NCBI GenBank assembly: GCA_001898645.1
Contig: MKUQ01000016.1
Span: 1 to 64,000, forward strand
From: Burkholderiales bacterium 70-64
Lineage (GTDB): Bacteria > Pseudomonadota > Gammaproteobacteria > Burkholderiales > Burkholderiaceae_E
Reading direction: 5' to 3'
Length of the DNA: 64,000 nucleotides
Positions 1 to 64,000 of the stretch are shown piece after piece; position 1 is the stretch's first letter; the number at the start of each line of letters is the position of its first letter. Below the pieces are notes generated by a model. The model had not been told where the DNA came from. It worked only from the letters and a program-made list of their open reading frames with translations, and ran no database searches. The translations under genes and the position numbers were made by a program.

Positions 1-56
1 GAGGCCCGAAGGTGTCTACGAGAACCGGGAGGCCCGAAGGTGTCTACGAGAACCGG
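1..56. repeat. Two tandem copies of a 28-bp direct repeat
   Basis: A 28-bp unit beginning gaggcccgaaggtgtctacg is present twice head to tail (1-28 and 29-56) with no spacer and no mismatch. The array touches the window edge, so more copies may lie to the left. It sits at the outer end of the accessory island, just past the 3' end of a small recombinase-associated gene. It may be a recombination-site duplication or a short minisatellite; the sequence does not decide. Confidence 0.85.
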
Positions 57-108
57 GGCGATTCAACCTGGGCGGCGACCGTGGTGGCGGGTGGTGGTGC
101 GTGTGCCG

Positions 109-324
109 TCATGGGCGAACTCCGTAGTGGTGATCGGGGTTCGCATTCACGCGCTGTTGGCCGGGGAAGCCAAGGCGAACGCGCTCGCTGTTTTCGAGGG
201 TGTGGCTGGCCGGACGCGCGCGCAGGCGCAGCAGTGCTGCGGCCAGCAGGTCGGCGATTTCCTGCTGCGGGTGCCGAGGCCGGTCAGACGGCGGGGAAAT
301 GGAGATTGGTTCGAGTTCGGACAT
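109..324 (-). CDS. Small conserved protein of recombinase/DUF2924 mobile modules
   Basis: This encodes a 71-residue, Arg-rich protein. Its middle (about residues 16-40) is an Ala/Leu-rich helix beginning HPQQEIADLLAAALLRLR, and its end reads RLGFPGQQRVNANP. I recognise this pattern as the small protein commonly encoded just upstream of DUF2924 and serine-recombinase genes in proteobacterial islands. No function is known. The expected DUF2924 and recombinase genes would lie beyond the left edge and are not visible; only the tandem repeat follows. ATG start. The family call is from memory of similar proteins. Confidence 0.6.
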   Translation of the reverse strand: MSELEPISISPPSDRPRHPQQEIADLLAAALLRLRARPASHTLENSERVRLGFPGQQRVNANPDHHYGVRP

Positions 325-413
325 GGCAGACGCTTCGATGGAAAACGCTGCTCATGCTATGAACCGAAGGGGCTTCGCGTAACGTGTTTTAGCGGGCGTG
401 CGCGGAGCTGGCG

Positions 414-1265
414 CTATGTCTGCTTGGCTCGATACCAAGCCGCGCGCTGGCCGCCCACATCACGATATCGAAGCTCGAACAGACGAGATTCATGCACGAC
501 CTGCCGCCAACTGCTGCAGCCATATTTCGCTGGCAGGTGTTCGGGGAGCCGCTCGACGATCCAGCGTCCCGCCGAGGCAACCGGAGTCCAGCCCTCGACG
601 GCCAATTCGGCAGCGGCCTCGCGCAGCGCGCGCACGATCCCTGCAGCAGACCAATCCACCGAACCATCCGGTGCGATGCCGTGGATCACCAGATCGTGAA
701 AGGTATCGGACTGGGCGAATTCTGCAGCCAACCGCCGGGCCTGATCCATGTGTTCGGCCCAGCCCCGCAGTTGCTCGAAGTGCTGATCGATGCGGACATA
801 GGCAGCCGTCAGGGTGTCATGCGCGCCACGGCATCCGTCCAGGCTCCAAAGGTCGTGCTGGTCGATGAAATGATGTACCAGGTTGTTCCGTAGCAGCACC
901 AGTTCCTTCAGCTCGTTCTGCGTCCTGTCGTAATCCTCAACCGACATGCGCAGATTCATCTTTACCTTGAACGAGATGATGTCGTCGCGTGCATCGGACT
1001 CGGAAGCAGCTTCCACCTCGTCGGTGGTGACATACGAACCGAGGAGTGTACCGACCAAGGTGCCCAGCGTTTTGCTGGCGGCATCCGCTATGCGCTGCTC
1101 CTGATCCGACGCCAGCGGTGATCCAGCAGCCGAGATTTCGTGGTGGGCCACGATGGCCTTCATCAACTTTTCGTACTGCTGCAGACGCAGCAAGCAGCGG
1201 CCCAGCAATCGCTGAACCTCACGTTGCTGCATCGTCAGCGCATCATCGGCGGGCAATGTGGTCAT
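414..1265 (-). CDS. LOTUS/OST-HTH-like domain protein of accessory islands
   Basis: The protein has 283 residues. The N-terminal two thirds are helical and rich in charged residues, with a central stretch (about 110-150) containing LVLLRNNLVHHFIDQHDLW, reminiscent of HEPN-type helical folds. The C-terminal part, about 195-283, has the layout of a LOTUS/OST-HTH winged helix (GWTPVASAGRWI ... KYGCSSWRQVVHESRLFELR). LOTUS domains bind RNA and occur in bacteria next to nuclease domains. The gene starts 24 bp after the stop of the DUF262 nuclease gene and is the last gene of the XRE-ImmA-DUF262-LOTUS operon, so a role in RNA or defence control is inferred. The ATG at 1263-1265 is the only sensible start. 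Confidence 0.65.
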   Translation of the reverse strand: MTTLPADDALTMQQREVQRLLGRCLLRLQQYEKLMKAIVAHHEISAAGSPLASDQEQRIADAASKTLGTLVGTLLGSYVTTDEVEAASESDARDDIISFKVKMNLRMSVEDYDRTQNELKELVLLRNNLVHHFIDQHDLWSLDGCRGAHDTLTAAYVRIDQHFEQLRGWAEHMDQARRLAAEFAQSDTFHDLVIHGIAPDGSVDWSAAGIVRALREAAAELAVEGWTPVASAGRWIVERLPEHLPAKYGCSSWRQVVHESRLFELRYRDVGGQRAAWYRAKQT

Positions 1266-1289
1266 GGATGAATCGGCAGCGATTGCCGA

Positions 1290-3125
1290 TCAGACGTCGA
1301 TGGCCGACGTCTTCCAGACATCCTGCGCCAAAGTGATCAGCAGTCCGTGGCGCTTCTCGATGGATGCAGCATTCCACGTAGGAAATGCAGCCAGCTTGGC
1401 GTTGATCCGAGAAATGGATGTGTTCTGTCCGACGTCGGTCAGCGCCTCCAGACTGCGGGTCAGGTAGTTGCCGCTCTTGCCATACTCGACCTGCTTGGCC
1501 GTGTAGAAGTCGTTGCCCGCGACGATGTTGATCGGCTTTTCCAGCAAGGTCAAATTGCCGAGGCGATTCTTGTAGTCGTCGTAGACGGCATTCGGGTTCT
1601 CTGCCGCCCACGTGGCGCGCAGTTCCGGCTTCGGGTTATCGGGCAGGATGTGCTCGATCTCCAGTTTGGTGAAGGGCTCCAGACTGCCAGGGGTCTTCAG
1701 GCCGCTGAACGACATCTCGACGTGCTGCGTCAGCCGCGCCAGCAGGTAACGTGTGCGGTACTGCTGCATCGAATACAGCGTGAAGCGCTTGAGGGCGTCG
1801 GCCAGCTCCTGCGACTTGCCGGCCATGTTCTTCTCGAAGCGGTCGGCAACGAAGGCGTTGAGCTGCACCTTCTGCTTCACAGGATCACCGGCCTCAGCAA
1901 TCGCGCGCAGCTCGTCGGCCCACTGAGAGAAGCTGCGTTCCAGATCCTTGGTCGGCGTCTTGGTGAAGATGTAGTAGAAGAGGAAGCTCTCCAGCTGCGC
2001 CACAAAATGGTCGAACAGCGGCTTGGGGAAATTCGCTGCTGCCAGCAGCAGGACGAAGTGCAAACTGAACGCGCCGCCTGCCAACCGTTTCAGGCTGTCC
2101 ATCGCCAGACTCGGCTTGCCATCGTTACCGAGGCCATTGGCGAAGGCCAGGTAGTGCTCGACGTTGCGGATCACCTTGCGCACGAACTCAAAGGGCTTGC
2201 CTGCGTAATCGCACAGCGCAGCGTTGTCCTTGGCGATGAACCAGTCGTAGATCTCGTCTTCCCGCACCACCGCATCGCCGCGCTCGTTTTTGATGACGTA
2301 GTTGGCCATCAGGAAGTAGCGCAGGAAACGCAGCGGCTTTTCCTTCTCCTTCTCCAGCGGCTTGGTGATCTTCTTCCACTCGTCTTTGAGCTGGGTGAAC
2401 TGCGCTTGCTTGACCTGCGTGAACAGCAGGTTCTTGAGCAAGTCCATCGGGTTCAGGCCCACGCCGCGCTCGTTGATGGTCTCGAAAATCTTCAGTGCGC
2501 TGCTGACGTCGGTGGAGATTTGAATGAACACCACGTTGTTGGCCAAGTAGCCCCAATACTTCTTCAGCTTGGGCGTGTCGTCGTAGTTGTCCTTCAAGTA
2601 GCGGTACAGCGTGCTGTAGGCGTTGACTAGGTTTTCCAATGAGCCGAAGCTGGCGATCCCTGCTGCCTGAATGCCAGCGCGCACGGCCTGCGGTTCAGCG
2701 TCCAGCGCCACCAGCTTGGCCATCACTTCGCCCGCACTTTCGTAACGCGGCTCCAGTTTCAGGTTGGTGCGTACCTCGCCGTCGCTGTCCACGTAGCTGG
2801 TCGAGATCAGCCCGGAAATCATTTGCCGCTGCGGCTCGCCCTGGAACAGATGCTTCAGCGCGCACAGCAGCAGGAAGAAGGTGGTCAGGCGCTGCTGGCC
2901 GTCAATCACCTCGTAATGGTTCTTCTGCTCGGTGGGCGACACCAGCACGGTGCCGATGAAGTATTCCCGCGTGGTGCCCGCATCGATCTGCTCGCCGATG
3001 TCCTCCAGCAGCTGATGCACTTCCTTGTCGGTCCAGACGTACTCGCGCTGGTAGTCCGGGACGATGTAGAAGCACTCCCGGAAGGCTTCCTCGATGCTGT
3101 ATTTGTGGTTTTCTATGCGGGCCAT
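1290..3125 (-). CDS. DUF262/DUF1524 protein (GmrSD-like nuclease)
   Basis: This 611-residue protein has both halves of the GmrSD architecture in one chain. The N-terminal DUF262 (ParB-like NTPase) domain shows PDYQREYVW at 23-31 and DGQQRLTT at 75-82. The C-terminal DUF1524 HNH-type nuclease domain shows EHILP at 491-495 and NRLGNLTLL at 520-528, followed by a Lys/Tyr-rich block. In GmrSD and BrxU these two domains cut modified phage DNA in an NTP-dependent way. Length and motif order look intact. It is third in a minus-strand operon, 25 bp after the ImmA/IrrE peptidase gene. Target modification or trigger cannot be read from sequence; a defence role is inferred from family and context. Confidence 0.88.
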   Translation of the reverse strand: MARIENHKYSIEEAFRECFYIVPDYQREYVWTDKEVHQLLEDIGEQIDAGTTREYFIGTVLVSPTEQKNHYEVIDGQQRLTTFFLLLCALKHLFQGEPQRQMISGLISTSYVDSDGEVRTNLKLEPRYESAGEVMAKLVALDAEPQAVRAGIQAAGIASFGSLENLVNAYSTLYRYLKDNYDDTPKLKKYWGYLANNVVFIQISTDVSSALKIFETINERGVGLNPMDLLKNLLFTQVKQAQFTQLKDEWKKITKPLEKEKEKPLRFLRYFLMANYVIKNERGDAVVREDEIYDWFIAKDNAALCDYAGKPFEFVRKVIRNVEHYLAFANGLGNDGKPSLAMDSLKRLAGGAFSLHFVLLLAAANFPKPLFDHFVAQLESFLFYYIFTKTPTKDLERSFSQWADELRAIAEAGDPVKQKVQLNAFVADRFEKNMAGKSQELADALKRFTLYSMQQYRTRYLLARLTQHVEMSFSGLKTPGSLEPFTKLEIEHILPDNPKPELRATWAAENPNAVYDDYKNRLGNLTLLEKPINIVAGNDFYTAKQVEYGKSGNYLTRSLEALTDVGQNTSISRINAKLAAFPTWNAASIEKRHGLLITLAQDVWKTSAIDV

Positions 3126-3150
3126 GTTCTTTTTCCTGGGTCGTTCAAAT

Positions 3151-4083
3151 CTATCGCCGATCCGGCAACTGCCCGTTCGACACGAACTGATCGAAGCTGT
3201 CGAAGCTCTCCTCGTCCTGCCACGACCGATCCCACGAGCGCGGCTCGGCGCTTTCGAGCAGGAGCAGCGTGAGGACGCGATCCCGCGTGTTGTAGCTGTG
3301 CTTGAACTCGCGCAGCTTCATGTGCTGCGCTTCTTCCGGGCACCAGATCGCGGCGGACATCTCCGTGCCATCCCATTCCTGCGTGATGCTGGCGTCGGCG
3401 GCCAGCGTGCCCGGCATCGGCTCCACCGGCTCGCCGTTGCGCCGGATGCGCGCCCGCGTTCTCCTCGCGCTGCCGCTGCGCCATTCGTACTTCATGTAGC
3501 CGTTGTCCCAATAGACGAGGATGGCGCGATCCGTCGTGAACTTGATGTAGCGGATGCACAGCGCCTCAAGCGAGACGTTGAAACGCTTGGCGATGTCGCC
3601 GAGGACACGGAAGTCGATGCGTTGGTTGGAAATCCACGAACGCAGCAGGTCGCCGGGCATCAGCAGATTGCTGGCGAAGTCATCGGCTTCGCGTTCGATG
3701 TCGCGGAGCGTGTCGATGCCGGTGTGGACGCTCTGCTTGTCGCAGTTGAAGCTCTGCTGCTGGCCGCGATGCAGGATGAAGTGGCCCAGTTCGTGGGCGA
3801 TGGTGAAGCGTTGACGTTCGGGACGTGATCTGCCGTTGTAGGCGATGCCCCACACCTCGTGGTCATTGGGATCGCGCGCCAGCATCCCCTCGAAAGCGTC
3901 TTCGTTGAACTGCACCGGCTGCTTGATCTCCCGAACGCCGGTGCCATAGGGCGTGCTCGGCAGCATCTGCCGCAAGATTTCCAGGTCGATGGCGTCGGGC
4001 ATGTCTGTGCTGTACCACGCCCGCAGCCACTTGATGACGTGGCTGGCGGCAATCGAACCGGTAAGGGCCTGCGCTGCGCTCAA
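3151..4083 (-). CDS. ImmA/IrrE family metallo-endopeptidase
   Basis: The product has 310 residues. A zinc-peptidase core carries HELGH at 97-101 followed by the EREADDFA motif at 130-137, which supplies the third ligand, as in ImmA and IrrE. These cytoplasmic peptidases cleave a partner XRE repressor to switch on stress or mobile-element genes. Such a partner is encoded 3 bp upstream, so the two probably form a repressor/anti-repressor switch. The C-terminal 150 residues are longer than in minimal ImmA; they contain a Trp-rich beta region (about 205-300) that may sense a signal. Start chosen at the ATG immediately after the XRE stop codon. Confidence 0.88.
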   Translation of the reverse strand: MSAAQALTGSIAASHVIKWLRAWYSTDMPDAIDLEILRQMLPSTPYGTGVREIKQPVQFNEDAFEGMLARDPNDHEVWGIAYNGRSRPERQRFTIAHELGHFILHRGQQQSFNCDKQSVHTGIDTLRDIEREADDFASNLLMPGDLLRSWISNQRIDFRVLGDIAKRFNVSLEALCIRYIKFTTDRAILVYWDNGYMKYEWRSGSARRTRARIRRNGEPVEPMPGTLAADASITQEWDGTEMSAAIWCPEEAQHMKLREFKHSYNTRDRVLTLLLLESAEPRSWDRSWQDEESFDSFDQFVSNGQLPDRR

Positions 4084-4086
4084 GTT

Positions 4087-4431
4087 TCAGTCCCCACTTT
4101 CGTTCTTGTCGGGGAACATGATCTTGAGCGCCTGCCGGTAGCGATCCTTCTCCTCGTCGGCCATCCCGGCGTACTCGCGGAAGAAGGCCACGTCCTCCGG
4201 GCTGGCATCCGGTGCCTGCTGCATCGGCGTGCCCATCACGTCCTCCATCGTCACGCCGAGCACCTGAGCGATCTTCTGAATCCGCTCGGCGGTGGGGCGC
4301 TGCCCATCCTTCATCTCCAGTTCCCAGATGTAGGCCTTGGTGCAGCCGACCGCGTCCGCGACCTGCTGCAAGGTCAACTTCTTCGCCTCGCGCAACCGGC
4401 GCAGGCGCGCTCCGAATGCTGAAGCCATCAA
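4087..4431 (-). CDS. XRE/Cro-CI family transcriptional repressor
   Basis: The 114-residue protein has an HTH_3 domain at about residues 8-62 (LRRLREAKKLTLQQVADAVG ... YIWELE) and a short acidic helical tail. XRE proteins with a downstream ImmA/IrrE gene usually repress the shared promoter until cleaved. This is the first gene of the minus-strand operon and faces the plus-strand pair across 232 bp holding several inverted repeats. The start could be the first ATG (4431) or the second (4428); both precede the same HTH. The C-terminus may be the site cut by the peptidase (inference). Confidence 0.88.
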   Translation of the reverse strand: MMASAFGARLRRLREAKKLTLQQVADAVGCTKAYIWELEMKDGQRPTAERIQKIAQVLGVTMEDVMGTPMQQAPDASPEDVAFFREYAGMADEEKDRYRQALKIMFPDKNESGD

Positions 4432-4449
4432 TTGCTCCTGTCAGTGAGG

Positions 4450-4462
4450 TTGTTTTCAACAA
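4450..4462. promoter_or_regulatory. Short palindrome upstream of the XRE gene
   Basis: TTGTTTTCAACAA is a perfect 5-bp inverted repeat with a 3-bp centre, lying 19 bp upstream of the XRE start codon. A possible -10 hexamer on the minus strand (TATACT, 4470-4475) lies just upstream, which would put the palindrome near the transcription start. It is a candidate operator for autorepression. Confidence 0.4.
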
Positions 4463-4475
4463 GCCAGAAAGTATA

Positions 4476-4562
4476 GCCACAAGATACCACTAAGCACCAC
4501 AGGTGCCACGTTGATTGACAAGCGGAAATCCGAGGGACAAAATCGCGCTTGTATCTCGTGGC
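4476..4562. promoter_or_regulatory. Inverted 12-bp repeats in the divergent control region
   Basis: GCCACAAGATAC (4476-4487) and GTATCTCGTGGC (4551-4562) are inverted copies with one mismatch, about 63 bp apart. One arm abuts the likely minus-strand -10 and the other sits just after the plus-strand -10. Paired sites placed this way would let one repressor dimer or tetramer shut both promoters, and the XRE protein is the obvious candidate. Confidence 0.45.
4515..4543 (+). promoter_or_regulatory. Sigma-70-type promoter for the two unknown genes
   Basis: A perfect -35 hexamer TTGACA (4515-4520) is followed by a 17-bp spacer and a weak -10, CAAAAT (4538-4543). Transcription would start near 4550 and leave a leader of about 115 nt before the ATG at 4664. 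The inverted-repeat arm at 4551-4562 would cover the start site. Confidence 0.5.
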
Positions 4563-4663
4563 TTTACTTGTGCGTGGTACGTGTTCAGAAACTCTGTCGC
4601 TGGCCCGTGCAGCCCGATCCCCGGTCTCAGACCTCCGACGCCGATCCAGAAAGGACGAACAAG

Positions 4664-5899
4664 ATGAAGAAAACCTTTGTCGACGTGATGCTCGAGCTGC
4701 CGGTGGATGCCACGCTGCGCGACTTCCTGACCTCACATGGTCTGCCCGTGCCGGACGGGTTCGTGTGGGACGACACGCCGGAGACCAGCCAGTTCTTGGT
4801 GGAGGCGGTCAAGGTCTGGCCGGACACCGCCGCCCGCGACCAGATGACCGCCAACCTCATGGCCAGCGTCCAGTTGGGCGATCCGGCGGGCAAGCAGGCG
4901 ATGTTCGAGGCCGTGGTCTCGGATGCCGCTGCGCTGGCGGGCCTGACGCTGTGCCGCAGCGACGTCCATCGCTCTTTCTGGCTCTACGTCACCCACCCGA
5001 CGCTGTTCGAACGCGCCTACGACTTCAGCTTTTGGGAGCACCACGGGCCGCAGACCCAGCAATACGATCTGGGCCTGAAGCGCCAGCCGAACGGCGCTGA
5101 CCACAACCTGGCCGGGCTGCGCAACGCGATCTCGGCCTTCTACAAGCGCGAGATGCAGTGCGGCGACAGCAGTGTGGCGCATCTGGTCGAGCGCAGTCCC
5201 GGCGTATTCCTGCTGACCGTTCACGTCAAGGACATGGCCATGCTGCGGCTGGAGTTCGAGGGTTCGACCCTCAAGCGCCGCGTCGGTAATCCCAACATCC
5301 ACATGGTGCTGGAGTACGCCAAGACCACCGGCGTGGTGCGCACGCTGGTGCGTGGCGGCCAGAAGTACCAGCAGATGCTGGTCGAGGCGTTCGCCGAGCA
5401 TGTGCTGGGCGTCAAGGCGAGCGCGAGCCGGATCAAGTCGCCGACGCTGGATTTGTCGATGCTGCGCACCGGCTTCGACGTGCCGGAGGCGTTCGAGGAT
5501 GGCTTCTCGATGGTGCAGTTGAAGGCGCTGACCTTCCTCAGCCCGGACGGCGCGCTGAAACTCGAATGCACCGCGATGCAGTCCAGCCACCAACGCTCCG
5601 TGCATGAACTGCTGAAGGAGAAGTTGAACGGCCCGCTGGAAGGCAACTGGACGGTGACGGCGGCGCAGGTCAATCTCTACTACCCGCCGGAGCCGGGCCG
5701 CACGCGCGCGAAGGTCGTCACCATCGAGGTGACCAGCAAGGGGCGGCTGAACCTGCACAAGTTCGACGCCAAGATGCAGGCGCAGTTGGAAGGCTATCTG
5801 GTCGCGGTCGGCATCTTGCAGAAGGGCCAGACCTTGAGCGCCCACGAAATGCCGCCGGAAACGGACGCGGTCGGCTCGACGCCGGTGATCGAGGACTGA
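4664..5899 (+). CDS. Unknown conserved protein of the accessory island
   Basis: The product has 411 residues and I recognise no family. It looks soluble, with no signal peptide or membrane segment. The C-terminal half alternates beta-type strands (LTFLSPDGALKLECTA, VTIEVTSKGRLNLHKF), and the final residues are acidic. The start is set at ATG 4664, which has AGAAAGGA about 8 nt upstream; the open frame continues further upstream without a usable ribosome site. It is the first gene of a divergent operon facing the XRE/ImmA/DUF262/LOTUS operon, with the next gene 4 bp downstream. That constant pairing with a regulator-peptidase-nuclease set suggests a defence or stress role (inference only). Confidence 0.75.
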   Translation: MKKTFVDVMLELPVDATLRDFLTSHGLPVPDGFVWDDTPETSQFLVEAVKVWPDTAARDQMTANLMASVQLGDPAGKQAMFEAVVSDAAALAGLTLCRSDVHRSFWLYVTHPTLFERAYDFSFWEHHGPQTQQYDLGLKRQPNGADHNLAGLRNAISAFYKREMQCGDSSVAHLVERSPGVFLLTVHVKDMAMLRLEFEGSTLKRRVGNPNIHMVLEYAKTTGVVRTLVRGGQKYQQMLVEAFAEHVLGVKASASRIKSPTLDLSMLRTGFDVPEAFEDGFSMVQLKALTFLSPDGALKLECTAMQSSHQRSVHELLKEKLNGPLEGNWTVTAAQVNLYYPPEPGRTRAKVVTIEVTSKGRLNLHKFDAKMQAQLEGYLVAVGILQKGQTLSAHEMPPETDAVGSTPVIED

Positions 5900-5903
5900 C
5901 CCG

Positions 5904-6866
5904 ATGGCGGCGCACGACGCTTGGGCCTTGATCTGCCGCCTGTTCGCGGGCGGCACGCCCGCGCTGCGCGTCACGTTGTCGCCGCGCGAAACGGTGGCGT
6001 TGGCCATCCTCGGTAAGGCGGTCAAGCCGACGATGATGGATCAGTCCTTCGTGCTGTGCCCGCACTGCCAGCAGCATCGGGCGCAGGTGTGGGGCGACGG
6101 TCGTGGCGGACGGATGTGCCGCTGCCCAGACTGCGGGCCGGTGGCCGTCGAGGTGAACGACGGCGCGGCACTGGCATTGGACGAGGATTGGCTGCGACAG
6201 AAGATGCGCCTCGCACTTGGCATCGAAAGCCGCGACGGCATCGATGATCTTGGAGACGGCGTGTGGCGGCTGGGCGATGCACGGCGGTCGCCCGTCCTGT
6301 TGGCCCGCAACCTGGCTCGGGTGCTGCACGAACCTGCGTTGCTGGATCGGGTGCGGGTGGCCAGCGGCGACATCCGGGTGATCACACCGAAGCCGAGCAC
6401 GACGCGCGGATCGCCCTTTGGCGCAGGCGTGGAGTGGATGGCTCTGGAGGAGCGCTTCACGTTCTACGGCGGTGGGATCACGTTCATGGGCGCCCCGCCG
6501 TCCGCGACGCCAGTGGTCATCGATCCGGCCACGCCGGTGAACGGGCCGTTCTCGACGGACTTCAGGTGGGCGACGCTGCCGGATGTGCAGACCACGCCGA
6601 TCCAGTTCACCGATGGTCAGTCGAAGGTGCTTGGCGCGCTGTGGTCGTTCAAGGGCGAGGCCACGACGGCGGATCGGATCATGCAGCGCGCGGGCCTGGA
6701 CAGCGCCAAGCCGAGCGACCTCTTCAAGATCAAGGTGAAGGACAAGGGCAAGCCGGGGCCTGCTGCACAGCACGCGGCCTATGGCGTGCTCGTGGTCACG
6801 CAGCAACGCGCAGGGTTGTATGCGATGCCGTGTGCGGCAGCGGGAAAGGAGGTCGCCATGACGTGA
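5904..6866 (+). CDS. Unknown zinc-ribbon protein of the accessory island
   Basis: The 320-residue protein carries a four-cysteine zinc-ribbon-like motif at about residues 52-77 (CPHCQ ... CRCPDCGP). The spacing of the two CxxC pairs suits one structural zinc. The C-terminal part (about 240-295) looks like a winged helix: GALWSFKGEATTADRIMQRAG followed by a Lys-rich segment. The two parts together suggest nucleic-acid binding. It starts 4 bp after the preceding unknown gene and is almost certainly co-transcribed and perhaps functionally paired with it. No homologue with a known role is recognised. Confidence 0.72.
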   Translation: MAAHDAWALICRLFAGGTPALRVTLSPRETVALAILGKAVKPTMMDQSFVLCPHCQQHRAQVWGDGRGGRMCRCPDCGPVAVEVNDGAALALDEDWLRQKMRLALGIESRDGIDDLGDGVWRLGDARRSPVLLARNLARVLHEPALLDRVRVASGDIRVITPKPSTTRGSPFGAGVEWMALEERFTFYGGGITFMGAPPSATPVVIDPATPVNGPFSTDFRWATLPDVQTTPIQFTDGQSKVLGALWSFKGEATTADRIMQRAGLDSAKPSDLFKIKVKDKGKPGPAAQHAAYGVLVVTQQRAGLYAMPCAAAGKEVAMT

Positions 6867-6939
6867 TCTCACCACCCGATGCGCCCAGGCTCGCGCCGAC
6901 TTCAAGAGCCTGACCTTTGCAATTTTTGGAGTGCATGAA

Positions 6940-7170
6940 ATGAGCGGAAAGAACCAATGGGTCATACCCATCAACGGCGGTGATCAGTGGGGTGTGCGGG
7001 GAGAAGGCAATGACCGCCTCACCTCCATCCATGACACGCAGCAGCAGGCGATTGACCGTGCGCGGGACATCGCCATCAATCAGCAGAGCGAGATGCTCAT
7101 CCAAGGGCGGAACGGCCAGATCCGTGAGCGCAACAGCTACGGTGACGACCCGTTCCCGCCCAAGGGCTGA
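6940..7170 (+). CDS. DUF2188 family small protein
   Basis: The 76-residue protein matches the DUF2188 pattern: an N-terminal strand pair (QWVIPINGGDQWGVRGEGN), a helix rich in Gln/Ala (QQQAIDRARDIA), then the typical ending GRNGQIRERNSYGDDPFPPKG. These small proteins are frequent in islands and plasmids and have no assigned biochemical role. The start is ATG 6940 rather than GTG 6931, because GTG 6931 lies inside the ribosome site GGAG (6928-6931), which is correctly spaced from the ATG. It is followed closely by a strong hairpin. Confidence 0.82.
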   Translation: MSGKNQWVIPINGGDQWGVRGEGNDRLTSIHDTQQQAIDRARDIAINQQSEMLIQGRNGQIRERNSYGDDPFPPKG

Positions 7171-7183
7171 CGTGGAGGCTGGC

Positions 7184-7226
7184 CTCGCGGGTTTGCCGTT
7201 GTGCTTTGCTCGTGCAAACCCGCGAG
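7184..7226. repeat. Perfect 13-bp inverted repeat after the DUF2188 gene
   Basis: CTCGCGGGTTTGC (7184-7196) pairs perfectly with GCAAACCCGCGAG (7214-7226) around a 17-nt loop. With one bulged base the stem extends further. There is no T-tract on either strand, so it is not a standard intrinsic terminator. It could protect the mRNA 3' end or be a recombination site at the island edge. The rest of 7227-7426 shows no gene or other structure that I can support. Confidence 0.6.
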
Positions 7227-7426
7227 CCAACCATTCCCATCAGCACACGCGCAGGTGGTTGATGAACAACGCCGTCTGCGTGTGCCACGGCGAAGAAGTT
7301 GGCGCAGGTTTCGAGAGAAGATAGGGCGGAACAGGAGCGAACCGGGTGCGCGGTGGCGGCCGGGCGACCGGCTGGCGGCACACGCAGAACGAGCGGGAAC
7401 CCCGCGTGGTGTGGGGATTCCACAAA

Positions 7427-7454
7427 TGAAAACACCCAACCGAGAACGGTTGGG
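7427..7454 (-). terminator. Intrinsic terminator of the tRNA-Ala gene
   Basis: On the minus strand CCCAACCG-TTCT-CGGTTGGG forms a perfect 8-bp stem with a 4-nt loop, followed by TGTTTTC. It starts 10 nt after the CCA end of the tRNA. Its intactness shows that the island ends at or beyond this point and did not disrupt the tRNA transcription unit. Confidence 0.88.
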
Positions 7455-7464
7455 CGCTGAATAG

Positions 7465-7540
<76 letters not shown>

Positions 7541-7551
7541 GAAGAGCGCGG

Positions 7552-7557
7552 ATTATA
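7552..7557 (-). promoter_or_regulatory. -10 element of the tRNA-Ala promoter
   Basis: A perfect TATAAT on the minus strand ends 11 nt upstream of the tRNA 5' end. The -35 region is GC-rich and not recognisable. It lies between the cysB stop codon and the tRNA. Confidence 0.6.
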
Positions 7558-7583
7558 CATTCATTCCGGCGGCCCCGCGCAGG

Positions 7584-8504
7584 CTACCGGTGCTGCATCA
7601 GCCGCTCCAGCGTGCGCCGGTCGACGTCGGGGACGAACAGCTCGATGAAGCTCAGCGCGTAGCCGCGCAGGAAGGCGTCGCGGCGCACCGCCAGCCGGAC
7701 GTAGTTCATGCCGAACAGGGCGCCGGCCGGAATGGCGTGCAGGCCGCGGTCGTGGGCCGCGTCGTAGCCCAGGCCGGACATGATGCCGATGCCCAGGCCG
7801 ATGGCGACGTAGGTCTTGATGACGTCGGAATCGATCGCCGCCAGCACCACGTCGGGCCGCAGCCCCGCCTCGGCGAAGGCCCGGTCGATGCGACGGCGAC
7901 CGGCGAACTCCTCGACGTAGGTCACCAGGGGATACTTGGCCAGCGCCTGCACCGAGAGCGGCTGGCCGATCAGCGGGTGCTTGGCGGGCACCAGCACCAC
8001 GTGCTCCCACTCGAACGCCGGGATGGAGATCAGGCCCTCGGCCTCCTGCGGCACCTCGGTGGCGATGGCGAAATCGACTTCGCGCGCCAGCACCGACTGG
8101 GTGATCTGCTTCGGGCTGCCCTGCAGCAGGGTGAGGCGAACCGCCGGGTAGCGCTTGCGGAATTCGCGCACCACGGCGGGCAGCACGTAGCGCGCCTGGG
8201 TATGGGTGGTGGCCACGCGCAGCTCGCCGTCGTCGCGGGCGCGGAAGTCGGCGCTGATCTGCTCGATGCCGTTGATCTCCGCGAGCACCCGCTCGGCGCG
8301 CGCGAGCACCGCCTTGCCGGGTTCGGTGAGGCCGAGGATGCGCTTGCCGTGGCGTACGAAGACGTCCACCCCCAGCTCGGCCTCGAGCTCCAGGATGCCG
8401 CGCGACAGGGCGGGCTGGGAGGTGCCGATCGCCTGGGCAGCCTGGGTCAGGCTGAAGGCGTGGCGCGCGGTCTCGCGCACGAAGCGCAGTTGCTGGAGGT
8501 TCAT
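7584..8504 (-). CDS. cysB: CysB-family LysR transcriptional regulator
   Basis: The 306-residue LysR protein has an N-terminal winged HTH at 1-60 (NLQQLRFVRETARHAFSL ... SQPALSRGILELE) and a CysB-type effector domain. The stretch DSDVIKTYVAIGLGIGI (about 225-241) is typical of CysB rather than of other LysR members. CysB activates sulfate-assimilation genes and responds to O-acetylserine/N-acetylserine. No cys genes are visible in this window. It starts 3 bp after the glycosyltransferase gene stop and may be co-transcribed with it. Confidence 0.9.
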   Translation of the reverse strand: MNLQQLRFVRETARHAFSLTQAAQAIGTSQPALSRGILELEAELGVDVFVRHGKRILGLTEPGKAVLARAERVLAEINGIEQISADFRARDDGELRVATTHTQARYVLPAVVREFRKRYPAVRLTLLQGSPKQITQSVLAREVDFAIATEVPQEAEGLISIPAFEWEHVVLVPAKHPLIGQPLSVQALAKYPLVTYVEEFAGRRRIDRAFAEAGLRPDVVLAAIDSDVIKTYVAIGLGIGIMSGLGYDAAHDRGLHAIPAGALFGMNYVRLAVRRDAFLRGYALSFIELFVPDVDRRTLERLMQHR

Positions 8505-8507
8505 CGC

Positions 8508-10145
8508 TCAGCGGTGGCAGGCTCGATCCGGGAAATACCGGTCGCAAAAGTAACACGGCCCCGCCGGCAGCCAGCGCGGCACCTGGTAATAGCGCCGGCG
8601 GATCTCCTCGAGCACGCGGTCGCGGTACGCGGGGTAGCGAAAGCCGCGCCCGTCGACCAGGTGGAACACCGCCCCGCGGATCTCGATGTCCCTGTACTGC
8701 ACGCGGTCGAAATACGGCTCGTACTGGTCGGGTTCGACCTCCTTGCGCTGCACGATCAGGATGTCGCGGCCATCGAGCGTGCGGAAGTCGGTGAGGATGT
8801 CGTCGTGGCGCGCGTGGCTCGAGCCGGTGCCGAACACCAGCACGTACTGGCCGAGGTTGTAGCCGATGGTCACGGCCGGCGAATAGCTGTCGGAAGCGAT
8901 GGCGTGGGTGGCGCGGTAGGGCTCCAGCGCACGCGCCAGCTCGTCGCCGTGCGCGGTCATCACCAGGCCGGGATAGCCCTTCCACCAGCGGAAGGTCTCG
9001 GTCGGCAGCGAGGCGAGCACGGCGATGGCCGCCCAGTGCGCGAGCGCGATCCAGGCCGCCACGGCGATGGCGCGCCGCAACGAGCGCACGTCGACCGACA
9101 GCGCGAACCACACCACTGCCGGCAGCACGAAGCTCGCCAGCCAGTGCAGGCCGATGGTCTTGACCAGCGAGAGCGCGGCGAAGAGCGCCAGCGGCACGAC
9201 AGCCAGCCAGCGCAGGGCCGCGCGCTCGTCGGCGCCCGCCGGCGGGGCCGCGGACGCCGCGACCGGTGCACCTGCCGGTGCACCCGTGGCCGCTCCAGCC
9301 GCGGACGGTCCGGCAGCGGCGGCCTGCACTCCGCGCCCCGGCGCGCGCCGCCTGCCGGTCACCCCGGCCAGCCGCAAGGCCACGGCCGGAGTCAGCACGT
9401 AGAGCACCGACACCACATAGAGCAGCGGGGTACGCCACGAGAAGCCGGCATCCTCGTTGCGATTGACGAGGTTGAACATCACGTTGGGCCAGCAGTGCTG
9501 GGCATTCCAGGCGATCTGCACCACCGCCGCCGGCAGCGCGCCCACGACGATCCACGCCAGGCCGGCCAGCGAGGCACGCGTCGGGTGCCGCAGCGAGTGC
9601 GCCAGGATGGCCAGCGCCAGCAGGCCGGCGAAGTACTTCGACATCAGGGCGCCGGCGAGCGCCAGGCCGGCGAGCAGGAAGTCGAGCGCGCGGCCGCTCT
9701 CTCGCGCGCGCAGGTACAGCGCCACCGTGAGGGCGCTGAACAGCATCAGCGGAACGTCGGTGGTCACCGCGACGTTCCACGCGTTCAGCGGCACCAGCAG
9801 CAGCAGCGTGGCGCCCGACCAGGCCAGCGTCTCGCCGTGCCGGCGCAGCATGCGCCAGCCGATCGCGGCCACCAGCATCGGCACGACCAGGGCCGGCAGC
9901 CGCAGCACGAAGCGCGCATCCGAGATCGTGTCGAGCACCGCCAGCCACCACCCGATCATCGGCGGGTGGTCGTAGAAGCCCCAGGCCGGATGACGCCCCC
10001 AGTAGAGGAAATAGGCTTCGTCGCTGGTGAAGGGCAGGACGGCGGCGAACCAGGCGCGCAAGGCGCCCAGCACCAGGAAAGCGAGCAGGAAGCTGCGCCG
10101 CGCGGCGGGCGCATCGGCGAAGGCTCGTCCGACGATGGAGGTCAT
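8508..10145 (-). CDS. Family 39 glycosyltransferase (ArnT/PMT-like membrane protein)
   Basis: This 545-residue integral membrane protein has about 9-11 hydrophobic segments. It carries the GT39 pattern TSDEAYFLYWGRHPAWGFYDHPP near residues 38-60, where the acidic residue of the first periplasmic loop is catalytic in ArnT/PMT enzymes. Such enzymes move a sugar from a polyprenyl-phosphate carrier to lipid A, protein or another glycan. A low-complexity Ala/Gly/Pro stretch lies near residue 290-310. The start is placed at ATG 10145 because an in-frame upstream GTG would lie across the lptFG terminator. The acceptor is unknown. Confidence 0.8.
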   Translation of the reverse strand: MTSIVGRAFADAPAARRSFLLAFLVLGALRAWFAAVLPFTSDEAYFLYWGRHPAWGFYDHPPMIGWWLAVLDTISDARFVLRLPALVVPMLVAAIGWRMLRRHGETLAWSGATLLLLVPLNAWNVAVTTDVPLMLFSALTVALYLRARESGRALDFLLAGLALAGALMSKYFAGLLALAILAHSLRHPTRASLAGLAWIVVGALPAAVVQIAWNAQHCWPNVMFNLVNRNEDAGFSWRTPLLYVVSVLYVLTPAVALRLAGVTGRRRAPGRGVQAAAAGPSAAGAATGAPAGAPVAASAAPPAGADERAALRWLAVVPLALFAALSLVKTIGLHWLASFVLPAVVWFALSVDVRSLRRAIAVAAWIALAHWAAIAVLASLPTETFRWWKGYPGLVMTAHGDELARALEPYRATHAIASDSYSPAVTIGYNLGQYVLVFGTGSSHARHDDILTDFRTLDGRDILIVQRKEVEPDQYEPYFDRVQYRDIEIRGAVFHLVDGRGFRYPAYRDRVLEEIRRRYYQVPRWLPAGPCYFCDRYFPDRACHR

Positions 10146-10164
10146 TCGCGGATCGGCAGGAGTC

Positions 10165-10193
10165 AAAAAAAACGGCGCACATTGCTGTGCGCC
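10165..10193 (-). terminator. Intrinsic terminator after lptF-lptG
   Basis: On the minus strand GGCGCAC-AGCAAT-GTGCGCC (stem arms 10187-10193 and 10174-10180, loop 6 nt) is followed by eight T residues (10165-10172). It lies between the lptG stop and the glycosyltransferase start, so it ends the lpt transcript and rules out a longer N-terminus for the glycosyltransferase. Confidence 0.92.
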
Positions 10194-10294
10194 CGGAAAC
10201 GGCAATTGTGCCGCCCCTTCCTCCTCCTCCTCGATATTCGTTGCCGGCGCATCCTAATCAATCGGCGCGGCGGCGTCCACGACTTTTTTCGGGC

Positions 10295-11428
10295 TCAGCG
10301 CGTCCGGTCGACCCAGGCGAGCATGCCCAGCGCGAGCACGAACGCCGCGATGCTGGGGATGCTCACCGACAGCAGCGGCGGCCAGGTATTGAGCATGCCC
10401 AGGTTGGAGAACAGGCCGTTCAGGAAATGGAACGCGATGCCCAGCATGATCCCGGCGAACACCTTGTAGCCGATGCCGCCGGCGCGCGCCTGCAGGTAGG
10501 CGAACGGCAGGGCGAGCGCCATCATGACGATGACCGCGAACGGGTAGACCGCCTTCTTCCACAGGGCGATTTCGTACCGGGTGGCATTCTGGCGGTTCTC
10601 CTCCAGGTGGTGCACGTAGCGGTACAGGTTCAGGCCCGACATCCGGTCGGGCTGCACCAGCAGCACGCCCAGCAGCGCCGGCGTGAGGTCGCTCTTCCAC
10701 GGCTGCGCGTCCAGGTGCGACTGGTCGACGTGCAGGATGGGCGCGTCTCCGGGCAGCTCGCCCTGAGTGAAGCGCGTGGCCTCGACGTCGGCGAGCCGCC
10801 ATGCGTCGGGCGGCGCGTAGGTGGCCGAGCGCGCGCGCAGCAGCTCCGAGAGACGCATCTCGGAGTCGAACTCGAACACGCGCACGTCGCGCAGCGTGCC
10901 GTCGGGCAGCAGCTCGCCGATGTTCACGAAGCGCAGCCGCTCGACCTCGCCGCCGGCCGCGCGCACCGAATCCTTCAGCCACAGGCCGGAGCGGAACTCG
11001 CCGGCCGCCGACGCTCCGATCGCCGACAGCCGCAGGCGCTGGGCGAGCCGTTCGGCCGGGGGCGAAAGCACCTCGCCCACCAGCACGGTGACGAGGGCGA
11101 TGAACAGGCCGATGCGCGCCACCGTCGCCAGCGCCTGGCGGCGGCCCAGGCCGGCCGCCCGCATGGCGGTGAACTCGGAGTTCGCGGCGAACTGGGCCAG
11201 CGCGTAGATGGAGCCGATCAGCGCGGCGATGGGCATCAGCTCGTACACGTGCGGAGGCAGGCCCAGCAGGACGAAGGCCAGCGCGTGCTGCAGGCGATAG
11301 CCGCCGCGCCCGATGTCGCCGAGCTCGTTGATGAAGTCGAAGAAGGCGAACAGGGCGAGGAAGCCGGTCAGCACGAAGCCGACGGCGACGATGATCTCGC
11401 GGCCGAGGTAGCGGCGCAGCGTCTTCAT
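10295..11428 (-). CDS. lptG: LPS export ABC transporter permease LptG
   Basis: The 377-residue LptF/LptG-family permease has three N-terminal membrane helices, a large periplasmic beta-jellyroll (about 125-270), and three C-terminal helices. LptG pairs with LptF and the LptB ATPase in the inner membrane to extract lipopolysaccharide and pass it along the Lpt bridge. It starts 13 bp after lptF ends and is the promoter-distal gene, which fits LptG rather than LptF. The C-terminal segment YKVFAGIMLGIAFHFLNGLF is typical of LptG. Confidence 0.93.
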   Translation of the reverse strand: MKTLRRYLGREIIVAVGFVLTGFLALFAFFDFINELGDIGRGGYRLQHALAFVLLGLPPHVYELMPIAALIGSIYALAQFAANSEFTAMRAAGLGRRQALATVARIGLFIALVTVLVGEVLSPPAERLAQRLRLSAIGASAAGEFRSGLWLKDSVRAAGGEVERLRFVNIGELLPDGTLRDVRVFEFDSEMRLSELLRARSATYAPPDAWRLADVEATRFTQGELPGDAPILHVDQSHLDAQPWKSDLTPALLGVLLVQPDRMSGLNLYRYVHHLEENRQNATRYEIALWKKAVYPFAVIVMMALALPFAYLQARAGGIGYKVFAGIMLGIAFHFLNGLFSNLGMLNTWPPLLSVSIPSIAAFVLALGMLAWVDRTR

Positions 11429-11441
11429 CGCAACCCCGCGC

Positions 11442-12533
11442 TCACTCGCGCAGCACCAGCCGGCGCAGCGTGAAGCGCGGCAGCGAGACGCGCCGCCAGA
11501 ACAGCACCACGATGAGCGCGAGCAGTGCCGCGTGCAGCACCCACACGCCGATGCCGAACGACAGGCGGTCCTCGGCCACGCGGGCCTGCGCCACCGAGAT
11601 CAGGTTGTTGTAGGCGACGTAGATGAGCAGCGCCGCGAGGAGGTTGATCGAGCGCCCGACCCGCGGGTTCATCGCCGACAGCGGGATCGCCAGCAGCGAC
11701 ATCAGCAGCGCGGAGACCGGCAGGCTGATCCGCCACAGCAGCTCGGCGAGGTTGCGCGGCGTGGGGTCGCGGATCAGCGCGAGGGTCGACTTCACCTTGG
11801 CGTGTTCGTCGGCCACGGTCGCGCCGGCCGGCTCCAGCCGCAGGCCGTAGCGGCCGAACTCCATGAGCCGGAAGTCGGGCTGCCCCTGGTTGCCGTCGTA
11901 GCGGCGCCCGTCCTCGAGCACGAGGAAGCGCTCGCCGCCGGGCTGGTTCTCGATGCGCCCGCTGCGCGAAACCACCACCGTCATCCGCCCACCCTGCATC
12001 TGCGTGACGAAGACGTTGCGCACCTCGTTGCCGGTGTCGCTGAGCTCCTCCACGAAGAACACGCGGTTGGCCGCCACCGATTCGCGGAACTGGCCGGCCG
12101 ACACCTGCGAGATGTCCTCGCGCTGCGCGAACCGCTGCTGGTACTCGCTCGCCTGCTGGCTCGCCCACGGCGACACCACGAAGGCCACCAGCGCGACCAG
12201 CGCCGCGATCGGCGCGGCGAAGCCGAGCACCGGGCCGATCCACGCGAGCAGGCTCTGGCCGCTGGCGAACCAGATCACCATCTCGGAGTCGCGAAACGCG
12301 CGGGTGAGCGACATCAGCACCGCGATGTAGAGGGTGAGCACCAGCAGCACCGGCAGCACGTTGATGGCATTGAAGGCGATCAGCGGCAGCACGCTGGCGG
12401 TGTCGACGCGCCCGCTGGCCGCGCGCCCGAGCAGCCGGATCAGCGAGGTCGTCAGCATGACGACGAACAGCGTCGCGAATACCACGCCGGCGAGATTGAC
12501 GAGGTCGCGCCGCAGCGCCTTGGTGAACAGCAT
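11442..12533 (-). CDS. lptF: LPS export ABC transporter permease LptF
   Basis: The 363-residue permease has the same fold as the downstream gene: paired N-terminal helices ([20 protein letters not shown]), a periplasmic domain around 125-260 and C-terminal helices. The start [10 protein letters not shown] at 12533 fits the family, whose members begin with a short basic segment. The longer open frame would run into the pepA promoter. It is divergent from pepA, the usual arrangement in beta- and gammaproteobacteria. Confidence 0.93.
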
Positions 12534-12558
12534 GGCCGTGCGGGCCTCGTATGCCTCG

Positions 12559-12564
12559 TATAAT
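12559..12564 (+). promoter_or_regulatory. -10 element of the pepA promoter
   Basis: TATAAT lies 31 nt upstream of the pepA ATG in the 62-bp divergent gap with lptF. No convincing -35 is seen. The lptF promoter must overlap this region. Confidence 0.5.
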
Positions 12565-12595
12565 CGGCCGGGTCGATCCCGGAAAGACAAGAGCG

Positions 12596-14077
12596 ATGCA
12601 ATTTAGCACACGGACTTCGGTCAACGGACGCGCCCGCGCCGGCTGCGCACTGCTGCCGGTGGTGGCCGGCAAGGACCTCACCGCCGGCGGCAAGGCCATC
12701 GATGCGACGCACGGGGGAAGGCTCGCCAAGGCGCTGCGCACCGGCGACCTGCCGGCCAAGGCGGGCTCCACCCTGCTGGTGCAGCTCGACGGGGCGCTGC
12801 CGCGCGTGCTGCTGGTCTCGATGGGCGAGGCGCGCGAGGGCGGCGACAAATCGTTCGGCGAGGCGGTGCGCGGCGCGCTGAAGGCCGCCGGGCAGCTGGC
12901 CGCCGACGACGCGATCTCCCTGCTGCACGAAGCGCCGGTGGCCGCGCGCGACACCGCCTGGAAGCTGCGCGCCCAGGTGCTGACCGGACGCGAGCTGGCC
13001 TACCGCTTCGAAGTCCTCAAGACCAAGCGCGAATCCCAGCCGGTGCGGCCCAGGCGCGTCGTGCTGCCGGTGGAGGCGGCCGAATCCGGCGTGGCGGCGC
13101 GCGCGGTGGCGCAGGCCGGCGCCATCGCCGACGGCGTCCAGATGACGCGCGACCTCGGCAACCTGCCGGGCAACTACTGCACGCCGACCTACCTCGCCGA
13201 CACCGCGAAGAAGATGGCGCGTGAATTCGGGCTCGAGGCCAAGGTGCTCGACGCACGCCAGATGCAGGCGCTCAAGATGGGCGCGCTGCTGTCGGTGGCG
13301 CGCGGCTCGGTGCAGCCGCCCAAGCTGATCGTGCTGCGCTACCAGGGCGCAGGGGCCAGGCAGGCGCCGATCGCCCTGGTCGGCAAGGGCATCACCTTCG
13401 ACTCCGGCGGCATCTCGCTCAAGCCGGGCCTCGAGATGGACGAGATGAAGTTCGACATGTGCGGCGCGGCGTCGGTGCTCGGCACGATGCGCGCGGTGGC
13501 CGCCATGAAGCTCAAGATCAACCTGGTGGTCGTCGTGCCCTCGGCGGAGAACATGCCGGGCGGACGCGCCAGCAAGCCCGGCGACATCGTCGCCAGCATG
13601 TCCGGCCAGACGGTGGAGATCCTGAACACCGACGCCGAGGGGCGGCTCATCCTGTGCGACGCGCTCACCTACGTGCAGCGCTTCAAGCCGAGCACCGTCA
13701 TCGACGTCGCCACCCTCACCGGCGCCTGCGTGATCGCGCTCGGCCATCACCATTCGGGCCTGTTCTCGCCCGACGACGCGCTGGCCGCCGAGCTGCAGGA
13801 GGCCGGCCGCGAGATCGGCGACACCTGCTGGCGCATGCCGCTCGACGACGAATACCAGGAGCAGCTGAAGTCCCCGTTCGCCGACATGGCCAACATCGGC
13901 GGGCGCCCCGCCGGCTCGATCACCGCGGCGTGCTTCCTGTCGCGCTTCGCCAAGGGCTACGACTGGGCGCACCTCGACATCGCCGGCACGGCCTGGAAGT
14001 CGGGCGCGAACAAGGGCGCCAGCGGCCGCCCGGTGCCGCTGCTCACGCGCTTCCTGCTGGCGCGCGCGCAGGGCTGA
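12596..14077 (+). CDS. pepA: Leucyl aminopeptidase PepA
   Basis: This 493-residue M17 aminopeptidase removes N-terminal residues, preferably leucine, from peptides in the cytoplasm using two metal ions. The metal-binding and catalytic motifs are [10 protein letters not shown] at 263-272 and NTDAEGRL at 344-351, the M17 signature. Start MQFSTRTSV is the family-typical N-terminus. It is divergent from lptF and followed 3 bp later by holC. In some bacteria PepA also binds DNA; nothing here tests that. Confidence 0.96.
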
Positions 14078-14080
14078 GCG

Positions 14081-14503
14081 TTGACCCGCGTCGACTTCCA
14101 CTTCAACGTCGCGGACAAGCTGCAGTACGGCTGCCGGCTGGTCCGCAAGATCTACCGCGCACGCCACCCGGTGCTGGTGTACTGCGACGACGGCGCCCGG
14201 CTGGCCGAGTTCGACCGGCTGCTGTGGACCTTCTCGCACCACGACTTCATCCCGCACGTCGGCGCCGCCGATCGGCTCGCGGGCGAAACGCCGGTGCTGC
14301 TCGCCGCCGAGCCCATCGATACCGCCTTCCATGACGTGCTGGTCAATCTCGGCAGCGTCATGCCGCCGATGTTCAGCCGCTTCGAGCGCCTGATCGAGGT
14401 GGTCGCCGCCGACGAGGCCGATCGCGAAGCCGCGCGCGAGCGCTGGCGCTTCTATCGCGACCGCGGCTACCCGATGGAGCGCCACGAGGCGTCGGCGGCG
14501 TGA
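14081..14503 (+). CDS. holC: DNA polymerase III chi subunit
   Basis: The 140-residue protein has the HolC pattern: [20 protein letters not shown] at the start, a central [12 protein letters not shown] and [17 protein letters not shown]. Chi links the clamp-loader complex to single-stranded-DNA-binding protein during replication. The start is a TTG (14081), three bases after the pepA stop; no ATG or GTG is available upstream. The order pepA-holC-valS is a widely conserved cluster. Confidence 0.92.
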
Positions 14504-14922
14504 GCATGGACGACGAGATCCAGCGGCTCGCCGGGCAGCTGCGCGCGTTGGCCGCGAGCACCCCCGAAGGCGACGAAGACGCCATCCCCATGCTCACCGA
14601 GGTGGTCGAGGTCCCGCGCTACGACAGCAGCGAGCTGCCGCAGACCCTCACCGGCATCGACTGGCCGCAGCTGGCGCTGCGGGTGCAGGAGAACGTGCTC
14701 GAGCGCCTGCTCAATCGCTCGGAGGCGCTGCTCGATGCGCAGCTGCGCGCGAGCCTGCAGGCCGTCATCGGGCGCGCCGCCGAATCGCTCGCGGCCGACC
14801 TCGGCGCGACGCTGCAGGAGCTCATCCGCGACCTGGTGGCGCGCGCCGTCACCGAAGAGCTCACGCGAGTGCACGACGAAGTGGTGCGCGCACGCAGCGG
14901 CGTCCGCCCCGACCCACGCTGA
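14500..14922 (+). CDS. Conserved protein between holC and valS
   Basis: The 140-residue acidic protein has a helical C-terminal two thirds (about 60-130, [20 protein letters not shown]...) and a conserved-looking front segment MLTEVVEV at 31-38. No enzymatic motif or membrane segment. GTG at 14500 overlaps the holC stop by 4 bp (GTGA), implying translational coupling; ATG 14506 is an alternative. Its fixed place in the replication/translation cluster suggests a housekeeping role, but I cannot name one. Confidence 0.8.
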
Positions 14923-14948
14923 GACTACGGGCAGCTTTCCGAGCCCGC

Positions 14949-14954
14949 TATAAT
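14949..14954 (+). promoter_or_regulatory. -10 element upstream of valS
   Basis: TATAAT 27 nt before the valS ATG, in the 59-bp gap after the preceding gene. No clear -35. It suggests that valS has its own promoter in addition to any read-through from pepA-holC. Confidence 0.45.
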
Positions 14955-14981
14955 CGCAAGTCGAATCAAAGACTTGCGAAC

Positions 14982-17900
14982 ATGACCGCAGCGCCCTCCC
15001 CGGCCTCTCCCGTTTCCCCGAACGCCGCCGCTTCGAACACCGCCGCCGCGGCCGCCCCCGATACGCTCGCCAGGAGCTTCGAGCCCGCCGAGATCGAAGG
15101 GCGCTGGTATCCGATCTGGGAGGCGCGCGGCTGCTTCGCCGCCGGCAACGTGCCCGGCGCGCCGGCCTTCTCGATCCAGCTGCCGCCGCCCAACGTGACC
15201 GGCACGCTGCACATGGGCCACGCGTTCAACCAGACGGTGATGGACGCGCTCACGCGCCATCACCGCATGCTCGGCGACAACACGCTCTGGCTGCCCGGCA
15301 CCGACCACGCCGGCATCGCCACCCAGATCGTGGTCGAGCGCCAGCTCGACGCACAGGGCGTGTCGCGCCACGACCTGGGCCGCGAGAAGTTCATCGAGCG
15401 CGTCTGGCAGTGGAAGGAGGAATCGGGCTCGACCATCACGCGCCAGATGCGCCGCCTGGGCGCCTCCACCGACTGGTCGCTCGAGTACTTCACCATGGAC
15501 GCCAGGCTGTCCGAGGTGGTCAAGGAAGTGTTCGTGCGGCTGCACGAGCAGGGCCTGATCTACCGCGGCAAGCGGCTGGTGAACTGGGATCCGCAGCTGC
15601 TCACCGCCGTGTCCGACCTCGAGGTGGTCAACGAGGAGGAGGACGGGCAGCTGTGGCAGATCCGCTACCCGCTCGCCGACGGCAGCGGCTTCGTCGCCGT
15701 GGCGACCACGCGCCCAGAGACGATGCTGGGCGACACCGCGGTGATGGTGCACCCCGAGGACGAGCGCTACGCGAGCCTGGTCGGGCGCACGGTGCTGCTG
15801 CCGCTCAGCGGCGAGGGCGATCCCGCCTTCGACGGCACGGCGCTGGACTGCGCCGCGCTGGTGGCGGCCGGCCGCGCGCGCGGCTGGCGCGAGCTGCCGA
15901 TCGTGGCCGACGCCTACGTCGATCGCGAGTTCGGTACCGGCGTCGTGAAGGTCACGCCGGCGCACGACTTCAACGACCATGCGGTCGGCCAGCGCCACGG
16001 CCTGCCGGTGATCCCCGTGCTCACGCTGGACGCGAAGATCAACGACAACGGCCCGGCGCGCTACCGCGGGCTCGATCGCTTCGAGGCGCGCCGGCGCATC
16101 GTCGAGGACCTCGCCGCGCTCGGCCTGCTGGAGTCGACGAAGGCCCACCGGATGATGGTGCCGCGCGGCGACCGCACCCACGCGGTCATCGAGCCCATGC
16201 TCACCGACCAGTGGTTCGTCGCGATGAGCAAGGCCTCGCCGCCCGACTCCCTGCTCGCGGGCAGGAGCATCGCGGCGCGCTCGCTCGAGGTGGTCGCCGA
16301 CGGCTCGATCCGCTTCGTGCCCGAGAGCTGGACGACCACCTACAACCACTGGCTGACCAACATCCAGGACTGGTGCATCTCCCGCCAGCTGTGGTGGGGC
16401 CACCAGATTCCCGCCTGGTACAAGGCCGATGCCGACGGCCGGCCGATCCACGACGGAACGGTGTTCGTCGCGCGCGACGAGGCCGCTGCGCACGCGCGCG
16501 CCGCCGAGGCCGGCTGGAGCGGGCCGCTGGTGCGCGACCCCGACGTGCTCGACACCTGGTTCTCCTCGGCGCTGGTGCCGTTCTCCTCGCTGGTCGATCC
16601 GGCCGAGCCGTTCCGCGACGGCGCGCCCAACATCCTGCCGCGGCTCGCGCAGTTCCTGCCCTCCTCGGTGCTCGTCACCGGCTTCGACATCATCTTCTTC
16701 TGGGTCGCGCGGATGGTCATGATGACCCTCGCCTTCACCGGCAAGGTGCCCTTCCGCGACGTCTACGTGCACGCCCTGGTGCGCGACGCCGAAGGCCAGA
16801 AGATGTCCAAGAGCAAGGGCAACACGCTCGATCCGATCGATCTCGTCGACGGCATCGGGCTCGACGCGCTGGTCGCCAAGCGCACCTGGGGCCTGATGAA
16901 TCCGAAGCAGGCCGCCTCGATCGAGAAGCGCACGCGCAAGGAATATCCGCAGGGCATCCCGGCCTTCGGCGCCGACGCGCTGCGCTTCACCTTCGCCTCG
17001 CTGGCCGGTCCGGGACGCAACATCGCCTTCGACCTCGGCCGCTGCGAGGGCTATCGCAACTTCTGCAACAAGCTGTGGAACGCCACGCGCTTCGTGCTGA
17101 TGAACTGCGAGGGGCACGACTGCGGCCTCGCGCCGCCGTCCGCGGGCACGGACGCACCCGCCGCCGCGCCCGAGCCCGGCGCGCCCGAGCGCTGGATCGT
17201 CTCGCAGCTGCAGCGCACGGAGGCCGAGGTCGCCAGGCACTTCGAGGACTACCGCTTCGACCTCGCCGCGCGCGCCGTCTACGAGTTCATCTGGAACGAG
17301 TACTGCGACTGGTACCTGGAGCTCGCCAAGGTCGCCCTGCAGGAGGCCGGAACAGCCGGTGACGCAGCCGATGCCGGCGCGCGCCGTGCCGAGGCGCGCG
17401 CGCGCGCCACCCGCGGCACCCTGCTGCGCGTGCTCGAGGCGGTGCTGCGCCTGGCCCACCCGATCATCCCGTTCATCACCGAGGAGCTGTGGCAGAAGGT
17501 CGCTCCGCTGGCGATGCGCTACGGCGAGCGCGGCGTGCAGACCCTCGCCGGCGCGCAGCTGGACGCGGCGCTCGCCGAGCGGCGCCATTCGATCATGCTG
17601 CAGCCCTACCCGCAGGCCGAGCCCGCGCGCATCGACGAGGCGGCCGAGGCCTGGATCGGCGAGCTGAAGTCGCTCGTCGATGCCTGCCGCGCCCTGCGCG
17701 GGGAAATGGGCGTGTCGCCGGCGCAGAGGCTGCCGCTGGTCGCTGCCGGCGACGCCGGCCGGCTGGCGGGCTACGCGCCCTACCTGCGCGCCCTCGCGCG
17801 CCTGGACGCGGTGGAGATCGTCGCCGAGCTGCCCGCGGGCTCCGTCGCCCCGGTGCAGATCGTCGGCGAGACCCGCCTCATGCTGAAGATCGAGATCGAC

Positions 17901-18098
17901 GTCGCGGCCGAGCGCCAGCGGCTCGACAAGGAGATCGGGCGCATCGAAGCCGAGATCGGCAAGGCCCGCGCCCGGCTCGACAACCCCAGCTTCGTCGAGC
18001 GCGCGCCGGCAACGGTGGTCGAGCAGGAGCGCGGGCGCCTGGCCTCGTTCGGCGCGACCCTCGAGCGGCTGCGCGCGCAGCGGGCGCGGATCGGCTGA
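14982..18098 (+). CDS. valS: Valyl-tRNA synthetase
   Basis: This 1038-residue class Ia synthetase charges tRNA-Val. HIGH-type motif HMGH at 77-80, KMSKS at 607-611, an editing domain in between (with [12 protein letters not shown] around 245), and a C-terminal coiled-coil arm. An Ala/Pro-rich extension of about 28 residues precedes the conserved core, which may be real or indicate a later start; no better-placed ATG is seen. It ends only 4 bp from the convergent dctP stop, and no terminator is visible. Confidence 0.97.
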
Positions 18099-18102
18099 CT
18101 CC

Positions 18103-19131
18103 CTACTTGTACTTCTCCAGCAGCGCCCGGGCCTCGGCGGCCAGCTTCCTGCCGTCCGCGCCCTTGGCCGAGACGTCCTTGATCCAGTCATCGTCGATGT
18201 GCGCGGTGGCCGCTTCCCACTTCTTCAGCTCCTCGGCGCCGATCACGTCGATCGTGTTGCCGCGGTCGCGCGCGAGCTTCGAGTACGGCCCGATGATCGA
18301 ATCGAAGACGCCGCCCGCCCACGCCGAAGCCGCGAGGCCCGAATTGTCGTCGATCACTTTCTTCTGCTTCGGCGTCAGGCCGTCGTACCTCGCCTGATTC
18401 ATGCCGAACATGAAGATCGCGCTGACGAAGCGCGGCGAACCCGGCGGCGCGTCGAGATGGTACTTGACGATCTCGTGCAGCTTGGTCGCGGGAATCGCCT
18501 CCCACGGCACCAGCACGCCGTCGACGACCCCCTTCGAGATCGCGTCGGGCACCTGAGGCATCGGCATCTGGACCGGCGTGCCGCCGAGCGCCGCCATCAT
18601 CTTCGCGCTGATGCGCGTGGCGGTGCGGATCTTCATCCCCTTCAGGTCGGCCATGGTCCTGACCGGCCTGTTCGAGTGCAGGACGTAGCTCTCGGTGGTA
18701 TGCATGAAGATCGGCTTGACGCCCTTGAACTCGTCGAGCGAGAACCTCTGCGTGTACTCCCACAGCGCCTGCGAGCCCTGCCTGGCGTTCGCGACCATGA
18801 ACGGAAGCTCGAAGACTTCGGTCTTGACGTAGCGGCCGGCCGAATAGGTAGGCACCGACCAGACGATGTCGGCCACGCCGTCGCGCGCCTGGTCGAGCAG
18901 TTGGGGCGGCGTGCCGCCGAGCTGCATCGCCGGGTAGATCTGGCACTTCAGCTCGCCACCCGACTCCCTCTCGATCTTGTCGCACCACGGAGAGATGAGG
19001 TTCTGGTGCGCGTTCGAGCCGGACGGCAGGAAGTGGTGCACCTTGAGCGTGACGGTCTGCGCCGAGGCGATCGCCGCGCCGGCCAGTGCCAGCGCAATGC
19101 ACAAGCCGGTCTTCTTCAGGATATCGGCCAT
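18103..19131 (-). CDS. dctP: TRAP transporter substrate-binding protein (DctP family)
   Basis: The 342-residue periplasmic protein has a signal peptide (about 1-24, ending ASAQT) and the DctP fold. MADLKGMKIRTATRISAK (about 157-174) holds the arginine that grips a substrate carboxylate in this family. It delivers an organic acid to the DctQM membrane pair. It is the last gene of the mutase/PrpD/TRAP operon, so its ligand is probably the substrate or a precursor of that pathway. The ligand itself cannot be read. Confidence 0.92.
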   Translation of the reverse strand: MADILKKTGLCIALALAGAAIASAQTVTLKVHHFLPSGSNAHQNLISPWCDKIERESGGELKCQIYPAMQLGGTPPQLLDQARDGVADIVWSVPTYSAGRYVKTEVFELPFMVANARQGSQALWEYTQRFSLDEFKGVKPIFMHTTESYVLHSNRPVRTMADLKGMKIRTATRISAKMMAALGGTPVQMPMPQVPDAISKGVVDGVLVPWEAIPATKLHEIVKYHLDAPPGSPRFVSAIFMFGMNQARYDGLTPKQKKVIDDNSGLAASAWAGGVFDSIIGPYSKLARDRGNTIDVIGAEELKKWEAATAHIDDDWIKDVSAKGADGRKLAAEARALLEKYK

Positions 19132-19158
19132 GTCGGAGTCTCCTTTGTTTGAAGGTTC

Positions 19159-20493
19159 TCAGGTGCGCAGGTGCACCATCCAGAGCGTGATGCCGGGAAA
19201 CAGGATCAGCAGCGCGAGCCGGATGAAGTCGGTGAGCAGGAACGGCATCACGCCCTTGTAGGTCTCGATCATCGGCACGTCCTTGGCCAGCCCGTTCATG
19301 ATGTAGACGTTCAGGCCGACCGGCGGAAAGATCATCCCGATCTCGCACACGGTGAGGATGAGGATGCCGAACCACAGCGCCTTGTCGGTCGGCCCGAGGC
19401 CGTAGAAGTCGAGCCCCAGGATGACCGGGAACAGCACCGGCACCGTGAGCAGGATCATCGACATCTCGTCCATTACCGACCCGAGCGCGATGTAGAACAC
19501 CATGATCGCCGCCATCACCGCGACCGGCGGGATGCGCGCGGTCGCGACCATGTCGGCGAGCTGATTCGGCAGCTGAGACAGGGCGAGCGCCGCATTGATC
19601 ATGTCGGCGCCGATGAAGATCATGAAGATCATGCCGCTGGTCGTCGCCGTCGCCTGGATCGACTCGACGAACCTCGGGCGGTCCATCTCGCCCCGCGCCA
19701 GCGCGAGGGCGAAGGTGAGCACGGCGCCGATCGCGGCGCCTTCGGTCGGCGTGAACACGCCGCCGTAGATGCCGCCGAACACCGCGACGAAGATGACCGC
19801 GATCGGCCACATCCGTGCCCCCGCATGCCCCATCGCCGCGGCGGATGCGCCCTGCGCCTGCGGTGCGTGCTCGGGCCTGATGCGCACGTACACCGCGATC
19901 GCCAGGATGTAGCCGATCGCCGCGAGCAGCGCCGGCACGTAGGCCGCGAGGAACGTGCGCGTAATGTTCTGCTCGGTGAGGATCGCGTAGACCATCAGCG
20001 TGACCGACGGCGGCAGCAGCACGCCCATCGTGCCGCCGGTGGCCAGCGCCGCGGTGGCCAGCCGGCCCGAGTAGCGGAGGCGGCGCATCTCGGGATATGC
20101 CACCTGCGCGATCGTCGCCGTCGTGGCCACCGTGGAGCCCGAGATCGAGCCGAAGGCCGCGCAGGCCAGCACGCCGGCCATCGCCATGCCGCCCTTGAAG
20201 CGCCCCAGCAGCGCGTTGGCGAAGTCGAACAGCGCCTTGGACAATCCGCCGCGCACCGCGAACGCGCCCATCAGCATGAACAGCGGGATCACCGAGAGGT
20301 CGTATACCGACACGCGCCCGTACACGGCGCCCTTGAGGTGGGCCAGCAGCGGGTTCCAGCCCGCCAGCAGGACATAGCCGGCGGCGCCGGGCACGAACAT
20401 CGCGATCGCGATCGGCACGCGGACCGCCATCAGCACCAGCATCGCGCCGAACAGCGACAGGCCGATCGCCATCGTGCTCACGACCGCCTCCAT
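19159..20493 (-). CDS. dctM: TRAP transporter large permease (DctM family)
   Basis: The 444-residue membrane protein has about 12 hydrophobic segments. The conserved FGSISGSTVATTATIAQVAYPEM (about 113-135) and GVFTPTEGAA (about 247-256) are DctM hallmarks. It carries out sodium-driven transport with DctQ. Its start overlaps the end of dctQ by 16 bp, and dctP follows after 27 bp with a GGAG ribosome site. Confidence 0.94.
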   Translation of the reverse strand: MEAVVSTMAIGLSLFGAMLVLMAVRVPIAIAMFVPGAAGYVLLAGWNPLLAHLKGAVYGRVSVYDLSVIPLFMLMGAFAVRGGLSKALFDFANALLGRFKGGMAMAGVLACAAFGSISGSTVATTATIAQVAYPEMRRLRYSGRLATAALATGGTMGVLLPPSVTLMVYAILTEQNITRTFLAAYVPALLAAIGYILAIAVYVRIRPEHAPQAQGASAAAMGHAGARMWPIAVIFVAVFGGIYGGVFTPTEGAAIGAVLTFALALARGEMDRPRFVESIQATATTSGMIFMIFIGADMINAALALSQLPNQLADMVATARIPPVAVMAAIMVFYIALGSVMDEMSMILLTVPVLFPVILGLDFYGLGPTDKALWFGILILTVCEIGMIFPPVGLNVYIMNGLAKDVPMIETYKGVMPFLLTDFIRLALLILFPGITLWMVHLRT

Positions 20494-20996
20494 GCCGGAC
20501 CGGGGGTCCAGTACAGGGCCGTCTGATACAGCCCGACCAGCGCCGACAGCGCGAAGCCCGGCACCATCAGCATGTACGGGATCCAGAGCGGCATCGACAT
20601 CAGCATCGAGGTCTCGCCGCTTTCATGGGCCGACTCGCCGCCGGCGAATGCGCGCCAGGCGATCAGCGCCATCACGATCGCATACAGCAGCGCGCCGAGC
20701 CCGTCCATGCCGGATTGCGTGCGCCGCGAAGCGCGCGCGGTGAAGAAATCGACGATGATGTTGCCGCGCCGGAACTGCGTGTACGGCAGGAACGTGGCGA
20801 CGCATACCGCGCAGCCCAGCTGCACCAGCTCGACGTCGCCCAGGATGGGCGCGGCGAACGCGGCCCGTCCGATCACGCTGACGACGGTCATCAGCGCCAT
20901 CGCGATCAGCACGGTGCCGCCGATCACCGCGCTGAGGCCGCAAAGGACGTGCAGCAGCCGGCCGACCGGCCCTTCGTTCGCAGGGTCCGGGATCAT
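20478..20996 (-). CDS. dctQ: TRAP transporter small permease (DctQ family)
   Basis: The 172-residue protein has four membrane helices (about 12-37, 50-70, 92-112, 134-158) and the DctQ segment TQFRRGNIIVDFFTARA. It forms the membrane complex with DctM. ATG 20996 overlaps the stop of the MmgE/PrpD gene by 4 bp, so the transporter is translationally coupled to the enzymes. Confidence 0.92.
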   Translation of the reverse strand: MIPDPANEGPVGRLLHVLCGLSAVIGGTVLIAMALMTVVSVIGRAAFAAPILGDVELVQLGCAVCVATFLPYTQFRRGNIIVDFFTARASRRTQSGMDGLGALLYAIVMALIAWRAFAGGESAHESGETSMLMSMPLWIPYMLMVPGFALSALVGLYQTALYWTPGPAWRRS

Positions 20997-22417
20997 CGGG
21001 CGCCTTCCGGGGCCGCTGCGCCCGATGCGACCATCAGCTTCGCGAGCAGGCGCACGTCGTCGAGCTCGTCGAGCGCGCCGATCGCCTCGACGAGCCTCCC
21101 TGCCTGCGCCGGCGGAAGGGCGATCGCGGCGTAGTCGATGCATTCGTCGAACCTCGAGCGGTGCTCGGCGCCGGTCAGCGGCCGGCCCGGAAAGCCGGGC
21201 GCGACGTCCAGGCTCCTCGCGTACCGCGTGCCGTCCACGGCCTCGACCGCAAGGTCGACCGCGGTGTGGCCGCGCCCCTCCATCGCCGGATCGGCTGTGA
21301 CCTCGATGCGCCCGATGACGGCGCGCACGTCAGGATCGCGGATCTCTTCGGGGCGGAAATGGCGCAGCTTCGATGCCTTCCGGAGCAGCGCACTGGCCAC
21401 GCAGTATTGCGCGCTGAACTGCGCGTTCACGCGCGGGTTCTCGCCGATCGCGAACGGATGACCCACGAGGCGGTGCGCGTAAGGAGGCAGGCGAACTTCG
21501 ACCCGCCGGATCCGCTGCGACGTCCAGTCCGCCTCGGCAGCGACCTGCAAGGCGAGCTCGGTGACGCCCTGCGTGAGCCCGCAGCTCGGGTACTTCTTGA
21601 ATACTGCCCGTTGCAACAGGAACTCCTCGCCGAGTCCGCGGTCCGCGTGCCCGACGATGCCGCGGCCGCGGGAGAAGAGATGCTCGTAGCCATAGACGCC
21701 GCTCAGGAACCGCGCGGGTCCGGTCAGCCCGCTGCGGGCGAGCAACGCGCAATGCACGCCCGATTCGGCGACCCAGCCTTGGATCAGGCGTACGGCCAGC
21801 GACCCGTCGACGTTGCTCTGGAAGCTTCCGCCGCAGCGATTGAAGGCGAGCGCGAGCGCGTTGCGCATCTGCGCCTCGTCGAGTCCGAGGACGCGTGCTG
21901 CCGCGGCCGTGGCCGCGAACACGCCCGCCACGCCGGTCGGGTCGAAGCCGTCGTAGTCGGCCTCGCTGCGATTCAGTCGCGCAGCCAGCTCCGCGCCCAC
22001 GGTGAGCGCGGCAACGAAATCGCTGCCCTTGCATCCTCCGTTGAGCTCGGCGGCGGCGAGCGCGGCCGGCACCAGCGACGAGCCGATGTGCAGGCCCGGC
22101 ACCATGGCATCGCAGAAATCGAGTGCACGGCACATGACGCCGTTGAGCAGGGCGGCGCTCGTGGCGGGAAGGCGGTCGCCGTAGACGAACACCGTGCATT
22201 CGGGCTTTCCGCCGCGATCCGCGAGCATCTCGCGCAGGGGCTTGCATCCGTCCTCGCTCGCGCCCGCAATCGCCGTGCCGGCGACCGCGAGCAGGATATG
22301 CCGGACGACCTCGACCGCAGCCTCGGGTATCCGCTCGCGCGGGAAAGCCTGGGCAAAGGCCGCCAGCCTCGTTTCCTCGGCGATGGCGTCGACGTGCACG
22401 GCGCTCGCGGTGCTCAT
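20993..22417 (-). CDS. MmgE/PrpD family protein
   Basis: The 474-residue protein is of the MmgE/PrpD fold: N-terminal helical domain with the loop CDAMVPGLHIGSSLVPAALA (about 100-120) and a C-terminal domain with KKYPSCGLTQG. Known members are 2-methylcitrate dehydratase, cis-aconitate decarboxylase and iminodisuccinate epimerase, all acting on di- or tricarboxylates. It overlaps glmL upstream and dctQ downstream by 4 bp each. A hydratase, decarboxylase or epimerase step adjacent to the B12 mutase is therefore inferred. The substrate is not known. ATG 22417 was chosen for the 4-bp coupling. Confidence 0.85.
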   Translation of the reverse strand: MSTASAVHVDAIAEETRLAAFAQAFPRERIPEAAVEVVRHILLAVAGTAIAGASEDGCKPLREMLADRGGKPECTVFVYGDRLPATSAALLNGVMCRALDFCDAMVPGLHIGSSLVPAALAAAELNGGCKGSDFVAALTVGAELAARLNRSEADYDGFDPTGVAGVFAATAAAARVLGLDEAQMRNALALAFNRCGGSFQSNVDGSLAVRLIQGWVAESGVHCALLARSGLTGPARFLSGVYGYEHLFSRGRGIVGHADRGLGEEFLLQRAVFKKYPSCGLTQGVTELALQVAAEADWTSQRIRRVEVRLPPYAHRLVGHPFAIGENPRVNAQFSAQYCVASALLRKASKLRHFRPEEIRDPDVRAVIGRIEVTADPAMEGRGHTAVDLAVEAVDGTRYARSLDVAPGFPGRPLTGAEHRSRFDECIDYAAIALPPAQAGRLVEAIGALDELDDVRLLAKLMVASGAAAPEGAR

Positions 22418-23856
22418 TGGAATCCCCGGGCGTTTCCGCCGTCCAGATCGACTCGTTTCAGGTACTTCTTCGCGATGCGCAGCGCCTTCCCGGGCGAATG
22501 CTCGGCGAGCAGTCCGATGCCGTACAGCAGGTACCCCTGGTCGAGCCAGGCCGCGGGCCTCATCGGCTTGAGGCTCCACGGCACGCCGGCGTCGTAGAGC
22601 GCGGAAGCGAGCACCTTCTCCGGCCAGCGGCCGTACTTGAAGATGCCGCCGGTGCCGACGAGATTCGTCACCTGCGTGAGGTCCTTGCCCACCTGGACCT
22701 TGACCTCGCCGGCGAGCGTGAATTCCTGCTTGAGCGTGCCCGCGTGCCTTTCCACGGCGAACGATACTGCCGCTTCGGCGAGCACGCGATCGATGGCATC
22801 GTCGAGATCGGTGCTCGGCACGTGGCCGACGTCGCTCGACAGCCTGTGCACACGGGCCGCAAGCTCGTCGGCATCGATGCGGGCATCGGGCAGCACCGTG
22901 CGCAGCCTCTCGAGGCAGCGCGCCGCCCCGACGAACTCCAGGATCGTCGGCGCGTTGTAGCGGATGCCGAGGTCGCCCTCGACGGTGCGCTTGGTGCGCG
23001 TTTCGGGCAGGCCGCGCAGCACCGTCTTCGCGTCCGCAGGGCGTCCGTCGGCGACCGAATGGATGTTGATCGTCGCGCCGCCGACCTCGACGACCAGCAG
23101 CGTGCCGATGCCCGGCTCGTCGCCGCTGCCGTCGGCAAGCAGCGCGGCCGCCTGCAGCGTCGCCTTGGGCGTCGGCATGACGATGTCGCCGATATACTCC
23201 TGCGCCCGGTTCAGCCCCTTCGCGGCGGTGATCTGCCGGATGAACAGGTCGCGGATCAGCGCCTGCGCGGGCTCGACGTTCAGCCGATCTAGCAGCGGAA
23301 GCACGTTCTCGACCTGGAACGAGCTCTTGCCGGCGTCGTCGAGAATGCGCCGGACCGTGCCGGCCGCGGTCCGGTTGCCGGCGACGATGACGGGCGCAGC
23401 GATGTCGGACTGCGCGATCAGCGTGGCGTTGGCGATGATCGTCTTCTTGTCGCCCCCGTCGGTGCCGCCCGACAGCAGGATGATGTCGCAGGCGGCGGCG
23501 CGGACCTCCTCCACGCTCGACTCGTCGAGCTCGTAGCCCGAGGACCAGACGACCTTGGCCCCCGCGCCGAGCGCGGCCCTGCGCGCCGCCTCCAGCGTCA
23601 GCGACGGCACCAGCCCGATGGCCGCCATGCGCAAGCCGCCCGCGGCGCTGCTGCTGGCGTAGCGCGCCACGATGTCGCGCTCGGTGATGTCGAAGCGCGA
23701 GAACAGCTGCTCCAGCGCATTGTTCAGCCCGATCGTGATGTCTTCCTCGACGGTCGTGACGGCCTGCGAGCGGCCCACGATTTCCTCGCGATCGAGGTCG
23801 ACCGCGAGGACCTTGGTATGCGTGCTCCCGAAATCGACCAGCAGGACGACTTCCAT
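22414..23856 (-). CDS. glmL: GlmL/MutL-type B12-mutase chaperone (actin-like ATPase)
   Basis: The 480-residue protein has the ASKHA ATPase layout: phosphate-1 motif DFGSTHTK at 8-15 and ILLSGGTDGGDKKT near 123-136. GlmL genes sit between the glutamate mutase S and E genes in clostridia; the protein is thought to help reactivate the mutase by exchanging damaged cobalamin (established only in part). Its start shares one base with the glmS stop (TGATG) and its stop overlaps the MmgE/PrpD start. Full length and intact. Confidence 0.9.
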   Translation of the reverse strand: MEVVLLVDFGSTHTKVLAVDLDREEIVGRSQAVTTVEEDITIGLNNALEQLFSRFDITERDIVARYASSSAAGGLRMAAIGLVPSLTLEAARRAALGAGAKVVWSSGYELDESSVEEVRAAACDIILLSGGTDGGDKKTIIANATLIAQSDIAAPVIVAGNRTAAGTVRRILDDAGKSSFQVENVLPLLDRLNVEPAQALIRDLFIRQITAAKGLNRAQEYIGDIVMPTPKATLQAAALLADGSGDEPGIGTLLVVEVGGATINIHSVADGRPADAKTVLRGLPETRTKRTVEGDLGIRYNAPTILEFVGAARCLERLRTVLPDARIDADELAARVHRLSSDVGHVPSTDLDDAIDRVLAEAAVSFAVERHAGTLKQEFTLAGEVKVQVGKDLTQVTNLVGTGGIFKYGRWPEKVLASALYDAGVPWSLKPMRPAAWLDQGYLLYGIGLLAEHSPGKALRIAKKYLKRVDLDGGNARGFQ

Positions 23857-24296
23857 CAGGCTTCCTCTGAGGGCTCCGCGATGCCGAGATCGCCCTTCAA
23901 TACGCGGATGACCTCGTCGGTCGTGACGGTGTTCGGGAACACCCGGTTGAAGCCGATCTGGCGGAAGCGCTTCTCCACCTCGGGCCAGTTCTTCTCGAGC
24001 TCGAGCGGCGCGGCCACGGTGCCGCCCGCATAGAGGACGATGTCCGAGAGCCCGGCCTCGATGCAGCGCTCGCGCAGCCCTTCGCAGTCGAGAATGCCCA
24101 TGCCGTACATCGACGAGACCAGGATCGCGTCGGCGGCTGTTTCGACCGCGGCATTCACGAACTCCTCCTGCGGCACGACCGCACCGAGGAAGGTGACGCC
24201 GAATCCGGCTTCCTTCAGCGCATTGGTGAGCACCCACGCGCCGATCATGTGCGAATCGGACCCGATGGTCCCGATGACGACCTTCCTGCCGGTCAT
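23856..24296 (-). CDS. glmS: B12-binding small subunit of a glutamate-mutase-like enzyme (GlmS)
   Basis: The 146-residue cobalamin-binding domain protein. The base-off/His-on motif DxHxxG is present as DSHMIG at 14-19, followed by SSMYGMG and YAGGTV loops that cradle the nucleotide tail. It binds adenosylcobalamin and docks on the E subunit so that the Co-C bond can break. It overlaps glmE by 4 bp and glmL by 1 bp. This is the only S subunit in the window, although there are two E subunits. The symbol denotes the mutase subunit, not glucosamine synthase. Confidence 0.94.
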   Translation of the reverse strand: MTGRKVVIGTIGSDSHMIGAWVLTNALKEAGFGVTFLGAVVPQEEFVNAAVETAADAILVSSMYGMGILDCEGLRERCIEAGLSDIVLYAGGTVAAPLELEKNWPEVEKRFRQIGFNRVFPNTVTTDEVIRVLKGDLGIAEPSEEA

Positions 24297-25756
24297 GTGC
24301 TCCTTCCTTTCAGGATCGAGGCGAACTGGAGATCCTGTACGACGGTGTTGAAATCCACCTTCCGGCCGTCCCTGCGCTGCCGTTCGGTGATCTTGGCGCG
24401 GTGGTACTCGCGCACCGCGTCGGGCAGCGGGATATCGCCCGGGTCGAGATAGCGGACCGCGTTCTGCGCATCACGCACGACGCGAACCTTGCCGTGGTTG
24501 TGCTTCCAGGGCGTGAGCATCGTATCGATCCAGCCGACTTCCACGCCCTTGCACATGCCGATCGCCATGTCGCCGTCGCCGGCCTCCAGGCACTTCTCCA
24601 TCAGCGCCCTGACCTCCATCTCGATCATGGCTTCCTCTTCCTCGAGCGCGGAGTTGGGCGGCAGCTTCTGGTTGCCCATCAGCGTGAGCATGTGCCGCGC
24701 CAGGCGGACCGACTTCGCCATGCCCTCCTTCGTGGGCGTGGCGAACGCCTCGTCCTGGCACTTCAGGATGATGCCGGGGAAGCCTCCCATGATCGGGATC
24801 GTCGCGTTCCAGGCGATCATCGCGTTGGCTTCGTCCTCGCCCGGCGGCCAGGCGCCGAGGAAGGGAAACGCGCCCGCGAAGAACTCCACGTCGCGATAGC
24901 CGAAGCGCGCGCAGTACTCGTAGCACAGCCTTTCCGTGACCCGGATCATCGCGATGTCCTGGATCAGGTTCATGTTCAGGCCGTGCTCGATGAACTGGTA
25001 CTTCACGCCCTGCTCGGCGGCGAGCAGCGACTCGGACACGCACACGAACGAGCGGTATCCCGCACTGTCGTATCCCGACAGGTTCGACGCGTTGAACGGA
25101 CAGATCGGAACGCCCCGCTCGGTATAGAGCGCCGCCAGCCTCGCCTCGTACTGGTTGATGCGGATCTCCTCGGCCAGCGGTATGTCCTTGCAGTGCGCGA
25201 TGACCTCCTGCAGCGAGCGCACGTTCGCGGCGCTCCAGCCTGCCGCCAGCGCGATCTCCGAAGCCAGGCGCCCGTCCTCGTCGGTGGAGTTCAGCGTCAG
25301 CGGCACGCGGCTCGCCTGCATGACGCGGCGCGCCTCGTCGACCCCGAAGTTGACGATCGGCCAGCCGTTGAGCATCGACATACCTTCCTTGCGGCTGCGT
25401 TCGATGCCCGCCGCGGCGCTGCGGTAGTCGTTCTTGCGAGTGTAGGAGTCCGAATAGATGTTCCAGATCGCCTCCGTGCCCAAGCCTCCCTCGTCGGCCA
25501 CGAAGCGGATTCCCTCGATCATGTACTCGGTGAGCGCGCGCCCGAACTGCGGGAACAGCACGTGCGTGCCGTTGCGTTTCGCCTCGACGAGTTTCTCCGT
25601 CATGTTCTTGCCGTGCGAGAGATCGCGTGCGGCGGCGATGCATTCGTCGAGATCGGCGACCTGCCTGCCGGTCTCCCATTGCGGCAGCACCTCTTCCCTG
25701 CGGATGCGGAAGAACTCGTCGTCGTCGAGTCGGCGATTGCGGACGTGAGCGGGCAT
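24293..25756 (-). CDS. glmE: GlmE-family mutase large subunit (substrate probably not glutamate)
   Basis: This 487-residue TIM-barrel protein of the methylaspartate mutase E family is collinear with clostridial GlmE over its whole length. Against my recollection of Clostridium cochlearium GlmE, Arg100 is kept (R107), but the other glutamate contacts are replaced: Arg66 by Q70, Arg149 by N156, Glu171 by N178, Tyr177 by E184 and Tyr181 by H188. The barrel and cofactor-facing motifs look intact. It is therefore probably an active carbon-skeleton mutase acting on a different acid. First gene of the glmE-S-L / PrpD / TRAP operon; ATG 25756 has GGAAAGG upstream. Confidence 0.88.
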   Translation of the reverse strand: MPAHVRNRRLDDDEFFRIRREEVLPQWETGRQVADLDECIAAARDLSHGKNMTEKLVEAKRNGTHVLFPQFGRALTEYMIEGIRFVADEGGLGTEAIWNIYSDSYTRKNDYRSAAAGIERSRKEGMSMLNGWPIVNFGVDEARRVMQASRVPLTLNSTDEDGRLASEIALAAGWSAANVRSLQEVIAHCKDIPLAEEIRINQYEARLAALYTERGVPICPFNASNLSGYDSAGYRSFVCVSESLLAAEQGVKYQFIEHGLNMNLIQDIAMIRVTERLCYEYCARFGYRDVEFFAGAFPFLGAWPPGEDEANAMIAWNATIPIMGGFPGIILKCQDEAFATPTKEGMAKSVRLARHMLTLMGNQKLPPNSALEEEEAMIEMEVRALMEKCLEAGDGDMAIGMCKGVEVGWIDTMLTPWKHNHGKVRVVRDAQNAVRYLDPGDIPLPDAVREYHRAKITERQRRDGRKVDFNTVVQDLQFASILKGRST

Positions 25757-25809
25757 CCTGCCTTTCCTGATCTTTCTCGCGATCGAGGATAGTGCAGCGC
25801 TGCGGCCGC

Positions 25810-25837
25810 TGTCTGTCCTTGCGCCGGGGGACAGACA
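25810..25837. promoter_or_regulatory. Inverted repeat between glmE and the divergent MFS gene
   Basis: TGTCTGTCC (25810-25818) and GGACAGACA (25829-25837) form a perfect 9-bp inverted repeat separated by 10 bp. It lies 53 bp upstream of the glmE start and 94 bp upstream of the MFS start. It has no T-tract and is placed like an operator for the divergent pair; a LuxR- or GntR-like dimer could bind it. The owner is unknown. Confidence 0.5.
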
Positions 25838-25931
25838 AAGCGGCAGCGTTGCGGTACGCTGCGGCGGCGGTGCCGGCAAGGGCGCCGCGTGCCCGCGCGA
25901 TTGCGCGCATGCCCGAAGAAGCGCGGAACGC

Positions 25932-27149
25932 GTGAACCGAAGAGCAACTCCCGCAACGCTTCCGATCCTCGCCGGCGCCTCGCTGATGCTCAGCCTGAGC
26001 ATGGGCATGCGGCAGAGCCTCGGCTTGTTCGTGGCTCCGGCCTCGCGTGAGCTCGGCATCGGCACGGCCGATTTCGCGTTCGCGATCGCGGTGCAGAACA
26101 TCGTCTGGGGTCTCGCGCAGCCGCTCGTGGGTGCATTGGCCGACTCGCTCGGCTGCCGCGCGGTGATGCTCGCCGGAGCGGTGCTCTACGGTGCCGGCCT
26201 GCTCTGGACGATGCAGGCGACGGGCGTGTTCGGCATCACCATGGGCAGCGGCGTGCTGGTCGGCATGGCGCTGGCGTGCACGGCCGCCGGCCTGGCGATG
26301 AGCGTCACGGCACGCGCGGTGCCCGCAGGCTCGCGCAGCCTCGCACTGGGCGTCGTCTCGGCGCTCGGCTCGATCGGCACGTTCGTCGCGGCGCCTCTCG
26401 CGCAGGGCCTCATCGTGCGCGACGGCTGGCAGGCCGGTCTGGGCGGCTTCGTCGCCCTGGCCGCCGTGATGATCCCCGCGGCCTTCGTGGCCGGCAACGT
26501 CGACCGGCTACCCGCCGAGGCCGCGGGCATGCAGGCCCGGACCATGCGGGAAGTCGTCGGCGCCGCCGCGCGCAGCCGGCGCTACCTCGTCATGTCGGGC
26601 GCATTCTTCGTCTGCGGGCTGCAGCTCGTCTTCCTCACCACGCACCTGCCCACCTACCTCGCGATCTGCGGCCTCGATCCGATGCTGAGCGCCAAGGCGA
26701 TTGCCGTGCTGGGCGGCTTCAACGTCGTCGGATCCTGGCTCTTCGGGTGGCTGGGTGGGCGGTATCCGAAGCACATCCTGCTCGGGCTCATCTACCTCCT
26801 GCGCTCGGCGTTCATCGCGATCTACTTCGCGCTGCCGGCGACCGAAGCCTCGACGCTGCTGTTCGCAGCCGCCATCGGCTTGCTGTGGCTCGGCGTGATC
26901 CCGCTCGTGAACGGCCTCGTCGCCGAGACGTTCGGCGTGCACTTCATGGCCACGCTCGCCGGCATCGCGTTCCTGAGCCATCAGCTCGGCTCCTTCGTCG
27001 GCGCTTGGGGCGGCGGCCTCGTGCTCGACATGCTCGGCTCGTACCAGCGCGCCTGGCAGTTCGGCGTCGCCGTCGGCCTGGCGGCCGGCGTGGTGCAGAT
27101 CGCCGCGGGGGGCGCGGCACGTAACCGCCTCGAGGCGCGTGCGACCTGA
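25932..27149 (+). CDS. MFS transporter (organic-acid type)
   Basis: The 405-residue carrier has 12 predicted membrane helices and an MFS motif-A-like loop (GALADSLGCR at about 67-76). The overall pattern (SMGMRQSLGLFVAPASRELG near the start, GGRYPKHILL mid-chain) resembles carriers for monocarboxylates or related acids. GTG start at 25932. It is divergent from glmE and convergent with the LuxR gene, so it belongs to the mutase locus by position. It may import a pathway substrate or export an intermediate (inference). Confidence 0.85.
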   Translation: MNRRATPATLPILAGASLMLSLSMGMRQSLGLFVAPASRELGIGTADFAFAIAVQNIVWGLAQPLVGALADSLGCRAVMLAGAVLYGAGLLWTMQATGVFGITMGSGVLVGMALACTAAGLAMSVTARAVPAGSRSLALGVVSALGSIGTFVAAPLAQGLIVRDGWQAGLGGFVALAAVMIPAAFVAGNVDRLPAEAAGMQARTMREVVGAAARSRRYLVMSGAFFVCGLQLVFLTTHLPTYLAICGLDPMLSAKAIAVLGGFNVVGSWLFGWLGGRYPKHILLGLIYLLRSAFIAIYFALPATEASTLLFAAAIGLLWLGVIPLVNGLVAETFGVHFMATLAGIAFLSHQLGSFVGAWGGGLVLDMLGSYQRAWQFGVAVGLAAGVVQIAAGGAARNRLEARAT

Positions 27150-27215
27150 ACGGTGCGCTCGCGCCTGCGCCGCGCTAAGCCGCACCTTGGCTGCCCGATG
27201 CGCACCCCAAGCGAT

Positions 27216-28070
27216 TCAGTGTCGCGTCCGCGCAGCCGAGAGGCACAGCGCGAACAGATCGTTGCGGCTGCAGATGCCCAGCTTCTCGTAGGCCCGCTTG
27301 CGATACGTGGCCACGGAGCTCTCGGCGATGCCGAACTCGAGCGCGATCGCCTCGCTCGTCTGGCCCGCCAGCTGCCGCGCACAGACCTCGATCTCGCGCG
27401 ACGACAGACGCGCCGAGCCGCGCGCAAGCAGCCGGCGCACGAGATCGAGCCGGCCGGCGCTCTCGCGTTCGGGCACGTGCGCATCGAGCTCGCGATGCTT
27501 GAGGATGCTGTTCAGGACGATATCGGCCAGCAGGAGCAGGCTCTCGAGCTGGCTCGATTGCGGCCACGCCCGGGCGCGGCACACGTAGAGGTTCGCGTAT
27601 ACCTGGTCGGCGGCGTTGCGCTCGAATGCGGCGATCTTTCCGCCCAGGCCGGCCTCTTCGAAGAAATAGTGGCGGTAGTGCCTGTCGGCGATCTCCTCGC
27701 TGCGGAAGAACCGCGGGCGCAGCGCGTCCGGACGACGCCCGCGCAGCTCGCGCAGTGCCGGATCCTGCGCGAACAGGCCTTCCTCCACGTAGCGCCGGAC
27801 CCGACGCGCGTGATCCAGCGGCTGCGATCGGTTCCAGTAGAAGAACGGCCGGGCGCTTCCCGCGTCGTCGACGCTGAAGACGTTGCACTGATCGAAGCCG
27901 GCGGCGGCGAGCAGCCCGACGAGCCGTGCCGTGAAGTCGTCGCGCCCGATCGAGGCCACGATCGCTGCCACTGCCGGAGCGACCGAGCGCTCGCCGAGCA
28001 GCGATGGCGGCACGGCGCTGCGGACGTCGCAACGGACGGATGCCCGGGCGCCGGCACGCACGGCACTCAC
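27216..28070 (-). CDS. LuxR-type transcriptional regulator
   Basis: The 284-residue protein has a C-terminal LuxR HTH at about 215-275 (LSSREIEVCARQLAGQTSEAI ... SSVATYRKRAYEKLGICSR). The N-terminal 200 residues are a sensor region without recognised acyl-homoserine-lactone motifs; HYRHYFFEEAGLGGK suggests a GAF/PAS-like fold. GTG 28070 overlaps the stop of the second glmE by 4 bp (GTGA), so the regulator is translationally coupled to that mutase gene and likely controls the locus. There is no ATG in the usable region; GTG 28061 is an alternative start. Confidence 0.85.
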   Translation of the reverse strand: MSAVRAGARASVRCDVRSAVPPSLLGERSVAPAVAAIVASIGRDDFTARLVGLLAAAGFDQCNVFSVDDAGSARPFFYWNRSQPLDHARRVRRYVEEGLFAQDPALRELRGRRPDALRPRFFRSEEIADRHYRHYFFEEAGLGGKIAAFERNAADQVYANLYVCRARAWPQSSQLESLLLLADIVLNSILKHRELDAHVPERESAGRLDLVRRLLARGSARLSSREIEVCARQLAGQTSEAIALEFGIAESSVATYRKRAYEKLGICSRNDLFALCLSAARTRH

Positions 28071-29518
28071 CGGATCACCGAAGCGAACTGCAGGTCCGCG
28101 ACGACCGTGTCGAACGTGACCTTGCGGCCGTCCCTGCGCTCGCGCTCGGCGACCTTCTCGCGGTGGTATTCGAGAACCTCCCTCGGCAAGGGGATGTTGC
28201 CGGCATCGAGGTAGCGCACCGCATTCTCCGCGTCGCGAACGACGCGGACCTTCCCGTGGTTGTGTTTCCACGGCGTGAGCATGGTATCGATCCAGCCGAC
28301 CTCCACGCCCTTGCACAGGCCGATCGCCATGTCGCCGCCGGCCGCTTCGAGGCATTTCTCCATCAGCGCACGAACCTCGAGCTCGATCATCGCCTCCTCC
28401 TGCGCGAGCTTCGCGTTCTCGGGCAGCCGCTGGGTGCCCATCAGCCGCAGCATGTGCCTGGCGAGCTTCACCGAACGGGCCATGCCCTCCTTCGTCGGCG
28501 TGGCGCGCGCTTCGTCCTGGCACTTCAGCACGACACCGGGCACGCCGCCCAGAATCGGAACCGCCGCATTCCACGCGATCATCGCGTTGGCCTCGTCCTC
28601 GCCCGGCGGCCACGCGCCCAGGAACGGGAAGGCGCCGGTGAAGAACTCCACGTCGCCGAAGCCGAAGCGCGCGCAGTATTCTTCGCACAGCCGTTCGGTG
28701 ACCCGGATCATCGCGATATCCTGGATCAGGTTCATGCCGAGCCCGTGCTCGATGAACTGGTACTTCACGCCCTGCGCCGCGGCGAGCAGCGCCTCGGAGA
28801 CGCAGACGAACGAGTGGTAGCCGGCGCTGTCGTAACCCGACAGGTTGCACGCGTTCCAGGGGCAGATCGGAACACCGTTCTCGGTATAGATCGCGGCCAG
28901 GCGCGCTTCGTACTGATTGATGCGGATCTCCTCGGCCAGCGGGATGCTCTTGCAGTGCGCGATGACCTCCTGCAGCGAACGCACCGAGCATCCGCTCCAG
29001 CCGGCCGCGAGCACGATCTCCGAGGCGAGGCGTCCGTCTTCGTCGGTGGAGTTGAAATGCAGCGAAACCTCGCTCGCCCGCATGATGCGCCGTGCCTCCT
29101 CGACACCGAAGTTCACGACGGGCCAGCCGTTGAGCATCGACATGCCTTCCTTGCGGCTGCGTTCGATGCCCATGGCCGCGCTTCGGTAGTCGTTCTTGCG
29201 AGTATAGGAGTCCGAATAGATCAGCCATGATCCGTTCGGCGCGAGGTCGGCTTCCCGCTCGACGAACTGCAGGCCATCGATCACGTACTCGGTGAGCGCA
29301 CGGCCGAACTGCGGGATCAGCACGTGCGTGCCCGCCTCCTTCGCGGCCTTGAGCTTGAGCGCCTGGTTCTTCCCGCGTGACAGCTCGCGCGCGGCGGCGA
29401 TGCATTCGTCGAGATCGCGCAGCGCCCGCCCGGTTTCCCACTGGGGAAGCACCTCCTCGGTGCGGATCCGGAAGAACTCTTCGTCGCTCAGGCGCTCGTT
29501 GCGAACCTCGGGTCTCAC
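28067..29518 (-). CDS. Second GlmE-family mutase large subunit
   Basis: This 483-residue paralogue of the first GlmE protein is, by eye, roughly 80% identical along its length. It shares the same replaced substrate residues (PQFG, LHFN, and an extra change to Ser at the Glu171 position), so the two copies probably share a substrate class that is not glutamate. It has no S or L subunit of its own and would need to borrow GlmS from the neighbouring operon. GTG start, with AGGAG 8 nt upstream. Overlaps the LuxR start by 4 bp. A palindrome lies 55 bp upstream of the start. Confidence 0.88.
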   Translation of the reverse strand: MRPEVRNERLSDEEFFRIRTEEVLPQWETGRALRDLDECIAAARELSRGKNQALKLKAAKEAGTHVLIPQFGRALTEYVIDGLQFVEREADLAPNGSWLIYSDSYTRKNDYRSAAMGIERSRKEGMSMLNGWPVVNFGVEEARRIMRASEVSLHFNSTDEDGRLASEIVLAAGWSGCSVRSLQEVIAHCKSIPLAEEIRINQYEARLAAIYTENGVPICPWNACNLSGYDSAGYHSFVCVSEALLAAAQGVKYQFIEHGLGMNLIQDIAMIRVTERLCEEYCARFGFGDVEFFTGAFPFLGAWPPGEDEANAMIAWNAAVPILGGVPGVVLKCQDEARATPTKEGMARSVKLARHMLRLMGTQRLPENAKLAQEEAMIELEVRALMEKCLEAAGGDMAIGLCKGVEVGWIDTMLTPWKHNHGKVRVVRDAENAVRYLDAGNIPLPREVLEYHREKVAERERRDGRKVTFDTVVADLQFASVIR

Positions 29519-29572
29519 GTATCGGCTCCTGCGTTGGCGGGTCGACCACGGCCAAGGGCGGCCTTAATTCTG

Positions 29573-29597
29573 AAATGCAGAATTACATTCTGCATTT
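29573..29597. promoter_or_regulatory. AT-rich palindromic operator upstream of the second glmE
   Basis: AAATGCAGAAT (29573-29583) and ATTCTGCATTT (29587-29597) form a perfect 11-bp inverted repeat with a 3-bp centre, unusual in such GC-rich DNA. It lies 55 bp upstream of the second glmE start and 139 bp downstream of the IclR gene. Size and symmetry suit an IclR-family or GntR-family dimer. A run of T residues follows on the plus strand, but no plus-strand gene ends here, so an operator is preferred over a terminator. Confidence 0.6.
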
Positions 29598-29735
29598 TTT
29601 CATATGCTCGAACACACGCGACCGGATGTCAACCCGATGGCGTTCGAAGCTGCCGCACGCTCGATGCGGCGATGTCTGTGGGGGGTGATGTCGTGGATCG
29701 GGCCGCCGGAGCGGCCGCCGCGCTCCTGAGCAGGT

Positions 29736-30545
29736 TCAGCCCGCCACCAGCTTCACCGAGATCTCCCGCGTCGCCTGCGTCAGGTACGGCAGGCAGGTCT
29801 TGACGATCTGCTGCACCGTCGCGACCTTGTGGATCCAGGTGAGGTTCACGACGGCGATGACCTCCTCGCCAACCCAGATGGGGATGGCTATCGAGTCTCG
29901 CTGATCGTCGAACTCGCGTCGCGTCTTCTCGAAATGGCCGCCGAAGTCGGCAGCGCGGCTTCCATAGCCTTGCTGGCGCGTCTCCTCGAGCACCTTCTGC
30001 ACGGCGGCCGGCTTTCTGGCCATGTAGTTGCCGGCATCGTTGCTCGCCGCGAGGCGCTGCAGGACGGCCTGCCGCTCGTCCTCGCCGCAGAAGGCCAGAT
30101 AGGCACGGCCGGTGGCCGAGCGCAGCATGTTGATGCGAAAGCCGATCGGGCCGAGTGCGAGGTGCGAGAAGTACGACCGCGGCCGGTTCGTCTCGATGAC
30201 TTCCATATGCATCAGGCGCGGCACCGCGAGGACAGACGGCCAATTCACCTGGTGGCACAGCCGCTCGAGAATCGGCGCAGCCACCTCGACAAGGAAGCCT
30301 TCGTCGTTGACCTGGGGCGAACGCGGCAGGTAGGAGTGGCTGGCCATGAATGCGCCGTCTGCCAAGCGCTGCCAGATGAGTCCGCGTCCCTCGAGCGTCG
30401 CCAGCACGCGCGTCAGCGTCGCCTTCGGCAGGCCGGTCGCGAGATGGAGGTCATGCAGGCTTGCCGTGCGCGCCTTCTGCAGATAACCCAGAACCTCCAG
30501 TCCGCGATCCAGCGCGCGGATGGTTTTCACTCTGTAGTCACGCAT
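29736..30545 (-). CDS. IclR-family transcriptional regulator
   Basis: The 269-residue protein has an N-terminal winged HTH at about 8-70 (VKTIRALDRGLEVLGYLQ ... TGLPKATLTRVLATLEGRG) and a C-terminal IclR effector domain (about 85-265, with GYGSRAADFG and IAIPIWVGEEVIAVVNLTW). These regulators bind small aromatic or organic acids. ATG 30545 was preferred to GTG 30575 because AGGTGA precedes it and because a near-perfect palindrome then falls in the 5' region. Divergent from the accB-led catabolic operon, which it probably controls. Confidence 0.9.
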   Translation of the reverse strand: MRDYRVKTIRALDRGLEVLGYLQKARTASLHDLHLATGLPKATLTRVLATLEGRGLIWQRLADGAFMASHSYLPRSPQVNDEGFLVEVAAPILERLCHQVNWPSVLAVPRLMHMEVIETNRPRSYFSHLALGPIGFRINMLRSATGRAYLAFCGEDERQAVLQRLAASNDAGNYMARKPAAVQKVLEETRQQGYGSRAADFGGHFEKTRREFDDQRDSIAIPIWVGEEVIAVVNLTWIHKVATVQQIVKTCLPYLTQATREISVKLVAG

Positions 30546-30550
30546 CCAAC

Positions 30551-30567
30551 TTTTCACCTGGAGAAAA
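30551..30567. promoter_or_regulatory. IclR-type operator next to the iclR start
   Basis: TTTTCACCTGGAGAAAA is a 17-bp palindrome with a single mismatched pair, 5 bp upstream of the IclR start codon. IclR proteins recognise 13-17 bp palindromes, so this is a likely autoregulatory and operon operator. The remaining 30568-30818 shows no other feature that I can support. Confidence 0.5.
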
Positions 30568-30818
30568 TCTGACACGTCACGGTAGCGGAGCTGACGAAGC
30601 GGCGCAACACTTTCCCATCAGAAGCGAAGCCAGAGAGAACGACCGGAGACCACCGTGACATACCGTCGCATCCCTGCTTGAATTGAGCCGCACCGGCTCG
30701 CGAGCGCAAGAGCGGCTGCTGATCGTCGTCGTTGGCCGCCCGGCCGTACTGTTCCCGAAACGAGTATCGAGCGCACCTCGAAGGTGCGTCGGCCACTGCA
30801 TTGTCCGAAGAGTTCCGA

Positions 30819-31298
30819 ATGAGCATCTCCCACGAAGACGTCGAACGCATCATCCGTCTGCTCGAAGCCTCCCACTTCGATGAACTGCATCTCGAACTGG
30901 ACGGTCTCAAGCTGGACCTGCGTCGTCGTGGTGCCGGATCGGCCGAAACCGTTGTGGCGAAACAGCTGGCCCTGCCGGCGCCATCGGCACCCGCTCCGAC
31001 GGGAGATTTGACCGTCAGCCCCGTGCCGGCCGCCGCAGCCAGCGGTCTCGTGGAAATCAAGGCTCCGATGCTGGGCACCTTCTACCGTGCCCCCAAGCCC
31101 GGAGCCGATCCGTTCGTCGCGATCGGCAGCCGCATTGAGCCTGACACCGTGATCGGCATCATCGAAGTCATGAAGCTGATGAATTCGGTGGCCGCCGGAG
31201 TGAGCGGCGAGGTCGTCGAGATCGTCGCCCCCGATGCGCATCTTGTCGAGTACGACCAGGTCCTGGTTCGCGTGCATCCGGCCGTGGAGCGGCGATGA
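30819..31298 (+). CDS. Biotin carboxyl carrier protein of a three-part carboxylase
   Basis: The 159-residue BCCP has an N-terminal helical part, a Pro/Ala linker (about 50-75) and a biotinyl domain (about 78-157). The biotin-accepting lysine is K119 in EVMKL (116-120), where the usual AMKM is altered at the first position. The protein carries carboxybiotin from the biotin carboxylase to the carboxyltransferase. It overlaps the next gene by 4 bp. It heads a dedicated catabolic operon rather than the fatty-acid accBC locus, so it is probably not the housekeeping AccB. Confidence 0.9.
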   Translation: MSISHEDVERIIRLLEASHFDELHLELDGLKLDLRRRGAGSAETVVAKQLALPAPSAPAPTGDLTVSPVPAAAASGLVEIKAPMLGTFYRAPKPGADPFVAIGSRIEPDTVIGIIEVMKLMNSVAAGVSGEVVEIVAPDAHLVEYDQVLVRVHPAVERR

Positions 31299-32701
31299 GC
31301 GACGGCTTCCTTTCGACCCGCCAGCCCGCGCGCATCCGCCGCGTGCTCGTGGCCAATCGCGGCGAGATCGCGGTGCGCGTGATCCGCACATTGAGGCGCC
31401 TGGGCATCGGGTCGGTGCTGGCGGTCTCGAGCGCTGACCGCGAAAGCCTGGGGGCACGCCTCGCGGACCGTGCGGTGTGCATTGGACCCGCACGCTCCAC
31501 CGACAGCTACCTGAAGATCGAAACAGTGGTCGCCGCCGCGCTGGGCACCGGCTGCCAGGCCGTACACCCAGGATACGGCTTCCTGTCCGAGCGCGCCGAA
31601 TTCGCCGCCGCCTGCGAACGCCACGGCCTGGTCTTCATCGGTCCGACCGCCGAGCAGATCGACCGCGTGGGCAACAAGCTCGAAGCACGCCGCATCGCCG
31701 AGCAGGCCGGGGTGCCGACGACGCCGGGCGGCCCGGTAGCTTCGCTCGACGAGGCGCTGCACTTGGCCGATCAGGTCGGTTACCCGGTGCTGATCAAGGC
31801 GGTCGGAGGAGGAGGCGGCCGTGGCCTGAAACGCGCCGATACGCCGGCGGACCTGAGAGCGCTGTTCGATCTCGCCAGCGCAGAGGCTCTGGCCGCGTTC
31901 GGGGACGGCCGCATTTACATCGAATGCTTCGTCACGCAGGGACGCCACGTCGAAGTGCAGGTTCTTGGGGACGGCGAGAGCGTCATCCATCTCGGAGACC
32001 GGGACTGCTCGGTGCAACGCCGGTACCAGAAGCTAATCGAGGAGGCGCCGGCACCGCACCTGTCCGGACGCATGCGCCGGGAGCTGCACGCCGCTGCCGT
32101 GCGTTTCGCGCGCCGCATCGACTACCGCAGCCTGGGCACGGTGGAGTTCCTCGTCGATGTCGCGCGACAGAAGTTCTACTTCCTCGAGATGAATGCGCGC
32201 ATCCAGGTCGAGCATCCGGTCACGGAGATGATCACGGGTCTGGATCTCGTGTCCGAGCAGATGCGCGTTGCCGAAGGCCATGCGCTGGCGCTCGATCAGT
32301 CCGACATCCGGCAGCAGGGACATGCAGTGGAGTGTCGCATCAACGCCGAGGATCCGGCCCGCGGGTTCCTGCCGTCGCCGGGCCGCGTCATCGAAGCGCA
32401 CTTCCCGGATCGCGCCGGCCTGCGCGTGGACACCCACATCGAGGACGGCGCGTCGATCCCGCCGTTCTACGACTCGATGATCGCCAAGGTCATCGCACAC
32501 GGCTCCACACGCGAGGAAGCACTGAGCAGGCTCGACGCTGCACTTGCCGAGCTTCGGCTCACCGGTATCCGAACCAACCAGGCGCTGCACCGCGAGGTGC
32601 TTGCAACCCCGGAATTCGCCGCCGGCGGCGTGGACACCGGCTTCCTCGGCCGCTGGCTGGCCGACCGCTCGGCGAACGCCGCCGCAGGACTCCCCGCATG
32701 A
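31295..32701 (+). CDS. Biotin carboxylase subunit
   Basis: This 468-residue ATP-grasp enzyme carboxylates biotin on BCCP with ATP and bicarbonate. N-terminal VLVANRGEIAVRVIRTLRRL, HPGYGFLSE, the glycine-rich ATP loop GGGGGRGLK (about 164-172), and EMNARIQVEHPVTEM with the catalytic Glu/Arg residues are all present. It overlaps its neighbours by 4 bp on both sides. Complete, with the normal length. Confidence 0.94.
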   Translation: MSDGFLSTRQPARIRRVLVANRGEIAVRVIRTLRRLGIGSVLAVSSADRESLGARLADRAVCIGPARSTDSYLKIETVVAAALGTGCQAVHPGYGFLSERAEFAAACERHGLVFIGPTAEQIDRVGNKLEARRIAEQAGVPTTPGGPVASLDEALHLADQVGYPVLIKAVGGGGGRGLKRADTPADLRALFDLASAEALAAFGDGRIYIECFVTQGRHVEVQVLGDGESVIHLGDRDCSVQRRYQKLIEEAPAPHLSGRMRRELHAAAVRFARRIDYRSLGTVEFLVDVARQKFYFLEMNARIQVEHPVTEMITGLDLVSEQMRVAEGHALALDQSDIRQQGHAVECRINAEDPARGFLPSPGRVIEAHFPDRAGLRVDTHIEDGASIPPFYDSMIAKVIAHGSTREEALSRLDAALAELRLTGIRTNQALHREVLATPEFAAGGVDTGFLGRWLADRSANAAAGLPA

Positions 32702-34194
32702 GTACCCATCGCCTCCAGTTCATAGACACCACCCTGCGCGACGGCAACCAGAGCCTGTGGGGAGCGACCGGGCTTCGTACGGGCATGATGCTCGAGATCG
32801 CTCCCGTGCTCGACCAGGTGGGCTACCACGCTATCGATTTCAGCAGCAGCACGCACATGGCCGTCACGGTCCGCTTCCACAAGGAAGACCCATGGGAGCG
32901 CTTCCGGTTGATGAAGGAATACGCACCGCGCACGCCGCTGAGTTTCCTGTCGACGGGCATGCGCTTCATCTCGTGGGAGACTGCGCACCCCGAGCTGATG
33001 GCCCTGTCGTACCAGCTGCTCGTGCGCAACGGTGTCGAGCGCTTCATGGTCATGGATCCGATGAACGACGCGGACGCCGTGATCGACAGCTGCCGGGCGA
33101 TCTCGCGAGCCGGCGGCCGCGAGATCGTCGGCGCACTGGTCTATACGGTCAGTGCGTTCCACGACGACGCGTTCTTCGCCGCCATGGCCCGCCGCCTGGC
33201 CGCCGAGCCGACGATCGGTCGGGTGTACCTGAAAGACCCGGGAGGGCTGCTGACGCCGGAACGCGCGCGTACGCTGCTGCCGGCTCTGCGCGAGGCCGTG
33301 GGCGCCACGCCGCTGGAGCTGCACTCGCACTGCACGATCGGCCTCGCGCCGTTCACCTACGCGATCGCGCCCGGGCTCGGCATCGACGCGCTGCATACGG
33401 CAGCGCGTCCGCTGGGCAACGGCAGCGGCCAGCCGGCGGTCGAGAACACGGTCGCGAACCTGCTGGTCCAGCAGTACGCGGTGGACCTCGACATGGACGC
33501 AGCGGCCCGCGTCAGTGCGTACTTCGTCGCGCTGGCGAAGGCCCAAGGCCTGCCCCAAGGCGCGCCGCAGGAGTACGACGCCCGCTATTTTCAGCATCAA
33601 CTGCCGGGCGGGATGCTCGGCACGATGCGCCGGCAACTGCGCGAGATGCGGCAGGAACACCGGATGGCCGAGGTCTACGTCGAGGTCGAGCGGGTTCGCG
33701 CCGAGCTCGGCTATCCGATCATGGTCACGCCGTTCTCCCAGGTCGTCGCGACGATGGCGGTGATGAACGTGCTTTCTCCGCAGCGCTACGCCACCGTACC
33801 GGACGAAGTGATCCGCTATGTGATCGGCCGCTTCGGCACGCCGCCGGTCCCGATGGACGGCAACGTCCGCGACCGCATCCTCGAACTTCCGCGCGCGAAG
33901 GAGCTCGCGGCGCAGTCGCCGATGCCTGGCCTCGACGAGCTGCGGGGGCGCTTCCCCGCCGGCCTCCCGGATGAGGAGTTCCTGTTGCGCGCCGTGATGC
34001 CGGCGGACCAGGTCGACGCAATGATCGCGGCAGGACCTTGCCGGCGCAGGTACAGCCCGGTGCTGGCGCCGGTCGAGAAGCTGCTGGAGTCGCTCAGATC
34101 GCGGGGCGACCTCGACGAGGTGCGCCTCGAACGCGAAGGGTTCGTCATGGCGCTGTCGCGCCGCGGCGAGACCCCGGAGGGACAAATCCGATGA
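32698..34194 (+). CDS. PYC/OadA-like carboxyltransferase with altered substrate pocket
   Basis: The 498-residue carboxyltransferase has the HMGL-like barrel of pyruvate carboxylase and the 5S/OadA subunits. Metal and catalytic residues are kept: R14-D15 and Q18 in DTTLRDGNQSL, K179 in YLKDPGG, and H209/H211 in HSH. In pyruvate carboxylases the LLRGAN motif supplies an arginine that binds the pyruvate carboxylate; the ungapped alignment from the shared KEDPWER places T86 (FLSTG) there. The enzyme is therefore probably not a pyruvate carboxylase and may act on a ketone. It lacks a fused biotinyl domain; BCCP is separate. ATG overlaps the preceding stop by 4 bp. Confidence 0.88.
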   Translation: MSTHRLQFIDTTLRDGNQSLWGATGLRTGMMLEIAPVLDQVGYHAIDFSSSTHMAVTVRFHKEDPWERFRLMKEYAPRTPLSFLSTGMRFISWETAHPELMALSYQLLVRNGVERFMVMDPMNDADAVIDSCRAISRAGGREIVGALVYTVSAFHDDAFFAAMARRLAAEPTIGRVYLKDPGGLLTPERARTLLPALREAVGATPLELHSHCTIGLAPFTYAIAPGLGIDALHTAARPLGNGSGQPAVENTVANLLVQQYAVDLDMDAAARVSAYFVALAKAQGLPQGAPQEYDARYFQHQLPGGMLGTMRRQLREMRQEHRMAEVYVEVERVRAELGYPIMVTPFSQVVATMAVMNVLSPQRYATVPDEVIRYVIGRFGTPPVPMDGNVRDRILELPRAKELAAQSPMPGLDELRGRFPAGLPDEEFLLRAVMPADQVDAMIAAGPCRRRYSPVLAPVEKLLESLRSRGDLDEVRLEREGFVMALSRRGETPEGQIR

Positions 34195-35030
34195 ACTCAC
34201 ACGCCACGCGGGAACGCCTGCGCCGCTCGCGCGGCTTCGTGTTCGACGTCGACGGTACGCTGGCGTTGGCCGACCGGCACCTCAATGGCTACCAGCCGCT
34301 GCCCGGCGCGCTGCAGACGCTGGCATTGCTGAACCAACGCGGTACGCCTTTCGTCACCTTCACGAACGGCTCGACGAAGACTCCGCTGCAATTGGCGCAC
34401 GCGCTGGCCAAAGCCGGGTTCGATGTCGACACCGACCGCACGCTGACGCCGCTGAGCGTGGCGGTGACGGTGTTCCGCCGCAAGGGCCATCGACGCGTCC
34501 TCGTGCTCGGCGTCGAAGGTGTCTGGCGGCCGCTGGTCGAAGCCGGATTCGACATCGTGCGCTCTCCGGCCCGGACGGACGACGCAGACGCGGTGCTGAT
34601 CGGTTGGCACCCGCAGTTCGGCCTTGCCGATCTGGACGCGGCGTGCCGCGCGGTCTGGGGCGGCGCAGCGCTCTACACGGTTTCCTCGGCCGCGACCCTG
34701 GCCAGCCGCGAGGGTCGCACCCTGGGCATCTCGGGGGCGCTGTCCGCCGCAGTGCGCAGCGTCACCGGCAAGCGCTCCATCGTGGTCGGCAAACCGTCGA
34801 TGAGCGCGTTGAAGGTCGCCTGCGAGCATCTCGGCGCCGTGCCGGCCGACATCGCAGTCGTCGGCGACGACCCGACCCTCGAGAACGCAATGGCGCTGCG
34901 CGGCGGCGCGCTGTCCGTAGGAGTGCACACCGGCCTGTCCGGCGCGGAAGACTTCGCCGCGCTGCCCGAAGGACGGCGCCCGCATCTGTCTCTGCCCGGC
35001 GTGCACGCGCTGCTCGAGTTGCTGAGATGA
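34191..35030 (+). CDS. HAD-IIA family hydrolase (NagD-like)
   Basis: The 279-residue protein is of HAD subclass IIA: motif I DVDGTLALAD (about 18-27) with the nucleophile Asp, motif II TNGSTKTP, and motif III/IV VGKPSMSAL ... VVGDDPTLENA. Such enzymes remove phosphate from small molecules. It overlaps its neighbours by 4 bp, between the carboxyltransferase and the CoA ligase. A phosphorylated enol or carboxyphosphate-related side product is a possible substrate (inference); a housekeeping phosphatase role is also possible. Confidence 0.87.
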   Translation: MNSHATRERLRRSRGFVFDVDGTLALADRHLNGYQPLPGALQTLALLNQRGTPFVTFTNGSTKTPLQLAHALAKAGFDVDTDRTLTPLSVAVTVFRRKGHRRVLVLGVEGVWRPLVEAGFDIVRSPARTDDADAVLIGWHPQFGLADLDAACRAVWGGAALYTVSSAATLASREGRTLGISGALSAAVRSVTGKRSIVVGKPSMSALKVACEHLGAVPADIAVVGDDPTLENAMALRGGALSVGVHTGLSGAEDFAALPEGRRPHLSLPGVHALLELLR

Positions 35031-37012
35031 GTACGACTGCACTGCCGGCGCCGCTGTGGCTGCCGACACCCGAGGCGGTCGCCGCTTCCACGCTCGCCCG
35101 CTACCAGGACTGGCTGGCTGCCCGCGGCCTGGGCCCGGCGAAGCGCGACTACGCAGATCTGTGGGCGTGGTCGGTCGACGAGCTCGAGGCGTTCTGGCGT
35201 TCCATCTGGGACTTCTTCGACGTCCAGGCCGACGGATCTCCGGAGCGCGTGCTCGGCCGGCGCGAGATGCCGGGCGCCGAGTGGTTCCCGGACACGCGGC
35301 TGAACTACGCGGAGCACGTGTTCCGCCACGCGACCGACAAGCGCTGCGCGCTGCTCGCGCGGGCGGAGGGCGAACCGTTGCTCGAAATGTCCTGGGCCCG
35401 GCTGAGGCGCGACGTCGGGGCGCTGGCTGCGACGCTGCGCCGTCTGGGAGTGGGCGCCGGCGACCGCGTCGCCAGCTTCATGCCGAGCCGCCCGGAGACC
35501 GTGGTCGCCTTCCTGGCCTGCGCGAGCCTGGGTGCGGTGTGGTCGAGCTGCTCGCCCGACATGGGCCTGGCCGTGCTGACCGACCGCTTCCGGCAGATCG
35601 AGCCCAGGCTGCTGCTGGCCGTGGACAGCTACCGATACAACGGCAGGCTGCACGCGCGCGGCGCGGTCGTCGAGGAACTGCTCGCCGCGCTGCCCGGCAT
35701 CGAGCACGTGATCCATGTGCCTGGGCCCGGCGGTTCCGAGCCGCCGGAGCCCGGATGGCGCAACCGCCTGTCCTGGGCCGAAGCCATCGCCGCGGATGCG
35801 CCGCTGTCCTTCGAGCGGCTGCCGTTCGCGCACCCGCTGTGGATCGTCTATTCGTCCGGGACCACGGGCCTGCCCAAGGCCATCGTTCACGGCCACGGAG
35901 GCATCGTCCTCACGCACCAGAAGACGATGGCGCTCCAGCACGATCTGCGCGAGGGCGATCGCATGCTGTTCCTCGGGAGTACGGGCTGGATCGTCTGGAA
36001 CCTGCTGATGGGCGCCCTGCTCGTCGGCGGCGTGCCGGTGCTGTACGACGGCAATCCGGCGTGGTCGGAACCGGCGACGCTGTGGCGCTTCCTGGAGGAG
36101 CAGGAGGTCGCGCTGTTCGGCTGCGGTGCCGCGTATCTGGCCGACTGCCGGAAGGAAGGGCTGCGGCCGCGCGAGATCGCCCCGTTGACCGCCTTGCGAG
36201 CGATCAACGTCACCGGTTCGCCGCTACCCGCCGAAGCGTACCGCTGGGTCTACGACGACGTGAAGCGCGATGTCTGGCTGGCGTCCATCAGCGGCGGGAC
36301 GGACATCGCCTCGGGCTTCGTCGCCTGCGCGCCGGGCCTGCCGGTGCAGGCCGGAGAGATCCAGTGCCGCGAGCTGGGCGTGGCCGCCTACGCTTTCGAC
36401 GAGCAGGGGAGCCCGGTGGTAGGGGAGGTCGGCGAGCTGGTCGTCACGCAGCCGATGCCCTCGATGCCGGTGTGCTTCTGGAACGACCCGGGGCATCGCC
36501 GCTATCGCGAAAGCTACTTCGAGACGTTTCCCGGCGTGTGGCGGCACGGCGACTGGATCCGCTTCTCGGAACAGGGTACGAGCGTCATCTTCGGCCGCTC
36601 GGACTCGACGATCAACCGCTTCGGCATCCGCATGGGCACGGCGGAGATCTACCGCGTCGTCGAAGCGCTGCCCGAGGTGCGCGACAGCCTGGTGGTCGAT
36701 CTCGAGTATCTGGGCCGCCCGAGCTGCATGCCGCTGTTCGTCGTGCTGCGCCCCGGTATCGAGCTCGACGATGCGCTCGTCGCGCGCATCGAAGCCGCGG
36801 TCCGCACACAGGCCTCGGCGCGCCACGTCCCCGACCGGATCTGGCAAGTCGACGAGATCCCCCGAACGCTCACCGGCAAGAAGATGGAAGTACCCGTTCG
36901 CCGGCTGCTGCTCGGCACGCCTGTCGACAAGGCGGCCCACCGGGACGCGATGGCCAATCCGCGAAGCCTGGACTTCTTCATTCGCCTGGCTGCGGAGCTG
37001 AACCCTCCGTAG
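35027..37012 (+). CDS. Acetoacetyl-CoA-synthetase-like acid-CoA ligase
   Basis: The 661-residue ANL-superfamily ligase of the acetoacetate-CoA ligase type. N-terminal AACS domain (YQDWLAARGL ... LWAWSVDELEAFWRSIWDFF), P-loop YSSGTTGLPKAIVHGHGG, and the C-terminal catalytic lysine in TLTGKKMEVPVRR. It activates a beta-keto acid to its CoA thioester with ATP. Placed straight after a carboxylase that could make a beta-keto acid from a ketone, which is the main reason for the pathway proposed here. Overlaps the HAD gene by 4 bp. Confidence 0.92.
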   Translation: MSTTALPAPLWLPTPEAVAASTLARYQDWLAARGLGPAKRDYADLWAWSVDELEAFWRSIWDFFDVQADGSPERVLGRREMPGAEWFPDTRLNYAEHVFRHATDKRCALLARAEGEPLLEMSWARLRRDVGALAATLRRLGVGAGDRVASFMPSRPETVVAFLACASLGAVWSSCSPDMGLAVLTDRFRQIEPRLLLAVDSYRYNGRLHARGAVVEELLAALPGIEHVIHVPGPGGSEPPEPGWRNRLSWAEAIAADAPLSFERLPFAHPLWIVYSSGTTGLPKAIVHGHGGIVLTHQKTMALQHDLREGDRMLFLGSTGWIVWNLLMGALLVGGVPVLYDGNPAWSEPATLWRFLEEQEVALFGCGAAYLADCRKEGLRPREIAPLTALRAINVTGSPLPAEAYRWVYDDVKRDVWLASISGGTDIASGFVACAPGLPVQAGEIQCRELGVAAYAFDEQGSPVVGEVGELVVTQPMPSMPVCFWNDPGHRRYRESYFETFPGVWRHGDWIRFSEQGTSVIFGRSDSTINRFGIRMGTAEIYRVVEALPEVRDSLVVDLEYLGRPSCMPLFVVLRPGIELDDALVARIEAAVRTQASARHVPDRIWQVDEIPRTLTGKKMEVPVRRLLLGTPVDKAAHRDAMANPRSLDFFIRLAAELNPP

Positions 37013-37070
37013 CTCCGGATTTCCCTTCCGCGGCGGCGGGCAAACACATACGCAAACGAGGAGACGAGCG

Positions 37071-38306
37071 ATGAGCAAACCCAGGGTCCTGATGATCATC
37101 ACGCTGGACACGAAGGCGGAGGAAGCCCGCTTCGTACGCCAGACGCTGGAAGCCAACGGCGTGGACGTGATCCATCTCGACGCGAGCATCCGCTCGCAGG
37201 TCGACGACAAGGCGGAGATCCAGCCGGCCGAGGTCGCCGCAGCAGCCGGAAAGACGCTTCAGGAAGTGCGCGACCTGAAGCACGAAGGCAAGTGCCAGGC
37301 CGTCATGATCGAAGGCGCGGTCAAGTGCGCGCAGGCGCTGCACGCCAGGACGCCGATCAGTGGAGTCATCGGCGTGGGTGGATCGATGGGCACCGCGCTG
37401 GGCACCGTCGTGATGCAGAGCTTTCCCTACGGGATGCCCAAGGTGATGGTGTCGACGATGGCCTCGGGCTTCACGCGCCCCTTCGTCGGCGCCAAGGACA
37501 TCGTCATGTTCAACCCGGTGTGCGACATCGCGGGCCTGAACAGCATCACGCGAGACGTGTTCCGCAACGCCGCGATCGCGACCGCGTCGATGGCCAGGGG
37601 CTACTCGCCGGTGCGCGAAGAGTCCAGGCCGCTGGTCGCGATGGGCACGCTGAGCACCATCGACCGCTGCACGGTGCGGGTTCGCAAGGCGCTCGAGCAG
37701 CACGGCTACGAGGTGATGGTCTTCCACACGCTGGGTACCGGCGGGATGGCGCTGGACCAGCTCGTGAAGGAGCGCGACGTCGCAGCGGTCGTCGATACCT
37801 CGGTGGTCGAGCACAACGACTTCCTGAACGACGGCCTGTGCAGCGCGGGTCCGGACCGTTCGAAGGCGGCGCTGGAGAAGGGCATCCCGGTCGTCTTTGC
37901 GCCCGGCAACGCCGACTTCATGGTCGCCGGCCCAATCGAGATGGCCAGGCAGCAGTTCCCCGGCAAGCGCTACCACATGCACAACCACGCGCTGACCGCC
38001 GTGCGTACCGAGGCCGACGAGCTGCGCAAGCTGGCCCGCCACCTGGGCGGCCTGATCCGCGAGGCCAGGGGTCCGGTGTCGTTCTTCGTGCCGCTGAAGG
38101 GTTTCTCGAACCACGACAGCCCCGAGGGCCATCTGCACGACCCGTCGCTGTGCCCGGTATTCGCCCAGGCGATCCGCGCCGAGCTGCCCGCCGGCGTGGA
38201 GGTGCGCGAGTTCGACTGCCACATCAACGACGAGGCCTTCGCCGACGCGATCGTCGAGCAGGTACTGAAGGTCACCCACGACAAGGTCGCCAAGGTGGCC
38301 GCCTGA
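37071..38306 (+). CDS. Tm-1-like ATP-binding protein (UPF0261)
   Basis: The 411-residue protein is related to the N-terminal domain of tomato Tm-1. Recognised by VLMIITLDTKAEEARFVRQTLEANG at the start (quoted in part: VLMIITLDTKAEE), GVIGVGGSMGTALG (about 99-112) and VVDTSVVEHNDFL. Bacterial members are found in catabolic operons and are sometimes fused to a TIM-barrel phosphoenolpyruvate-hydrolase-like domain; their reaction is not established. Here it stands alone, 58 bp after the ligase gene with its own GAGGAG ribosome site. A role in ATP-dependent activation of the pathway substrate is conceivable but unproven. Confidence 0.85.
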   Translation: MSKPRVLMIITLDTKAEEARFVRQTLEANGVDVIHLDASIRSQVDDKAEIQPAEVAAAAGKTLQEVRDLKHEGKCQAVMIEGAVKCAQALHARTPISGVIGVGGSMGTALGTVVMQSFPYGMPKVMVSTMASGFTRPFVGAKDIVMFNPVCDIAGLNSITRDVFRNAAIATASMARGYSPVREESRPLVAMGTLSTIDRCTVRVRKALEQHGYEVMVFHTLGTGGMALDQLVKERDVAAVVDTSVVEHNDFLNDGLCSAGPDRSKAALEKGIPVVFAPGNADFMVAGPIEMARQQFPGKRYHMHNHALTAVRTEADELRKLARHLGGLIREARGPVSFFVPLKGFSNHDSPEGHLHDPSLCPVFAQAIRAELPAGVEVREFDCHINDEAFADAIVEQVLKVTHDKVAKVAA

Positions 38307-38327
38307 AGCCGCGAGAGGAGCAGATCC

Positions 38328-39125
38328 GTGAACCTGAACAACAGGGTGGCGGTAGTCACCGGCGCGGCCGGCGGCATCGGCGAGGAAGTGGCCCGCACGT
38401 TCGCGCGGGCCGGCGCGGCCGTCATGCTGGGCGACGTGCGGCACGACCGCGGCGAGGCGGTCGCGTCGGACATCCGCTCCGATGGCGGACGGGCGCGCTA
38501 CGTGGCGCACGACGCCTCGCGCGAGGACGCATGGGAACGAATCCTCGATGCGGCGATCGCCGACTTCGGAGGACTGGACGTGCTCGTCAACAACGCGGGG
38601 ATCGAGCAGACCTGCCTCATCGAGAACGTGACCCTCGCCGACATCGAGGCGCTGATGGCGGTGAACGTCACCGGCGTGCTGCTGGGGCACAAGCACGCCG
38701 TGCGCCGGATGAAGCCCGGCGGTGCAGCGGGCCGCGGCGGTTCGATCGTCAACCTGTCCTCGGTGGCCGGTCTGATCGGCACACCCGGCCTGGGCGTCTA
38801 CTCCGCCTCCAAGGGTGCAGTACGGCTGCTGAGCAAGGCCGCTGCCGTGGAGTTCGGACGGCTCGGCTACGGCATTCGCGTCAACTCGATCCACCCCGGC
38901 CTGGTCGAGACCGAAATGGGCGAAAAGCTGCTGGGCGACTTCGTCTCGCTGGGCCTCTTCAAGGATCGCGACGAGGCCTACGCGCAGATGAAAGCCGCCA
39001 GTCCGCTCGGCGTCACCAGCCTGCCGCAGGACATCGCCAACGCGGCGCTCTACCTCGCAAGCGACCTGTCGCGCACGGTGTCCGGCGCAGAGCTCGTGTG
39101 CGACGGCGCGATGACCGTTTCCTGA
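38328..39125 (+). CDS. Short-chain dehydrogenase/reductase
   Basis: This 265-residue classical SDR has the cofactor motif TGAAGGIGEEVA (about 12-23), an Asp after the second strand (GDVRHD) favouring NAD over NADP, NNAG, and the catalytic Ser...YSASK pair (YSASKGAVRLL). It probably oxidises a secondary alcohol or 3-hydroxyacyl compound in the operon pathway. GTG start with GAGAGGAG 8 nt upstream. Confidence 0.93.
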   Translation: MNLNNRVAVVTGAAGGIGEEVARTFARAGAAVMLGDVRHDRGEAVASDIRSDGGRARYVAHDASREDAWERILDAAIADFGGLDVLVNNAGIEQTCLIENVTLADIEALMAVNVTGVLLGHKHAVRRMKPGGAAGRGGSIVNLSSVAGLIGTPGLGVYSASKGAVRLLSKAAAVEFGRLGYGIRVNSIHPGLVETEMGEKLLGDFVSLGLFKDRDEAYAQMKAASPLGVTSLPQDIANAALYLASDLSRTVSGAELVCDGAMTVS

Positions 39126-39138
39126 GCGCGGAGGAACC

Positions 39139-39885
39139 ATGGAGCTGCAAGGCAAGGCCGCGCTGGTGACTGGCGCGGCAATGGGCATCGGCCGCGCGAT
39201 CGCCGAGCGGATGGTGGCCGAGGGCGCACAGGTGCTGCTGTGCGACGTGGTCGACGACCTCGGCGAGCAGGCCGCCTCCGAAATCCGCGGTGCCGGCGGC
39301 CATGCCGCTTACCTGCATCTCGACGTGACGAACCCGCAGGCCCATGCGATCGCGGTCGCTCATGCCGAGGCTCTGTTCGGCTGGCTCGACATTGCCGTGA
39401 ACAACGCTGGCATCAGCGGCGAGTTCCGCAAGACCGCGGAGCACACGCCCGAGACATGGCGCCAGGTCATCGACATCAACCTGAGCGGCGTCTTCCTTGG
39501 CGTCCGTGCCCAGATCCCGGCGCTGCTGCGCCGGGGAGGCGGCTCGATCGTCAACATCTCGTCGATCCTCGGGCAGGTCGGCCACCCTGACCTCGCGCCC
39601 TACGTGGCGGCCAAGCACGGCGTCGTGGGCCTCACGCGCACGGTCGCGCTGGAATACGGCCGCCAGCGCGTGCGCTGCAACGCCGTCGGTCCGGGCTTCA
39701 TCTGGACGCGCCTGATCGACAACGTCCCGGAGGAAGGGCGTCGCGGGCTGGCCGAGCTTCACGCCCTCGACCGGCTGGGGGAAGCGCGGGAGGTCGCCGA
39801 ACTGGTGAGCTTCCTCGCGAGCGATCGAGCCAGCTTCCTCACCGGCAACTACTACGCCGCCGACGGCGGCTACCTGTCCCGCTGA
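39139..39885 (+). CDS. Short-chain dehydrogenase/reductase
   Basis: The 248-residue SDR is a different subtype from the previous gene. TGAAMGIGRAIA (about 11-22), CDVVDD (Asp after strand 2, NAD-type), NNAG, and YVAAKHGVVGLTRT with the catalytic Tyr/Lys. It is 13 bp downstream of the first SDR. Two SDRs plus a zinc alcohol dehydrogenase in one operon suggest that stereoisomers of an alcohol, or successive hydroxy intermediates, are oxidised. Confidence 0.93.
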   Translation: MELQGKAALVTGAAMGIGRAIAERMVAEGAQVLLCDVVDDLGEQAASEIRGAGGHAAYLHLDVTNPQAHAIAVAHAEALFGWLDIAVNNAGISGEFRKTAEHTPETWRQVIDINLSGVFLGVRAQIPALLRRGGGSIVNISSILGQVGHPDLAPYVAAKHGVVGLTRTVALEYGRQRVRCNAVGPGFIWTRLIDNVPEEGRRGLAELHALDRLGEAREVAELVSFLASDRASFLTGNYYAADGGYLSR

Positions 39886-39953
39886 GGCCCTCCGGGCCCG
39901 GCACTTCCGCTCGCCCGCGAGCATCCCGCATCTCGAACCATACGGAGACAAGC

Positions 39954-41270
39954 ATGAGCCAGAAAGACATCGAGAGATCCCGCGCGGCCCGGCCGTCGCG
40001 CCGTGCCGTGCTCGGCGCCGGCAGCGCCGCCGGCCTGTCCCTGATGGCCCCGGGCGCGCTGTTCGCACAGCCCGCCGACGCCAGCCGGCTTCGCATCGGC
40101 TTCATCAGCCCGCGCACCGGCCCACTGGCCGGATTCGGCGAGGCCGACGGCCACGTGCTGGACCTCGCGCGCAAGGCGCTGGCGGGCGGGCTGACGATCG
40201 GCAGCCGCCACTACGCCGTCGAGATCATCGACCGCGACACGCAGTCCGACCCGTCACGGGCCAGCCAGCTCGCGAAGGCGCTGATCGGCAATGAGAAGGT
40301 CGATCTGGTGCTCGTGACCTCGGCCCCCGAGACCGTGAATCCGGTGTCCGACGCCTGCGAGGCCGCCGGCGTACCCTGCCTGTCGACCGTGATGCCTTGG
40401 GAGGCGTGGTATTTCGGCCGCGGCGCGAAGCCGGGCGAACCCTCGCCGTTCAAGTGGAGCTTCCACTTCTCGTTCGGGGTCAAGGAATTCCTGAACTGCT
40501 ATCTGTCGCAGTGGTCGCTGGTGCCGAACAACCGCAAGGTCGCAGCGCTGCTGCCCAACGACGCCGACGGCAACGCGATCCGCGGGAGTCTTGCTCCGGC
40601 GCTGCGGGCAGCCGGATACACCATCGTCGATGCCGGCCCCTACGAGACCGGCACCACCGACTTTTCGGCCCAGATCGCGAAGTTCAAGGCCGAGAAGTGC
40701 GAGCTGTTCGTAACCTTCCCGATCCCGCCGGACTTCGCGACCTTCTGGCGCCAGGCTGCACAGCAGGGTTTCACGAAGCAGGTGAAGGTGGCGCAGGTCG
40801 CGAAGACCGGCCTGTTCCCGTCGACCGTCGAGGCGCTGGGGCCGCTGGGCTTCAACCTCTCCAGCGGCTGCTACTGGCACAAGACCTTCCCGTACAAGTC
40901 GCTGCTCACTGGCGTCACCGGGGCGCAGCTCGTCGACGGATACGAAGCCGCCGCAAGGAAGCAGTGGAACCAGCAGCTCGGTGCATCGATGTCGCTGATC
41001 GACCTCGGCGTCGAGGCACTGAAGACCAGCACGAACCCGAAGGACAAGGCCGCAGTCGCCAAGGCGCTCGGCAGCCTGAAGGCCACGACGATGATGGGCA
41101 CGATCGACTTCACGAAGGGCCCCGTGCCCAACGTCGCGACCGCGGTGCTGATCGGTACGCAGTGGGTGAAGGCACCGAGCGGCGCGAAGTACCGTTACGA
41201 ATACGTCATCACCGAGAACTCGGGCGACCGCAACATCCCGGTCGCAAGCAAGCTCCTGCCCTACGCCTGA
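39954..41270 (+). CDS. Liv-type ABC substrate-binding protein (Tat-exported)
   Basis: The 438-residue periplasmic binding protein of the branched-chain amino acid/amide/urea family. Twin-arginine signal: R16-R17 in PSRRAVLGAG, followed by a hydrophobic stretch ending ALFAQP. The mature part starts LRIGFISPRTGPLAGFG, typical of family 4 peripheral solute-binding proteins. It binds the operon's nutrient for the LivHMGF-like importer encoded next. The ligand is unknown; many relatives bind aromatic or amide compounds. Confidence 0.9.
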   Translation: MSQKDIERSRAARPSRRAVLGAGSAAGLSLMAPGALFAQPADASRLRIGFISPRTGPLAGFGEADGHVLDLARKALAGGLTIGSRHYAVEIIDRDTQSDPSRASQLAKALIGNEKVDLVLVTSAPETVNPVSDACEAAGVPCLSTVMPWEAWYFGRGAKPGEPSPFKWSFHFSFGVKEFLNCYLSQWSLVPNNRKVAALLPNDADGNAIRGSLAPALRAAGYTIVDAGPYETGTTDFSAQIAKFKAEKCELFVTFPIPPDFATFWRQAAQQGFTKQVKVAQVAKTGLFPSTVEALGPLGFNLSSGCYWHKTFPYKSLLTGVTGAQLVDGYEAAARKQWNQQLGASMSLIDLGVEALKTSTNPKDKAAVAKALGSLKATTMMGTIDFTKGPVPNVATAVLIGTQWVKAPSGAKYRYEYVITENSGDRNIPVASKLLPYA

Positions 41271-41280
41271 CGGCGCGGCG

Positions 41281-42021
41281 ATGGACGGGGCGGTGACCTC
41301 AGCCCCCGCGCTGCTCGACGCGCGGGGGCTGCGCAAGAGCTTCGGCTCGCTGGTCGTGATCGACGGCATGGATTTCCACGTCGCACCCGGCGAGGCGCTG
41401 GGCATCGTCGGGCCGAACGGCGCCGGCAAGACTACGCTGCTGAGCGTGCTGTCCGGCGCCTGTCGCGGCGAGGGAACGGTGCGCTTCTTGGACGACGAAG
41501 TGGGCGCCCTCAATGCCGCCGAGCGCTGCCGGCGCGGCATCGCGCGCACGCATCAGGTGCCGCGACCCTTCGGCGGGATGACCGTGTTCGAGAACGTCTA
41601 CACCGCGGCCACGCACGGCGGCGGCTTCGGCCGGGCCGAGGCTGGCGAGCGCACGATCGACGCGCTCAGCCTGTGCGGACTGCTGCCGTTGGCCAATCGG
41701 CCGGCGGAGGCGCTCGGCCTGCTGGAGCGCAAGCGCCTGGAGCTGACGAGGGCGCTGGCCACCGGACCGAAGCTGCTGCTGCTCGACGAGATCGGCGGCG
41801 GGCTGACCGACGGCGAGGCAGCGCTGCTCGTGGAGACAATCCGCAGCATGCATGCCCGCGGCATCGCGATCGTCTGGATCGAGCACATCGTTCACGTGCT
41901 CCTGCAGGTCGTCACGCGGCTGGTCTGCATGGATGCCGGCCGCGTGCTCGCGCAAGGCGAGCCGCGGTCGGTGCTGAAGGATCCGGCGGTCGTGGCCGCC
42001 TACCTCGGGACGCCGCAATGA
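41281..42021 (+). CDS. Liv-type ABC transporter ATPase (LivG-like)
   Basis: The 246-residue ATPase has Walker A GPNGAGKTT (about 45-53), the LivG feature TVFENVYTAA after ARTHQVPRPFGGM, and Walker B LLLLDEIGGGL. The signature loop reads ALGLLERKRLELTRALA, close to the LivG form. It powers the importer together with the following ATPase. Overlaps the next gene by 4 bp. Confidence 0.92.
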   Translation: MDGAVTSAPALLDARGLRKSFGSLVVIDGMDFHVAPGEALGIVGPNGAGKTTLLSVLSGACRGEGTVRFLDDEVGALNAAERCRRGIARTHQVPRPFGGMTVFENVYTAATHGGGFGRAEAGERTIDALSLCGLLPLANRPAEALGLLERKRLELTRALATGPKLLLLDEIGGGLTDGEAALLVETIRSMHARGIAIVWIEHIVHVLLQVVTRLVCMDAGRVLAQGEPRSVLKDPAVVAAYLGTPQ

Positions 42022-42740
42022 CGCTGCTCGCCATCGAGAGACTGGAAGGCCGCCACGGCCTGCTGCGCGCGTTCCAGGACTTCACGCTCGACGTCGCCGA
42101 AGGCGAGAAGATCGCACTCGTCGGCGCCAACGGCGCGGGCAAGACGATGCTGCTGCGCACGCTGGCCGGCGTGCATCCGGCCTCGCGCGGCCGCATCATG
42201 CTGGACGGCATCGACGTCACCGCGCTGCCTGGACACCGGCGCGCCGCGCTCGGGATGGCGCTGGTCCCCGAGGGCCGGTGCCTGTTCGCATCGATGTCCG
42301 TGGAGGAGAACCTGCGCGTCGCGGAATCGGCCGGCCGCACGGGCCACTGGAACCTCGAGACGGTCCTCGACGCCCTGCCGCAGTTGCGACCCAAGCTCCG
42401 CGCCCCCGCCAGCACCCTCTCCGGCGGCCAGCAGCAGGCCGTGGCGATCGGCCGGGCACTGATCACCAACCCGCGCGTGCTGCTGCTCGACGAGGTATCG
42501 CTCGGCCTGTCGCCGCTGGCCGTGCAGAGCGTGTACGACTCTCTGGAGCGCCTGTTCTCCTCCGGCACGACCATCGTGCTGGTCGAGCAGGACCTGCAGC
42601 GCGCCACCTCCGTCGCCAACCGCGTCGTCTGCATGCTCGAGGGACGCATCGTCGCCGTCGGGCGCGCCGGCGAAATGTCGCGCGATGAGATCCTCGACCA
42701 CTACTTCGGCCACCGGCACCGGAGCGCTGCGCATGGATAA
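42018..42740 (+). CDS. Liv-type ABC transporter ATPase (LivF-like)
   Basis: The 240-residue ATPase has Walker A GANGAGKTM (about 38-46), signature LSGGQQQ, Walker B LLLDEVSLGLSP and the LivF-typical GMALVPEGRCLFASMSVEENL. Walker A ends in Met instead of the usual Thr, a mild deviation. Starts at ATG 42018, overlapping the LivG-like gene by 4 bp, and overlaps the LivH-like gene by 8 bp. Confidence 0.93.
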   Translation: MTLLAIERLEGRHGLLRAFQDFTLDVAEGEKIALVGANGAGKTMLLRTLAGVHPASRGRIMLDGIDVTALPGHRRAALGMALVPEGRCLFASMSVEENLRVAESAGRTGHWNLETVLDALPQLRPKLRAPASTLSGGQQQAVAIGRALITNPRVLLLDEVSLGLSPLAVQSVYDSLERLFSSGTTIVLVEQDLQRATSVANRVVCMLEGRIVAVGRAGEMSRDEILDHYFGHRHRSAAHG

Positions 42741-43647
42741 CCTGAACCAACTGATCCAGGGCGTGCTTCTGGGCGGCTACTACGCGCTGCTCGCCTGCGG
42801 GCTGTCGTTCATGTACGGCGTGATGCGCGTGATCAACCTCGCGCACGGCAGCCTCGCCATCGTCGCCGCCTACGCGCTCTTCGTGTTGGCCGACCGCTGG
42901 GAGATTCACCCGTTCGCCGGCCTGCTCATCGTCGTCCCGGCGATGGCGCTGTTCGGCTGGGTGCTGCACCGGCTCGTGCTCGAGCGCAGCGCCCGCGCCG
43001 GCGCGCTAGTGCCGCTGCTGGCCACTTTCGGCCTGGCCGGGGTCCTCGACAACTCGATGTTCCAGCTCTTCGGCGCGGACACGCGTTCGCTCGCGCCGTA
43101 CATCGATACGCTGAGCTACGACGGCTTCATCCTGCCGGGCGGCATCGCCGTCGGCCACCTGCCGCTGCTGACCTTCGCAACCGCGATCGTGATGCTCGGC
43201 GGGCTGCAGTGGTTCCTGCGCGGCACCGCGATGGGCCGCCGCATCCGTGCCGCCTCCGAGGACCCGGCGACTGCCGAGCTCGTCGGCGTGAACGCGCGCG
43301 CGGCGTTCGCGCTGGCCACCGCGATCGCGCTGATGACGGTTGCCGTGGCCGGCGCCTTTCTCGCGATGCGGGCCACCTTCGACCCCTACACCGGGCCTAT
43401 GCAACTGATCTTCGCCTTCGAGGCCATCATCATCGGCGGCCCGCGCTCGCTGCTGGGCACGCTGGCCGGCGGCATCGTGCTCGGCGTCGCGCAAAGCCTC
43501 GGCGCGAAGCTGCATCCGCAAGGCTTCCTGATCGCCGGCCACGTGGTCTTCCTTGCCGTCCTGCTGGTGCGCGTCGCCGGCCTTGGCCCGCTGTCGCGGC
43601 TGCTGCACCGACCCACCCATCCTGCGGCCCGTACCGCTGCGCCATGA
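42733..43647 (+). CDS. Liv-type ABC permease (LivH-like)
   Basis: This 304-residue permease has 7-8 hydrophobic helices and the LivH features QLIQGVLLGGYYALLACGLS at the start and FAFEAIIIGGPRSLLGTLAGG near 230-250. Forms the membrane channel with the LivM-like protein. ATG 42733 lies inside the 3' end of the preceding ATPase gene (8-bp overlap). Confidence 0.92.
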   Translation: MDNLNQLIQGVLLGGYYALLACGLSFMYGVMRVINLAHGSLAIVAAYALFVLADRWEIHPFAGLLIVVPAMALFGWVLHRLVLERSARAGALVPLLATFGLAGVLDNSMFQLFGADTRSLAPYIDTLSYDGFILPGGIAVGHLPLLTFATAIVMLGGLQWFLRGTAMGRRIRAASEDPATAELVGVNARAAFALATAIALMTVAVAGAFLAMRATFDPYTGPMQLIFAFEAIIIGGPRSLLGTLAGGIVLGVAQSLGAKLHPQGFLIAGHVVFLAVLLVRVAGLGPLSRLLHRPTHPAARTAAP

Positions 43648-44690
43648 ACACCACCTCCCTTCCCCGGGTCGCCCGCTGGAGTCCGCTCTCGCTGGCCGCG
43701 GTCGGCACCGTGGCCTGCGTGCAGCTCGCGCTCGCCTTGCTGCCGCTGGCCGCACCGGACGCCTGGATCGAGCGTCTGACCGTACTCTTTGTGTACGGCA
43801 TCCTCGCACTGATGTGGAACGCGCTGGCCGGCTACGCCGGACTGCTGTCCGTCGGCCAGCAGGCCTTCTTTGGGCTCGGCGCGTACTTCGCGGTGCGCCT
43901 GGCCGACGGCGGCATCCCGGCCTACGCGGCGCTCGCCGCAGCAGCCCTCGCGACCGGCCTGCTGTCGTGGCCGCTGTCGTGGCTGATGCTTCGGCTGAAA
44001 GAAGGCGAGTTCGCGATCGGCATGTGGGTGATGGCCTCGCTGGCCCACATGCTGGTCAACCTGGACCCGATGATCCAGGGCGAGACGGGCACGTCTCTGA
44101 TCGCGCTGCAGCAGTTCGAACCGGGCGAGCGCCGCCTGTACACCTATTGGGCGGCACTGGGCGCGATGGTGCTGCTGGCCTGGGGCGTGTTCGCACTGCT
44201 GCGCGGCCGCCTCGGCACCGCAGCGCAGGCGATTCGCGACAACGAGGAGGCCGCCGTCTCTGTAGGCGTGCGGGTGGTGCCGACCAAGCGCCTGATCTTC
44301 GTGCTCTCGGCCTTCGGCTGCGCGGTAGCCGGCGTGCTGTGGCTGGCGACGGCCCTGACCTTCCAGCCGAAAACCTACTTCAGCGTACAGTGGTCGGCCT
44401 TCATGATCTTCATGGTGCTGGTCGGCGGCATCGGCACCTACGAAGGCCCCATCCTCGGCGCGCTGATCTTCTTTCTCGTCGAGACCTTCTTCGGCGACAC
44501 CGGCGTGGCCTACCTGATCGGGCTGGGCGCCACCGCGGTGCTGTTCGCGCTGCTGCTGCCGCGCGGCCTGTGGGGCTGGGTGGAGCAGCGCTTCGGCGTG
44601 CGCGTGCTGCCGGTGGGATACCGCCTGGTCGTCGGGCGGCCGGGCGACGGGCCGACGCTGCGGCCTATGGACGATGGAGCGCGCCCGTGA
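43644..44690 (+). CDS. Liv-type ABC permease (LivM-like)
   Basis: The 348-residue permease has about 9-10 hydrophobic helices. Conserved LivM segments are WNALAGYAGLLSVGQQAFFGLGAY (recognised from about residue 52) and VGGIGTYEGPILGALIFF. The loop AIRDNEEAAVSVGV matches the cytoplasmic coupling region. Overlaps the genes on both sides by 4 bp. Confidence 0.92.
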   Translation: MNTTSLPRVARWSPLSLAAVGTVACVQLALALLPLAAPDAWIERLTVLFVYGILALMWNALAGYAGLLSVGQQAFFGLGAYFAVRLADGGIPAYAALAAAALATGLLSWPLSWLMLRLKEGEFAIGMWVMASLAHMLVNLDPMIQGETGTSLIALQQFEPGERRLYTYWAALGAMVLLAWGVFALLRGRLGTAAQAIRDNEEAAVSVGVRVVPTKRLIFVLSAFGCAVAGVLWLATALTFQPKTYFSVQWSAFMIFMVLVGGIGTYEGPILGALIFFLVETFFGDTGVAYLIGLGATAVLFALLLPRGLWGWVEQRFGVRVLPVGYRLVVGRPGDGPTLRPMDDGARP

Positions 44691-45964
44691 GCGTTACCGA
44701 CGTCACTGCGCTGGCCGCCGCACTGCGGGTGTTCGTGCGCCGCCCTCGCCACGCCGGCGCGTCCCAGGGTCCGCTGGCCGGCTGGACGGTGGCACTGAAG
44801 GACAACATCGACGTCGCCGGCGACGTGGTCGAGGCCGGCACGCGACTGTTCGCCGGTCGCCGCGCGGACGCGACGGCGACGGCGGCGCAGCGCCTGCTCG
44901 ATGCCGGCGCGACGCTCGACGGGCGAACGCAACTGGTCGAGCTGTGCTTCGGCAGCTACGGCCTGAACGACTACACCGGCACCGCGCTGAACCCCTGGGA
45001 CGCGCACATCGAGCGTGCCCCGGGAGGCTCCAGCGGCGGCTCCGCGGTGGCCGTCGCCGCGCGCCTCGTACGCGCCGCACTGGGGTCCGACACGGCAGGG
45101 TCCATCCGGATGCCGGCGGCGCTCTGCGGCGTTACCGGCTTCAAGCCCACCTTCGGCCGCGTGCCGCTGGACGGTGTATTCCCCCTCGCGCCCGGCTACG
45201 ACAGCGTGGGCCCGATCGCACTCGACGCCGCGGACTGCGCCACGCTGGCGGCCGTACTGGCCGGAGAGCCGGCGCTCCGGGCGCCGGCACCGGCGACGCG
45301 AGGCCGGGTGGCCGTGCTGCCGGAGCGCTTCTGGCCCGTGGACGTGGCGCCTGCCGTACGGCGCGCCCTGAAGGATGCGACCGGTGCTTTCGCCGGCCTC
45401 GGGTTCGAGGTCGAGGAGGTCGCCACGGCGCCCGACTTGGCCGCGCTGACGCAGCAAGCCGGCGTGCTGATCGCGGCCGGGGCCTGGCAGGTGCTTCGGC
45501 CTTACTTCGAACGCCGCGAACGGGACCTCGGCACAGCCCTACGCGAGCGCCTGCACGCGGCGCGGCAGATCCCGCGGGAGACGATCGAGGCGGCCGCTGC
45601 AGCGCGAGCCGCGGCGGCGCACGCGTTCGACCGCTGGGCCACGGACTTCGACGTCCTGCTGCTGCCTACCGTCGCCGGCACTGCACCGGCGCTGGCCGGC
45701 ATACGGGAGCGCGGATCGACGCTCGGCCACTTCACGCGGTGGGTGAACCATGTCGGCGGCTGTGCGATCAGCCTGCCGGCCGGGTTCGACGGCGGCCTGC
45801 CGGTCGCGGTGCAACTGGTCGGCCGCGGCGGCGCCGATGCGACCGTCCTGGCCTTCGCCCGGGCTTTCCAGCAGGCAACCGACTGGCACGCGCAAGGTCC
45901 CGATCTCTCCGCCTGGATCGCCAACGGTTCGATCCGGCATCACCCGGACAGGAGACTCCCATGA
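44687..45964 (+). CDS. Amidase-signature family hydrolase
   Basis: The 425-residue amidase has the complete Ser-cisSer-Lys triad: K38 in ALKDN, the Ser pair in GGSSGGS at 113-119, and S139 in GSDTAGSIR. It hydrolyses an amide, carbamate or similar bond in the cytoplasm. GTG 44687 overlaps the permease stop by 4 bp. Its place right after the Liv importer suggests that the imported nutrient, or an intermediate, carries an amide. Substrate not predictable. Confidence 0.9.
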   Translation: MSVTDVTALAAALRVFVRRPRHAGASQGPLAGWTVALKDNIDVAGDVVEAGTRLFAGRRADATATAAQRLLDAGATLDGRTQLVELCFGSYGLNDYTGTALNPWDAHIERAPGGSSGGSAVAVAARLVRAALGSDTAGSIRMPAALCGVTGFKPTFGRVPLDGVFPLAPGYDSVGPIALDAADCATLAAVLAGEPALRAPAPATRGRVAVLPERFWPVDVAPAVRRALKDATGAFAGLGFEVEEVATAPDLAALTQQAGVLIAAGAWQVLRPYFERRERDLGTALRERLHAARQIPRETIEAAAAARAAAAHAFDRWATDFDVLLLPTVAGTAPALAGIRERGSTLGHFTRWVNHVGGCAISLPAGFDGGLPVAVQLVGRGGADATVLAFARAFQQATDWHAQGPDLSAWIANGSIRHHPDRRLP

Positions 45965-47067
45965 AGATACATGCCGCCGTCGTCCGATCGCCACACGCCC
46001 CCATGTCGCTCGAGACGCTGGACCTCGAGGACATCCGCGAGAACGAGATCCTGGTGCGCCTGGTGGCCACCGGAATCTGCCACACCGACATCGCCATGCG
46101 CGACCAGGCCTTCCCGGTGCCCCAGCCGATCGTGCTCGGCCACGAGGGTGCAGGCACGGTCACCGCGGTCGGAAAGGCCGTGCGCAAGGTGCAGGTCGGC
46201 GACCACGTCGTGATGACCTACAACTCCTGCGGCCACTGCGACAGTTGCCTGGAGCACGAGGCGAGCTACTGCCACGACTTCTTCGGGCGCAACTTCGCCG
46301 GACATCGGCCGGACGGCACCTCGCCGCTGTCACGCGACGGGGAAAGAGTCCATGGGAACTTCTTCGGACAGTCGTCCTTCGCGACCTACTCGATCTGCTC
46401 CGAGCGCAACGTCGTGAAAGTGCCGCGCACGGCGCCGCTAGAGGTGCTGGGCCCGCTGGCGTGCGGCATCCAGACCGGTGCCGGCGCCGTCGTCAATACG
46501 CTCAGGCCGCGCATGGGCCAGTCGCTGGCCGTGTTCGGCTCCGGCTCGGTCGGGATGGCCGCGATCATGGCCGCCAGGGCCATCGGCCTGGCCACCATCA
46601 TCGCGGTGGACCTGATTCGGGAGCGACTCGACCTGGCCCGCGAACTCGGCGCCACGCATGTCATCGATGCGGGATCCGGCGTCGACATCGTCGCCGAGAT
46701 CAGGCGCATCACGGGCGCAGGCGTGAACTTCGGCTTCGAAACCACCGGCATCATGAAGGTGCTGCGGCAGGCGCTGGAAAGCCTGGCCCCACGAGGTACC
46801 TGCGGATTCGTCGGCGCCTCGGCCGTCGGCACCGAACTGTCGCTCGACGTGATCGACATGATGACCCAGGGCAAGAGGCTGCGCGGCATCGTTGAAGGCG
46901 ATTCGATACCCGAGCTGTTCATCCCGGCGATGATCGATCTTCATGCGCAAGGACGTTTCCCCTTTGACAAGCTCGTGACGTTCTATCCGTTCGAGCGAAT
47001 CAACGACGCCGTCGACGACTCCGAGGCCGGCCGCGTCGTCAAACCGGTCGTCCGCATGCCGGCCTGA
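45961..47067 (+). CDS. Zinc-dependent alcohol dehydrogenase (aryl/benzyl-alcohol type)
   Basis: The 368-residue medium-chain dehydrogenase has catalytic-zinc residues C40 and H61 (followed by E62) and structural-zinc cysteines C90, C93, C96 and C104. The Rossmann motif is GSGSVGMAA, and the Asp after strand 2 (IAVDLIRERL) favours NAD. The sequence resembles benzyl/aryl-alcohol dehydrogenases (MTYNSCGHCDSCLEHEASYC region). Last intact gene of the operon, overlapping the amidase by 4 bp. Probably oxidises an alcohol feeding the pathway. Confidence 0.9.
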   Translation: MKIHAAVVRSPHAPMSLETLDLEDIRENEILVRLVATGICHTDIAMRDQAFPVPQPIVLGHEGAGTVTAVGKAVRKVQVGDHVVMTYNSCGHCDSCLEHEASYCHDFFGRNFAGHRPDGTSPLSRDGERVHGNFFGQSSFATYSICSERNVVKVPRTAPLEVLGPLACGIQTGAGAVVNTLRPRMGQSLAVFGSGSVGMAAIMAARAIGLATIIAVDLIRERLDLARELGATHVIDAGSGVDIVAEIRRITGAGVNFGFETTGIMKVLRQALESLAPRGTCGFVGASAVGTELSLDVIDMMTQGKRLRGIVEGDSIPELFIPAMIDLHAQGRFPFDKLVTFYPFERINDAVDDSEAGRVVKPVVRMPA

Positions 47068-47074
47068 GCGCGGC

Positions 47075-47445
47075 CGGTACTCGATCGACTGGGCCGGCGA
47101 CGGACAGCGCGAGCCGGTCGTCGCCGATCTGTCACTGGACGCCTTGAGGGGTTCGCTCCAGCCAGACCGGATCGCGCCGACGGACCCAGGCCGGACTGGC
47201 CCCGCGACAGCGCGATGGTCGGCGCATCGTCGGCGTTCAGCGCCGCCTGCCGCCAGGTGCAGGGTGTCGCGCCGACCGATGCAACCGTGTTGTTCACGGG
47301 CGAGTCAGGTGTCGGCAAGGAGATTTTCGCGAATACGGTCCACCGTATCAGCCGGCGCGCGGACGGGCCTTTCGTGGTGATCAATTGCGCGGCGATTCCC
47401 GGAACCCTGATCGAAGCAGAACTCTTCGGCGTCGAAAGAGACTTA
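47075..47445 (+). pseudogene. Remnant of a sigma-54-dependent activator (XylR/DmpR type)
   Basis: The reading frame from about 47215 shows the start of a sigma-54 AAA+ domain: VAPTDATVLFTGESGVGKE (Walker A) and FVVINCAAIPGTLIEAELFG. It breaks off exactly where the GAFTGA loop should begin. Upstream, in another frame, RYSIDWAGDGQREPVVADL looks like the linker before the AAA+ domain. There is thus a frameshift, and both ends are missing. The remnant lies between the operon end and the convergent IclR gene, suggesting that an older activator was replaced by IclR control. Confidence 0.75.
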
Positions 47446-48297
47446 TGTCCCGGTTCGGGCCGCCGCGGCAGCGGCGTCGCCGCGATACCCGAGCCGTGTC
47501 GACAGCCGCTGCGCGGCCGATCGCAGCGCGTGCGCCGGGATCCCGTCGAGGCTCGTATCGAGCAGCCCTTGAATGCCCACCACGCTCATCGCAAGCGTGA
47601 TTTCCTTCCGGTGATCGAAGACCGGCGCGCTGATCGCGGCCACGCCGGGTGAGAGGTGACCGCCTTCCACGACGGCCATGCCGTCGCGCCGGGTCTGCTC
47701 GAACATCCTGTCGACGGCGCTTCGCGTGCGCAGCCCCCGCGGCAGCGAGCCCGCCTCGAGCCGCGCGTCGATCAGGTGGCGGAAGGCAGCGGGCGGCAGC
47801 CAGGCGCCGAACACGCGCCCGCTGGCGGTCGAGATCACGTCGAGCGCGCTGCCCGTGATGACGCTGATGGCGACCGGCCGACTCGATCGTTCCCAGCGCA
47901 CCACCACTGGCCCGTTTCTCGTCCACGTCGCCAGCGCCGTCGCCTCGTCGACCTGCCGGCAGAGCTGCGCGATCGCGGCCAGCCCGAGGCCGACTCCGTC
48001 GAGCCGATCGGCCGCCACGAGGCCGATGTCCAGCGCGAACGGGCCGAGCGAATACAGCGAAGTGGCGGGATCCTGCTCGACCAGCCCCGTGCGCACCATG
48101 CTCACCATGTAGCGATGCACTTTCGAAGGCGGCATGCCGGCCGCGGCGGCGATTTCCTTGAGCATCATCACCCGCTCGCCGGCAAGCAGGGCCTGCAGCA
48201 CCCGCATGCCGATCTCGAAGGACTGCACGCCATGCGAGCGCCCCGAACGCCGCGATGTCGTCGATGTGCCCGATACCGCTCTTTCGCCGCCCTTCAT
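47443..48297 (-). CDS. IclR-family transcriptional regulator
   Basis: The 284-residue protein has an N-terminal Ser/Arg-rich extension (about 1-24), a winged HTH (VQSFEIGMRVLQALLAG ... GMPPSKVHRYMVSMVRTG, about 24-85) and an IclR effector domain. It is convergent with the catabolic operon and abuts the sigma-54 activator remnant. The second IclR near this operon: one lies at each end. It may regulate the operon or the TusA/NUDIX run; not decidable. Confidence 0.9.
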   Translation of the reverse strand: MKGGERAVSGTSTTSRRSGRSHGVQSFEIGMRVLQALLAGERVMMLKEIAAAAGMPPSKVHRYMVSMVRTGLVEQDPATSLYSLGPFALDIGLVAADRLDGVGLGLAAIAQLCRQVDEATALATWTRNGPVVVRWERSSRPVAISVITGSALDVISTASGRVFGAWLPPAAFRHLIDARLEAGSLPRGLRTRSAVDRMFEQTRRDGMAVVEGGHLSPGVAAISAPVFDHRKEITLAMSVVGIQGLLDTSLDGIPAHALRSAAQRLSTRLGYRGDAAAAAARTGT

Positions 48298-48328
48298 GCT
48301 CGAGCCGGCCGCCCCAGAGGCCCCGTAG

Positions 48329-48571
48329 CTATCGGTGCTTCAGGTAGAACGTCCACTCGCGCTCGAGCTCGTCGAGCCGCAGCAGCTCGTGCCCGGTCTG
48401 GCGCGAGAACGCCTCGAAGTCGCGCTTGGAGCCCGGGTCGGTGGCCGTCACCTTCAGCACCTGGCCGGCCTGCAGCTCGGCCAGCGCCTTCTTGGCCCGC
48501 AGGATCGGCAGCGGGCAATTCAGCCCGCGCGCGTCGACCTCGCGATCGAAGTGGATGGCGGGATCACTCAT
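48329..48571 (-). CDS. TusA/SirA-family sulfur-carrier protein
   Basis: This 80-residue protein contains the family signature RGLNCPLPILRAKKAL, in which the Cys of CPxP carries persulfide sulfur. TusA relatives pass sulfur for tRNA thiolation or other sulfur-transfer paths. The start is ATG 48571, giving the typical length; the longer frame adds an unrelated N-terminus. It is not next to tusBCD or rhodanese genes. Confidence 0.88.
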   Translation of the reverse strand: MSDPAIHFDREVDARGLNCPLPILRAKKALAELQAGQVLKVTATDPGSKRDFEAFSRQTGHELLRLDELEREWTFYLKHR

Positions 48572-48665
48572 GGCAATCCGTCCTGGTCGTTGACATCGTT
48601 CGAGTCTAGCAAACGCCGGGCATTGCACATCGCCGCCGGCCGACACGCCGCCCGGCGCATCGGCG

Positions 48666-49199
48666 CTACGACCCCGTCTGCGGACGTATCGGCAGGTCGA
48701 CGAACTCGAACGGCAGGTTGCGCGCGCGCATCCAGTCGGCCACCGCCAGGCCGGTGCCGGCGCGCCACGGCCTGAGCCGCTCGGGCGCGACCATCCGATA
48801 CTCCGCCAGCTCCTCCGACAGGCTCACGGTGCCCGAGGCGATGACGTGGTAGGCGATGATCAGCTCGTTCTTGCGGGTGAACTCGTAGACGCCGATGAGG
48901 CTGGCCTGCTCCACTTCCAGGCTGGTCTCTTCCTGCACTTCGCGCGCGATGCCCTGCTCGGGCGTCTCGCCGGCCTCGAGGAAACCGGTGATCAGCGCGA
49001 AGGTCTTGGGCGGCCAGGCGGCGTTGCGCGCCAGCAGGATGAGGTCGCCCACCTGCACCAGTGCGGCCACGACCGGCGCAGGGTTGTTCCAGTGGGTGAA
49101 CCCGCAGGCCGGGCAGGCCTTGCGCACGCGCCCGGCCACCTCGGCGACCGTCATCTCGGCGGCGCAGCGCGGACAGAAACGGTAGTCGGGATGCAGCAT
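48666..49199 (-). CDS. NUDIX hydrolase with zinc ribbon
   Basis: The 177-residue protein has an N-terminal zinc ribbon (CPRC at 9-12, CPAC at 29-32) as in NudC, then a Nudix box GFLEAGETPEQGIAREVQEE (about 72-91) matching GX5EX7REUXEE. It probably cleaves a nucleoside-diphosphate compound such as NADH, or a capped RNA. It is shorter than NudC, lacking that enzyme's N-terminal domain. Minus strand, 20 bp after the chromate-transporter gene. Confidence 0.88.
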   Translation of the reverse strand: MLHPDYRFCPRCAAEMTVAEVAGRVRKACPACGFTHWNNPAPVVAALVQVGDLILLARNAAWPPKTFALITGFLEAGETPEQGIAREVQEETSLEVEQASLIGVYEFTRKNELIIAYHVIASGTVSLSEELAEYRMVAPERLRPWRAGTGLAVADWMRARNLPFEFVDLPIRPQTGS

Positions 49200-49219
49200 G
49201 AGCGAAGTCTACGACCGGT

Positions 49220-49747
49220 TCACACCAATCCGAAAGCGCCCGCGCAGGCGCCGAGGGCGATCAGCCACAGCGGATTGCGCCGGCTGAAGAGGAAGAACAG
49301 CGCCGCGCCGACCGTGAGCAGGGCCAGCTTCCAGTTGACGTCGTTGGCCACCGCGATGACCCAGCCGGCCGACAGCGTGAGGCCGATGGCGATCGGCGAC
49401 AGGCCGCGCCGGATCGCGCGCACCAGGCGCGCCTCGCGGTGCGCGATCTGGAACCGGTTGGCGGCGAAGCACAGCAGGCTCGAGGGCAGCATGACGCCGA
49501 TCGTCGCGGCCAGCGCGCCCAGGCCGCCCGCGGCCTGCCAGCCGAGCAGGGTCACGAACAGCACGTTGGGCCCGGGCGCGGCCTGCGCCAGCGCGATCGC
49601 GTCGACGAACTGGAGATACGACATCCAGCCGCGTTCGTCGACCAGGTAGCGATGCATCTCGGGCACGGTGCCCATCGCGCCGCCGATCGCCAGCAGCGAC
49701 AGCGCCGCGAAATGCAGGAACAGGGCGCCCAGCTCCGCGACGCTCAC
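49220..49747 (-). CDS. chrA: Chromate transporter, CHR-type half (second gene)
   Basis: The 175-residue membrane protein has about 5-6 helices and the CHR motifs SLLAIGGAMGTVPEMHRYLVD (GG near 22) and AQAAPGPNVLF (about 54-64). Short-chain CHR proteins work as pairs encoded by adjacent genes. It starts 1 bp after its partner. Relatives export chromate, but many family members have not been tested. Confidence 0.87.
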   Translation of the reverse strand: MSVAELGALFLHFAALSLLAIGGAMGTVPEMHRYLVDERGWMSYLQFVDAIALAQAAPGPNVLFVTLLGWQAAGGLGALAATIGVMLPSSLLCFAANRFQIAHREARLVRAIRRGLSPIAIGLTLSAGWVIAVANDVNWKLALLTVGAALFFLFSRRNPLWLIALGACAGAFGLV

Positions 49748-49748
49748 G

Positions 49749-50324
49749 TCACCCCCGTGCCCCCGCGCCGACTTCGCCGCACCAGGCCAGCGCGACGGCC
49801 AGCGGGATCAGCGCCGCCAGCACCCACGCGAGCGGCCAGCGCAGCAGCCCCATCGCGACGAAGGCCGCGGCGCCCAGGGCGAGCCAGCGCCAGCGCTGGG
49901 TGCGCGCGAGCCGCAGCGCGGTGGCGATCACCAGGCCGGCCGCCACCGCGGCCATGCCCGCGACGGCCCGCTGCACCCATGGGATCTGCGCGAACTGCCC
50001 ATGGACGATCGCCACCGCCAGCACGACCAGGCCCGGCACCAGCAACATGCCGGCGAGCGCCACGATCGCGCCGCGCCAGCCGAAGCAGCGGTCGCCGAAC
50101 ATCAGGGCGAGGTTGCACACGTTCGGGCCGGGCATGAGCTGCGCCAGGGCGAGCAGCTCGACGAACTCCTCCGCGCTCAGCCAGCGGCGCTCGTCGACCA
50201 GCACCCGCTGCGCCCACGGCAGCACGCCGCCGAACCCGCGCAGCGCCATGCCGTTGAAAGCGGCGAAGAGCTCGACCAGGTCGGCGGGCTGCGCGCAGCG
50301 CGATTCAGGTTCGCAGGTCGTCAT
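49749..50324 (-). CDS. chrA: Chromate transporter, CHR-type half (first gene)
   Basis: The 191-residue partner of the following gene. Motifs: ALRGFGGVLPWAQRVLVDERRW (about 26-47) and AQLMPGPNVCNLALMFGDR. The pair makes a split ChrA with opposite topologies. ATG 50324 was chosen to give the family N-terminus; it overlaps the end of the MFS gene by 20 bp. Confidence 0.87.
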   Translation of the reverse strand: MTTCEPESRCAQPADLVELFAAFNGMALRGFGGVLPWAQRVLVDERRWLSAEEFVELLALAQLMPGPNVCNLALMFGDRCFGWRGAIVALAGMLLVPGLVVLAVAIVHGQFAQIPWVQRAVAGMAAVAAGLVIATALRLARTQRWRWLALGAAAFVAMGLLRWPLAWVLAALIPLAVALAWCGEVGAGARG

Positions 50325-51578
50325 CGCTCGCCAGCCCCGGCCCGCCCTCCGGCCGCAGCGCGGCATGGCCCAGGCGGCCTTCGGCACGCAGGCCGCGGCC
50401 GGCATACCAGACGCCGGCGCCGACCAGCGCGGCCGTTCCCCAGAAGATCGAGGCGAGCCCGAACACGCCGCCGAAGGCGCCGAAGGCACTCGGCAGGAAG
50501 GTCTGTGTGCCGTTGATCAGCGTCAGCCGCAGGCCCGCGGCCTCGCCGACGCGCGCCGGCGGCGCGGCGTGGTGCATCACCACCATCACCATCGGCTGCG
50601 CGGTGCCCAGGCCGAGGCCCAGCGCGAACGACAGCGCGATCATCGCCGGCAGCGTCGGGAAGAACGGGTACACGGTATAGACGAGCGCCGCGCACGCCAT
50701 CGCGGCCAGGATCAGCGGCCATTCGGCGACGCGGCGCGTGATCAACGGCAAGGCCAGCCGCACCACGAAGGTGGCCAGCGCGAAGGCGCTCAGCACGAGG
50801 CCGATCTTCGAAGCCGACAGGCCGATCTTCGCGCCGTACAGCGGCACCAGGAACTGGTGCAGGTCCCAGGCCGACGACAGCAGGGTCACCGACAGGTACA
50901 TGCGCCGCAGCTCCGGCGTATCGAGCAGGTCGAGCACGCGCCCCGGCGCGGCGGCAGCGGGCTGGGGCGGCGGCACGTGCGGCAGGTGCGCCTCGAACGG
51001 ATAGCGGCGCAGACCGAACCAGGCCGCCAGCGGCGCCAGCGCGAGCAGGCCGAACGCGGCGCGGTGCCCGAGCAGGTCGATGGTGACGCCGGCCAGCGTC
51101 GGGCCGATGAAGCCCGAGATCGAGAAGCCGAGCGCGAGCAGGCTGAAGTTGAGCTTGCGCGTCGGCGCGCCGCCGATGACCCCGGCCGCCTTCTGCACGG
51201 CGAGGTGGAAGGCCATGAAGCCCAGGCCGATGGTGACGCTGGCCAGGTAGAGCGCGCCGATGTCCCAGCCGAGGAAGGGCACCACGACGCCGAACGTGAG
51301 CAGGCCGGTGCCGGCGAGCATGGGCACGCGCATGCCGATGCGGTCGATCCAGCGTCCGCCCGCCACCGACAGGAACATCGGCAGCAGGCCGTAGAACGAC
51401 AGCAGCAGCCCGACCGCGAAGGGCGAGGCGCCGAGATCGAGCGCCGCCAGCGACACCGCGACGCGGCTGCCGGCGAGCGCGGTGTGATTGCACACCGAGA
51501 ACACGACCAGCGAGCGGACACCCGCGGCCGCGCCCTCGCGAGGAGAGTCGACGCCGCGTGGCGGCGCGGGATCGGCGC

Positions 51579-51582
<4 letters not shown>
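50305..51582 (-). CDS. MFS transporter
   Basis: The protein has about 425 residues and 12 helices with the motif-A loop [11 protein letters not shown]. No ATG, GTG or TTG in frame precedes the first helix. A CTG at 51582 overlaps the alaS stop in a CTGA arrangement like the ATGA/GTGA couplings elsewhere here, so I place the start there. The first GTG (51504) would fall inside helix 1 and give 399 residues. Substrate unknown. The gene is co-directional with alaS and the split chrA. Confidence 0.8.
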
Positions 51583-54197
<2,615 letters not shown>

Positions 54198-54350
54198 GGC
54201 GCGCTCGGTCAGTTCCAGGTCAGGCGTTTGATTTTTCAGCGGAATTTACGATTCTACCGAATTGCGGGCGGAAAAATGGCAAGCTTCGGGCATGAAGACC
54301 ACCCGGAACGCCCGCCGCCTCCCCGGGCCGTGCCGCCCGTGCACCATCCG

Positions 54351-55937
54351 ATGACCATGCGTCGCGCGCTGAGCCGCACCGGGGCGCTGGTGCTGTTGAT
54401 CGTGCTGCTGGTCGCGGGCGTGCTGGCCGCGACCGTCTGGCTGGCCGCGGCCTACGAGCGCAACGACAACGAGGAGGCGCTCTCGGTGGCCACCGAGGCC
54501 GCCGTCGCCTCGATGCGGGGGCGCCTGGCCGATACCGAGCATGCCCTCGGCCTGCTGGCCGCGCGCTCGACGCAGCCCGACTGGCCGCGCGAATTCGATG
54601 CCGGCGCCCTGCACGTGCTGCGCGAAGACCCGGCGCTGCTGCGCATCGAACGGCGCGCCGCCGACGGCACGCTGCTCGCAGCGGTCGATTCGCCTGAACC
54701 GCGCCCACGCGTCGACGAGCGCGAGCGCATCACGCTGGGCTTCGAGAGCTCGCTGGCCAAGCACTCGGCGATGACCTTCTCGCGGGCCGTGTACTCCCGG
54801 CCGCACTACATCCGGATGCCCGACGGCTACGGCTTCGAGATCACCGAGCTGGCGGTGCCGTGGGGGCACGACCCGGGCGGATCCCTGCTGGCCGTCTATT
54901 CGCTGCCGCGCATGCTCGACCGGCTGCTGCCCGCGGACTTCCGGCGCGCCAACCAGATCCACCTGAGCGAGGTCGACGGCACCTTCGTCGCCCGCGCCAC
55001 CTCGGGGCTGCGCGGCGCGGGCGCCTACACCGCCAGCGCGCCGCTCGAGCTGCCGGGCGTGACGCTGCTGCTGCGCGCCAACAGCGTGCAGCCGCCGCCG
55101 CGCCTGCTGCCCAACCTGCTGGCGGCGATGCTGGCGGCTGCCACCCTGGCCCTGGTCGCCAGCAGCCTGGCGCTGTGGCGCGACTCGCGGCGCCGGGTAG
55201 CCGCCGAGCAGGCGCTGCGCGACCAGCAGGAGCGGATGCAGGCGCACGCGCGCCTGGCCCTGCTGGGCGAGGTGGCCTCGGCGCTGTCGCACGAATTGAA
55301 CCAGCCGCTGGCGGCGATCACCAGCTACGCCACCGCATGCGAGAACCTGGTGGGCGCGGCGAACGCCGCCGGGCACGAGGCGCTGCAGACCGCGCTCGGG
55401 CGCATCCGCACCCAATCCGAGCGTGCCGGCCAGGTGATCCGCAGCGTCCAGGCCTTCGTGCGGCGGCGACGCATCGAACGCGAGCCGATCGCCCTCGACG
55501 AGCTGCTGCGCGGCATCGAGCCGCTGATCGCGCTGCAGGCACGCAAGTTCGGCGCGCGCGTCGCCATGCACGTCGACGGCCCGGCCACCGTGACCGGCGA
55601 CCGCACCATGCTCGAGCAGGCGGTGCTGAACCTCACCCGCAACGCCGTGGAGTCGATGGACGACGCCCCGCCGGCCACGCGCGTGCTCGAGATCGAGGCC
55701 GGCCCGCATCGCGAGGCCGAGCGCCAGTGGATCCGCCTGGCCGTGAAGGACCGCGGGCGCGGCGTCGACGCGCAGGCCGAGCCGAGGATCTTCAATGCCT
55801 TCTTCACCACCAAACCCGACGGGCTGGGCATCGGGCTGAGCCTGTGCCGCTCCGTCATCGAGGCGCACGGCGGACAGCTGCGCCACGAGCGCCGCGGCGG
55901 CGGCGGATCGGTGTTCTCGATGATGCTGCCGTCATGA
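54351..55937 (+). CDS. Sensor histidine kinase (DctB/FixL-like)
   Basis: The 528-residue kinase has membrane helices at about 11-35 and 252-276, enclosing a periplasmic sensor domain of about 215 residues (Cache-like). HisKA follows with H314 in SHELNQPLAAI, then a HATPase domain (N box NLTRNAVESM, G boxes KDRGRGV and GLGIGLSL). Probably senses an organic acid outside the cell and phosphorylates the next gene's product, with which it overlaps by 4 bp. Placed upstream of the TctCBA transporter that it likely controls. Confidence 0.9.
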   Translation: MTMRRALSRTGALVLLIVLLVAGVLAATVWLAAAYERNDNEEALSVATEAAVASMRGRLADTEHALGLLAARSTQPDWPREFDAGALHVLREDPALLRIERRAADGTLLAAVDSPEPRPRVDERERITLGFESSLAKHSAMTFSRAVYSRPHYIRMPDGYGFEITELAVPWGHDPGGSLLAVYSLPRMLDRLLPADFRRANQIHLSEVDGTFVARATSGLRGAGAYTASAPLELPGVTLLLRANSVQPPPRLLPNLLAAMLAAATLALVASSLALWRDSRRRVAAEQALRDQQERMQAHARLALLGEVASALSHELNQPLAAITSYATACENLVGAANAAGHEALQTALGRIRTQSERAGQVIRSVQAFVRRRRIEREPIALDELLRGIEPLIALQARKFGARVAMHVDGPATVTGDRTMLEQAVLNLTRNAVESMDDAPPATRVLEIEAGPHREAERQWIRLAVKDRGRGVDAQAEPRIFNAFFTTKPDGLGIGLSLCRSVIEAHGGQLRHERRGGGGSVFSMMLPS

Positions 55938-56602
55938 CGCCTGCCCGCGACGATGAATGCACCGGCACGCCGCCCGGCACCGCGTGCATCGTGGAGGACG
56001 ACGACGCGCTCGCCGACGCGCTGCAGTTCCTGTTCGCCTCGCGCGGCCTGCGCAGCCGGCGCTTCGACTGCGCCGAATCGTTCCTCGAGTTCGTCGCGGC
56101 CCAGCCCCGCTGGCCCGCCGAACCTTCGTGCGTGCTGCTCGACGTGCGCATGCGCCAGATCTCGGGCGTGGAACTGTTCGACCGGCTGTGCGAGCGCGAT
56201 CCCGGGCACGCCGTGCCGGTGCTGTTCCTCACCGGCCACGGCGACATCGGGATGGCGGTGGAAGCCTTGAAGAAAGGCGCCTTCGACTTCTTCGAGAAGC
56301 CGTTCAACGACAACCGCCTGGCCGACCGGGTGGGCGAGGCGCTGCGCTGCTCGCAGACGCGCATCCGCCGCTCCAGCCACGAGGCCGAGCATCGGGCGCG
56401 CCTGGCGCGCCTGAGCGCGCGCGAGCGCGACGTCATGGCCCTGGTGCTCATGGGCAAGCGCAACAAGCTCATCGCCGACGAGCTGGGCATCAGCATGCGC
56501 ACCGTGGAGGTCCACCGCTCGAGCCTGTTCGCGAAGATGGAGGTGCGCAGCGCCGTGGAGCTGGCGCGCCTGCTTGCCCACGACGACGACCCGGAACGTT
56601 GA
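55934..56602 (+). CDS. Response regulator (FixJ/LuxR output)
   Basis: The 222-residue regulator has a receiver domain with acidic pair E21-D23, phospho-acceptor D70 in LLDVRM and the conserved Lys in FFEKPF, and a C-terminal LuxR-type HTH (LSARERDVMALVLMGKRNKLIADELGIS in part: ADELGISMRTVEVHRSSLF). It pairs with the kinase and most likely activates the tct genes downstream. Confidence 0.93.
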   Translation: MTPARDDECTGTPPGTACIVEDDDALADALQFLFASRGLRSRRFDCAESFLEFVAAQPRWPAEPSCVLLDVRMRQISGVELFDRLCERDPGHAVPVLFLTGHGDIGMAVEALKKGAFDFFEKPFNDNRLADRVGEALRCSQTRIRRSSHEAEHRARLARLSARERDVMALVLMGKRNKLIADELGISMRTVEVHRSSLFAKMEVRSAVELARLLAHDDDPER

Positions 56603-56629
56603 TTCGCTCCCGCCGCCTGCGGTTATCAT
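56599..56629 (+). promoter_or_regulatory. Possible promoter upstream of tctC
   Basis: TTGATT (56599-56604) and TATCAT (56624-56629) are separated by 19 bp, slightly long for sigma-70. Located between the response-regulator stop and the tctC ATG at 56661. Confidence 0.35.
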
Positions 56630-56660
56630 CGCCACCCATGTCGATCGCAGGAGAGCCCCG

Positions 56661-57713
56661 ATGAACCGGTCCGTGCATGCGCCGCCGCCTTGCGGCCCCG
56701 GCAACGCCCGACGCCGCATCGTGCGCCGCATCGCGGCCGGCGCTGGCCTGCTGCTGTCGGCCGCGCTGGGCACGCTCGGCGCATCGCCGGCGCTGGCACA
56801 GGACTGGCCCACGCGCCCGATCCGCTTCGTGGTGCCCTATCCGCCCGGCGGACCGCTCGACCAGGTGGCACGCGCGCTGGCCGAGAAGCTGCGCGAGCCC
56901 CTGGGCCAGCCGGTGGTGGTGGAGAACCGCCCCGGCGCGGGCGGCAACATCGGAGCCGAGATGGTCGCCCGATCCGCTCCCGACGGCTACACCATCGTGA
57001 TGGGGGCGGTGGCCACGCACGCGATCAACCCCTACCTCTACGCGAAGATCCCCTACGACGCGAACCGCGACTTCGCGCCCGTCACGCGCATCGCCACCGT
57101 GCCCAACGTGCTGGTGCTCAATCCGCAGACCGCGCAGCGGCTGGGCGTGCACGACGTCGCCGGCCTGGTCGCCTACGCGCGCCGTCATCCCGGCCAGCTC
57201 AACTACGGCTCGGGCGGCAACGGCAGCGCCGGGCACCTGGCCGGCGAGCTGCTCGAGACGCTGGCCGGCGTGAGCATGGTGCACATCCCGTACGCCGGCG
57301 CCGCGCCTGCCCAGCTCGGCCTGCTGGCCGGCCAGACCGACCTCATGTTCGACAACCTCGCCTCGGCGGCGCCGCAGATCCGCGCCGGCAAGCTGGCTGC
57401 CTTCGCGGTCACCACGGCCAGGCGCAGCGACTTCTTCCCCGAGCTGCCGACGGTCGCCGAGAGCGGCCTGAAAGGCTTCGACATCGACACCTGGTTCGGC
57501 GTGTTCGCCCCGGCGGGCACGCCCAGGCCGGTGGTCGACCGGCTCAATGCCGAGTTCACCCGCGCGCTGGCCGGCGCCGACATCCGCGAGCGGCTGGCGA
57601 AGATGGGCGCCCAGCCCTCCCCGCTCAGCCCGGAGGCGTTCGGCGAGTTCGTGCGCGCCGAGCAGGCCAAGTACCAGCGCATCGTGAAGGCCTCAGGGGC
57701 GCGCATCGACTGA
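56661..57713 (+). CDS. tctC: Bug/TctC tripartite tricarboxylate transporter binding protein
   Basis: The 350-residue binding protein has a basic N-terminus and signal peptide ending ALAQDWP, then the Bug pattern PIRFVVPYPPGGPLDQVAR and ENRPGAGGNIGAEMVA, whose loops grip carboxylates. It delivers a carboxylic acid to TctAB. Bug proteins are strongly expanded in Burkholderiales. The 210-bp gap to tctB holds a hairpin. Confidence 0.94.
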   Translation: MNRSVHAPPPCGPGNARRRIVRRIAAGAGLLLSAALGTLGASPALAQDWPTRPIRFVVPYPPGGPLDQVARALAEKLREPLGQPVVVENRPGAGGNIGAEMVARSAPDGYTIVMGAVATHAINPYLYAKIPYDANRDFAPVTRIATVPNVLVLNPQTAQRLGVHDVAGLVAYARRHPGQLNYGSGGNGSAGHLAGELLETLAGVSMVHIPYAGAAPAQLGLLAGQTDLMFDNLASAAPQIRAGKLAAFAVTTARRSDFFPELPTVAESGLKGFDIDTWFGVFAPAGTPRPVVDRLNAEFTRALAGADIRERLAKMGAQPSPLSPEAFGEFVRAEQAKYQRIVKASGARID

Positions 57714-57823
57714 TCTCGGCGCGACCTCGGGCCGCTCGTTACGGTTCATTCACGCGTTCCGAGCCGCTGGCGCCACACGATTGTGGAATCCACGCATGGA
57801 TCGATCGGCAGGCCGGCACTAAA

Positions 57824-57865
57824 CTTCCGGGGTTTGAGCTAGCCCCCTGCGGCTACCCCGGGAAG
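57824..57865 (+). promoter_or_regulatory. Hairpin in the tctC-tctB gap
   Basis: CTTCCGGGG (57824-57832) pairs with CCCCGGGAAG (57856-57865) with one bulged G, and an inner AGC/GCT stem may form in the loop. No T-tract follows. In binding-protein/permease operons such structures often stabilise the upstream message so that more binding protein than permease is made; that role is inferred. Confidence 0.4.
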
Positions 57866-57923
57866 ACAATCGGGGCTCCGCCGGTACGAAAACGAAACAA
57901 GGCGAAACGAGGAGACGGCGCCG

Positions 57924-58385
57924 ATGCGCATCCGCAACCACCGCGACTTCTGGTCCGGGATCATGTTCCTGGTGCTGGGAGTGCTGTTCGTGATCTTTTC
58001 CCAGGCCTACCAGCTGGGCACGCCGGCGCGCATGGGGCCGGGCTTCTTCCCGACCATGCTGGGCGTGCTCATGGCGCTGCTGGGGCTGCTCACCATGTGG
58101 ATCTCCACCGCGCACAGCAACCCCGAGACGCGCCTGGAAGGCGTGGGCTGGCGCGAGCTGTTCCTCGTGCTGGTAGCCATCGGCGTGTTCGCGGCCACTT
58201 TGACGCACCTGGGCATGGTGGTGGCGATCACGCTGCTGATCGCGATCTCGGCGATCGCCAGCCACGAGTTCAGCTGGAAGGAGACCATCATCTCCATCGT
58301 GGTGCTGCTGGTGCTCTCGGATCTGGTGTTCGTGCGGGGCCTGGAGCTGCAGTTTCCGGTCTGGCCGGCCTTCCTCACCCAGTAA
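57924..58385 (+). CDS. tctB: Tripartite tricarboxylate transporter small permease TctB
   Basis: The 153-residue protein has four hydrophobic helices. FWSGIMFLVLGVLFVIFS and the GTPARMGPGFFPTMLG segment (about 32-47) are TctB hallmarks. It forms the membrane unit with TctA, encoded 18 bp downstream. A GAGGAG ribosome site precedes the ATG. Confidence 0.94.
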   Translation: MRIRNHRDFWSGIMFLVLGVLFVIFSQAYQLGTPARMGPGFFPTMLGVLMALLGLLTMWISTAHSNPETRLEGVGWRELFLVLVAIGVFAATLTHLGMVVAITLLIAISAIASHEFSWKETIISIVVLLVLSDLVFVRGLELQFPVWPAFLTQ

Positions 58386-58403
58386 CCCGGAGCCTCGCGA
58401 AAC

Positions 58404-59915
58404 ATGGAACTGCTGTCCAACCTGGCGCTGGGCTTCTCCACCGCACTGTCGCTCGACAACGTCTTCTACTGCTTCATCGGGGTGCTGCTGGGCACGCTGA
58501 TCGGGGTGCTGCCGGGCATCGGGCCGGTAGCCACGATCGCCATGCTGCTGCCGATCACCTACAAGATGACCGACCCGACCACGGCACTGATCATGCTGGC
58601 CGGCATCTACTACGGAGCGCAGTACGGGGGATCGACCACCGCCATCCTGGTCAACCTGCCGGGCGAGACCTCCTCGGTGGTGACCACGCTCGACGGCTAC
58701 CAGATGGCGCGCAAAGGGCGCCCGGGTCCGGCGCTGGCCATCGCCGCCATCGGGTCGTTCTTCGCCGGCACGGTGTCCACGATACTGATCGCCGGCTTCG
58801 CCCCGCCGCTGGCCGAGGTGGCCTTCAAGTTCGGCCCCGCCGAGTACTTCTCGCTCATGGTGCTGGGCCTGATCGCGGCGGTGGTGCTCGCGCACGGCTC
58901 GATCCTCAAGGCCCTGGCGATGGTGGTGTTCGGCCTGCTCATCGGCATGGTGGGCACCGACGTGAACTCCGGGGTGGCGCGCTTCTCCTTCGACATCCCC
59001 GAGCTGACCGACGGCATCGAGTTCGCCGCGGTGGCCATGGGGATCTTCGGCTTCGGCGAGATCATCGCCAACCTCGAGCAGCGCGAGAATCGCGAGGTCT
59101 TCACCCGCAAGGTCGGGCGGCTGCTGCCCAGCATGCAGGAGTTCAAGGCCTCGATCGCCCCCATCATCCGCGGCACCGCCCTGGGCTCGTTCCTGGGCAT
59201 CCTGCCCGGCGGCGGCGCGGTGCTGTCGTCGTTCACCTCCTACGCCGTGGAGAAGAAGCTCTCCAAGACCCCCGAGCGCTTCGGCAAGGGCGCCATCGAG
59301 GGCGTGGCCGGTCCCGAGTCGGCCAACAATGCCGGCGCACAGACTTCCTTCATCCCGATGCTCACCCTGGGCATCCCGACCAACGCGGTCATGGCGCTGA
59401 TGGTCGCGGGCATGATGATCCACAACATCCAGCCCGGCCCGCAGGTGATGACCAGCAACCCCAGCCTCTTCTGGGGGCTGATCGCCTCGATGTGGATCGG
59501 CAACCTCATGCTGGTGGTCCTGAACCTGCCCATGATCGGCATCTGGATCAAGCTGCTCACGGTGCCCTACCGCATCCTGTATCCGGCGATCCTGCTGTTC
59601 TGCTGCGTGGGCGCCTACTCGATCAACAACAACGTGTTCGACGTGTTCGTCACCATCCCGTTCGCCGTCCTCGGCTACGTGTTCCGCAAGCTCGACTGCG
59701 AACCCGCGCCGCTGCTGCTGGGCCTGGTGCTGGGCAAGCTCATGGAGGAGTACCTGCGCCGCGCCATGACCATCTCGCGCGGCGACTGGTCGGTGTTCGT
59801 CACCCGGCCCCTGTCGGCCACCCTGCTGGCCATCGCCCTCGTGCTGCTGGTCATCGTCTTCATGCCGGCCATCGCCAAGAAGCGCGAGGAAGCCTTCTCC
59901 GAGGAAGAGACCTGA
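58404..59915 (+). CDS. tctA: Tripartite tricarboxylate transporter large permease TctA
   Basis: The 503-residue protein has about 12 helices. GVLPGIGPVATIAMLLPITYKM (from about 34) and YYGAQYGGSTTAILVNLPGE (from about 73) are TctA signatures, and PESANNAGAQTSFIPMLTLGIP is the second half-repeat. Transports a di- or tricarboxylate with sodium or protons. Confidence 0.95.
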   Translation: MELLSNLALGFSTALSLDNVFYCFIGVLLGTLIGVLPGIGPVATIAMLLPITYKMTDPTTALIMLAGIYYGAQYGGSTTAILVNLPGETSSVVTTLDGYQMARKGRPGPALAIAAIGSFFAGTVSTILIAGFAPPLAEVAFKFGPAEYFSLMVLGLIAAVVLAHGSILKALAMVVFGLLIGMVGTDVNSGVARFSFDIPELTDGIEFAAVAMGIFGFGEIIANLEQRENREVFTRKVGRLLPSMQEFKASIAPIIRGTALGSFLGILPGGGAVLSSFTSYAVEKKLSKTPERFGKGAIEGVAGPESANNAGAQTSFIPMLTLGIPTNAVMALMVAGMMIHNIQPGPQVMTSNPSLFWGLIASMWIGNLMLVVLNLPMIGIWIKLLTVPYRILYPAILLFCCVGAYSINNNVFDVFVTIPFAVLGYVFRKLDCEPAPLLLGLVLGKLMEEYLRRAMTISRGDWSVFVTRPLSATLLAIALVLLVIVFMPAIAKKREEAFSEEET

Positions 59916-60733
59916 TCGCGCTGAGGGTCGCCGACGGCCGCGGCCCCGCGCTCGAGCTGCTGCACGCCCCCGCCGGCCGCCGCGACGCGCCGGCGCTGCT
60001 GATGGTGCACGGCGCCTACACCAGCGCCTGGTGCTGGGCCGCGACCTTCATGCCGTATTTCTGCGACCGCGGCTACGACGTGTACGCCGTGTCGCTGCGC
60101 GGGCACGGCAACAGCCAGGGCCGCCAGTGGCTCGACCTGTGGGGGCTTGCCGACTATCTCGCCGACCTCCGGCGCGCCGCCGCCGCCATCGGGCGGCCGC
60201 TCACGCTGTTCGGCTCGTCCATGGGCGGGCTGCTGGTGCAGCGCTGGCTCTCGGCGGGGCATGCCGGCGATGCCGCCGTGACCATCGGCAGCGTGCCGCC
60301 CACCGGCATGTCGCATTCGATCGCCGGCATGCTGCTCGGCAGCCCGCACGGATTCGCGCAGGTGCTGCAGCTCGCGGTCTCGGGCGTGACGAACCCGCAC
60401 TTCCTGAAGCTCCTCGCCGAGCAGCCGATGCGCAGCGGCGCGTACGATCTGCACCATCGCCACCTCGGCCGCGAATCGGCTCGCGCGCTGTGGGAGATGG
60501 CTTGGACGCCGATGGTCGCGCGCTGCACGCCGGCCTGTCCGGTGCTGGCTGTCCATGGCGAATGCGATCGCATGATCCCGGCCTCCACGGCGCGGCACCT
60601 GGGCGACTTCCTCGGCGCGACAGTGATGACCTTCGAGGGAATCGGCCACGTCCCCATGATCGAGACCGAGTGGGAGCGCGTGGCCGAGGCGATCGAGACC
60701 TGGCTCGCGCTCGGCGAGCGGCCGCTCGACTGA
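59912..60733 (+). CDS. Alpha/beta-fold hydrolase
   Basis: The protein has about 273 residues with the alpha/beta-hydrolase order: oxyanion motif HGAYTS, nucleophile elbow GSSMGG, acidic residue in HGECDRMIP and the catalytic His in GIGHVPM. The first ATG (60002) lies at the oxyanion strand and would delete the first beta strands. CTG 59912 overlaps the tctA stop (CTGA) and restores them, so I use it. It may cleave an ester or lactone before or after uptake by TctCBA. Confidence 0.82.
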   Translation: MIALRVADGRGPALELLHAPAGRRDAPALLMVHGAYTSAWCWAATFMPYFCDRGYDVYAVSLRGHGNSQGRQWLDLWGLADYLADLRRAAAAIGRPLTLFGSSMGGLLVQRWLSAGHAGDAAVTIGSVPPTGMSHSIAGMLLGSPHGFAQVLQLAVSGVTNPHFLKLLAEQPMRSGAYDLHHRHLGRESARALWEMAWTPMVARCTPACPVLAVHGECDRMIPASTARHLGDFLGATVMTFEGIGHVPMIETEWERVAEAIETWLALGERPLD

Positions 60734-60818
60734 GGCGGTGAGGTCGGTCGGCGCGGATGCGGCCAGCCGCAGCACGCGCGGAACGGGGCACGCATAATGG
60801 CGACCGGAGACGACCGAC

Positions 60819-61727
60819 ATGACCGACGACACCCGTACCTCCGTCGCACCGCACCGGGTGGCCTTCCTGGGCCTGGGCGTGATGGGCTATCCGATGGCCG
60901 GCCACCTGCTGCGCGCCGGCCATGCGGTCACCGTCTACAACCGCACCGCCGCCAAGGCCGACCAGTGGCTGGGCGAGCACGGCGGCCAGGGCGCCGGCGC
61001 GCCGACGCCGCGCCAGGCCGCGCACGAAGCCGACATCGTGTTCGCCTGCGTCGGCAACGACGACGACCTGCGCTCGGTGGTGCTCGGCGAGCACGGCGCC
61101 TTTGCGGGCATGAAGCCCGGCGCGGTGTTCGTCGACCACACCACCGCCTCGGCCGCGGTGGCGCGCGAGCTGTACGAGGCCGCCGCGCACCGGGGGCTGC
61201 ACTTCGTCGATGCCCCGGTCTCGGGCGGCCAGTCCGGCGCGATCGAGGGCCGGCTCACCGTGATGTGCGGCGGCGACGCGCCGGCGTTCGAGCGCATCCG
61301 GCCGGTGGCGATGGCCTACGCGCGCGCGTGCACGCACCTCGGCGGCCCCGGCGCCGGCCAGCTCGCCAAGATGGTCAACCAGATCTGCATCGCCGGGCTG
61401 CTGCAAGGCCTCGCGGAAGGCATCGCCTTCGGGCAGGCCGCCGGCCTCGACATGAAGCGCGTTCTCGAGGTGATCGGCAAGGGCGCTGCCCAGTCGTGGC
61501 AGATGGAGCATCGCGGCGCCACCATGGTCGACGACGCGTTCGACTTCGGCTTCGCGGTAGACTGGATGCGCAAGGACCTGGGCCTGTGCCTCGACGAAGC
61601 CCGGCGCAACGGCGCGGCGCTGCCGGTGGCGGCCCTGGTCGACCAGTTCTACGGCGACGTGCAGCGCATGGGCGGCGCCCGCTGGGACACCTCGAGCCTG
61701 ATCAGGCGGCTGCGCAAGCCCCGTTGA
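60819..61727 (+). CDS. 3-hydroxyisobutyrate-dehydrogenase-family oxidoreductase
   Basis: The 302-residue beta-hydroxyacid dehydrogenase has the N-terminal Rossmann motif GLGVMGYPMAGHL (about 16-28), the substrate motif DAPVSGGQSGA (about 132-142) and the catalytic Lys in GAGQLAKMVNQI. Acts on a small hydroxy acid with NAD or NADP. It follows the Tct operon after 85 bp, with a possible own -10 (CATAAT near 60792), and may process the transported acid. Confidence 0.92.
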   Translation: MTDDTRTSVAPHRVAFLGLGVMGYPMAGHLLRAGHAVTVYNRTAAKADQWLGEHGGQGAGAPTPRQAAHEADIVFACVGNDDDLRSVVLGEHGAFAGMKPGAVFVDHTTASAAVARELYEAAAHRGLHFVDAPVSGGQSGAIEGRLTVMCGGDAPAFERIRPVAMAYARACTHLGGPGAGQLAKMVNQICIAGLLQGLAEGIAFGQAAGLDMKRVLEVIGKGAAQSWQMEHRGATMVDDAFDFGFAVDWMRKDLGLCLDEARRNGAALPVAALVDQFYGDVQRMGGARWDTSSLIRRLRKPR

Positions 61728-61778
61728 GCTTCTCCTTCTCCCACCCCTCTTTCCTTCCCCCCTTCCTTCGGAGCATCC

Positions 61779-62132
61779 ATGGCCTACCAGACCACCGCCT
61801 CGGGCCTGCAGTACGAAGACGTCACGCCCGGCACCGGCGACGAAGCCGCCAACGGCCAGCACGTGCGCGTGCACTACACCGGCTGGCTGTACGAGGACGG
61901 CCAGGCCGGCCGCAAGTTCGATTCGAGCAAGGACCGGGGCCAGCCGTTTTCGTTTCCGCTCGGCGCGGGCCACGTGATCCGCGGCTGGGACGAAGGCGTG
62001 GCCGGCATGAAGGTCGGCGGCACGCGCCGGCTGCTGATTCCGCCGCAGCTCGGCTACGGTGCGCGCGGGGCCGGCGGGGTCATTCCGCCCAACGCCACGC
62101 TGCTGTTCGAGGTCGAGCTGCTCGGCGTGTGA
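61779..62132 (+). CDS. FKBP-type peptidyl-prolyl isomerase
   Basis: The 117-residue single-domain FKBP has no signal peptide, so it is cytoplasmic. Core motifs are VHYTGWLYEDG, KFDSSKDRGQPFSFPLGAGHVIRGWDEG (recognised in parts) and IPPQLGYGARGAGGVIPPNATLLFEVELL. Catalyses proline isomerisation. A polypyrimidine tract (about 61731-61768) precedes it, with GGAG as ribosome site. Confidence 0.95.
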   Translation: MAYQTTASGLQYEDVTPGTGDEAANGQHVRVHYTGWLYEDGQAGRKFDSSKDRGQPFSFPLGAGHVIRGWDEGVAGMKVGGTRRLLIPPQLGYGARGAGGVIPPNATLLFEVELLGV

Positions 62133-62135
62133 ACG

Positions 62136-62164
62136 AAAAAAACCGGCGGTCTCGCGACCGCCGG
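62136..62164 (-). terminator. Intrinsic terminator of the PEP-CTERM gene
   Basis: On the minus strand CCGGCGGT-CGCGAG-ACCGCCGG (8-bp stem) is followed by TTTTTTT. It lies between the convergent FKBP and PEP-CTERM genes and serves the minus strand; the plus strand lacks a T-tract. Confidence 0.92.
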
Positions 62165-62188
62165 CTTCGGAACGACGTTGCAGCGTGC

Positions 62189-63010
62189 TTACGCGGGGCG
62201 GCGGCGCAGCGTCACGCCCATGCCGAGCATGCCCATGCCGAGCAGCGCCAGGGGCGCCGGCACCGGCACCGACTTGATCGATTCCATCAGGATGACCATG
62301 TCGTTGTAGTCGCAGTCGGCGCTCTGGCCGCAGTTGCCGCTCCGCGCGCCGACCGGCAGGTCTTCCCAGGCGAGCAGGATCTCGTTGGCCAGCCACGGCT
62401 TGGAGGTACCGGGCGCCAGGAAGGGCCACTGCATGTTCTGGCCGCTGCCCTGGTAAGCCACCAGCTGGTCGCCGCCGCCGGCGTTCAGGGCCGCCTGCGA
62501 GTAGTAGGTCGCGCCACCGGCGCCCATGAACAGGCCGAACACCGACGAGGAGAAGGTGATGGTCTGGATCGAGCTCGCGATCGGGACGCCGCCCGCGGTC
62601 ATCAGGTAGGTGGTGAACTCGCCCGGCGTGGTCAGCGACTCCGTCAGCACCGCGCGCTGGCCCGCCGCGGCCGTGGCTGCGTCGTAGATGGTCAGCATGT
62701 GGGCCGGGTTGCCCAGGTCGTAGATGCCGAACGAGTTGTTGCCGTTGTTCGACGTCAGCTCGAACACGAACGTGACCGCGGACGTGGCGGTGCTGCCGAT
62801 GGTCCACATCTCGTCCGGGCTGTACTGATTGGTGTTGACGAAGTTGGGCGAAATCGTCGTGCCCGGACCAGCCCACACGTTCTGCAGGTAGTCCTGCAGC
62901 GTCTTGCCGGCGCCGTCGTAGCTGCCCGACGTGGCCACCGGCGTCGCATATGCCGCGCCGGTCAACAGGGCGGCCCCTGCTGCCAGTGCGATCTTCTTGA
63001 ACGCTTTCAT
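62189..63010 (-). CDS. PEP-CTERM-type exported protein with DUF4114-like domain
   Basis: The 273-residue exported protein has a signal peptide (about 1-22, ending AYATPV). The C-terminus is a sorting tail: a VPAP motif, hydrophobic LALLGMGMLGMG and an RRR cluster, as recognised by exosortase/XrtA-type systems. The segment LAWEDLPVGARSGNCG ... DCDYNDMV is typical of DUF4114, probably calcium-binding. Such proteins are part of extracellular polysaccharide or biofilm matrices. No exosortase gene is in this window. A sigma-54-type promoter precedes it. Confidence 0.88.
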   Translation of the reverse strand: MKAFKKIALAAGAALLTGAAYATPVATSGSYDGAGKTLQDYLQNVWAGPGTTISPNFVNTNQYSPDEMWTIGSTATSAVTFVFELTSNNGNNSFGIYDLGNPAHMLTIYDAATAAAGQRAVLTESLTTPGEFTTYLMTAGGVPIASSIQTITFSSSVFGLFMGAGGATYYSQAALNAGGGDQLVAYQGSGQNMQWPFLAPGTSKPWLANEILLAWEDLPVGARSGNCGQSADCDYNDMVILMESIKSVPVPAPLALLGMGMLGMGVTLRRRPA

Positions 63011-63076
63011 GTCTCTGCCTCGCAAGTTCAGGAGATTTTCCTCACCGCGACGGGGGCCGCGGCTCGCGAGGGAGTA

Positions 63077-63092
63077 AGCACGTTCCATGCCA
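63077..63092 (-). promoter_or_regulatory. Sigma-54-type promoter of the PEP-CTERM gene
   Basis: On the minus strand TGGCATGGAACGTGCT matches the -24/-12 consensus TGGCACGN4TTGCW with two deviations. Both critical dinucleotides (GG and GC) are correctly spaced. Transcription would start near 63065, about 55 nt before the ATG. PEP-CTERM genes are known to be driven by RpoN with PrsR in several betaproteobacteria. Confidence 0.6.
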
Positions 63093-63198
63093 TCAATATG
63101 AATCAATGACTTACCCTTCACCGACCCCATCGCTGTAAGAATTCCCAACAAGATAAAATTCCGCTTTCCGGCGTCGCGACCGGCCTGGCCGCGGCGCC

Positions 63199-63206
63199 TA
63201 TACAAT
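63199..63206 (+). promoter_or_regulatory. Possible -10 element of glnS
   Basis: TATACAAT lies 33 nt before the glnS ATG. The -35 region is GC-rich and not convincing. The remaining part of 63011-63238 holds the divergent PEP-CTERM promoter only. Confidence 0.4.
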
Positions 63207-63238
63207 CGCCACTGCGCCCCTGCCTGCAGCCTGGTTCC

Positions 63239-64000
63239 ATGAGCGACGCCGCCCCCGACCCCCTCCGCACCGACGTTCCGGGCAACTTCATCCGATCCGT
63301 CATCGACGAAGACCTGCGCCTCGGCAAGCACGCCGGACGCCGCTGGAACGGCGAGCCCGGGCCGGCCCCGCAGCATCGCGACGCCCTGCCCGACCCGGCC
63401 GCCGTCCGCACGCGCTTTCCGCCCGAGCCCAACGGCTACCTGCATATCGGGCACGCCAAGTCGATCTGCCTGAACTTCGGGCTGGCGCGCGACTACGGCG
63501 GACGCTGCCACCTGCGCTTCGACGACACCAACCCCGAGAAGGAGGAGCAGGAGTACGTCGACGCCATCGTCGATGCGGTGCACTGGCTCGGCTTCGACTG
63601 GAAGGACGAGGTCGAGGACAACCTCTACTACGCCAGCGACTACTTCGGGCACTTCTACCGCATGGCCGAGTGGCTCATCGAGGCCGGCCACGCCTACGTC
63701 GATTCGCAGAGCGCCGAGGAAATCCGCGCCTCGCGCGGCACGCTCACCGAGGCCGGCAGCGATTCGCCGTTCCGCGACCGTCCGCCCGCCGAGAGCCTGC
63801 GGCTGCTGGGCGAGATGCGCGAGGGGCGGCACGCCGAGGGCACGCAGGTGCTGCGCGCGAAGATCGACATGGCCTCGCCGAACATGAACCTGCGCGACCC
63901 GGTGCTGTACCGCATCCGCTTCGCCGCGCACCATCGCACCGGCGAGCAGTGGTGCATCTACCCGATGTACGACTACGCGCACCCGCTCGAGGATGCGCTC
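63239..64000 (+). CDS. glnS: Glutaminyl-tRNA synthetase (5' part; runs off the window)
   Basis: The first 254 residues of a class I GlnRS are present. [15 protein letters not shown] contains the HIGH motif (69-72), and the GlnRS-typical [18 protein letters not shown] and [12 protein letters not shown] follow. It charges tRNA-Gln. The C-terminal half, including the KMSKS loop, lies beyond the right edge. An N-terminal segment of about 20 residues precedes the conserved [11 protein letters not shown]. Confidence 0.95.

Follow-up and report, generated by a model that had tools for sequence, protein, structure and literature searches.

The operon that begins at position 30819 of the window (the entire stretch of 64,000 nucleotides analyzed here) very probably encodes a pathway that breaks down 4-hydroxyphenylethanones and the corresponding secondary alcohol, via phosphorylation, biotin-dependent carboxylation, dephosphorylation, and CoA ligation (Table 1). 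The likely substrate is 4-hydroxyacetophenone or a closely related compound (e.g., acetovanillone), and the aromatic ketones degraded are most likely plant- or plastic-derived; we infer the exact substrate and the activities of all proteins in the window from sequence comparison. Five consecutive genes on the + strand (30819–37012) encode BCCP, biotin carboxylase (BC), carboxyltransferase (CT), a HAD phosphatase, and an acetoacetyl-CoA-synthetase-like ligase. All four junctions between them are 4-base overlaps (ATGA) and the family matches agree, as the initial annotation had described. The BCCP carries VMKLM, which we take to be the biotinyl motif, and separate BCCP, BC, and PYC/OadA-type CT subunits are encoded together, as in HpeCBA, AcvCDE, and XccBCA. 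Two SDRs and a zinc alcohol dehydrogenase (ADH), previously assigned to the same operon, are indeed encoded on this strand, with genes either separated by small gaps or overlapping; the region between ligase and ADH additionally encodes a UPF0261 protein, an amidase, and an ABC transporter. In most Burkholderiales copies, an IclR-type regulator is found beside BCCP (69–80% identity, tblastn).

Table 1. Genes of the operon and its divergent regulator, with window coordinates, strand, and basis of assignment.
Feature	Coordinates	Strand	Basis
IclR-type regulator	29736..30575	-	Pfam HTH_IclR/IclR_C; divergent from operon
BCCP, HpeC-like	30819..31298	+	Biotin_lipoyl 2.2e-15, TIGR00531; motif VMKLM
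Biotin carboxylase (BC) subunit	31295..32701	+	Biotin_carb_N/C, CPSase_L_D2
CT, PYC/OadA-type, phosphophenylethanone carboxylase family	32698..34194	+	PYC_OADA, HMGL-like; metal site, GxRFxxW motif
HAD (NagD-like) phosphatase, HpeD/AcvF-like, predicted	34191..35030	+	HAD hydrolase models
Acetoacetyl-CoA-synthetase-like ligase, HpeE-like	35027..37012	+	NF002937, TIGR01217
UPF0261/Tm-1-like protein, predicted MarK-like single-component kinase	37071..38306	+	Pfam UPF0261 N and C
SDR dehydrogenase a (SDRa)	38328..39125	+	adh_short
SDR dehydrogenase b (SDRb), Hped-like	39139..39885	+	59.5% identity to 4ure
ABC transporter substrate-binding protein	39954..41270	+	Peripla_BP_6
ABC transporter ATP-binding protein a	41281..42021	+	ORF; tblastn matches in related loci
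ABC transporter ATP-binding protein b	42018..42740	+	ABC_tran
ABC transporter permease a	42733..43647	+	ORF; tblastn matches in related loci
ABC transporter permease b	43644..44690	+	ORF; tblastn matches in related loci
Amidase	44687..45964	+	PF01425 2.7e-74
Zinc alcohol dehydrogenase (ADH)	45961..47067	+	ADH_N, ADH_zinc_N

The operon was compared with 80 related loci, many of them cut by contig ends. BCCP, BC, CT, and HAD genes lie close together in that order in 55 of these loci, a HAD match (38–73% identical) is found near the CT in 68, and a ligase of the acetoacetyl-CoA-synthetase-like family in 25; the grouping is therefore not due to chance. The initial annotation had named a missing linkage of carboxylase and ligase in relatives as refuting its proposal; the linkage is present, though only in these 25 loci. 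In five loci for which 5 kb or more of downstream sequence is covered, no HAD was seen (L040, L044, L049, L055, and L087, the last of which also has neither kinase), and no BC was seen between BCCP and CT in three loci with at least 3 kb upstream (L030, L067, and L083). The plasmid locus L100 of Rhodococcus JS3073 is arranged as kinase pair–BCCP–BC–CT–HAD–ligase–amidohydrolase and shares the CT motif with the window.

The CT retains the metal site of the pyruvate carboxylase/OadA/5S type, i.e., Asp, carbamyl-Lys, and His-x-His (D15, K179, H209, and H211), and these residues as well as R14 and Q18 are kept in all 86 rows of the family alignment. At the position of OadA R87, which we take from pyruvate carboxylase work to be the arginine binding the substrate carboxylate, the family has threonine (82 rows), serine (3), or valine (1), as opposed to arginine in nine of ten outgroup CTs (glycine in L005). 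R89, F90, and W93 of the GxRFxxW motif are invariant, and the longer form TG[MLF]RF[IM][SA]W is common to the window CT and the CTs of hpe-like clusters. The 86 rows, hpe-like clusters included, form one clade against the ten outgroup rows (SH-aLRT 99); the CT of L100 carries the motif as well, but its branch is long and basal, and the tool warned that long branches meet there. Biotin-dependent ketone carboxylation, as first proposed, holds in outline and is supported by the loss of the pyruvate arginine throughout, but the likely substrate is a phosphorylated aryl ketone rather than acetone or another free methyl ketone.

Acetone and acetophenone carboxylases (Acx and Apc) convert the ketone to a beta-keto acid, which is then activated with CoA, and have hydantoinase-type ATP-dependent subunits. 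To our knowledge, they are neither biotin enzymes nor homologous to the window carboxylase, and domains of this type were absent from the eight operon proteins scanned. The initial annotation had generalized from such enzymes to a new biotin-dependent solution, and this novelty does not hold: biotin-dependent carboxylation of phosphorylated hydroxyphenylethanones is proven for HpeCBA of Rhodococcus, AcvCDE and XccBCA are described as its homologues (PMC9618137), and pathways of such kind have been published since 2022. As PMC9618137 describes the Hpe pathway (hpeHICBADEF, Rhodococcus rhodochrous GD02), the ketone first receives a phosphate, is carboxylated solely in the form of the phosphate ester, and is then dephosphorylated by a NagD-like HAD; the kinase of this pathway is the subject of PMC12167813. 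In both systems, a single operon with 4-base overlaps combines a three-part biotin carboxylase, a NagD-like HAD phosphatase, and an acetoacetyl-CoA-synthetase-like ligase, and the predicted chemistry is identical. However, the window has a UPF0261 protein instead of the two-component kinase HpeHI, lacks HpeF in the operon, has the order BCCP–BC–CT instead of BCCP–CT–BC (GD02 labels in Table 1 of PMC9618137), and adds SDRs, ADH, ABC transporter, and amidase. A very similar pathway starting with a single-component kinase, MarK, is described for Novosphingobium aromaticivorans, a member of another class of bacteria (introduction of PMC13101465, citing Hall et al. 2025 JBC). The acvABCDEF system of Sphingobium SYK-6 has homologues of HpeCBA (its biotin carboxylase) and HpeD (its phosphatase), but is described with the two-component kinase AcvAB and with VceA/VceB in place of ligase and hydrolase (PMC9618137, PMC13101465). 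Aromatoleum aromaticum EbN1 likewise uses a biotin carboxylase (XccBCA), AcsA, and the dehydrogenase Hped for p-ethylphenol (PMC4630880, PMC9618137); its xcc genes are reportedly clustered with hpeHI homologues and its regulator is the sigma54-dependent EtpR, whereas the window has an IclR-type regulator and its contig gave no match to an HpeH-like query. The EbN1 pathway also includes the p-ethylphenol methylhydroxylase PchCF.

We predict from sequence that the UPF0261 gene just downstream of the ligase fills the kinase slot in place of HpeHI. The protein is 54–55% identical (394 residues/401 columns) to PDB 9mpy, i.e., UPF0261 protein Saro_1862, solved with acetovanillone bound and probably the single-component kinase MarK; other UPF0261 proteins among the matches listed reach at most 37% identity to the window protein. 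The whole chains superimpose loosely on each other (rmsd 8.2 Å, TM-score 0.63), reflecting a different placement of the domains. A UPF0261 gene of the 9mpy subfamily thus adjoins the carboxylase genes in the window; the initial annotation, whose coordinates covered the five upstream genes, had missed this candidate kinase and left the HAD unexplained. Across the 80 loci, 49 have only HpeHI-like genes, 17 only UPF0261 (T-type), one both (its UPF0261 being 30% identical), and 13 neither (11 of them truncated at a contig end). Restricting the count to the 45 loci covered over 3.5 kb or more upstream and 4 kb or more downstream gives 29, 14, 1, and 1. In genome searches (threshold E 1e-30), window-type UPF0261 was found in none of 52 genomes or records with HpeHI-like kinases (best match 37%), and at 56% identity or more in 19 of 31 others, including the genomes of all 17 T-type loci. 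On the CT tree, the kinase label requires six changes, five of them forced by starred branches, so the two kinase types were swapped at least five times. A single clade of T-type loci was rejected (p-AU 4.5e-52). No ligase was seen within the stretch covered in six of the 17 T-type loci (L017, L018, L027, L029, L039, and L056).

In the proposed route, the ABC transporter would import the substrate, and SDRb, possibly aided by the ADH or SDRa, would oxidize a 1-arylethanol to the aryl methyl ketone. The UPF0261 protein would act as a MarK-like single-component kinase on the phenol hydroxyl with ATP, BC would load CO2 on BCCP, the CT would pass it on to the phospho-ketone at its methyl carbon, and the HAD would strip the phosphate, leaving a 4-hydroxybenzoylacetate. 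The kinase, carboxylase, and phosphatase steps are reported for the GD02 homologues (PMC9618137). The ligase would then form the CoA thioester, from which a thiolase or beta-ketoacyl-CoA hydrolase encoded elsewhere would release an aroyl product and acetyl-CoA; neither was recognized in the operon. The best NCBIfam HAD-IIA models score below their own cut-offs for the HAD, which we predict to be the pathway phosphatase because the likely carboxylase substrate is a phosphorylated aryl ketone. The ligase exceeds the cut-off of the acetoacetate–CoA ligase model NF002937 (915.6 bits vs. 639), is 46% identical to that of L100, and is predicted to be a beta-keto-acid–CoA ligase, so its earlier matching to a beta-keto acid fits the expected product. 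SDRb is 59.5% identical over 247 residues to PDB 4ure (299 bits vs. 233 for the next PDB sequence), which on the basis of matching length and termini is taken to be the 1-(4-hydroxyphenyl)ethanol dehydrogenase Hped of EbN1, and would accordingly be Hped-like, forming hydroxyacetophenone from the alcohol. The PDB chains nearest to SDRa are R-specific alcohol dehydrogenases; SDRa possibly resembles EbA309 of EbN1, compared by the primer-encoded ends of the latter.

It is quite improbable that the biotin carboxylase acts directly on an unphosphorylated methyl ketone (acetone, butanone, or cyclohexanone), in which case HAD and UPF0261 would be bystanders or belong to a different step. The acetoacetate–CoA type of the ligase, the lost pyruvate arginine, the alcohol dehydrogenases, and the five loci with room for a HAD but none seen would suit such an activity. 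Against it stand the HAD near most CTs, a kinase of either kind in 67 of the 80 loci, acetovanillone in the nearest UPF0261 structure, Hped as the closest solved structure to SDRb, and the inactivity of HpeCBA on unphosphorylated AV or HAP described in PMC9618137. It is highly improbable that the genes form an ordinary operon for carboxylating pyruvate or another 2-oxo acid, with an anaplerotic or transport-linked role: the CT is 33–36% identical to three OadA/PycB-type proteins and its metal site is the same, but the carboxylate-binding arginine is replaced in every row, the CT is linked to ligase, HAD, and kinase, and the genome has a second CT within an open frame of 1202 residues, which its length marks as a pyruvate carboxylase.

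The same pathway might also draw its kinase from elsewhere. A whole-genome search for HpeH-like proteins gave matches only on contigs C46 and C28, and none on the contig of the window (C16). On C46, a PpsAB-type kinase pair (45–46% identical to the query) could phosphorylate the substrate instead of UPF0261, which might then, e.g., carry the phospho-substrate to the carboxylase; we regard this as unlikely. A second UPF0261 subfamily lies beside four of six PpsA-like genes seen in 399 genomes, so UPF0261 is not everywhere a substitute for a two-component kinase, and UPF0261 proteins have been inferred to interact with a TIM-barrel partner family (PMC5028733). However, the C46 pair adjoins UbiD-family, UPF0261-2, and CBS genes and thus probably belongs to another pathway, eight of 13 T-type genomes lack a full-length HpeH-like protein (matching stretch of at most 166 residues), and MarK is termed a single-component kinase in PMC13101465.

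The compared loci show how broadly the phosphorylate–carboxylate–dephosphorylate route for aryl ketones, which arise from lignin processing and bisphenol A, is distributed, with a swappable module as its first enzyme. A joint reading, which we offer tentatively, is that UPF0261 is a small-molecule kinase family freely exchanged with the two-component dikinase HpeHI (five or more swaps within a single carboxylase tree), that on plasmids of degraders (Sphingomonas bisphenolicum AO1 pBAR1, Pseudomonas putida YC-AE1) it gives the 4-hydroxyacetophenone branch of bisphenol A a route, that the second subfamily is a so far undescribed phenol kinase or phenylphosphate-handling enzyme, and, by extension, that the plant virus-resistance protein Tm-1 descended from a metabolic kinase. 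Plasmids with the module may explain the use of 4-hydroxyacetophenone by some bisphenol A degraders, and an operon joining kinase, carboxylase, phosphatase, ligase, and dehydrogenases would be a useful engineering part.

Two further genes of the genome favor the proposed pathway. One encodes a 4-hydroxybenzoyl-CoA reductase alpha subunit (score over the cut-off); the other encodes an amidohydrolase with 71% identity to that recurring beside the CT in related loci, which is taken as HpeF-like by its place in L100. The HpeHI-type cluster L044 has copies of the ABC substrate-binding protein (65% identical) and the zinc ADH (66%).

The initial annotation had described a run of five genes with 4-base overlaps and had placed two SDRs and a zinc alcohol dehydrogenase in the same operon. 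Both are present: in the sequence, all four junctions between the biotin carboxyl carrier protein (BCCP), biotin carboxylase (BC), carboxyltransferase (CT), NagD-like HAD phosphatase (HAD), and ligase genes read ATGA, and the operon runs on well past the ligase (see table). The N-terminus of BCCP and the C-terminal tail of CT look alike by eye (IIRLLEASHFDELHLELDGLKLDLRRRG vs LLESLRSRGDLDEVRLEREGFVMALSRRG). Two methylaspartate mutase epsilon chains (MutE) adjoin the operon, with TRAP transporter genes further along; no match to MutE was found in the sequence stretches around the other 87 loci scanned.

Positions of the operon genes and their neighbors in the window
Feature	Position	Strand	Remark
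TRAP transporter, DctP	18103-19131		further along from MutE pair
TRAP transporter, DctM	19159-20493		further along from MutE pair
MutE	24293-26101	-	adjoins operon
MutE	28067-29518	-	adjoins operon
IclR regulator	29736-30575		divergent from operon
BCCP	30819-31298	+	
Biotin carboxylase (BC)	31295-32701	+	
Carboxyltransferase (CT)	32698-34194	+	
HAD phosphatase	34191-35030	+	
Acetoacetate--CoA-ligase-like protein	35027-37012	+	
UPF0261 protein	37071-38306	+	operon continuation past ligase
Two SDRs, ABC transporter, amidase, zinc alcohol dehydrogenase	downstream of UPF0261 gene, to 47067		same operon

In Rhodococcus rhodochrous GD02, acetovanillone and 4-hydroxyacetophenone are degraded via the hpeHICBADEF operon, as described in PMC9618137: HpeHI is the kinase of the phenol, the three-part biotin enzyme HpeCBA carboxylates phosphorylated ketones only, the NagD-like HAD HpeD removes the phosphate, and the acetoacetyl-CoA-synthetase-like ligase HpeE and the hydrolase HpeF are proposed to perform the final steps. 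The same source gives acvABCDEF of SYK-6 and XccBCA of Aromatoleum EbN1 as homologous to the hpe system. By its Table 1 labels, CT precedes BC in GD02, whereas BC comes first in the window and on a Rhodococcus JS3073 plasmid (L100; kinase pair, BCCP, BC, CT, HAD, ligase, and amidohydrolase), the CT of which is 47% identical to the window's. The initial annotation had held that no biotin-dependent ketone carboxylase was known. As HpeCBA is published and the window has the carboxylase, HAD, and ligase of the Hpe pathway, this claim of novelty is out of date; biotin-dependent ketone carboxylation as the reaction type is supported, but neither a new solution nor a free ketone substrate. The operon very probably encodes an aryl ketone pathway of the phosphorylate–carboxylate–dephosphorylate type.

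Scanning one genome per species yielded 129 loci with CT relatives, and counts refer to the best 80 of these, a choice biased towards the window's CT. BCCP, BC, CT, and HAD lie close together and in the same order in 55 of the 80; HAD is found in 68 and a ligase of the window's family in 25, many loci being cut by contig ends. This recurrence argues that the gene grouping is not due to chance. The proposed five-gene order is borne out elsewhere as far as HAD, and carboxylase–ligase linkage in those 25 loci, but most of the best 80 of 129 loci show no ligase near CT, and neither do 6 of the 17 T-type loci, which carry a UPF0261 gene instead of the HpeHI-like two-component kinase genes of K-type loci. 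The loci span Proteobacteria, Acidobacteria, Actinomycetes, and Geobacter. Despite enough flanking sequence, HAD is missing from L040, L044, L049, L055, and L087, and BC from between BCCP and CT in L030, L067, and L083; BCCP also directly precedes CT in L088, L091, and L095. These BC-less clusters may borrow a biotin carboxylase from elsewhere. L055, on a contig titled as a Klebsiella pneumoniae MAG, holds a K-type cluster whose CT branches with gammaproteobacterial MAGs; its species label is probably wrong.

CT residues were compared over 86 rows (the best 80 of 129 loci, 5 plasmid loci, and the window) with OadA (2nx9) as reference. All 86 retain the residues of the metal site with its carbamyl lysine (D15, K179, H209, and H211), as well as R14 and Q18, and R89, F90, and W93 are invariant. 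At the position of OadA R87, where pyruvate carboxylase uses an arginine to hold the carboxylate of its substrate, the family has T (82 rows), S (3), or V (1), and the outgroup CTs have arginine in 9 of 10 (G in L005). Judging from this loss, the carbonyl of the substrate probably lacks a neighboring carboxylate, and a plain pyruvate or 2-oxo-acid carboxylase was rejected. R89 might, at a guess, bind a phosphate. An acetone-type substrate, the free methyl ketone of the initial annotation, was rejected as well, since HpeCBA requires the phosphorylated ketone and most relatives keep both kinase and HAD.

A whole-genome search with an HpeH-like protein gave no match on the window's contig. Among the best 80 of 129 loci, 49 have HpeHI-like kinase genes only, 17 UPF0261 only, 1 both, and 13 neither; one representative of each of the two clusters of HpeHI-like genes matches PEP-utilizers and PPDK_N. 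The sole locus with both, L044, has a UPF0261 protein only 30% identical to the window's. Of the 13 with neither, 11 end too close to CT on one or both sides, L016 has its UPF0261 gene (85% identical) on another contig, and only L087 departs from the rule in earnest. If the count is confined to the 45 loci with at least 3.5 kb upstream and at least 4 kb downstream, the numbers are 29 HpeHI-like only, 14 UPF0261 only, 1 both, and 1 neither. At E 1e-30, window-type UPF0261 was found in none of 52 K-type genomes or records (best match 37%) and in 19 of 31 others at an identity of at least 56%, being absent from 12; at E 1e-90, only the window's own genome had it among 300 evenly drawn genomes of its order. 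The kinase label has to change six times on the CT tree, with starred branches imposing at least five of these changes, and grouping all T-type loci in one clade is rejected (p-AU 4.5e-52; a quick tree with some long branches). The tree left out L002 (likely the same genome as L077), the window, L006, L009, and L013-L015, and 24 of its 96 rows were uncounted (10 from the outgroup and 14 lacking a clear label). The position of the UPF0261 gene varies by lineage: it follows the ligase gene or directly follows HAD, immediately precedes BCCP, or lies 9 kb upstream. This is the pattern expected if one enzyme has repeatedly taken the place of another.

UPF0261 as a hitherto unreported kinase was rejected. 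By its title, PDB entry 9mpy is Saro_1862, a UPF0261 domain protein of Novosphingobium aromaticivorans with bound acetovanillone, and MarK (2025) is cited as a single-component kinase in PMC13101465. Saro_1862 is probably MarK, so one organism is already on record as using a single-component kinase in place of HpeHI. The window operon would be of this newer MarK type, combining dehydrogenases and a transporter with the pathway genes. Its UPF0261 protein is 54-55% identical to 9mpy; the AlphaFold2 model (mean pLDDT 89.4) superposes loosely over the whole chain (rmsd 8.2 Å, TM-score 0.63), and its domain arrangement is closer to Tm-1 (3wrw, 30% identical). The plant Tm-1 literature yielded little or nothing on the ATP site. 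The UPF0261 alignment comprised 16 of 21 known window-type proteins, window included, and 3 of a second subfamily, leaving out L018 (stop in frame), L024 (near-copy of L020), and plasmid loci L096, L098, and L099.

This second subfamily, which shares about 30% identity with the window's protein, occurs in the window genome (L132 7113-8372, contig C46), L133, L134, L039, L044, and L056, and with PpsA/PpsB-like kinase genes in L132, L133, and L134. Among 399 genomes of the window's order, 6 have a PpsA-like gene, and in 4 of these the second subfamily is encoded about 3 kb away, its only occurrences in the set. As it lies beside two-component kinase pairs, with which a UPF0261 protein can coexist, the kinase reading applies to the window's subfamily only. 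As a point against the reading, the window genome also encodes a full-length HpeH-like protein elsewhere, as do 4 of the 12 further T-type whole genomes that were searched, making 5 of 13. The gene adjoins the second subfamily in the window genome, Geobacter, and Telmatospirillum, lies beside a second carboxylase cluster in Eoetvoesiella, and also occurs in Neopusillimonas. Next to its second-subfamily gene, the window genome has a CBS-domain gene and a UbiD-family gene; Pfam identified the latter near an HpeH-like pair in this genome only.

With respect to the substrate, SDRb shares 59.5% identity with PDB 4ure, named cyclohexanol dehydrogenase. Hped of Aromatoleum EbN1 converts 1-(4-hydroxyphenyl)ethanol to 4-hydroxyacetophenone. 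We take 4ure to be Hped, since the Hped gene and primers in PMC10940773 match it in length (248) and at the ends. The primer-encoded end GMTIS of EbA309 resembles the window's AMTVS, a weak hint that the second SDR may correspond to it. The window genome further encodes a 4-hydroxybenzoyl-CoA reductase alpha subunit (1268.9 bits vs a curated cut-off of 994.55) and one amidohydrolase, 71% like those beside CT in relatives; around the HpeF-like gene (L141), only ABC transporter parts matched pathway proteins. On balance, the natural substrate is more likely than not 4-hydroxyacetophenone or 1-(4-hydroxyphenyl)ethanol.

Among 72,556 plasmids, tblastn found CT relatives in 17 records, 8 at 47% identity or more, of which 5 were opened, along with 2 of the other 9. 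As a side result, UPF0261-type clusters were found on plasmids linked to bisphenol A. Sphingomonas bisphenolicum AO1, presumably a bisphenol A degrader, as its name suggests, has carotenoid oxygenase, aldehyde dehydrogenase, thioesterase, BKACE, UPF0261, BCCP, BC, CT, and HAD genes on pBAR1 (L096, 1563-12348); the first four could take the stilbene intermediate to 4-hydroxybenzoate. The Pseudomonas putida YC-AE1 plasmid (L098, 6626-15216) has ligase, UPF0261, BCCP, BC, CT, HAD, and amidohydrolase. UPF0261 as the beta-keto-acid cleaving enzyme was rejected, as that slot looks filled by its neighbors on both plasmids, BKACE and thioesterase on pBAR1 and ligase and amidohydrolase in YC-AE1. According to PMC9733184, YC-AE1 degrades bisphenol A and fully consumed p-hydroxyacetophenone in 24 h (data not shown there), but the strain also induces a "4-hydroxyacetophenone hydrolase", which speaks against the link because it may use a different route. 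Neither the YC-AE1 transcriptome paper nor the YC-JY1 paper has the word carboxylase in its main text. CT families of other kinds, with 37-41% identity to the CT of the window, were seen in L003-L008 and on Caballeronia pNK84 (L101, 8983-12395). On pNK84, the order is CT-BCCP-BC, no HAD match was found, and genes for acetoacetate decarboxylase, carbonic anhydrase, and biotin synthesis lie nearby, perhaps marking a further, unstudied carboxylase.
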